This document shows positions 1 to 33,198 of a DNA stretch of 33,198 nucleotides, in pieces (the stretch's first letter is position 1; the number at the start of each line of letters is the position of its first letter). The notes beneath the pieces were generated by a model. The model saw only the letters and a program-made list of their open reading frames with translations, was not told the origin of the DNA and ran no database searches. The DNA lies in assembly GCA_019192485.1 (NCBI GenBank), contig JAHCMJ010000011.1, forward strand, positions 1 through 33,198, given 5' to 3'. The DNA is from Cyclobacteriaceae bacterium HetDA_MAG_MS6. Its GTDB lineage: Bacteria > Bacteroidota > Bacteroidia > Cytophagales > Cyclobacteriaceae. The position numbers and the translations under genes were made by a program.

Positions 1-4
1 CAAA

Positions 5-949
5 ATGCCGAAAGAAAAAGTATTGATTACCGGTGGAGCTGGATTTCTAGGATCTCACCTCTCTGACCGCTTTCTAAAAGAAGGTTATCATGTAGTGGCC
101 ATGGACAACCTACTAACTGGTAGTTTGGACAATATTGAGCATTTGATGGGAGAGAAGGATTTTGAATTTCATCATCACGATGTGTCGAAATTCGTTCATG
201 TTTCTGGAAATGTAAAATATATCTTACATTTTGCCTCCCCAGCCAGCCCAATAGATTACCTCAAAATGCCTATCCAGACGATGAAGGTAGGCTCGTTAGG
301 AACGTTGAACTGTTTAGGGCTGGCTAAAGACAAAGGGGCCAGAATTTTAGTCGCTTCGACATCTGAAGTGTATGGCGACCCCTTGGTTCATCCACAAAAA
401 GAAGACTATTGGGGCAATGTCAACCCTGTAGGACCACGCGGTGTATATGACGAGGCCAAACGTTTTCAAGAAGCACTAACTATGGGCTATCATACTTTTC
501 ATGGTCTTGAAACCAGAATTGTGAGGATATTCAACACCTTTGGTCCTAGAATGCGATTGGATGATGGTCGTGTGCTACCTGCTTTTATTTCTCAAGCTTT
601 AAGGGGTGAAGACCTTACAGCATTTGGAGATGGATCGCAAACAAGATCTTTCACCTATGTCGATGATTTGGTAGAGGGTATTTACAGGTTACTTCTCAGT
701 GATTACGCTCAGCCAGTAAACATTGGTAATCCGCAAGAGATCACTATAAAAGAATTTGGTGAAGAAATATTGAGGTTAACAGGGAGCAAGTCAAAAATCA
801 CCTATCATCCATTGCCAAAAGATGATCCTAAACAGCGCAAGCCGGACATCACGCTAGCGAAAGAGGTGCTGAACTGGGAACCAAAATTTACCCGGGCAAA
901 GGGGCTGGAGCCTACTTTGGAGTATTTTAAGAAGAAGGTCAAGGTTTGA
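5..949 (+). CDS. UDP-glucuronate decarboxylase-like NAD-dependent epimerase/dehydratase (UXS family)
   Basis: N-terminal [10 protein letters not shown] Rossmann motif; [64 protein letters not shown], typical of UDP-xylose synthases. Confidence 0.9.
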
Positions 950-1006
950 TTCAAAAGCCCTGTCCCAAGAGATTTAATTACTGATGTTACGCATCCTTAC
1001 GATTGG

Positions 1007-1109
1007 CATTAATTGGTCTTTCGCAAAAACACCACAAATTCCCCTTCTCGAAGGGGTGTAGGGGTAGGTTTAAGTCAAAAAAATAGTTTTTGTGTAAGAC
1101 CAGTTAATT
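1007..1109. repeat. 103-bp imperfect palindrome (MITE-like) enclosing a GC-rich hairpin
   Basis: Arm 1007-1030 cattaattggtctttcgcaaaaac matches the reverse complement of arm 1086-1109 gtttttgtgtaagaccagttaatt at 20/24 positions; the spacer holds ccccttctcgaagggg (1041-1056). Confidence 0.6.
1036..1071 (+). repeat. GC-rich palindromic repeat family A, copy 1
   Basis: aaattccccttctcgaaggggtgtaggggtaggttt; shares the layout aaattCCCCTCCnnnGGAGGGGtaggggtgggtt with the other copies. Confidence 0.7.
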
Positions 1110-1121
1110 ATTGAAAAAACC

Positions 1122-2375
1122 ATGAATTATAGAGTAGGAGTCATCGGACTAGGTTATGTAGGCCTACCCCTCGCTGTAGAGACTGGCAAGAAGTACCCAA
1201 CCATTGGATTTGATATCAATCAATCTAGGATCGATGAATTGTGTAATGGAAAGGACTCAACACTAGAGGTCGAGCCTGAGGAGTTAGCTCTGGCTGAAAA
1301 ACTTAGTTTCACTGCTAATATTGACGACCTAAAAGGATGCAATTTTTATGTCGTTACGGTGCCCACACCCGTAGACCATCATAAAAATCCTGATTTAACG
1401 CCACTAAAAAAAGCCTCCCAGGCTATTGCCAGAGTTCTATCACCTGGTGATATTGTGGTGTACGAGTCAACCGTCTTCCCAGGCTGCACTGAGGAAGAGT
1501 GCGTCCCTGTCCTTGAGGAGTTTTCTGGTCTTAAGTATAACCAGGATTTCTTTTGCGGCTATTCGCCGGAGCGGATCAACCCGGGAGACAAAGCACACCG
1601 GATTTATGACATCAAAAAAGTGACCAGCGGGAGTAACCAAGAAACTGCTGAGATAGTTAATGATTTTTACAAGTCCTTCATCACGGCAGGTACACATCTT
1701 GCAACTTCTATTAAGGTTGCGGAAGCAGCCAAGGTGATCGAAAATGCCCAGCGTGATATTAATATCGCCTTCGTCAATGAGCTTTCCATGATTTTCAATA
1801 AAATGGACATCGACACATTGGAGGTTTTAGAAGCAGCAGGGACCAAATGGAATTTTTTACCTTTCAAACCTGGGCTGGTTGGCGGCCATTGCATAGGTGT
1901 AGATCCTTTTTACTTAACGCATAAGGCTTCTAGCCTGGGATACCATCCACGGGTGATCCTTTCCGGGAGAGAGATCAACGATGGTATGGGGGCGGAAGTT
2001 ACCAAAAGGGTCATTAAGCTTTTAGCCGAAAAGAAGAAGTTGACCAGTGATTGTAGAGTATTGATTTTAGGATTCACTTTTAAGGAAAATTGTCCCGATG
2101 TTCGTAACACCAGGGTAATTGATATCGTGGAGGAATTTAGACAGTTTGGCATCGAAACAGATGTTTTTGATCCTAATGCGGATTCCGAGGCTACGAAATC
2201 AGAATATCATATTGATCTCCTCCCCAAAATTGAAAGAAAGTACGAAGCAATTGTTTTGGCAGTTTCCCATGTTAACTTTGCCGACTTGAATTGGAAGCAG
2301 TTAAGAGTAGAAACCCAGGTCATTTTTGATGTCAAAGGATTTCTTCCTCCCGATCTGGTAGATGGTCGACTGTGA
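1122..2375 (+). CDS. Nucleotide sugar dehydrogenase (UDP-N-acetylhexosamine/UDP-sugar 6-dehydrogenase, WbpO/TviB type)
   Basis: GVIGLGYVGLPLA; VYESTVFPGCTEEECVPVLE; FCGYSPERINPGDKAHRI; KPGLVGGHCIGVDPFYLTHKA. Confidence 0.93.
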   Translation: MNYRVGVIGLGYVGLPLAVETGKKYPTIGFDINQSRIDELCNGKDSTLEVEPEELALAEKLSFTANIDDLKGCNFYVVTVPTPVDHHKNPDLTPLKKASQAIARVLSPGDIVVYESTVFPGCTEEECVPVLEEFSGLKYNQDFFCGYSPERINPGDKAHRIYDIKKVTSGSNQETAEIVNDFYKSFITAGTHLATSIKVAEAAKVIENAQRDINIAFVNELSMIFNKMDIDTLEVLEAAGTKWNFLPFKPGLVGGHCIGVDPFYLTHKASSLGYHPRVILSGREINDGMGAEVTKRVIKLLAEKKKLTSDCRVLILGFTFKENCPDVRNTRVIDIVEEFRQFGIETDVFDPNADSEATKSEYHIDLLPKIERKYEAIVLAVSHVNFADLNWKQLRVETQVIFDVKGFLPPDLVDGRL

Positions 2376-2399
2376 TCTATATCATAAAAACTTTTTGCT

Positions 2400-3017
2400 T
2401 TGAGAGACGAAAACATCATTCCGCATGATCATGCCATTAAGCTAGACGATCGGGTCAAGCTGGGGGGACATCTGCCAAAACTGATCTGGTTTACTGGTCT
2501 TTCAGGGTCCGGCAAGTCAACACTGGCTGGCGCATTCGAAGTTGAGCTGTATAAGCTTGGTTATCGTACCTATATCCTGGATGGTGATAACGTTCGATCA
2601 GGACTGAATCAGGATCTAACATTCTCTGAAAAAGATAGAACAGAAAATATTCGTAGAATCGCCGAAGTCTCCAAGTTGTTTGTGGATGCGGGTATCGTTG
2701 TATTAACAGCGTTTATATCTCCTTTTGCAGAGGACCGGAAACAAGCTCGTGATCTGGTCGGTTCCAAAAACTTTGCAGAGATATTTGTCGATTGCCCTCT
2801 GGAGGTCTGTGAAGCCCGTGATGTAAAAGGATTATACAAAAAAGCCAGAGCCGGTGAAATCCCAAACTTTACTGGAATTAGTTCGCCATTCGAAGAGCCG
2901 ATTGACCCCGATGTCCATGTCAAGACGCATGAAGAAAGCCTTGAAGAAAGCCTTAGTAAACTTAAAAGTATAATTCTTCCTAAACTTGCACCTTCATTCC
3001 CTCCGGGGAGGGTCTAG
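2400..3017 (+). CDS. cysC: Adenylylsulfate kinase (TTG start as given in the ORF track)
   Basis: [19 protein letters not shown]-loop; [45 protein letters not shown]-terminus is read from a repeat (APSFPPGRV). Confidence 0.92.
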
Positions 3018-3026
3018 AGATAGGGT
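2995..3026 (+). repeat. GC-rich palindromic repeat family A, copy 2 (encodes the CysC C-terminus)
   Basis: cattccctccggggagggtctagagatagggt; perfect ccctcc-gg-ggaggg stem at 2999-3012. Confidence 0.55.
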
Positions 3027-3051
3027 CCTGTAAAATTCTTTTGTCCTAATC

Positions 3052-3954
3052 ATGAATTACAATCTTACGCACTTAAAGGAACTTGAAGCTGAGTCCATCT
3101 ATATTCTCAGGGAGGTATTTGCTCAATTTGAAAACCCTAGTATCTTATTTTCCGGAGGAAAGGATTCGATTGTGGTTACCCACCTGGCCAGAAAGGCATT
3201 CCATCCGGCCAAGATCCCCTTTCCGCTGGTGCATATCGACACGGGGCACAATTTTCCTGAGACTATCGCTTTCAGAGACAATCTAGTTGAAGAACTAGGG
3301 GCCAAACTGATCGTAGGATCCGTTCAAAAATCCATCGACGAAGGTAGAGCTGCTGAGGAAAAAGGGAAGAATGCCAGTAGGAATGCTATTCAAACTATTA
3401 CACTACTGGATACCATCGAAGAAAATCAGTTTGATGCCTGTATAGGGGGTGCCAGGAGAGACGAAGAAAAAGCAAGAGCGAAAGAGCGCTTCTTTTCGCA
3501 CCGAGACGAATTTGGTCAATGGGATCCTAAAAACCAACGTCCGGAGTTATGGAATCTTTTCAACGGCAAGCACCATCATGGCGAGCACTTCCGCGTGTTT
3601 CCTTTGAGCAATTGGACTGAGATGGATGTTTGGCAGTATATCCTAGCTGAAAACATCGCTATTCCGTCATTGTACTTTGCCCATGAACGTCAAGTCATAT
3701 GGAGAAGCAATACCTGGTTGCCAGTATCCGATTTTATCCAAATTGGAGAACAAGATGAGGTAGTAACCAAACAGCTGCGATTTCGAACCCTGGGAGATAT
3801 TACCATTACCGGAGGCATTGAGTCGGATGCTGATACTCTGGCCAAAATCGTAGAAGAAGTCGCTTCTGCGAGACAAACCGAACGCGGCAATCGTGAAGAT
3901 GACAAAAGGTCCGAGACCGCCATGGAGGACAGAAAGAAAGAGGGATATTTTTAG
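3052..3954 (+). CDS. cysD: Sulfate adenylyltransferase subunit 2
   Basis: FSGGKDSIVVTHLARKAF PP-loop; PFPLVHIDTGHNFPETIAFRD; GGARRDEEKARAKERFFSHRDEFGQWDPKNQRPELWNLFNG. Confidence 0.95.
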   Translation: MNYNLTHLKELEAESIYILREVFAQFENPSILFSGGKDSIVVTHLARKAFHPAKIPFPLVHIDTGHNFPETIAFRDNLVEELGAKLIVGSVQKSIDEGRAAEEKGKNASRNAIQTITLLDTIEENQFDACIGGARRDEEKARAKERFFSHRDEFGQWDPKNQRPELWNLFNGKHHHGEHFRVFPLSNWTEMDVWQYILAENIAIPSLYFAHERQVIWRSNTWLPVSDFIQIGEQDEVVTKQLRFRTLGDITITGGIESDADTLAKIVEEVASARQTERGNREDDKRSETAMEDRKKEGYF

Positions 3955-4010
3955 AACAAGGGTCATTAGGACTTAGGCATTGGGTTCGAATAGTCTGAAA
4001 TAGAATAATT

Positions 4011-4367
4011 ATGAGAAAGTTTAAGGATTTGGAAATATGGCAATTGGGGAAAAAGCTTGCCATTGATATTTACAAATTGACCAACAGTATGCCTAAAGAG
4101 GAGGTCTATGGGATGACCTCTCAAATGCGTAGAGCAGCGGTATCTATTCCATCCAATATTTCGGAGGGCTGCAGTCGAAGGTCTAACAAGGAGTTTGCTC
4201 ACTATTTGGAAATATCATTAGGGTCATCTTTTGAGCTGGAGACGCAATTGATCATCACCGCTGAGATAGGTTTCCTCCATGACGGGGAGGTACAAGGATT
4301 AATAGGCGAAATCAACTTAATGCAAAAAAAGATTAATTCGTTCGTCACAACAGTAAGAAAACTTTGA
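4011..4367 (+). CDS. Four-helix bundle protein (S23 / 23S rRNA intervening-sequence protein family)
   Basis: FKDLEIWQLGKKLAIDIYKLT; YGMTSQMRRAAVSIPSNISEGCSRRSNKEFAHYLEISLGSSFELETQL is the family signature. Confidence 0.93.
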   Translation: MRKFKDLEIWQLGKKLAIDIYKLTNSMPKEEVYGMTSQMRRAAVSIPSNISEGCSRRSNKEFAHYLEISLGSSFELETQLIITAEIGFLHDGEVQGLIGEINLMQKKINSFVTTVRKL

Positions 4368-4368
4368 C

Positions 4369-5688
4369 ATGACAGACTCACCTAAAGCCCAAAGCCCAAA
4401 GCCCGATACCCAAAAGCCAAAAGCTAACGCCAATCACTATCTCGACATGGAATTGCTTCGCTTTACTACAGCTGGAAGCGTGGATGACGGTAAAAGTACG
4501 TTGATTGGAAGATTACTTTATGATTCCAAATCCATTTTTGAAGACCAGATAGAGCAGGTCAAACAATCCAGTGAAAGAAAGGGATTGACACACACCGACT
4601 TAGCGCTTTTAACCGATGGCTTAAAAGACGAACGCGAACAGGGAATTACTATCGACGTTGCCTATCGATATTTTGCTACACCGAAACGAAAGTTTATTAT
4701 AGCAGATACACCTGGTCATATTCAATATACTAGAAATATGGTGACCGGGGCTTCTACCGCAAATGTTGCCTTGATACTAGTAGATGCACGAAACGGCGTG
4801 GTAGAGCAAACCTGTAGACATTCGATCATCGCCGCACTCCTACAAATTCCACATGTGGTAGTCTGCGTGAATAAGATGGACCTCGTTGATTACAAGCAAG
4901 AAGTATTTGATCAGATCAAAACGGATTATGAACAATTTGCTTCCAAGCTTGATGTGAAAGATGTCCGATTTATTCCAATCAGTGCATTGAATGGTGATAA
5001 TGTGGTCAATCGCAGCGAAAAGATGACCTGGTATGAAGGGTCAACCCTACTGTACACTTTAGAAAACATCCATATCGGCAGTGATCACAATCATATCGAT
5101 TGCCGATTCCCAGTCCAGACAGTCATCCGACCAAAAAACGATGCGTACCATGATTACCGCGGTTATGCTGGCAGAATTGCAGGAGGCGTCTTTAAGCCTG
5201 GCGATTCAGTGACAGTGCTACCATCTGGATTTACCTCAAAGGTGAAAACTATCGAAACTTTCGAAGGCCCTCTTGAAGAAGCTTTTGCACCTATGTCAGT
5301 TACATTGACCCTCGAGGACAATATTGATGTGAGTAGGGGAGATATGATTGTTCGGGACAACAATCAGCCCAATCCGACACAGGATGTGGAGGTTATGTTA
5401 TGTTGGCTCAATAATAAAGGACCGATGCCACGGTCGAAATATACAATTAGGCATACTACTTCAGAAATGAAAAGTATGATCAAAGAAATTCGTTACAAAT
5501 TAGACATCAGTACTTTGCACCGTAACGAGGAAGATAAGAATATTGGAATGAATGATATCTGCAGGGTGAGTCTCAGAACGACCAAACCAATACTCTCAGA
5601 TTCGTATCGCAAAAACCGTCAAACAGGTAGTATTATTTTAGTAGACGACGCCACAAATGAGACTGTCGCAGCCGGGATGATTATTTGA
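4369..5688 (+). CDS. cysN: Sulfate adenylyltransferase subunit 1 (GTPase)
   Basis: LDMELLRFTTAGSVDDGKSTLIGRLLYDSK; ERGITIDVAYRYF-type switch region (DEREQGITIDVAYRYFATPKRKFIIADTPGH); N-terminal about 20 aa are low-complexity and repeat-encoded. Confidence 0.95.
   Translation: MTDSPKAQSPKPDTQKPKANANHYLDMELLRFTTAGSVDDGKSTLIGRLLYDSKSIFEDQIEQVKQSSERKGLTHTDLALLTDGLKDEREQGITIDVAYRYFATPKRKFIIADTPGHIQYTRNMVTGASTANVALILVDARNGVVEQTCRHSIIAALLQIPHVVVCVNKMDLVDYKQEVFDQIKTDYEQFASKLDVKDVRFIPISALNGDNVVNRSEKMTWYEGSTLLYTLENIHIGSDHNHIDCRFPVQTVIRPKNDAYHDYRGYAGRIAGGVFKPGDSVTVLPSGFTSKVKTIETFEGPLEEAFAPMSVTLTLEDNIDVSRGDMIVRDNNQPNPTQDVEVMLCWLNNKGPMPRSKYTIRHTTSEMKSMIKEIRYKLDISTLHRNEEDKNIGMNDICRVSLRTTKPILSDSYRKNRQTGSIILVDDATNETVAAGMII
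4381..4430 (+). repeat. Low-complexity cccaaagc-type repeat translated as the CysN N-terminal extension
   Basis: cctaaagcccaaagcccaaagcccgatacccaaaagccaaaagctaacgcc; reverse complement resembles ggcttttggcattagg-type sequences at 3963-3988, 31160 and 32414. Confidence 0.5.
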
Positions 5689-5710
5689 TTTCCAAGTGAT
5701 TGCCTTGCTT

Positions 5711-5760
5711 TTCCTTCTCGGAGGGGCAGGGCCTGCCAGTCGGCAGACATGGGTGGGTTT
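5711..5760 (+). repeat. GC-rich palindromic repeat family A, long form, copy 3
   Basis: ttccttctcggaggggcagggcctgccagtcggcagacatgggtgggttt; near inverted match of 6265-6320. Confidence 0.75.
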
Positions 5761-5853
5761 AAAATTGTGATAGCTATCCTCCAAGAAGTGGGAATTTAGC
5801 TCAGTATATCCAGACTGACCTTTAAATGAAAATTTAAGAAACTTGCAACATCC

Positions 5854-5886
5854 AAATTCCCCTCCTGGGAGGGGTAGGGGTGGGTT
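5854..5886 (+). repeat. GC-rich palindromic repeat family A, short form, copy 4
   Basis: aaattcccctcctgggaggggtaggggtgggtt. Confidence 0.75.
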
Positions 5887-5898
5887 AATAGAAGAGAT

Positions 5899-7251
5899 AT
5901 GAAAAGAAAAATAATCCCCTACAATCCGCAACTAAGAGCATTGGCCAAAAAACTCCGTCAAAACATGACCTTATCAGAAGTTTTACTTTGGGATCAACTC
6001 AAGCAAAAAAAAATCAAAGGATTCGATTTTGATCGTCAGAGACCCATTGACGAATTCATAGTTGACTTCTACTGCAAAGATTTAATGTTGGCGATTGAAG
6101 TCGATGGAGGCAGTCATAATCACGAAGAGGAGCATCAATATGATAAAAAGCGTCAGCAAAGACTGGAAAGTCTTGGGGTACATTTCTTGAGATTTGATGA
6201 CAGGGAGGTTAAGAAAGATATTGATAATGTTATTCGCACTATTGAAATCTGGATTGAGAATAACAAACCCACCCTTGTCCGCCGGCAGGCAGGCCCTACC
6301 CCTCCCAGGAGGGGAGCAAATACTGAAATAGACATAGCCCCCTCAAAAGCAAAGTTATCTGAGCATTCAGGCACAAAATTCGACTCCTCTAAGGAGAGCT
6401 TGGTGTATGGTAGACCAGTTAATCCCATGAATAGCAAGACAGCGCACTTTACAGCCTCGAATCCCCTCCTGAGAGGGGTAGAGGTGGGTTCTTTAGACCT
6501 ACAGGACCTCCTGGAGACAGCAAAAAAGGCGGCTTTATCAGCCTCAAAACAGATTTTGAAGATTTACAACTCAGGAGATTTTTCAATAGAAGCCAAAGCT
6601 GATAACTCTCCTTTGACATTGGCAGATAAAGCTTCGCATGAAGCCATTGTAAAGATTTTGGAGGGAACTAATCTTCCTGTTTTAAGCGAGGAAGGAGCTT
6701 CTATCCCGTTCGAAGAAAGAAAAGATTGGGAATATTTCTGGATGATTGACCCGCTAGATGGCACAAAGGAATTTATCAAAAAAAACGGGGAGTTCACGGT
6801 AAACATTGCATTGATTCACCACCAGAAGCCAGTATTAGGTGTAGTAAATACTCCTGTTCTCAACGAGATGCACTGGGCCACCCAAGGACAAGGAGCCTTT
6901 AAGGATGGAAGTAAAATTCATGTAAACACCTTTGACTATCAAGATATAGACTTGAGGGTAGTAGCATCGAGATCACACTTAAACGCCGACACCGAAGAGT
7001 TCTTGAAGGCCTTGAATAGACCTTACATCGTTTCCAAAGGGAGTTCCTTGAAGCTCTTGATGGTCGCAGAAGGAAGGGCAGACCTTTACCCCAGATACGC
7101 TCCGACGATGGAGTGGGACACTGCCGCAGCGCAGATTATTGTAGAAGAAGCCGGTGGCAAAGTACTTCAAAGAGACTCACAAGACCCTGTTAGATATAAC
7201 AAGCAAGACCTCCTCAATCCTCATTTTCTGGTTACCGGCAATTCACTTTAG
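5899..7251 (+). CDS. Fused ORF: N-terminal DUF559 (Vsr-like endonuclease fold) domain + C-terminal CysQ 3'(2'),5'-bisphosphate nucleotidase
   Basis: N-term LRQNMTLSEVLLWDQLKQKKIKGFDFDRQRPIDEFIVDFYCKDLMLAIEVDGGSH (DUF559); C-term VLSEEGASIPFEERKDWEYFWMIDPLDGTKEFIKKNGEFTVNIALI and EWDTAAAQIIVEEAGG (CysQ/inositol monophosphatase family). The linker is repeat-encoded; ATG at 6427 is a possible independent cysQ start. Confidence 0.88.
   Translation: MKRKIIPYNPQLRALAKKLRQNMTLSEVLLWDQLKQKKIKGFDFDRQRPIDEFIVDFYCKDLMLAIEVDGGSHNHEEEHQYDKKRQQRLESLGVHFLRFDDREVKKDIDNVIRTIEIWIENNKPTLVRRQAGPTPPRRGANTEIDIAPSKAKLSEHSGTKFDSSKESLVYGRPVNPMNSKTAHFTASNPLLRGVEVGSLDLQDLLETAKKAALSASKQILKIYNSGDFSIEAKADNSPLTLADKASHEAIVKILEGTNLPVLSEEGASIPFEERKDWEYFWMIDPLDGTKEFIKKNGEFTVNIALIHHQKPVLGVVNTPVLNEMHWATQGQGAFKDGSKIHVNTFDYQDIDLRVVASRSHLNADTEEFLKALNRPYIVSKGSSLKLLMVAEGRADLYPRYAPTMEWDTAAAQIIVEEAGGKVLQRDSQDPVRYNKQDLLNPHFLVTGNSL
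6265..6320 (-). repeat. GC-rich palindromic repeat family A, long form, inverted copy 5
   Basis: aaacccacccttgtccgccggcaggcaggccctacccctcccaggaggggagcaaa; inverted relative to 5711-5760 and 5854-5886. Confidence 0.75.
6376..6410 (+). repeat. Degenerate family A-like copy
   Basis: aaattcgactcctctaaggagagcttggtgtatgg keeps the aaattc / ctcct..aggag / ggtg layout only. Confidence 0.3.
6459..6490 (+). repeat. GC-rich palindromic repeat family A, copy 6, inside the DUF559-CysQ ORF
   Basis: gaatcccctcctgagaggggtagaggtgggtt, translated as ASNPLLRGVEVGS. Confidence 0.7.
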
Positions 7252-7274
7252 TTATGCACTTCTAATTTTTCTCC

Positions 7275-7307
7275 AAATCCCCTACTAGGAGTGGCTAGAG
7301 TTGGGTT
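7275..7307 (+). repeat. GC-rich palindromic repeat family A, degenerate copy 7
   Basis: aaatcccctactaggagtggctagagttgggtt. Confidence 0.6.
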
Positions 7308-7365
7308 CTCAAAGAAATCTGTTTCGCAAAATACAACTATCTTTAAGATACAACTATTAAAATCA

Positions 7366-7914
7366 ATGATTGCCGGAGTTAAAAAACGATTAATTAAGGT
7401 AGATGAGTATTATCGAATGGCGGAAGTGGGCATCATCAAGCCTGGCGATCATGTTGAGTTGATCAAAGGAGAAATTTTAGAAATGAGCCCTATTGGAAGT
7501 AGACATGCTGGCACTGTTAAAAAGCTGAATAAGTTATTCAACAGGTTATTTGATGATCAAGTTGTAATTGGAATCCAGGACCCGATTCGCGTTGATGAAG
7601 AAAACGAACCTGAACCCGACGTATCCATACTCAGTCCTCGAGAAGACAGTTATACAGGTAATCACCCTACTCCAGAAGATGTCATGGCTGTCATTGAAGT
7701 AGCAGATTCCTCCTACGAATATGATTTTCATGTCAAGTCTGAACTTTATGCAAATGCTGACATTCCAGAATATTGGCTGATCAATCTTGAAAAAAATCGA
7801 ATTGAAGTATATACTTCTCCTGTTTCAGGAAGCTACGGAAAGAAACAAGATTTCTTAAAAGGAGACAAGATTCCATTCTTGGATGCTTTAATTCCGGCGA
7901 GTGATATCATATGA
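7366..7914 (+). CDS. Uma2 family (DUF820) putative endonuclease
   Basis: GDHVELIKGEILEMSPIGSRHAGTVKKL; DPIRVDEENEPEPDVSIL; VIEVADSSYEYDFHVKSELYANADIPEYWLINLEKNRIEVY. The ORF track starts at 7291 inside a repeat; MIAG at 7366 is a more plausible start. Confidence 0.88.
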   Translation: MIAGVKKRLIKVDEYYRMAEVGIIKPGDHVELIKGEILEMSPIGSRHAGTVKKLNKLFNRLFDDQVVIGIQDPIRVDEENEPEPDVSILSPREDSYTGNHPTPEDVMAVIEVADSSYEYDFHVKSELYANADIPEYWLINLEKNRIEVYTSPVSGSYGKKQDFLKGDKIPFLDALIPASDII

Positions 7915-7969
7915 TCTCTGCCTAAGTGTAAGAACAATGCAAGCGAGCCTGGAGGGTGTCTCAAAAGAC

Positions 7970-8053
7970 GTCATTTCGACCGTAAAGGAGAAATCCTATG
8001 CTTTTAAGTACCGAATATCAATAATTTGAGATTTCTCGATTCCTCGAAATGAC
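7970..8053. repeat. 84-bp interspersed palindrome
   Basis: gtcatttcga (7970-7979) pairs perfectly with tcgaaatgac (8044-8053); gagaaatc (7988-7995) pairs perfectly with gatttctc (8030-8037). Confidence 0.75.
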
Positions 8054-8078
8054 CGGGCCGCGCAGGCTTGACTTTTGG

Positions 8079-8102
8079 ATCCTTTGTGTCAAGACAAAGG
8101 AT
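8079..8102. repeat. Hairpin H1 (perfect 8-bp stem)
   Basis: ATCCTTTG-tgtcaaga-CAAAGGAT. Confidence 0.6.
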
Positions 8103-8380
8103 GATAATCCCAATAGCCCCTTTATTCAAATTTTAGAAGTTGGAAAGTTTCAAGAAAACGATCTAGCACGTGACGCTCTGGATTATGTGACCTGCTTTTA
8201 GCTTAAGGAATGGTTGGTTTGATATCTTGGGCTTACCAGAAAATGGCTTACGGTGAAGGAGGGTGGGATGTCCACGAATAGTGTGGGCCATTCGAAGGTT
8301 GTGCGATAGCAGGCTAAAGGGCTGGCTTTGAGCGATTTAGTGTGGAGAATGGGCTTTATTCGTGGTGCCTTTTTCTTTTG

Positions 8381-8417
8381 TTTCGTTTTCTTTTGGAGCA
8401 AGCAAAAGAAAATGAAA
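8381..8417. repeat. Hairpin H2 (15-bp stem with one G-T pair)
   Basis: tttcgTTTTCTTTTG-gagcaag-CAAAAGAAAAtgaaa. Confidence 0.65.
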
Positions 8418-8636
8418 TGCCATCGTAGAACCTCAATTTCATATTAAAATGGATTTCACCGGGTATTGATTTAATGTTTTTTGGAAGTTAAAAGCTGTAT
8501 CCCAGTCATAAGACGATTTTTCATATTGCTCGTAGGAGGGCAGAGAAGAAAATTTGGAGGGGTGTAGATGGCATCTACTTAGAGTCTCAGATTTTTCCGG
8601 TCTGCGCAGGCCAAACCGATTTTGAGGCCGCTGCAT

Positions 8637-8658
8637 TACTTTTTGGAAATGAAAAGTA
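8637..8658. repeat. Hairpin H3 (perfect 7-bp stem)
   Basis: TACTTTT-tggaaatg-AAAAGTA. Confidence 0.45.
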
Positions 8659-8744
8659 GAGGATCTGTTTCTTAACAATAATTTTAACTCATGAGGTGAA
8701 GAAGAAACCTGTTTGTGTTACTTCTCAAAACCCAGTCCATTTCA

Positions 8745-8774
8745 TTGCTCAATACTTTTTTCTCCATACCTTTG
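8745..8774 (+). promoter_or_regulatory. Candidate Bacteroidota-type promoter (TTG - N19 - TAnnTTTG) upstream of the export gene
   Basis: TTG at 8745-8747, 19-nt spacer, TACCTTTG at 8767-8774, about 50 nt before the ATG at 8827. Confidence 0.5.
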
Positions 8775-8826
8775 CAGCCGATTTTAAATATCAATACTTC
8801 CTTGCGACGAAGTTATTGGCGGGTGA

Positions 8827-11301
8827 ATGAAACAACTACAACTGGCAAAGCAATTTTTATTTTTCTTGAGTATACTGGTTGCTTGCAACCTGAAAGCGCA
8901 GCAATTAGATCCATCTAATTTACAGAATCTAAATGTTGACGAACTTACTGACGAACAGGTGCAGAAGTTTGTGGATCAGGTTGAATCTAATGGGTACACG
9001 GAGGATCAACTGTTACTGCTGGCAAAAACCCGGGGAGTTTCCGATATCCAAATCCAAAAATTAAGACAACGTATTGCTAAACTACAATCCGGGAGATCAC
9101 AGACTACCGATGTGCCTAGCACAGATCGTTTAAGGGAAGACCTCGGTGTTGAGAATAGAAGGCTAGCTAACGATCCTTTTGCTTTAATAATCCCAGAAGA
9201 AAAAGAGGAAGACTCCGAAGAGCTGGAGATTTTCGGACTATCTTTTTTCAAAAATGAGAACCTCACCTTTGAGCCTAGCCTAAATATCCCCACTCCGAAA
9301 AACTATCAGATCAGTGCGGGAGACGAGATCATCATAGATGTATGGGGAGCTTCGGAGCAGACCTATCAACTAACTGTTTCTCCCGAAGGGTCGATTCGCA
9401 TCACTGGCCTAGGGCCTATATACTTAAATGGACTCACTGTTGATCGAGCTACCAGAAGAATAAAGGCTCGCCTCAAATCGATTTACAGCACGCTAGGAGA
9501 GAACACTTTTGCCGATGTCAGCTTAGGCAAGACCCGCTCCATCAAGGTGCACGTAGTGGGCGAAGTAGAACGTCCTGGAACATATCTCGTCTCTTCATTC
9601 GCAACAGCTTTCAATGCGCTTTACCAGGCCGGCGGACCGACAAAGTCTGGATCTTTACGGGATATTCGAGTTTTTCGAGGAGGTCAAAAAATCGGTACCT
9701 TAGATGCTTATCGCTATCTATCAGATGGGTTAAGTGACGGGTTGATTTTGAAAGACCAAGATGTCATTTCTGTGCAACCTTATGGCGATCGAGTCAAGAT
9801 TTTAGGAGAGGTGAAACGCCCTTCTATTTATGAAATCAGTCCGGAGGAATCTGTGGAGCAGGCCATCAATTATGCAGGTGGATTTACGGAGAAGGCATTT
9901 ACAGAACGACTAAATATCAGGAGAAACGATGGTAACTTTAAGAAAATGGTAACTGTAGATAGAATTCAATTTGGGAATACTGCTATGCAAGGAGGCGATG
10001 AAGTGACAGTTTCTCTAATTTCCAATCAATTCAAAAATCGTGTCACCATTGAAGGAGCCGTGTACCAACCAGGCGAATATGCTTGGTCAGAAGGTTTGAC
10101 ATTAAGCCAGTTATTAGAACAAGCCCAAGGACTTCAACCTGACGCCTTTAAAGATAGAGCAATTATTGTTAGGCAGAATGATGATTTCACACTTTCGAAT
10201 ACTTCGATCTCATTAAACGAGGTAATGGATGGTGAGAAAGATTATCAGCTTCAAAACGAAGACTTGATCACCATTAAATCGATCTTTGATTTACGCGAAG
10301 CGTATTTTGTGAGAGTGGAAGGCGAAGTTCTCAAACCAGGAAGATATCCATACATCGCAGGCCAAACTGTGGAAGACTTGGTTTATCTGGCAGGAGGTTT
10401 TAAAGAATCAGCCGCAAAGTCATCAATAGAAGTCGCTAGAAGGGTTGGTGAGCAAAACAATCAAAACCAGCAAGCCTCTGCGGAGATTTTTCAATTCCCT
10501 ATTCAAGAGTCACTGGCAGTTGCTGCAGAAGATGCTCAGTTCGAATTGCAAGCTTTTGACTTAGTGGTCATTCGAAAAAGTCCTTTTTTCGAGGATCAAT
10601 CTATGATTGAAGTAGAAGGTGAAGTGCAATTTCCAGGTAAATATGCGCTACGATCTAAAGAAGAACGAATTTCAGACATTATTAAAAGATCCGGTGGACT
10701 GACATCTTTTGCTTACGCCAAAGGCGCAACCTTGATCCGACAAACAGAGTATTATGCCACAGACGAGGATGGAGGCGATACCAGGGCCCGTATTAGACGG
10801 CAAGAACTCGGAGAATTATTGGAGAGAGACACTTTACTTGATAAAAGTCAACAAGACTTTAAAAAGCAAGAGCCAATCGGAATCCAATTAGAGGAAGTGC
10901 TAAAGAATCCGAAGTCCAAGTATGATCTGCTTTTGAAAGAAGGAGATGTGATCAGCATACCTAAAGAGCTGCAGACGGTAAGGGTACGAGGTGAGGTACT
11001 TTACCCGAGCAATATAAGGTTTGATAATGGCATGTCTTTCAAATCCTACATTGCTCGAGCAGGAGGATTTAGCGATCAAGCTCGCCGAAAGAAATCGTAT
11101 GTTATTTATGCCAATGGGTCTGCCAAAAAAACCGGGTCATTTTTGTGGTGGAAAACTTATCCAAGAGTCGAACCGGGAGCGGAGGTGATAGTGCCTGAAA
11201 AGCCTCAGAAAAGAAAGTTAACGCCCCAAGAAGTTTTGGGAATCACAACCGGCGTTGCAACTTTAGGGCTGTTGGTTAATCAGATTGTCAATCAACTTTA
11301 G
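8827..11301 (+). CDS. Polysaccharide export outer-membrane protein, Wza-like, with multiple SLBB repeats
   Basis: YQISAGDEIIIDVWGASEQTYQLTVSPEGSIRITGLGPIYLNGLTVDRA (Poly_export domain), then repeated VEGEVxxPGxY...AGG SLBB units. Confidence 0.93.
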   Translation: MKQLQLAKQFLFFLSILVACNLKAQQLDPSNLQNLNVDELTDEQVQKFVDQVESNGYTEDQLLLLAKTRGVSDIQIQKLRQRIAKLQSGRSQTTDVPSTDRLREDLGVENRRLANDPFALIIPEEKEEDSEELEIFGLSFFKNENLTFEPSLNIPTPKNYQISAGDEIIIDVWGASEQTYQLTVSPEGSIRITGLGPIYLNGLTVDRATRRIKARLKSIYSTLGENTFADVSLGKTRSIKVHVVGEVERPGTYLVSSFATAFNALYQAGGPTKSGSLRDIRVFRGGQKIGTLDAYRYLSDGLSDGLILKDQDVISVQPYGDRVKILGEVKRPSIYEISPEESVEQAINYAGGFTEKAFTERLNIRRNDGNFKKMVTVDRIQFGNTAMQGGDEVTVSLISNQFKNRVTIEGAVYQPGEYAWSEGLTLSQLLEQAQGLQPDAFKDRAIIVRQNDDFTLSNTSISLNEVMDGEKDYQLQNEDLITIKSIFDLREAYFVRVEGEVLKPGRYPYIAGQTVEDLVYLAGGFKESAAKSSIEVARRVGEQNNQNQQASAEIFQFPIQESLAVAAEDAQFELQAFDLVVIRKSPFFEDQSMIEVEGEVQFPGKYALRSKEERISDIIKRSGGLTSFAYAKGATLIRQTEYYATDEDGGDTRARIRRQELGELLERDTLLDKSQQDFKKQEPIGIQLEEVLKNPKSKYDLLLKEGDVISIPKELQTVRVRGEVLYPSNIRFDNGMSFKSYIARAGGFSDQARRKKSYVIYANGSAKKTGSFLWWKTYPRVEPGAEVIVPEKPQKRKLTPQEVLGITTGVATLGLLVNQIVNQL

Positions 11302-11347
11302 AGATGTACGGCGTCATAGGTGCTAATGATTCTGGCAATTGAGTAAA

Positions 11348-12427
11348 ATGAGCGAAAACAAGGAGCAAAAAAGGAATGTAGTTAGCGAAGACGAAATTGA
11401 CTTGATAGAGCTAGCCAAAGTCATTTGGTCCAGGCGAATATTTATTGCTAAAGTCGCTGGATTATTTGTTATTGTAGGTTTAGTTGTGGCATTCACTTCT
11501 AAAGTAGAATACGAAGCTTCTTGTAAGCTGTTGCCAGAAAGCCAGGAAGGAGCAAAAGGAAGTTTAGGAGGGTTAAGTGGTCTAGCAGGTTTAGCGGGAA
11601 TTAACCTCGATGCTGGCTCATCTGGAGTTTTGTCACCGGAAATATATCCGGAACTGGTTAACAGTGCTCTTTTTTTAGACAAGCTGATGGATACTCCTAT
11701 ATATTTTGAAAAAAAGGATACTACAGTTACCAGTTTTAAGTATTTCAAGGAAATAGATCGCCCTTCCCTGTTTGGAGTAATAGCGGGATATACCATAGGA
11801 CTACCTGGAAAAATAAGAGGTCTTTTTAGTAGTTCAGATGAATTAGCATTGAATGACTATGATCTGGTTCGCTTTTCGAAAAAAGACTGGGGAATCATTG
11901 AAAATTACAAGGATCGTCTATCCGTTTCAGTAGACTCAAAGACTGGAATAATCAGCATTTCCGTTGAAATGCCTGATCCGGTTGCTGCCGCTAAAGTTAC
12001 AGATTTGCTGTTAAAAGAATTAACACAAAGTGTGATCGACTACAAGATTGAAAAGTCGCAGATAAATCTGAAATTTATTCAGGAACGTTTCGAAGAGGCA
12101 AAGTTGGTCTATGAATCGAAACAAAGCCAATTAGCAAGATTTATCGATCGCAATCGAAATATCTCGAATTCAATCATCCAGATAGAATATGAGCGACTTC
12201 AAAATGAGTTAAACATTGCTTTTGAGGTTTACAAAGGGTTGGCCACTCAACTAGAGCAAGCAAAAATTAAAGTGAAAGAAGAAACACCGGTTTTTACGGT
12301 TTTAGAACCAGTGAGAGTACCAGAAGATAAAGTAAGGCCAAGGAGAGCTATTATTTTGATTCTCTGGTTATTCTTTGGAATCTTAGTTGGGTCCCTTTTC
12401 TCAACCCTCAAGAATTTACCGTCGTAA
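11348..12427 (+). CDS. Wzz-type chain length determinant / polysaccharide co-polymerase
   Basis: EDEIDLIELAKVIWSRRIFIAKVAGLFVIVGLVVAF N-term TM; C-term PVFTVLEPVRVPEDKVRPRRAIILILWLFFGILVGSL. The ORF track start is 11339; the second Met at 11348 is the likely start. Confidence 0.87.
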   Translation: MSENKEQKRNVVSEDEIDLIELAKVIWSRRIFIAKVAGLFVIVGLVVAFTSKVEYEASCKLLPESQEGAKGSLGGLSGLAGLAGINLDAGSSGVLSPEIYPELVNSALFLDKLMDTPIYFEKKDTTVTSFKYFKEIDRPSLFGVIAGYTIGLPGKIRGLFSSSDELALNDYDLVRFSKKDWGIIENYKDRLSVSVDSKTGIISISVEMPDPVAAAKVTDLLLKELTQSVIDYKIEKSQINLKFIQERFEEAKLVYESKQSQLARFIDRNRNISNSIIQIEYERLQNELNIAFEVYKGLATQLEQAKIKVKEETPVFTVLEPVRVPEDKVRPRRAIILILWLFFGILVGSLFSTLKNLPS

Positions 12428-12680
12428 ATGCTCAATGAGGATCAAATAGCTGATTGGAACAATGTGGTTTGGGGAGCAGATTTTAACTCAATAATATCGT
12501 TTGCTAAGGATAAATTTGGCAATCGATTGGTCGTCACATCTTCTTTTCGGACTCAAAGTCTCCCACTTTTGCATCTTCTTTCTGATGGACAGGAGAGTTA
12601 TCGATAATCTTTTTAGATACGGGATTTCATTTTTAAAGAAATAATTGAGTTTCGTGATGTGCTATTAATAAGTCACTTGA
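12428..12680 (+). pseudogene. Relic of a CysH-like PAPS/APS reductase, multiply frameshifted and truncated
   Basis: MLNEDQIADWNNVVWGADFNSIISFAKDKFGNRLVVTSSFRTQSLPLLHLLSDGQ, then after frameshifts LSIIFLDTGFHF and FKEIIEFRDVL, resembling the PAPS reductase segment ..ASSF..LLHLL..IPVIFLDTGFHFPETIEFRD. Confidence 0.6.
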
Positions 12681-12741
12681 TCTTGGTGAGTTTACATTTG
12701 ACAGGATCGTAAGTAAAGATCATAAGCTGAATTTACTGGAT

Positions 12742-13330
12742 ATGAAAAGAGAAAGAAGATATTTCGACAAGGATTATGAAGAGATGGTGGTCATTCTATG
12801 CTTGACTGGAGAATCCCCAAAAGAAGTAGCCGATGAACTTAGGAATAAGACCTGAGTTGGTAAGACGTTGGAGAAGGGAATATGTAGTACTCCCTAAAAA
12901 TCGGGCCATTGGCTTAGTTAAAATTGAAACGGCTAAATTGACTAAGACCGATGAAGAGAACACGACGAAAATTTACGCCTGACTTCAAAGCCAGAGTGGC
13001 TGTTGAAGCGATCAAAGAACACCGAACACTTGCAGAACTTTCGAAGCATTTTGAAGTAAGTCCTGTGGTGATTTCCAGATGGAAAAAAGAGTTTCTGGAG
13101 AATATGTCTAAGGCCTTTGGAGAAAAATCTGATAACGAGGAAGGTACCGTCGATACAGAGAAGCTCTATGCCCAAATAGGTCAGCTGAAGGTGGAGAATG
13201 ATTTTCTAAAAAAAAGCTTGAAGAAAACCGGGCTATGAGTGAACATAACCCCAGATCAGGAGGAAATAGCGAGACTTAAGAAGGAATTAAAGGATGCTCA
13301 AATCGAACGAGAGATCATAAAAAGGTCATA
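12742..13330 (+). pseudogene. IS3-family orfA relic (element A), interrupted by the 12944-13250 segment
   Basis: Reading continues from ...aaattgact (12935-12943) directly into ccagatcaggaggaaata (13251 on) as KLT|PDQEEIARLKKELKDAQIEREIIK; an additional frameshift lies near 12840. Confidence 0.7.
12951..13238 (+). CDS. IS3-family orfA of a second, different element (element B), intact ORF without a cognate orfB
   Basis: MKRTRRKFTPDFKARVAVEAIKEHRTLAELSKHFEVSPVVISRWKKEFLENMSKAF...EKLYAQIGQLKVENDFLKKSLKKTGL. Confidence 0.85.
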   Translation: MKRTRRKFTPDFKARVAVEAIKEHRTLAELSKHFEVSPVVISRWKKEFLENMSKAFGEKSDNEEGTVDTEKLYAQIGQLKVENDFLKKSLKKTGL

Positions 13331-13359
13331 AGTATCTTCTCTAAGGGAGACAACAAATA

Positions 13360-14180
13360 CTCAAATTCATCAGGGATATAACCACATGTTTGGAGTTTAG
13401 AAGATGTGTAAAGTTTTCAAGATAAGTCGAAGTGGTTACTATGACTGGTTGGGTCGAAATCAGGACATTATACGAAGGCAGTAAATGCAGGTATGGGAGT
13501 CCTAAGATTACCGATGAACTTCGGGACTTTGGTTGGGTTGTTTCTCGCCCTCGAGTAGCTCGGATCATACGTTCAGAGCCTAGAAGTATAATCTGCAAAA
13601 AGTTCAGAGGGATGACCACAGATTCTCGCCATAACCTTCCAGTAGCTGGAAATCTCCTGAACAGAGACTTTGAAGCCATTGCCCCATCGCAAAAATGGGT
13701 TTCCGATATTACTTATATCTCAACAGCTCAGGGTTGAGTGTACCCGACCATGGTGGTGGACTTGTTTGACCAAAAGATCATCGGATGGTCAGTGAGTACT
13801 TCCATGACTACTCAGGCTGCCATATTGGCCACCTGGAGAATGGCCAGATTAAAACACAAGGATAGCACCTAATATGATATTCCATTCAGATCAAGGTATT
13901 CAATATGCCTCCTACGCATTTAGTGATAAGCTCAAGAGCTAAGGGGTCATACAGAGCATGAGCAGACAAGGAAATTGTTGGAACAATGCCGTAGCAGAGA
14001 GCTTCTTCAAAAACTAAAGTCTGAAATGGTCAAACATATGAAGTTTTACTCCACCCTTCATGTCAGAAAATAACTGTTCGAGTTCATAGAAATCTGGTAC
14101 AGTAGAAAAAGAAAACACGCATACTTGGAATGTAAAACTCCCAAGCAATGTGGAAATGTAAATTATTCAAAATGCGCTTG
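13360..14180 (+). pseudogene. IS3-family orfB (DDE transposase) relic with frameshifts and in-frame stops
   Basis: Interrupted rve-domain reading: KWVSDITYISTAQG* (stop near 13736), VYPTMVVDLFDQKIIGWSVSTSMTTQAAILATWRMARLK, IFHSDQGIQYASYAF, NNAVAESFFKN*, KRKHAYLECKTPKQ. Confidence 0.8.
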
Positions 14181-14644
14181 ACTATCTGTCCAGTTTTTTG
14201 TTGCAAATCCACTTGATGCGGTAGCCTTACTAGAAAATAGTAAGGCTTCAATGCTTGCTTAAAAAGAAGAGTTTAATTTTTGAGATGGGACTCAAAAAAG
14301 ATCAATAACTTGAATTCATACGACCACTATGGCTATTTTGAATTGTATTAAGAATACTGGCGGACATAGTGAACTTGTAAAGGATATTGATCAGGAAATA
14401 ACTATACCATGGGAAAAGACAAGATACTTCAAGAGATTGATCCAGAGGTTGAGCTTGGGTTTATTGATCAAGATATGAGAACTAGATTTGATATCTACCT
14501 CCTAAATTCATCCAATTTAATCCTAATTTAATGAGTGAACTATTTAAAATGATTTCGACATACAGCCTTTGGCATGAATCTAATTAAAATACGATCACAA
14601 AAGTTTAGATTTACACGATAAATTCAATTTGTCGCATAATCAAT

Positions 14645-15646
14645 ATGAATAACTGGAAAAACCAAAGAGTGCTTGTTACTGGTGCATGTGGCACCGTAGG
14701 GCAGGAACTTATAAATCAATTAGTAATCTTAGAACCAAGTAAAATAGTTGGGATAGACAATAATGAAAGTGAATTATTTTTCCTTTCAGAGAGATACAAA
14801 GAAAATCCAGTTGTCGATATTTCTATTTGTGATATCAGGGAAAGGGATCACTTAATTAGATTATTTGAAGATATTGACATTGTACTACATACCGCTGCAT
14901 TAAAACATGTTATAATAAATGAGAAGAACCCATCAGAGGCGATTTTAACTAACATAATTGGTACTCAGAACGTCATTGAAGCTAGCAAAGTCAATAACGT
15001 TAAAAGAGTAATCTATACGTCTAGTGATAAAGCTGTCAATCCAACCAACGTCATGGGTACTTCTAAATTAATGGGAGAACGATTGATTTCTGCAGCTAAT
15101 TCCTTCAAGCAAGGTATGCCCATTTTTTCTTCGACTCGCTTTGGTAACGTGATGGGGTCTAATGGGAGTGTCATTCCGATTTTTAAGCAACAAATCGGCA
15201 ATGGTAAACCTATTACTATTACTGATGAAGGTATGACTCGATTTATAATGACTTTGAAAGAGGCGTCCAGTCTAGTAATGGAGAGCGTCTTCCTTGCAAA
15301 AGGTGGGGAGGTTTTTGTGACAAAAATGCCGACAATTAGAATTATTGATCTTGCAGATGCAATGATTTCCGAACTATCCCCGAATAGGCCTATTTATAAA
15401 CAAATCATCGGTGCTAAGCCGGGAGAGAAGCTCTACGAAGAATTGATGAATGAGGAAGAAGTAAGAAGAACCCTTGAGCTAGAAAAATATTTTGTTGTAA
15501 AACCTGCTTTTCAGATGAAATCTTCAATCTATAATTATGATGGTGTAATCTCAGAATCATTAGACAAAATATACCGATCTGATAAAGAGCTATTAATGAG
15601 TGTAGAGGAATTAAGTAACTATTTAAAATCTAATCAATTACTATGA
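14645..15646 (+). CDS. CapD/FlaA1-type nucleotide-sugar dehydratase/epimerase (extended SDR)
   Basis: VLVTGACGTVGQELI; AALKHVIINEKNPSEAILTNIIGTQNVIEAS; SSDKAVNPTNVMGTSKLMGER; STRFGNVMGSNGSVIPIFKQQI. Confidence 0.9.
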   Translation: MNNWKNQRVLVTGACGTVGQELINQLVILEPSKIVGIDNNESELFFLSERYKENPVVDISICDIRERDHLIRLFEDIDIVLHTAALKHVIINEKNPSEAILTNIIGTQNVIEASKVNNVKRVIYTSSDKAVNPTNVMGTSKLMGERLISAANSFKQGMPIFSSTRFGNVMGSNGSVIPIFKQQIGNGKPITITDEGMTRFIMTLKEASSLVMESVFLAKGGEVFVTKMPTIRIIDLADAMISELSPNRPIYKQIIGAKPGEKLYEELMNEEEVRRTLELEKYFVVKPAFQMKSSIYNYDGVISESLDKIYRSDKELLMSVEELSNYLKSNQLL

Positions 15647-16794
15647 AAATTTTGATACTAGGCGCTGATGGGTATTTAGGATGGCCTACAATGATGCATT
15701 TTGCAAAACAAGGACATGAGGTATATGGCATAGATGATTACAGTAGAAGGCTTATTGCAATGCAAACTTCTTCGGAAGCATTAATGCCAAATCCAAACCT
15801 GGAGGATAGGGCCAAACTATTTAATGAAGTTAGTGGGCTAAATCTTCAATGCCGTATTGGAGATCTCAAAGATTTTAGGTTGTTTGAGTCTGTCTTTAGT
15901 GAATTCAAGCCAGATGCAGTTATTCATTATGCCGAACAACCGTCAGCACCATATTCACTTAAGGGGTACGAAGAAGCACATTACACCTTAAAAAATAATT
16001 TAGAGGTTACACATAATCTACTGTGGGCTGTTATAAAATATGCGCCTGATTGTCACATAGTTAAGTTAGGCACTATGGGCGAGTATGGAACACCGAATAT
16101 CGATATTGAAGAAGGTTGGCTAGATATAGAGCATAAAGGAAGAAAGCACAAGTTCCTATACCCTCGACAGGCAGGTAGTCTATACCATACTACCAAAGTA
16201 CTTGACACGGACCTTATGTGGTTTTATGTCCGTACTTTTAATCTTAAAGTTACTGATCTGATGCAGGGGCCGGTTTATGGTTTATCTACTTCGGAAACAG
16301 ATTTAGATGAGCGATTACTGCCTAATTTTCATTACGATGACATTTTCGGGACCTTAGTCAATCGGTTTTTGGTCCAAGCGGTTGCGGGAATCCCGTTAAC
16401 TGTTTATGGCAAAGGTGGACAAATAAGGGGCTATCTCAATTTAAAGGATACCCTTCAATGTGTTGATTTGGCTACAAATAACCCAGCTAAAGAAGGAGAA
16501 CTAAAAATTTATAACCAGCTGACTGAAACTTTTTCTGTCAATCAACTTGCTGATAAAGTAAAGAAGGTGGGAGATCAAATGGGTTTAGGGGTCGAGATCA
16601 AACCAATTCCAAACCCAAGAAAGGAAGCAGAAGATCATTACTACAACCCTACTCATACGGGACTTATCGAACTTGGGCTACAGCCAAACTATTTAACGGA
16701 TGATGTACTTGTGTCAATGTTGGAACAGGTATTGAAGTATAAAAATGCTATAGTTGTCGATAAGATCATGCCTCGGGTAAAATGGAATAAATAA
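15643..16794 (+). CDS. UDP-sulfoquinovose synthase-like SDR (SQD1/SqdB/Agl3 family)
   Basis: ILGADGYLGWPTMMHFAKQGHEV; VIHYAEQPSAPYSL; KLGTMGEYGTPNIDIEEG; YPRQAGSLYHTTKVLDTD; LTVYGKGGQIRGYLNLKDTLQCVDLATNNPAKEGELKIYNQLTETFSVNQLA; PNPRKEAEDHYYNPTHTGLIELGLQPNYLTDDVL; IMPRVKWNK. Confidence 0.93.
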   Translation: MKILILGADGYLGWPTMMHFAKQGHEVYGIDDYSRRLIAMQTSSEALMPNPNLEDRAKLFNEVSGLNLQCRIGDLKDFRLFESVFSEFKPDAVIHYAEQPSAPYSLKGYEEAHYTLKNNLEVTHNLLWAVIKYAPDCHIVKLGTMGEYGTPNIDIEEGWLDIEHKGRKHKFLYPRQAGSLYHTTKVLDTDLMWFYVRTFNLKVTDLMQGPVYGLSTSETDLDERLLPNFHYDDIFGTLVNRFLVQAVAGIPLTVYGKGGQIRGYLNLKDTLQCVDLATNNPAKEGELKIYNQLTETFSVNQLADKVKKVGDQMGLGVEIKPIPNPRKEAEDHYYNPTHTGLIELGLQPNYLTDDVLVSMLEQVLKYKNAIVVDKIMPRVKWNK

Positions 16795-18093
16795 ATGCTG
16801 GGAAGGAGCATTGGGCTTACATTTCTTTTGAAAGCCTTAGGGGCAGCCCTGTCATTTGTTCTCCATGCCATCACGGCAAGACTTATGGAGCCGAACGGCT
16901 ATGGGATTTTCGCATTGATTATTTCTTGGTCAGTAAGTATTTCTCTACTGACGAAAGGGGGCTTTGAGATATCTAGTATAAAGTTTATTTCAATTTTTGA
17001 TCGAGAAAAGGAATCTTCAAAGAAAAGTGGATTCCTTATACTGTCCTACGTTTTTTGTTTTAGTATTCTTTTGATCTTGACGGTCCTCTTGATTATTCTA
17101 AGGTCATTAGATTTAGAAGACTTTCATGGTGGCTTTTATCAATACGCTCCCTTTGTTCTAATACTAGTTGGTCTAATAAGCTTGGAGGAAATTAATTCAG
17201 GTATACTTAGAGGTATAGGTAAACTTTACTATGGAATTATTCCCAATGTTATTCTTTATCCAACCTTTTTTCTTGGGATTGTTCTTTTCAGTAAGCTCAT
17301 TCTTGGCTATTCAGTTGATGTTTATCAAGTTACTTGTTTTCTGCTTTTATCGCATTTTTTTGTGGTCTTAGTTCAATTATGGCCTATGCGATTGGTGATT
17401 ACTTCAAATCCTAAGTTTGAGGTAGAAAATTGGTTTACAACAACATTTCCTCTCTTTATAAGTAATGGTGCTCAAGTCTTGCTTAGAGAGATTGACATTA
17501 TTATTGTTGGTATTGTTCTTGGTCCTTATGAGGCAGGGATCTATGCAGCAGCAGTTAAACTAATCAAGCTTTTACGTTTTGGTTTAAGTGCATCTAATTT
17601 TGTGGTGGCACCAATGTATTCCCAACTGGCCAGCCATAATAACTTTCTCAAGATACAAGAAACGGCTTCAAAAGCGGTCTCATTTTCATTTCTTATTTCA
17701 TTACCTCTAGTTCTAGGCTTATTACTTTTTGGAGAAGTACTTTTATCTTTTTTCGGTAATGAATTTCTGGTGGCAATACCTATTCTTTATATCCTGATTA
17801 TCGGAGAGATATTCAATATACTGTCCGGCCCTAATGGTGTCTTATTGGAAATGACCGGATATCAAAAGAAAATGATGAATATTGAGTTTTTCTCTCTTTT
17901 TCTTAACGCAACTTTGTTGTACTTTATTACACAAGCCGGTAATATTATTGGGGCTGCTATAGCCACTTCTATCTCTATTCTTGTTAGAAATTTAATTGTT
18001 AATTATTCAGTAATAAAACACATGAAAGTGAATCCAACACTTTTCTCCAAAAGTGTACTGTCTATTATCAAGAGGAACGTGAAAAAGGAATGA
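16795..18093 (+). CDS. Oligosaccharide flippase / polysaccharide transporter (Wzx-like)
   Basis: Polytopic membrane protein with N-term AARLMEPNGYG-like ITARLMEPNGYGIFALIISW and REIDIIIVGIVLGPYEAGIYAAAVKLIKL. Confidence 0.88.
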   Translation: MLGRSIGLTFLLKALGAALSFVLHAITARLMEPNGYGIFALIISWSVSISLLTKGGFEISSIKFISIFDREKESSKKSGFLILSYVFCFSILLILTVLLIILRSLDLEDFHGGFYQYAPFVLILVGLISLEEINSGILRGIGKLYYGIIPNVILYPTFFLGIVLFSKLILGYSVDVYQVTCFLLLSHFFVVLVQLWPMRLVITSNPKFEVENWFTTTFPLFISNGAQVLLREIDIIIVGIVLGPYEAGIYAAAVKLIKLLRFGLSASNFVVAPMYSQLASHNNFLKIQETASKAVSFSFLISLPLVLGLLLFGEVLLSFFGNEFLVAIPILYILIIGEIFNILSGPNGVLLEMTGYQKKMMNIEFFSLFLNATLLYFITQAGNIIGAAIATSISILVRNLIVNYSVIKHMKVNPTLFSKSVLSIIKRNVKKE

Positions 18094-18956
18094 TTATAAA
18101 AAACCTAGTATCTGTCATAATTCCTACTTTCAATTCTAAACCTGAATTGTTAACAAAGACAATTCAGAGCGTATTAGACCAAACTTACTCTGAGATAGAG
18201 GTAATAGTTGTTGACGATTACTCAAAGGATCCGTTTTCTGGTGTTGATAAACATCTCAACGAGTCAAACATAACCTGGCTCAAGTCGGATCAAAACAATG
18301 GAGTTGCTAAAGCCAGAAATATTGGGATTGAAAAGAGCAAGGGAGAGTACATAGCCTTCTTAGATTCATATGATTGGTGGGAGCCTACCAAGCTTCAAAA
18401 TCAATTAGATCTTTTGACAAAGAAAGATGTAAGCTATGGCTTGGTTTATAGCTCAACCTGCATTCATTATCCTGACAAAACAATAAGAGCTCATGCAAAA
18501 GTAGAAGGTGAAGTTCATCGTGACTTGATGGTGACTCAACCTTTAACAGGTTCAGCATCATCAGTTTTGTCACGAAAAAGCTGCATAGATGAAGTAGGTA
18601 TGTTCTATGATGAACTTGATATTCCCGAAGACCGGGAATTCTGGTTAAGATTATGTCTTAAATATAAAGTGTTGCGAGATGAATCCTTTAATGTACACTT
18701 ATTAGTTCTTCCTGGCAGCAGAAGTGCCGATCCAAAGAAAAAAGCAATAACCTATTTGAGATTTTTAGAAATGTATGAAGATCAGGTTAGGAAGGAAAAA
18801 CTTTGGAACAAAGCATTGTCTGGATATTACTATGAACTTGCTTTCAAGTACAAAAAGATTGACAAACCGGTTTTGTTCTTAGTCAATTTAATTAGATCAT
18901 TTTTGCTTGATAGAACCTTTTTACTTAAGGATATCAAAAACAAATTGTATCATTAA
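18090..18956 (+). CDS. Glycosyltransferase family 2 (atypical DSYD in place of DSDD)
   Basis: VSVIIPTFNSKPELLTKTIQSVLDQTYSEIEVIVVDDYSKD; NNGVAKARNIGIEKSKGEYIAFLDSYDWWEPTKL. Confidence 0.9.
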   Translation: MIIKNLVSVIIPTFNSKPELLTKTIQSVLDQTYSEIEVIVVDDYSKDPFSGVDKHLNESNITWLKSDQNNGVAKARNIGIEKSKGEYIAFLDSYDWWEPTKLQNQLDLLTKKDVSYGLVYSSTCIHYPDKTIRAHAKVEGEVHRDLMVTQPLTGSASSVLSRKSCIDEVGMFYDELDIPEDREFWLRLCLKYKVLRDESFNVHLLVLPGSRSADPKKKAITYLRFLEMYEDQVRKEKLWNKALSGYYYELAFKYKKIDKPVLFLVNLIRSFLLDRTFLLKDIKNKLYH

Positions 18957-18961
18957 ACATC

Positions 18962-19813
18962 ATGAAATTTTCTCTTGTCGTATGTACTATAGGTAGAAAG
19001 GAGCCTCTTGTCAAACTATTTGAATCGCTAAAAAATCAGACCCTTAAAGATTTTGAAGTCATATTGGTGGATCAAAATGAGCCTGATTTTTTGGACGAAA
19101 TAGTTCAGGAATTTCAAAATAGTTTTGAGTTGAAACATCTTTTTTCTGAAAAAGGATTATCAAGAGCTAGGAACAAAGGACTCGAAAATGCAGTTGGTGA
19201 GATTTTTGCCTTCCCAGATGATGATTGCTGGTACGAACGTGACTTACTCGAACGAATATGGATGTTTTTCGAACGAGAAGGTGATGTTGATGGCGTTACA
19301 TCGCACACAATAGGTGAGGATGGAAAGCAAAGTGTCCAAAGGTTTGATCTTACAGATTCTAAACTTACCATTTATAATGTATGGGAAAAGGCAAATTCTA
19401 CTACTATTTTCGTTAGATCGGGAGGCTTTGATTCCTTTATGTTCGATGAGAAACTGGGAGTAGGTTCTGGCACTAAGTGGGGAGCAGGTGAGGATATTGA
19501 TTTTTTGATTAGGTTAATACGTAATGGAGCGAATCTGAGATTTGATATCAAATTCTATGTTTATCATCCACACGTGGAAGCATACGTCGATCCTGATAAG
19601 TTGCTTTCAAGGAATAAAGCTTACTCCCTTGGTGCCGGTTATGTTATTGGGAAAAATGGCTATCCTCTGTTTTATCCTTTTTATTTGTCTTTTAGATCAC
19701 TAGTTGGCTCTGTGCTTAGTTATTTAATGAGAGATCGATTAAAGTGTAGTATCCGATATATTAGAAGTAAGAGTATACTAGAGGGGTGGAAAGATGCGAG
19801 AAAATTGAAATGA
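18962..19813 (+). CDS. Glycosyltransferase family 2
   Basis: FSLVVCTIGRKEPLVKLFESLKNQTLKDFEVILVDQNEPDFL; GLSRARNKGLENAVGEIFAFPDDDCWY. Confidence 0.9.
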   Translation: MKFSLVVCTIGRKEPLVKLFESLKNQTLKDFEVILVDQNEPDFLDEIVQEFQNSFELKHLFSEKGLSRARNKGLENAVGEIFAFPDDDCWYERDLLERIWMFFEREGDVDGVTSHTIGEDGKQSVQRFDLTDSKLTIYNVWEKANSTTIFVRSGGFDSFMFDEKLGVGSGTKWGAGEDIDFLIRLIRNGANLRFDIKFYVYHPHVEAYVDPDKLLSRNKAYSLGAGYVIGKNGYPLFYPFYLSFRSLVGSVLSYLMRDRLKCSIRYIRSKSILEGWKDARKLK

Positions 19814-21357
19814 AACCTATGCGCGTGAGACTTAAAGAACCTTTCTTTTTGATCTATTTGATAGTTGCATTGCTCTTAATCTTACAGAGTTCTTTAAGTT
19901 CTAGTAATGGGATTTCGCCGGATTCAATGAACTATATCGAAATAGCCAGGAATCACTTTAAAGATCTGGGTTTGGTTAAATCATCCATCGGGTTTAATGA
20001 AGCAAGCTTCCCGAGTGATTATAGATTGGATCATAAGCAGCCAATGTTTTCACAACCGCCCCTTTACCCTTTGATGATTTCATTTTTCATGAAAATAGGG
20101 CTTTCAGGTACTAGTTCTTCCTTGATTATTTCCTGGATTGCTTTGTTATTTACTTTAAGCTTTTGCTGGCTAATTGCTCGGAAATTTTACTCATTAGAAG
20201 CTGCCTTTCTTGTTACTGCTTTATTGCTTAATTACTACCCATTAAGGCTAATTTCGGGCTATGCATGGACAGAAGGGCTTGCCCTTTGCTTGATTTTGGG
20301 AAGTATTTGGTTCTTAGTATCAGAGAAGATTTTCTGTAAATACTTTTTTTCTGGTATGCTCGGTGGGCTTGCATTTAGTGCGCGGTACTCTATGGTCTTT
20401 TTGGTTCTAGTCTTTTTGATTTTCATTTTCACAAAAAAATATCCATTAAAACAGAAGTTAAAGTCCACAATCGTTTGGGGAATCGGTTTTTCTATTCCTT
20501 TTGTACTTGTCTTAGGTAGAAACTTCTACCATAACGCTGCATTGCTTCCCGTTGCTAACCCTTCAGAAGTATCGCTTTTTGAAAACTCAATTACGTATTT
20601 CAAAACACTTTTTTCAAGTTTAATTAGTGGTGATTTTAGTCTTATTCAATTAGCTTTTTTCTTATTATTCATAATCACAGTTGTTTTAGCGGATTTTTTA
20701 AGCAAAGTATCCATTAAAGACAAAATTTTTAAGATATTGATTTCAGGTGATAGAGTTATAATTCCATTAATGATTGTTGTTTACACAATTTTCCTCTTGT
20801 ATCAACGAACGGTTAGGCATTTTGATCCTTTGGATGAACGGTTCATAGTCCTTTCAGGGCTTATGGGATTAATGCTAATTTCAGCTTACCTCACTCTTCA
20901 ACTCAAATCAAAACTTGGTTTTAGGATAGTCTTATTCGGACTTGTTACTTTTTCAATTTCTCAAAATGTTTTAGCAATATCTAGAGCTAGCGAGGACTCA
21001 GAACAATCGGCACGCATAATGTGGATTGATAAGAATACGACTTCCTCTGATCTGATTATTGGAGATAACACAGCAGATATTCCTTACCTACTGAATAGGG
21101 ACTTTTCAGTTTCGTTTTCACCGTATCCTTATACCAATCATGTCTCCAGAAGTGATCTGAACTCAATTGTTTGTAATAACTCAGATCTTTATGAAAATTT
21201 TTACCTGGTAGTTAGAAAAAGGTATTCTTCACAAGTTGATTGGGAAAGGTACTTCGGCTCCTACATTTCTGAAATCATAAGGACATCTGATCATCAGGAT
21301 ATAAGCTTGCTTGCAGAGCTGGAAGACGCGTACATTTTTAAATTGCAATGCTTATGA
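19810..21357 (+). CDS. GT-C fold polytopic glycosyltransferase (GT39/ArnT-like), candidate polyprenyl-P-sugar-dependent transferase
   Basis: ISPDSMNYIEIARN periplasmic-loop acidic motif; QPMFSQPPLYPLMISFFMKI; about 10 predicted TM segments. ORF track start is 19786; MKPMRVRL at 19810 is an alternative. Confidence 0.7.
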   Translation: MKPMRVRLKEPFFLIYLIVALLLILQSSLSSSNGISPDSMNYIEIARNHFKDLGLVKSSIGFNEASFPSDYRLDHKQPMFSQPPLYPLMISFFMKIGLSGTSSSLIISWIALLFTLSFCWLIARKFYSLEAAFLVTALLLNYYPLRLISGYAWTEGLALCLILGSIWFLVSEKIFCKYFFSGMLGGLAFSARYSMVFLVLVFLIFIFTKKYPLKQKLKSTIVWGIGFSIPFVLVLGRNFYHNAALLPVANPSEVSLFENSITYFKTLFSSLISGDFSLIQLAFFLLFIITVVLADFLSKVSIKDKIFKILISGDRVIIPLMIVVYTIFLLYQRTVRHFDPLDERFIVLSGLMGLMLISAYLTLQLKSKLGFRIVLFGLVTFSISQNVLAISRASEDSEQSARIMWIDKNTTSSDLIIGDNTADIPYLLNRDFSVSFSPYPYTNHVSRSDLNSIVCNNSDLYENFYLVVRKRYSSQVDWERYFGSYISEIIRTSDHQDISLLAELEDAYIFKLQCL

Positions 21358-22229
21358 AGGTGGATTGGATACAAGTGATTAAGTTGCTGAGACCTAATCA
21401 TTATGTCAAGAATCTTTTTGTCTTTACACCTATTTTTTTTGGTGGAGAAATCACCAATGTAGAGCTATTGATGAATTCGCTGACAGCTTTTGTCTCTTTT
21501 TCATTGATCGCAAGCTCTATTTATATTTTAAATGATTATAAAGACGTTGAAAGTGATAAGAAGCATCCAGAGAAGGCGAATAGACCACTTGCCTCAAGGG
21601 CAGTTAATCATCGTTTTGCTCTTGTGTTAATGGTCTTGCTGGTTCTAGCAAGTTTCAGTATTGCTTTTTCTATTTCAATAAACTCCTTAGTAATTGTTGG
21701 ATTCTATTTTGTCTTAAATATTGCTTATAGCCTGGGCCTAAAACGTATTGCCATTGTCGATGTTACGATCATTGCATTAGGTTTTATTATGAGGCTATTG
21801 ATAGGAGCCGTAGCTTCCACTATTTCACTGTCATTATGGATAATAATAATGACTTTCTTGCTGGCACTATTTCTTGGATTTGCTAAAAGGAGAGATGATG
21901 TCTTGATTTATTTGAAAACTGGGAAAAAGATGAGAGCCTCCATTGATGGGTATAATTTAGAATTTGTGAGTTCAGTTTTAAATGTACTCTCTGGAGTAAT
22001 CATTGTCTCATATATTCTTTATACGACAAACGCGGAGTTACCATCTTCAGAATATTTGTATGCCACTTCTTTCTTTGTGATCCTTGGAATTCTACGATAT
22101 CTTCAAATTAGCCTGGTTGAGGAGAAAAGTGGTTCTCCTACTTCAGTGCTTCTAAAAGATAATTTTATTAGAATCTGTTTACTTGGCTGGGTCATTCTCT
22201 TTTACTTTATTATTTATATTCAGTTGTGA
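21348..22229 (+). CDS. UbiA-family decaprenyl-phosphate phosphoribosyltransferase-like (DPPR synthase)
   Basis: LLRPNHYVKNLFVFTPIFFGG; SIYILNDYKDVESDKKHPEKANRPLASRAV; FLGFAKRRDDVLI. Confidence 0.9.
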   Translation: MLMKVDWIQVIKLLRPNHYVKNLFVFTPIFFGGEITNVELLMNSLTAFVSFSLIASSIYILNDYKDVESDKKHPEKANRPLASRAVNHRFALVLMVLLVLASFSIAFSISINSLVIVGFYFVLNIAYSLGLKRIAIVDVTIIALGFIMRLLIGAVASTISLSLWIIIMTFLLALFLGFAKRRDDVLIYLKTGKKMRASIDGYNLEFVSSVLNVLSGVIIVSYILYTTNAELPSSEYLYATSFFVILGILRYLQISLVEEKSGSPTSVLLKDNFIRICLLGWVILFYFIIYIQL

Positions 22230-23905
22230 TAATATACCTGGCATTTGCCCTTTTATCTACTCTATTCAATCTTTCATTGCAGTATCTATGGGTAAGTATT
22301 TACAACGGTAGATATGAGCTAGAGTCGGCCATTCTTATCGGTACTTTAGGAGGATTCGTTTTAAAGTACCTGTTAGATAAGTTTTTTGTTTTTAAACGGT
22401 CTGAGAAAAAAGTTGATATTAAAGAGCTTTTTTTCTACGGATTCACTAGTTTCTTTACCACTATCATTTTTTGGGGGGTTGAATGGTTTTTCCACTTTGC
22501 TTATGAAAGCGAGTATTCAATGTATTTGGGGGGGTTCATTGGCCTGTCCATTGGATATATTTTAAAATTCTATTTGGATAAGAATTTTGTGTTTAATGTT
22601 TCTAGTCGCAATCTGAATAGTTGGGGGAATTATCCCAAAATTGATAACAGTAGCATTGAGCCGGTTTCTAAGAGTTCTTTAAAGGATATCATTGGAGATC
22701 ATGTGAAATACATTCCCTACGGGAATGGTAGAAGTTATGGTGATTCTGCCCTATCAAAGAATATCATTAAATCTTCTGAGCTGAATAAGTTCATCGGGTT
22801 TGATCCAGATTCAGGATTACTCGAAGCACAAGCGGGGGTTTTATTATCGGATATCATAAAAATTTTTGTTTCAAAGGGTTGGTTTTTGAAAATTTCGCCA
22901 GGTACCAGTTACATCACTTTAGGGGGTGCTATAGCAGCGGATGTTCACGGGAAAAATCATCATATTGATGGATGCTTTAGTAGTTGTTTGGAATCATTTA
23001 CGTTGATGCTTGCCAATGGCGATGTGAAGGAATGCAGCAGGCTAGAGAATAAGGAGCTATTTTATGCTACTTGTGGAGGTATGGGGCTGACCGGAGTAAT
23101 TATTAATGTTAAGATTTATTTAAAAAAGATAAATTCTAAGTGGATCACGCAAAACTTAGTTTCGTGTAAAAACCTTAAAGAGCTTTTTGCTGCTTTTAAA
23201 ACACATCAAAATGTGACTTACTCAGTCGCTTGGATTGATTGTTTGGCGAAAGGAAGCTCTATTGGAAGAAGCATATTGATGCTGGGTGAATTTGGAGAAG
23301 ATGGAGATTTGAATTACAAGCCAAAAAGGAGATTAAATGTCCCATTCTTCCTACCAAGCTTTTGTTTAAATTATATTACCATCAAAGCATTTAATACCCT
23401 ATACTATTTTATCAAAAGAGGGAAAAAATCTAGCTTCAAAGTAAGCATCGACGATTTTTTTTATCCTCTTGATGCAATTAGAAACTGGAATCGCTTATAT
23501 GGTAAAAACGGATTCCTTCAATATCAATTTATTCTCCCAGAAAAAGTCAGCTATGAGGGTCTCCTTAAAATCTTAACGATCATTGCAAAGAAGAAGAAAG
23601 GTTCTTTTTTGGCAGTACTGAAACTTTATGGAGAAGAAAATGAAAATTATCTCTCATTTCCCATTAAAGGATACAGTCTTGCTTTAGACTTTAAAATTGA
23701 AAGAGGTATTTTCGAGTTGCTTGACCACTTAGATCAAATAGTTGTTGAACTTGGGGGGAGAATCTATCTTGCTAAAGATGCGAGAATGTCTCGTGAAACT
23801 TTCGAGCGGACATATCACAAACTCTCAAATTTTCGGAGAATAAGGCAAGAGATAGACGTATCAAATAAGTTTGAATCATTGCAATCAAAAAGACTAGGAC
23901 TATGA
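22226..23905 (+). CDS. GtrA-like membrane domain fused to DprE1-like FAD-dependent decaprenylphosphoryl-ribose 2-oxidase (GTG start)
   Basis: N-term about 125 aa with FVLKYLLDKFFVF and YILKFYLDKNFVF GtrA-type repeats; then YIPYGNGRSYGDSAL, FLKISPGTSYITLGGAIAADVHGKNHHIDGCFSSCLESFTLMLANGD, LFYATCGGMGLTGVII, LQYQFILPEKVSYEG, SFPIKGYSLALDFKI, RIYLAKDARMS. Confidence 0.92.
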   Translation: MIIYLAFALLSTLFNLSLQYLWVSIYNGRYELESAILIGTLGGFVLKYLLDKFFVFKRSEKKVDIKELFFYGFTSFFTTIIFWGVEWFFHFAYESEYSMYLGGFIGLSIGYILKFYLDKNFVFNVSSRNLNSWGNYPKIDNSSIEPVSKSSLKDIIGDHVKYIPYGNGRSYGDSALSKNIIKSSELNKFIGFDPDSGLLEAQAGVLLSDIIKIFVSKGWFLKISPGTSYITLGGAIAADVHGKNHHIDGCFSSCLESFTLMLANGDVKECSRLENKELFYATCGGMGLTGVIINVKIYLKKINSKWITQNLVSCKNLKELFAAFKTHQNVTYSVAWIDCLAKGSSIGRSILMLGEFGEDGDLNYKPKRRLNVPFFLPSFCLNYITIKAFNTLYYFIKRGKKSSFKVSIDDFFYPLDAIRNWNRLYGKNGFLQYQFILPEKVSYEGLLKILTIIAKKKKGSFLAVLKLYGEENENYLSFPIKGYSLALDFKIERGIFELLDHLDQIVVELGGRIYLAKDARMSRETFERTYHKLSNFRRIRQEIDVSNKFESLQSKRLGL

Positions 23906-24633
23906 GCTATATATTAATACTTGGTGCAAAAAGTGATGTAGCAAAAGCTTTAGCTAAGGAGTATGCTGAATTGGGATATAACCTTTATTTAATGTCCAGA
24001 AAGGTATCGGATTTAGAATTGTTTGCTAATGATTTGAAAATCAGATCAGGGAAAGAAGTCTTACTAAAAGAATTGGACATTTTAAAGTGGGAAAACCATG
24101 CAGAGATTTACAATAATCTAGAGCCTAAGCCTATTGGTTTAATTTCGTTGATCGGATTGCTGGGTGATCAAAAAATAGCAGAAAATGACTTTAATCACGC
24201 GCTAAGAATTATGAATACAAACTTCGTAGCCATAACGAGTTTTTTAGAAATCGCTGCGAATGATATGAAGGAAAAGAAAAATGGGTTTATTGTTGGAGTT
24301 AGCTCAGTAGCAGGTGATCGGGGCAGAGCGAGTAATTATTATTATGGAGCCGCAAAAAGTGGTTTTTCTACATTCCTTTCTGGGTTGCGAAATAGGCTGA
24401 ATCCATTTGGAGTAAAAGTACTTACCGTTAAGCCTGGATTTATGAAAACCAAAATGACAGAGGATTTGGAACTCCCTTCATTTCTAACAATTTCAGCAGA
24501 AAAAGCAGCTCACCTAATAGTGAAGGCTCAAAAGAAAGGTCGAGATGTTGTTTACATTTTTTGGGTATGGCGTTGGATTATGATGTTGATTGGAAACATA
24601 CCCGAATTTCTCTTTAAAAAAATGAAGCTATGA
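23902..24633 (+). CDS. DprE2-like SDR (decaprenylphospho-2-keto-arabinofuranose reductase)
   Basis: YILILGAKSDVAKALAKEYAELGYNLYLMSR; GVSSVAGDRGRASNYYYGAAKSGFSTFLSGLRNRL; VLTVKPGFMKTKMTEDL. Confidence 0.9.
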   Translation: MSYILILGAKSDVAKALAKEYAELGYNLYLMSRKVSDLELFANDLKIRSGKEVLLKELDILKWENHAEIYNNLEPKPIGLISLIGLLGDQKIAENDFNHALRIMNTNFVAITSFLEIAANDMKEKKNGFIVGVSSVAGDRGRASNYYYGAAKSGFSTFLSGLRNRLNPFGVKVLTVKPGFMKTKMTEDLELPSFLTISAEKAAHLIVKAQKKGRDVVYIFWVWRWIMMLIGNIPEFLFKKMKL

Positions 24634-25241
24634 CTTATAAGAGTCAAGGAGACAAAGCAATTGCTTTTTTTGATTTTGATGGAACAATTACTATTAAGGA
24701 CAGTCTATTTGATTTTTTAGTTTATTCTTTTGGTACTTATAAAGTGGTGCTAAGTCTCATCGTATTGAGTCCTATGTTAGGCTTGTATTTACTAAAACTT
24801 GTTTCTAATGAGTATGCGAAAAAAAAATTATTGTCCTACCACTTAAAAGGACGGAAAGTGAGCTCAGTAAGCAGACTTGGAGAAAAATATTCAAAAGACA
24901 GAATAGATACTATTGTTAAGAAAAGTGCTTTGAATCGACTGAATGAACATAAGATTGAGGGGCATAAAGTAGTTGTAGTAAGTGCTTCACTTGAGCTATG
25001 GCTCAAGCCTTGGTGTGATGAACTAAACCTTGAGTTGATTGGAACAAAACTTGAAATTAGAAACGAAAGAATAACCGGACAATTTGATGGGCCTAATTGC
25101 TATGGGGCAGAAAAGAAAAGAAGAATTTTGGAAAAGTATGATCTGGATAATTACCCTGATATATATGCTTATGGGGACAGTAAAGGGGACAGAGAAATGA
25201 GCTCTTTAGCAAACCACTCATTTTACAAATATTTTACTTGA
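24630..25241 (+). CDS. HAD-IB family phosphatase
   Basis: AIAFFDFDGTITIKDSLFDFL (DxDGT); VVVVSASLELWLKPWCDEL; YAYGDSKGDREMSSLANHSFYKYF. Confidence 0.9.
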   Translation: MTYKSQGDKAIAFFDFDGTITIKDSLFDFLVYSFGTYKVVLSLIVLSPMLGLYLLKLVSNEYAKKKLLSYHLKGRKVSSVSRLGEKYSKDRIDTIVKKSALNRLNEHKIEGHKVVVVSASLELWLKPWCDELNLELIGTKLEIRNERITGQFDGPNCYGAEKKRRILEKYDLDNYPDIYAYGDSKGDREMSSLANHSFYKYFT

Positions 25242-25251
25242 TTTATTCTCG

Positions 25252-26556
25252 ATGAGTTTCTCTTTGACAATAAAGATTGATCAACTACTAGAGATCGCTG
25301 TAGTCCTGTTATTCTCGATTTTGTTATTAGTTGATCCTGAATTGTTATCTATTTTGTCGGTCGTATGGATCTTATGGCATGTTGTTAGATACATCATCAG
25401 ACCTAATGAGTTATTTTCAATAGTAAGAATATTAATTGTTTTATTGTCATTATACTCTACCATGGCATTCCAAGTTTCCTCACTGTTGGAATTTCAATAC
25501 TACGGCGTGAGCAGAGAAACTGTTGAACAGTCTTCCTACTTCAGTATACTAAGCATAATGGGATCAGTATTAATTATTGTAATCTTCATTTACAAACGAG
25601 GCCAGGAAAAAATTTCATCTATCAGAGAAGCCATTATACAAAAAATTAACTCAGTATCAGTAGCCAGATCTTATTTGATAATATTCTTAATGATATTGCT
25701 TTCAGTTTTGATGTGGCTAAATATTTGGCGGTCCATTGGAAATTTTCTTCCTGTTGGAAACAGGGATTTTGCAGGTGAATTATTCTTTATCAGTAATCAC
25801 TATATGCAGATACTAATTCTGAGTCTTTCATTCTATTCTATTTTTAGAATTTTAAGTAAACGAAGCAGAGTTGAGACATTATTATACATCGTTCTTTTAA
25901 TATTTTTGTGGTATCCATTCGCAGTAGTGGGAGCAAGGAAGGAGATCTTTCTGCTTGTTTTGTGTATTTTCTTTTTTTTAGAAACAACATTAAAGCAGAA
26001 AACACTATTGGGGGCTGCAGTTGTTGTTTATATGTTCGGAATCCCACTCTTAAGAGAAGGTGTTTCAAGTACCGTTTTTAACATTCTTTCTATCCAAGAA
26101 TTTATCCTTCCACAATACACACACCTATTATTATCCGAAAGCTCTGATTTAACAATTTCCGAAATTCTAGATCAGTCCTCTTATCAGTCAGGCCTTTGGG
26201 TCTTTATTCCTGGGACTTTTCGCTTAACAGAATTCGTTCCTTTGGGGAAAAGCTTTTACAACCTGGATTTGACGAATGTTGCTTTAGGTGCACACCCGAT
26301 AGGTGAAGCATGGATTAATTATGGAGACTGGGGATACTTTTTTTTTGCATTTTTATTCTTTTTTCTAATTAGGTTCCTTATCACAGGTGGTGCAGGAATC
26401 ACAGAGTTGGTAATAGTTAGTTGTTCTTATCTAGCGGTTTTTGGAAGAAGCGATTTATGGATCACCTTATTTTTCATCATTTATACTTCTTTGTTTTTTT
26501 TCCTTTTAGCTACCCCGATCAGAATTAGATACAGAAAAACCAATTTCGTTTTCTAG
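25252..26556 (+). CDS. Polytopic membrane protein, candidate O-antigen polymerase (Wzy-like)
   Basis: About 10 or more hydrophobic segments; GARKEIFLLVLCIFFFLET; position between GT genes; ALGAHPIGEAWINYGDWGYFFFAFLF. Confidence 0.65.
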   Translation: MSFSLTIKIDQLLEIAVVLLFSILLLVDPELLSILSVVWILWHVVRYIIRPNELFSIVRILIVLLSLYSTMAFQVSSLLEFQYYGVSRETVEQSSYFSILSIMGSVLIIVIFIYKRGQEKISSIREAIIQKINSVSVARSYLIIFLMILLSVLMWLNIWRSIGNFLPVGNRDFAGELFFISNHYMQILILSLSFYSIFRILSKRSRVETLLYIVLLIFLWYPFAVVGARKEIFLLVLCIFFFLETTLKQKTLLGAAVVVYMFGIPLLREGVSSTVFNILSIQEFILPQYTHLLLSESSDLTISEILDQSSYQSGLWVFIPGTFRLTEFVPLGKSFYNLDLTNVALGAHPIGEAWINYGDWGYFFFAFLFFFLIRFLITGGAGITELVIVSCSYLAVFGRSDLWITLFFIIYTSLFFFLLATPIRIRYRKTNFVF

Positions 26557-26557
26557 C

Positions 26558-27586
26558 ATGATATGGTTTAACGGGAAATATCTACAGAACTCATTCCCCA
26601 CAGGTGTGGATAGAGTTGCAAATGCATATATTAATTATCTATCCAATAGATATGAAACAAGAGTATTTAATTTCCAATACAGTAATACGTTATTCAAAAA
26701 TCTTGAAGAACAAGCTTTTCTTTTAAACAGCAGGTCGAATGATATAATTATACATCCTACCAACAGCGGCCCTTTACGAAAGATGACAGGTAAAGAAATC
26801 TATGTCTTGCACGATACTGCTTACCTTGATTATCCGGATGGGTTCAGTAAACTTTTTGTTAAGTGGTATTCCTATATGATCCCAAGGCTTTTAAGTTCTA
26901 AGGATCTAATCTTGACTGTTAGTGAATTCTCGAAAAATTCAATTATTGAAAAATTCAATATACCTGATTCGAAGATTGAAGTTGTTAGGAATGGGATTCC
27001 AAAAGTGTATGAAACGGATTTTAATAACTACCAACCTCAACACTTTCTTTGTGTTGGATCTTTCTCATCAAGGAAAGCTTCTTCAGTTGCAATAAAGGCC
27101 CATAGACTTCTTCCGAAAGAGATCAGGAGGCAGTATCCATTGGTGATGGTTGGCTCGTTCAATTCATATTTCAATGAAGAAGGCGTTAAGTCATTAATCG
27201 ATGATCACATTGTACTTAAAGGTTTTGTTGAAGAACCCGAACTTCATGATCTTTATCTAAACTCTGTAGCACTTATTTCAACTTCTCGATTCGAAGGTTT
27301 TGGTTTACCTCTTGTTGAATCGTTTGCTAGAGGCAAACATGTTATTTGTACGGACATAAATCCACATGTTGAAATTCTTGGAGAAAATTATCATTATTTC
27401 TTTAAGAAGGATAATATTGATGAATTGAAATCTCTTATGGAAAAAACAATACTTGATCTGGACAATTTGTTTTTCAATGCTGAAACGATTCATAACAGGT
27501 ATTTGATTGCCAATAAGTTTTTGTGGAGTAAAACATTGACTAAGCTTGATGATGTGATTAAAAAACTAAGCTCAAATGGCCATTAG
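26558..27586 (+). CDS. Glycosyltransferase family 4 (GT-B)
   Basis: LTVSEFSKNSIIEKFNIPDSKIEVVRNGIPKVYE; FLCVGSFSSRKASSVAIKAH; ALISTSRFEGFGLPLVESFARGKHVICTD. Confidence 0.92.
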   Translation: MIWFNGKYLQNSFPTGVDRVANAYINYLSNRYETRVFNFQYSNTLFKNLEEQAFLLNSRSNDIIIHPTNSGPLRKMTGKEIYVLHDTAYLDYPDGFSKLFVKWYSYMIPRLLSSKDLILTVSEFSKNSIIEKFNIPDSKIEVVRNGIPKVYETDFNNYQPQHFLCVGSFSSRKASSVAIKAHRLLPKEIRRQYPLVMVGSFNSYFNEEGVKSLIDDHIVLKGFVEEPELHDLYLNSVALISTSRFEGFGLPLVESFARGKHVICTDINPHVEILGENYHYFFKKDNIDELKSLMEKTILDLDNLFFNAETIHNRYLIANKFLWSKTLTKLDDVIKKLSSNGH

Positions 27587-28685
27587 TAAAGGAAATAGGG
27601 AAGAAAGAGTTTCACTTGCACATCATTGGTTGGTTTCTCAGAGAGGTGGTGAGAGCGTATTTGCTGAAATTTGCAAAGAGTTTCCTTATGGAGAAATTCA
27701 TACGTTAGTGAAAACGGATGACTTAGGTTCCCTTGATAGAGCTTTTTCCGTGAGGAAAATCAAGACGTCTCTGCTCAATTTCATTCCAAAGTCAGAGAAG
27801 TTTTACAAACTATTTTTACCACTTTACCCTGTTGTAATCAGCTTGATGAAGGTATCAAATAGAACGACATTGTTGATAAGTTCTGACGCTAGCATGATTA
27901 AGGGGATAAGAAAACCAAGAATAACTAAACATGTTTGCTATTGTCACTCTCCTCCCAGATATATCTGGGATCTATCTTCTGAATATTTAGATTCGTTTGG
28001 CAGCGTCGGTCGACTTATATTCAAGCTCCTATTACCATATTTGAAGTGGTTTGACCTGAAGTCTTCAAGAAATGTTGACCATTTTATTGCTAATTCTGAA
28101 TTTGTAAAGGAAAGAATACAGAGAATTTATAATCGTCAATCAACTGTTCTTTATCCTCCAGTCTCTCTCAAAGAATTTACTCTTGGAAAGAAAAGTGAAG
28201 ATTTTTACTTAATTGTTTCAGCGTTAGTTCCTTACAAGAGAATAGACCTTGCAATAGAAGCATTCAATAAATTAGGGAAGAGATTAATAATAATAGGTGA
28301 CGGTAGTGAACTGCCTAGGCTAAAAGCAATAGCACAATCAAACATTTCTTTTATGGGAAAAGTGAAACGTGAGCTCATTGTGGATCATTATCAAAGATGT
28401 AGAGGATTTGTTTTTCCTGGAATAGAAGATTTTGGTATCACTCCTGTAGAGGCCCAGGCATGTGGAAAGGCCATAATAGCATTCAAGGCCGGAGGTGCTT
28501 TGGAAACAGTTATTGAAAATGAAACGGGCATTTTCTTTGATGTTCAGGATGCGGACTCACTAGAACAAGCTATTATTAACTTTGAAAAGTTGTCTTTTGA
28601 TCCGAATATTTGTCGTCAAAATGCAAATAGGTTTAGTCAAGTTGTTTTTAGAGAGAAGTTTAGGAAGTTTATAAGACAATTATGA
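27576..28685 (+). CDS. Glycosyltransferase family 4 (GT-B)
   Basis: LAHHWLVSQRGGESVFAEI; CYCHSPPRYIWDLS; FIANSEFVKERIQRIYNRQSTVLYPPV; LIVSALVPYKRIDLAIEAFNKL; GIEDFGITPVEAQACGKAIIAFKAGGALETV. Confidence 0.93.
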   Translation: MAISKGNREERVSLAHHWLVSQRGGESVFAEICKEFPYGEIHTLVKTDDLGSLDRAFSVRKIKTSLLNFIPKSEKFYKLFLPLYPVVISLMKVSNRTTLLISSDASMIKGIRKPRITKHVCYCHSPPRYIWDLSSEYLDSFGSVGRLIFKLLLPYLKWFDLKSSRNVDHFIANSEFVKERIQRIYNRQSTVLYPPVSLKEFTLGKKSEDFYLIVSALVPYKRIDLAIEAFNKLGKRLIIIGDGSELPRLKAIAQSNISFMGKVKRELIVDHYQRCRGFVFPGIEDFGITPVEAQACGKAIIAFKAGGALETVIENETGIFFDVQDADSLEQAIINFEKLSFDPNICRQNANRFSQVVFREKFRKFIRQL

Positions 28686-29662
28686 ATGTATTAGTTACTG
28701 GAGGGTCCGGTTTCATTGGGACCCACCTAATTGCGTTTCTCTTAGAGAATAATAAGGAAGCTTTAATCACGAATATTGATCTGGAAGAATCAAAAATTCA
28801 AGATCAGAGATTAACATCATTGATATGTGATATCAGATCAAAAGAACTATTCTCTTTCTTTACCAATAAAGTTCAGTTTGATATTTGTATTCATTTAGCC
28901 GCTTTATGTAAGGAGCCAGGATTCGAATGGGAAGAATATTTTGAAACCAATCATACGGGAACAATTAATACTATTAAATTATGTAAGAGACTTGGAATAG
29001 AAAACATACTGTTTATGAGCACAATGATGGTATACAAAGCTGATGAGATAAGGCGGACAGAAGAATCTGAAACAGCTCCGGATACTGCGTATGGAATTTC
29101 AAAGTTACTAGCCGAAAAGGAATTAAAGGTATGGCAGTCTAGAAAAAAAGGAAGGCAGTTGAAGATTATCAGGTCAGCAGTAGTTTTTGGTAAAAACGAA
29201 AACGCTAATTTCACTAGGTTACATAACTCTTTAAGGAAAGGATTCTTCCCATATGTGGGTAAATCAAATACGGTTAAATCCAATATTTACGTGCTTGAAT
29301 TGGTTAATTTCATCCATTTCCTAATCAAAGAAAATACCAATGATGAGTTGTGTTTTAATTTTTCTTTTCCTGAGAATAGTGAAATGAGGACCATCGTAAA
29401 AACTTTCAAAAAAGTGTTTGGCTTTAAGTCGCTAAATCCTGTTTTACCGTATACTTTGCTACTTCCTGTTTCTAGAATTTTTGAGTCAATGAATTCACTT
29501 GGCCTTAAAAACTCCATTCATCATCGTCGTATTCAAAAGCTCTACCATAGTACAGATATCTATCCTGAGAATGGCTTAAAATTAGGGTATAAATTTAAAT
29601 ATGATCTTGAATCATCATTACGAGATTGGAAACTCACTGATGATCCAAATATTAAATCGTAG
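28682..29662 (+). CDS. NAD-dependent epimerase/dehydratase (extended SDR)
   Basis: VLVTGGSGFIGTHLIAFLL; CIHLAALCKEPGFEWEEYFETNHTGTIN; APDTAYGISKLLAEKELK. Confidence 0.9.
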   Translation: MNVLVTGGSGFIGTHLIAFLLENNKEALITNIDLEESKIQDQRLTSLICDIRSKELFSFFTNKVQFDICIHLAALCKEPGFEWEEYFETNHTGTINTIKLCKRLGIENILFMSTMMVYKADEIRRTEESETAPDTAYGISKLLAEKELKVWQSRKKGRQLKIIRSAVVFGKNENANFTRLHNSLRKGFFPYVGKSNTVKSNIYVLELVNFIHFLIKENTNDELCFNFSFPENSEMRTIVKTFKKVFGFKSLNPVLPYTLLLPVSRIFESMNSLGLKNSIHHRRIQKLYHSTDIYPENGLKLGYKFKYDLESSLRDWKLTDDPNIKS

Positions 29663-29783
29663 GTACCTCAGATTCACTTTTTTTCTACACATTTAGCTTC
29701 TTTGATTTGCATACATACTTCATTAATTACGGACCTGGTGTAAAGTTGCTATCTTAGCAATCTTTTGAATTTCACGAAATTCA

Positions 29784-31157
29784 ATGTCGCGAAGGAGATT
29801 ATCACCATATTTCCCCCTCTTCTTTATTTTCTTCGATTTGTTGTCGTTGAATCTTGGTTTTGGTTTTGCTAATTTCATAAGGTTTGGGACTTTCCTATAT
29901 TATCACGACAACTATAATACATTACAGATTCTTCTGAATGTCCTGTGGCTACTCGTGTTCTTTTCATCCAAGCTGGATGAGATTAATAGGGAGCAGAGAC
30001 TTTTAGACCACTTAAATAAAATACTTACAGCTCTTGTTATCAATTTAGCGATCGTTTTTGCACTATGGTTTGCTACCAAGCCTTTTTACTATTCAAGAGA
30101 GCATCTTTTCTACACCTATCTTTTTTTCTCGGTCTTACTGCTTTCATGGAGGACTTTTTGGCATTTCCTCATCCGATATTATAGAGCCAAAGGTTTTAAC
30201 CTTAGGAATGTTGTTATTGTAGGTCATGGTGACTTAGCAAATGAATTGCTTTACTTCATCCGCGTAAATCGAGAACTAGGTTATCGGTATCTTGGATTTT
30301 TTGACAGCGACAGGCAAGGTGCGCTGGGTAAAATATCTGAGGTAGATACTTATGTGGACCAAAATCCTGTTGATGTTATTTTTTGTTGTTTACCACAGCT
30401 GTCAGACGATGAGATTAAAGAAGTCATAGATTACGCTGATAGTAACTTAATCAAGGTAAAAATTATATCTCAGTTTAGCAGATTGGCCAATAGAAATCTG
30501 GCTATTCAAAATTATGGCCCTATACCAGTGCTGAATGTCAATGCCATTCCACTGGATAGCAAGATCAATCAGTCTATCAAAAGAGGCTTTGATATCATTT
30601 TTTCAGGTCTGGTGCTATTTTTTGTGCTTTCTTGGCTTATTCCAGTTATTGGTTTGCTTATTAAGTTAGAATCTAAAGGTCCTATTTTTTTTAAACAATT
30701 TCGTCATGGAAAAGACAATCGAAAATTTCTTTGTTGGAAATTTAGAACCATGGTAGTAAATCAGGATGCCGACTTAAAACAAGCTACAAAGCATGACTCT
30801 AGAATTACGAAGATCGGCGCGATTCTCAGAAAGACAAGTATTGATGAATTGCCACAATTTATTAACGTGTTTCTGGGTGATATGTCCGTTGTCGGTCCTA
30901 GACCTCATCCGATCAAGTTAAATGAAAAATTTCAGCCTTCTATTGAAAAATTTTGGCAGAGACATGCAGTTAAGCCAGGGATCACCGGCTTGGCTCAAGC
31001 AAAAGGTTTTAGAGGCGAAACTTCGGAATTCAGTGCCATGAGCGGGCGAGTTCGGCTAGATAGGTTTTATGTGAGAAATTGGTCACTCCTCCTAGATTTC
31101 AAAATAATTTTACTTACCGTTATCTCCATAGTTCGAGGTAGCGAGAATGCGTATTGA
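29784..31157 (+). CDS. Polyprenyl-phosphate hexose-1-phosphate transferase (WcaJ/WbaP-type initiating transferase)
   Basis: VVIVGHGDLANELLYFI; KRGFDIIFSGLVLFFVLSWLIPVIGLLIKLESKGPIFFKQFRHGKDNRKFLCWKFRTMV; RKTSIDELPQFINVFLGDMSVVGPRPHPIKLNEKF; KPGITGLAQAKGFRGE. Confidence 0.95.
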   Translation: MSRRRLSPYFPLFFIFFDLLSLNLGFGFANFIRFGTFLYYHDNYNTLQILLNVLWLLVFFSSKLDEINREQRLLDHLNKILTALVINLAIVFALWFATKPFYYSREHLFYTYLFFSVLLLSWRTFWHFLIRYYRAKGFNLRNVVIVGHGDLANELLYFIRVNRELGYRYLGFFDSDRQGALGKISEVDTYVDQNPVDVIFCCLPQLSDDEIKEVIDYADSNLIKVKIISQFSRLANRNLAIQNYGPIPVLNVNAIPLDSKINQSIKRGFDIIFSGLVLFFVLSWLIPVIGLLIKLESKGPIFFKQFRHGKDNRKFLCWKFRTMVVNQDADLKQATKHDSRITKIGAILRKTSIDELPQFINVFLGDMSVVGPRPHPIKLNEKFQPSIEKFWQRHAVKPGITGLAQAKGFRGETSEFSAMSGRVRLDRFYVRNWSLLLDFKIILLTVISIVRGSENAY

Positions 31158-31159
31158 AA

Positions 31160-31180
31160 TTGGGCTTTTGGCATTAGGCT
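31160..31180 (+). repeat. ggcttttggcattagg-type low-complexity repeat, upstream of gmd
   Basis: ttgggcttttggcattaggc, similar to ttgggcctttggctttgggc downstream of gmd. Confidence 0.4.
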
Positions 31181-31299
31181 GTTGACCTTGGCTAGAGAAA
31201 TCCTGAGGATCAAGTGCGAAATTGTTTCTCAAATTGATGTTAGTTTTATCTTAGTTGACTAATTCATCTAACTTGATCTTCTCTTAGAAACAGGACTCC

Positions 31300-32412
31300 A
31301 TGAAAAAAGCGTTAATAACAGGTGTTACAGGTCAAGATGGTGCATACCTGAGTGAATTGTTGATTTCTAAAGGCTATGAGGTTCATGGACTAAAAAGGAG
31401 ATCCTCTCTATTCAATACCAGTCGTGTAGATCACCTATATGAAGACCCTCATAGCAGTCATACCAGATTTTTCCTCCACTATGGCGACCTAACTGACTCT
31501 ATGAGCGTAACAGGGTTGATCCAAAAGATTCAACCAGATGAAATCTACAATTTGGGTGCTATGTCGCATGTTCGGGTAAGCTTTGAAATGCCGGAGTACA
31601 CAGCAGATGTGGATGGTATTGGAACGCTTAGGGTATTAGAGGCAGTGAGGTTACTTGGGCTGACAGAAAAAACGCGAATTTACCAAGCGTCTACATCGGA
31701 GCTTTATGGATTAGTACAGGAAGTACCTCAAACAGAAAAGACACCATTTTATCCTCGTTCTCCGTACGGTGTAGCCAAGTTGTATGGCTACTGGATCACG
31801 GTAAATTACAGGGAAGCCTACAACATGTATGCGTGTAACGGGATTCTTTTTAATCATGAATCTCCTTTGAGAGGAGAGACTTTTGTGACCCGGAAGATCA
31901 CAAGAGCCGTGGCGAAAATGGCCTTGGGCTTGCAGCAGAAAATGTATATCGGTAACCCGGATGCCAAGCGCGATTGGGGACATGCTAAAGACTATGTTTA
32001 CGGCATGTGGCTTATGCTACAGCAAGATGATCCTGAGGATTTCGTTTTGGCGACTGGTGTTACTACTTCTATTCGTGATTTCATCAGAATGTCTTTTTCT
32101 GAAGTGGGAGTGACTCTGGCGTTTGAAGGTGAGGGTTTGGATGAAAAAGGTATTGTGTCTAAGATTGAAAATGCTAACTATAGTTTTAAGGAAGGACAGG
32201 TAGTGCTTAAAATTGATCCTAAATATTTCAGACCAACAGAAGTGGATCTACTCATCGGTGACCCTACCAAGGCCAAAGAAAAACTAGGCTGGAAACCAAA
32301 ATACGATTTAAACGGTCTCGTAAAAGAAATGATGACGTCGGATCTCAAGCTTTTCAGCAAGGATAAGTATCTCTTGGAGGGAGGACATGACGTTTTGAAG
32401 CAGGCGGAGTAA
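31300..32412 (+). CDS. gmd: GDP-mannose 4,6-dehydratase
   Basis: [116 protein letters not shown]. Confidence 0.97.
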
Positions 32413-32414
32413 GA

Positions 32415-32436
32415 GTTGGGCCTTTGGCTTTGGGCG
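32415..32436 (+). repeat. ggctttgggc-type low-complexity repeat, downstream of gmd
   Basis: ttgggcctttggctttgggc, direct match in layout to 31160-31180. Confidence 0.4.
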
Positions 32437-32603
32437 TAGGCTTGGTCATGGCTATTTGTTAAAAGGAGTGTTACTTTTAACATAAGATACAGAGCTAGAC
32501 AGATACAAGTGAAATTGAACTTTTATCTTTGATATGTGATTTAGCATGTTAAACCGTGAAATGTCCATATCCCGTATATGACCACCGAAAATGAGCTTAC
32601 CAT

Positions 32604-32792
32604 ATGAAAGGACTCAACCTCCAGCAGATTGCGGAATTTTTAGCAGATCATAAAGTTCTTATTCAGGAGTTAAAGATCAATAATTTGAGATTACAGGAAA
32701 TTGATAAGATCGATCGGAAAAGACTGGAACTGCTGGAGCGTCCATGGTGGAAGAGATCATTGTTATCCCGATCGATAGTTTTGGAGGGATAG
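32604..32792 (+). CDS. Small hypothetical protein, possible partner of the downstream nucleotidyltransferase-like gene
   Basis: 62-aa ORF MKGLNLQQIAEFLADHKVLIQELKINNLRLQEIDK..., its stop codon directly abuts the next ATG (32793). Confidence 0.5.
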   Translation: MKGLNLQQIAEFLADHKVLIQELKINNLRLQEIDKIDRKRLELLERPWWKRSLLSRSIVLEG

Positions 32793-33198
32793 ATGAATCA
32801 GGAGAATTACCATTTCGAGATACTGCCTTCCTCACAGAAAGAACTGTGGTTAAAGTTGAGCCAGATCCCAAAAGATTTTGTCTTATATGGAGGGACAGCT
32901 ATAGCAATCAGGCTTGGACATAGGGAGTCCATCGATTTTGATTTTTTTTCCAATAAAGCATTCAATACCAATATGCTTTATCAAGAAATTGATTTTTTAA
33001 AGAATGGCAAAGTAATTCAAAGTGAAAAAAACACATTAAGTGCTATTGTCAAGGAAGGTCAAGGAAATGTCAAAGTGTCTTTTTTTGGAAACCTGGGGTT
33101 GAAACAAATCGAGCAACCGGACGACATGAATAATGGTATAAAAATGGCCTCCCTTATCGATCTCTTAGGGATGAAATGTGCAACGGTGCCACAACGCG
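32793..33198 (+). CDS. AbiEii/AbiGii-toxin-like nucleotidyltransferase family protein, partial (runs off the window)
   Basis: MNQENYHFEILPSSQKELWLKLSQIPKDFVLYGGTAIAIRLGHRESIDFDFFSNKAFNTNMLYQEI; YGGTAIAxRLGHRxSxDFDFF is characteristic of the family. Confidence 0.75.
   Translation, partial: MNQENYHFEILPSSQKELWLKLSQIPKDFVLYGGTAIAIRLGHRESIDFDFFSNKAFNTNMLYQEIDFLKNGKVIQSEKNTLSAIVKEGQGNVKVSFFGNLGLKQIEQPDDMNNGIKMASLIDLLGMKCATVPQR

Follow-up and report, generated by a model that had tools for sequence, protein, structure and literature searches.

Five consecutive genes in the draft genome of a member of the Cyclobacteriaceae (phylum Bacteroidota) probably direct the synthesis of a lipid-linked D-arabinofuranose donor and its use on a surface glycan, a reading to which a probability of about 0.82 can be assigned. 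In the analyzed stretch of 33,198 nucleotides (here referred to as the window), these genes encode a GT-C type polyprenyl-phosphosugar glycosyltransferase (positions 19786 to 21357, with an internal ATG at 19810 as an alternative start), a UbiA-family polyprenyl-phosphate 5-phosphoribosyltransferase (DPPR/PPPR synthase; 21348 to 22229), a GtrA-DprE1 fusion (22226 to 23905), a DprE2-like SDR reductase (23902 to 24633), and an HAD-IB phosphatase that is a candidate 5'-phosphoribose phosphatase (24630 to 25241). An earlier note on this DNA had described the five genes as consecutive, with overlapping starts and stops, and had begun the first of them at 19810. All five open reading frames are present on the forward strand, and all four junctions overlap: the GT-C and UbiA genes share 10 nt, or 4 nt when UbiA is taken to begin at the internal ATG at 21354, and the remaining three pairs share 4 nt each.

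The same note had placed this set within a polysaccharide operon, and the surroundings agree with that. Encoded on the same strand are a Wza-like SLBB export protein and a Wzz-like chain-length protein (8827 to 12427; PF02563, PF10531, and PF02706), a Wzx-like flippase (16795 to 18093; PF01943, 55.7 bits; PF01554, 44.9 bits), and a WcaJ-type initiating polyprenyl-phosphate glycosylphosphotransferase (29784 to 31157; TIGR03023, 441.8 bits with a cutoff of 410.75), and the cluster also includes several GT2/GT4 genes. The five-gene set overlaps a GT2 gene at its upstream end and is separated by 10 nt from its downstream neighbor, a very hydrophobic polytopic membrane protein (25252 to 26556, forward strand) that had no match in Pfam or NCBIfam profile searches and is a candidate Wzy polymerase by its position. 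Scans for promoters and terminators gave signals no better than those in shuffled sequences.

The UbiA protein matches the Pfam UbiA domain with 101.6 bits and the NCBIfam DPPR synthase model NF008977 with 216.9 bits (cutoff, 234), whereas UbiA models outside the DPPR/PRK08238 group score 57.8 bits at most; its PDB matches are exclusively to DPPR synthase (8j8j, E = 6.8e-39). The first motif, N-D-x-x-D-x-x-x-D, with the associated H, K, and R residues, and the K-R pair of the second motif are invariant in all 78 aligned UbiA proteins, including 8j8j. Assignment of the UbiA and oxidoreductase genes to unrelated subfamilies had been named as one outcome that would contradict the proposed pathway; instead, the window UbiA clusters in the tree with UbiA proteins encoded next to DprE1 and separately from the five further paralogues encoded in the same genome (the separating branch has an SH-aLRT value of only 70%), and the oxidoreductase domain has DprE1 as its best match in both sequence and fold. 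A role of this UbiA as a quinone or haem prenyltransferase was rejected on the basis of the profiles and the tree.

The third gene is a single uninterrupted frame of 559 amino acids, corresponding to about 63 kDa, with no break across the junction, in which residues 1 to 125 form a four-helix GtrA domain, a candidate lipid-sugar flippase or anchor, and residues 126 to 559 form a DprE1-type FAD oxidase. In Pfam, it is recognized by FAD_binding_4 (61.9 bits) and GtrA (27.4 bits; cutoff, 26.1), and in NCBIfam by NF037976 for the GtrA part (121.9 bits; cutoff, 50) and NF053785 for the DprE1 part (367.2 bits; cutoff, 500). A sequence search of the PDB with the DprE1 domain ranks DprE1 first (4aut, E = 1.6e-72), and the AlphaFold2 model of the fusion (mean pLDDT of 74, with the GtrA part mainly below 55) has the DprE1 of M. 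tuberculosis as its top Foldseek match (E = 6.3e-40). A generic sugar-lactone oxidase was rejected on the basis of the profiles, the PDB sequence matches, and the fold search. The first histidine of the HGKNHH motif and the lysine of the A/T/S-K-D motif are invariant in all 101 aligned DprE1 sequences; the cysteine targeted by benzothiazinones is replaced by alanine in the window protein and in 95 of the 101 sampled homologues.

The reductase contains the Pfam adh_short domain (101.5 bits) and a Y-x-x-x-K motif within YYYGAAKSG. It matches the DprE2 model NF053786 with 164.1 bits (cutoff, 250) and is outscored there by the generic model NF005489 (319.9 bits); SDRs that are 36 to 53% identical to it adjoin DprE1 in other genomes. 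The phosphatase matches Pfam HAD (108.6 bits) and TIGR01490 (126.1 bits; cutoff, 98.3) and carries a DFDGT motif. In the profile searches, which the earlier note had suggested, the HAD-IB and GtrA assignments are above their cutoffs, but the DPPR synthase, DprE1, and DprE2 models are matched below theirs, and these three proteins are therefore relatives of the mycobacterial ones rather than strict equivalogs. Structure prediction, also suggested there, gave the DprE1 fold for the fusion but a poor model for the GT-C protein (mean pLDDT of 39, from only 4 alignable distant sequences).

The putative GT-C assignment of the latter is based on one moderate Pfam match (PF13231, PMT_2; 38.4 bits, cutoff 26.1) and a motif. 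The protein has 9 hydrophobic segments, the first of which is followed by the motif D46-S-M-N-Y50; its counterpart in another locus (L146) is D-S-V-N-Y, and the D46/Y50 spacing resembles that of D31/Y35 in Citrobacter ORF12, which belongs to a system whose GT-C transferase has its catalytic Asp close to the first transmembrane helix. Searches of 399 genomes of the phylum and 398 of the family revealed no close relatives of this protein, only weak matches.

Among the 80 named DprE1 loci from other genomes, UbiA is encoded within the stretch examined in 68 and DprE2 in 74, so the gene order is not due to chance. The order UbiA-(GtrA)-DprE1-DprE2-(HAD) is kept across phyla. The link to a phosphatase does not hold everywhere: within the stretches examined, the 68 UbiA-bearing loci include 29 with a separate HAD homologue and 18 more with an HAD motif on the UbiA frame, but in 21 no HAD was found. 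Of the genomes sampled, 55 of 199 in the family and 82 of 399 in the phylum encode DprE1 homologues, and surface D-arabinofuranose may accordingly be common in Bacteroidota. Chitinophaga agrisoli and Sandaracinomonas limnophila are examples of cultured environmental relatives with the operon. In the tree, the window DprE1 groups with loci of the same gene order from Campylobacterota and Desulfobacterota and not with most of its own family, which makes transfer likely. Its strongest neighbors, 58 to 61% identical, come from five operons (L064, L067, L068, L069, and L087, from Campylobacterota, Desulfamplus, and Methylococcaceae) that share the UbiA-GtrA-DprE1-DprE2-HAD order but, unlike the window, encode GtrA and DprE1 as separate genes. 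Three of them (L064, L068, and L069) encode a large membrane protein between DprE2 and HAD, which in L069, from Sulfurospirillum, is a GT-C enzyme by Pfam (PMT_2, 58.4 bits); in other loci, polytopic proteins of GT-C-like size adjoin the operon.

From family membership, catalytic residues, and co-occurrence, which are seen in the sequence, we infer each reaction and the identity, linkage, and acceptor of the sugar, the acceptor being a guess from the gene neighborhood. The UbiA phosphoribosyltransferase would act on PRPP and polyprenyl phosphate, and the HAD phosphatase would remove the 5'-phosphate. The DprE1 domain would then oxidize C2 with FAD, and the DprE2-like SDR would reduce it with inverted stereochemistry, yielding polyprenyl-P-D-Araf. 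This donor would cross the membrane via the DprE1-fused GtrA domain, or GtrA would anchor the oxidase there, and the GT-C enzyme would transfer Araf in the periplasm to the glycan of the surrounding Wzx/Wzy-type cluster. The DPA-type chemistry put forward in the earlier note is supported: the profiles, the solved structures, the conserved catalytic residues, the trees, and the arrangement of genes in about 100 other loci all point to it.

The donor could also be polyprenyl-P-ribofuranose or another epimer, transferred as such by the GT-C enzyme, if the oxidase/reductase pair were inactive or had a different stereochemical outcome: in Citrobacter, UbiA, HAD, GT-C, and a flippase yield ribofuranose in O1, and a different epimerase yields xylofuranose in O2 (PMC11127046). 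This is quite improbable, given that the DprE1 and DprE2 genes are both intact and overlapping, that the DprE1 catalytic residues are conserved, and that the Citrobacter Xylf epimerase is a single SDR enzyme and not an FAD oxidase plus an SDR (PMC11127046). Since both epimerase genes are present, arabinose appears more likely than ribose. The same lipid donor might instead decorate pilin, another surface protein, or a glycolipid, as in Pseudomonas aeruginosa, where the pathway is described, in work cited in PMC11127046 and in PMC10115798, as serving O-glycosylation of type IV pilin. Such an acceptor seems improbable here: the five genes lie within the cluster of Wza, Wzz, Wzx, initiating transferase, and GT2/GT4 genes and abut their neighbors, which suggests co-expression with the polysaccharide genes.

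The joining of GtrA and DprE1 in one chain is the distinctive feature of the window; it was seen in no relative, neither in the 80 named loci nor in 20 further ones. The evidence for it is a single contig of a 460-contig draft, and the comparison set includes no other genome of the genus, so an assembly or sequencing error hiding two adjacent genes has to be considered. In L064, GtrA and DprE1 are in the same frame and separated by a single TGA, so one base can decide between fused and separate genes. In the window, however, the domains are not separated by a stop, and the fused frame offers DprE1 no ATG close to the junction. Both the stop and the start found in relatives give way to the linker FVFNVSSRNLNSWG, so a single miscalled base is not easily the cause. 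A separate DprE1 could nonetheless begin at V122, where the codon is an in-frame GTG. On balance, such an error is unlikely, and the chances are about even that the fusion is a real single protein holding the polyprenyl-P-ribose oxidase beside a flippase domain at the cytoplasmic face of the membrane, where the predicted topology places DprE1. The membrane side of DprE1 action is disputed in mycobacteria (PMC11127046), and it is likewise described as unsettled whether Rv3789, their GtrA protein, acts as a flippase or as an anchor (PMC7389260); the fusion offers a handle on both questions. If real, it would link the two proteins naturally and show that DprE1 works with its GtrA partner (in mycobacteria, Rv3789), and epimerization would be cytoplasmic and precede flipping, at least in this lineage.

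The mycobacterial DPA pathway consists of the UbiA protein Rv3806c, Rv3807c, DprE1/DprE2, the GtrA protein Rv3789, and the GT-C enzymes AftA/Emb, and this set makes the building block of the arabinan cell wall. The window shares with it a UbiA DPPR synthase, DprE1, DprE2, a GtrA protein, and a putative GT-C transferase, with conserved UbiA and DprE1 catalytic residues. It differs in having an HAD-IB phosphatase in place of Rv3807c, GtrA fused to DprE1, alanine instead of the benzothiazinone-target cysteine, and a location within a polysaccharide cluster. Among Gram-negative bacteria, gene sets like this one are common and were known before: such pentofuranose systems have been described for Gram-negative glycans, with DprE1/E2 homologues reported where the glycan contains Araf and the UbiA/HAD/GT-C chemistry shown experimentally for ribofuranose (Kelly et al. 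2024, PMC11127046). Because of this publication and the frequency of these genes in the family, the arrangement is less surprising than the earlier note held; with it, the known lipid-linked pentofuranose systems gain a member from Bacteroidota, probably one acquired by transfer. The three-component systems of Citrobacter youngae O1/O2 (GT136; PMC11127046) combine, near glycan genes, a UbiA PPPR synthase and an HAD phosphatase with a GT-C enzyme and a flippase; the window has counterparts of all four, those of the last two being candidates. In the window, however, HAD is a separate gene and the candidate flippase is the GtrA domain and not a MATE protein; the sole MOP/MATE-like gene of the cluster is that of the Wzx-like protein, and GtrA is the likelier donor flippase of the two. 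The D-Araf pathway of Pseudomonas aeruginosa (Harvey et al. 2011), as cited in PMC11127046, likewise has a PPPR synthase in a Gram-negative bacterium and polyprenyl-P-Araf as the proposed donor; the acceptor there is pilin, whereas for the window it is probably the exported polysaccharide.

Five genes occupy 19786-25241 on the forward strand, with an overlap at every junction; their products are, in order, a GT-C-type transferase, a UbiA-family protein, a GtrA-DprE1 fusion, a DprE2-like SDR, and a HAD-IB phosphatase. Open reading frames and domain and profile matches agree on the presence of this set, which the earlier note had proposed; its coordinates also hold, except for the start of the GT-C gene, placed at ATG 19810, where the longest frame begins at GTG 19786. 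The contig, covered here in its entirety (33,198 bases), is one of 460 in a 4.69-Mb draft genome. The surrounding cluster encodes Wza-like, Wzz-like, and Wzx-like proteins, GT2 and GT4 glycosyltransferases, and a WcaJ-type initiating transferase; the G+C content of the polysaccharide cluster with the five genes is ∼35%, versus ∼43% at the window's left end. The same cluster encodes a UDP-sulfoquinovose synthase-like protein (15643-16794; NF041015, 451 bits, below the cut-off of 575), so a sulfonated sugar might also be present in the glycan. Two short frames (12951-13737) with transposase-type helix-turn-helix domains (PF01527 and PF13276) separate the Wzz-like gene from the low-G+C glycan genes and are probably insertion sequence remnants. 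The sulfate-activation genes cysC, cysD, cysN, and cysQ are found just upstream of the export genes, at 2400-7251, with a 23S rRNA intervening-sequence-type protein encoded between cysD and cysN (4011-4367). The last frame of this group (5899-7251, 450 aa) combines a DUF559 domain (residues 12-116) with a complete CysQ nucleotidase (about 200-446) and is a second unusual fusion on the contig.

In profile searches, the UbiA protein scores 216.9 bits against the DPPR synthase model NF008977 (cut-off, 234) and at most 57.8 bits against the models for quinone, haem, and other unrelated UbiA enzymes. Its only two PDB relatives are both entries for decaprenyl-phosphate phosphoribosyltransferase, and the N, D, D, D, H, K, and R of the first-loop motif are identical in all 78 aligned sequences, including the solved enzyme. 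The DprE1 part of the fusion matches DprE1 structures both by sequence (E = 1.6e-72) and by fold (E = 6.3e-40). Across 101 DprE1 homologues, neither the first histidine of HGKNHH nor the lysine of the active site varies. In place of the cysteine that benzothiazinones attack in mycobacterial DprE1, the window's protein has alanine, as do 95 of the 101 homologues. The SDR scores 164 bits against the DprE2 model, short of the 250-bit cut-off, and higher against a generic SDR model; its description as DprE2-like comes mainly from gene position and from 36 to 53% identity to SDRs adjoining DprE1 in other genomes. The HAD protein is above the cut-off of its HAD-IB subfamily model, and the GT-C assignment is the least secure of the five.

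Homologues of DprE1 (>150 bits) are encoded in 82 of 399 genomes of the phylum (Bacteroidota) and 55 of 199 genomes of the family (Cyclobacteriaceae), the window's own included, and a scan of the collection recovered at least 80 named DprE1 loci from many phyla. Within the stretch examined per locus, UbiA accompanies DprE1 in 68 of the 80 loci listed and DprE2 in 74. The 68 UbiA-bearing loci include 29 with a separate HAD homologue, 18 in which the UbiA frame itself carries a HAD motif, and 21 with neither in that stretch. The nearest loci among those listed, from Sulfurovum, Aliarcobacter, Sulfurospirillum, Desulfamplus, and a member of Methylococcaceae, share the order UbiA-GtrA-DprE1-DprE2-HAD, and one of the operons with the closest DprE1 (L069) contains a GT-C gene with a PMT_2 match. 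Another fusion within this pathway is seen in "Candidatus Cloacimonetes" (locus L117), where one frame of 850 aa has tandem matches to DprE1 and DprE2.

The DprE1 tree places the window in a starred group of 13 rows that also includes Campylobacterota, Desulfobacterota, and others; most members of its family are placed elsewhere, and one other family genome (G572) shares its group. The UbiA tree recovers the same neighbors (92% SH-aLRT). This placement among other phyla, apart from most of the family, suggests that the operon was acquired by horizontal transfer, though the deep branches of both trees are weakly supported.

GtrA and DprE1 form a single frame with the linker FVFNVSSRNLNSWG, at the site where relatives have a stop and a start. 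A fused frame was found in none of the 80 named loci listed and in none of 20 further loci of 17 to 20 kb; GtrA-like proteins adjoin DprE1 in 35 of these 100. Such GtrA proteins (e.g., in the related operons L064, L067, and L087) carry a pattern close to K-[FY]-x-L-D-K-x-x-[VI]-F at the ends of helices 2 and 4 and T-T-x-x-F-W-x-x-E in the third helix, motifs that may mark a DprE1-linked subfamily. The GtrA loops contain five K/R residues between helices 2 and 3 and none between helices 3 and 4, which favors a cytoplasmic location of both GtrA ends, so that DprE1 would be cytoplasmic as well. The AF2 model of the fusion shows four helices, though with low confidence, and this placement is therefore a prediction. 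Literature searches on DprE1 together with GtrA or with Gram-negative arabinose found no description of such a fusion, which does not prove its absence.

The best explanation of these data is that the five-gene set would make polyprenyl-P-D-Araf, from which the GT-C enzyme would put Araf onto an exported glycan; sugar identity, linkage, and acceptor are predicted from gene content and neighborhood. The UbiA, HAD, and GT-C steps have been demonstrated for ribofuranose in Citrobacter, and DprE1/E2 homologues have been found for Araf-containing glycans (Kelly et al. 2024, PMC11127046), who also cite an earlier Pseudomonas pilin pathway. Given these Gram-negative precedents, the window's pathway is of a kind already known, and the feature that departs from the systems we could find is the GtrA-DprE1 fusion, seen on one draft contig.
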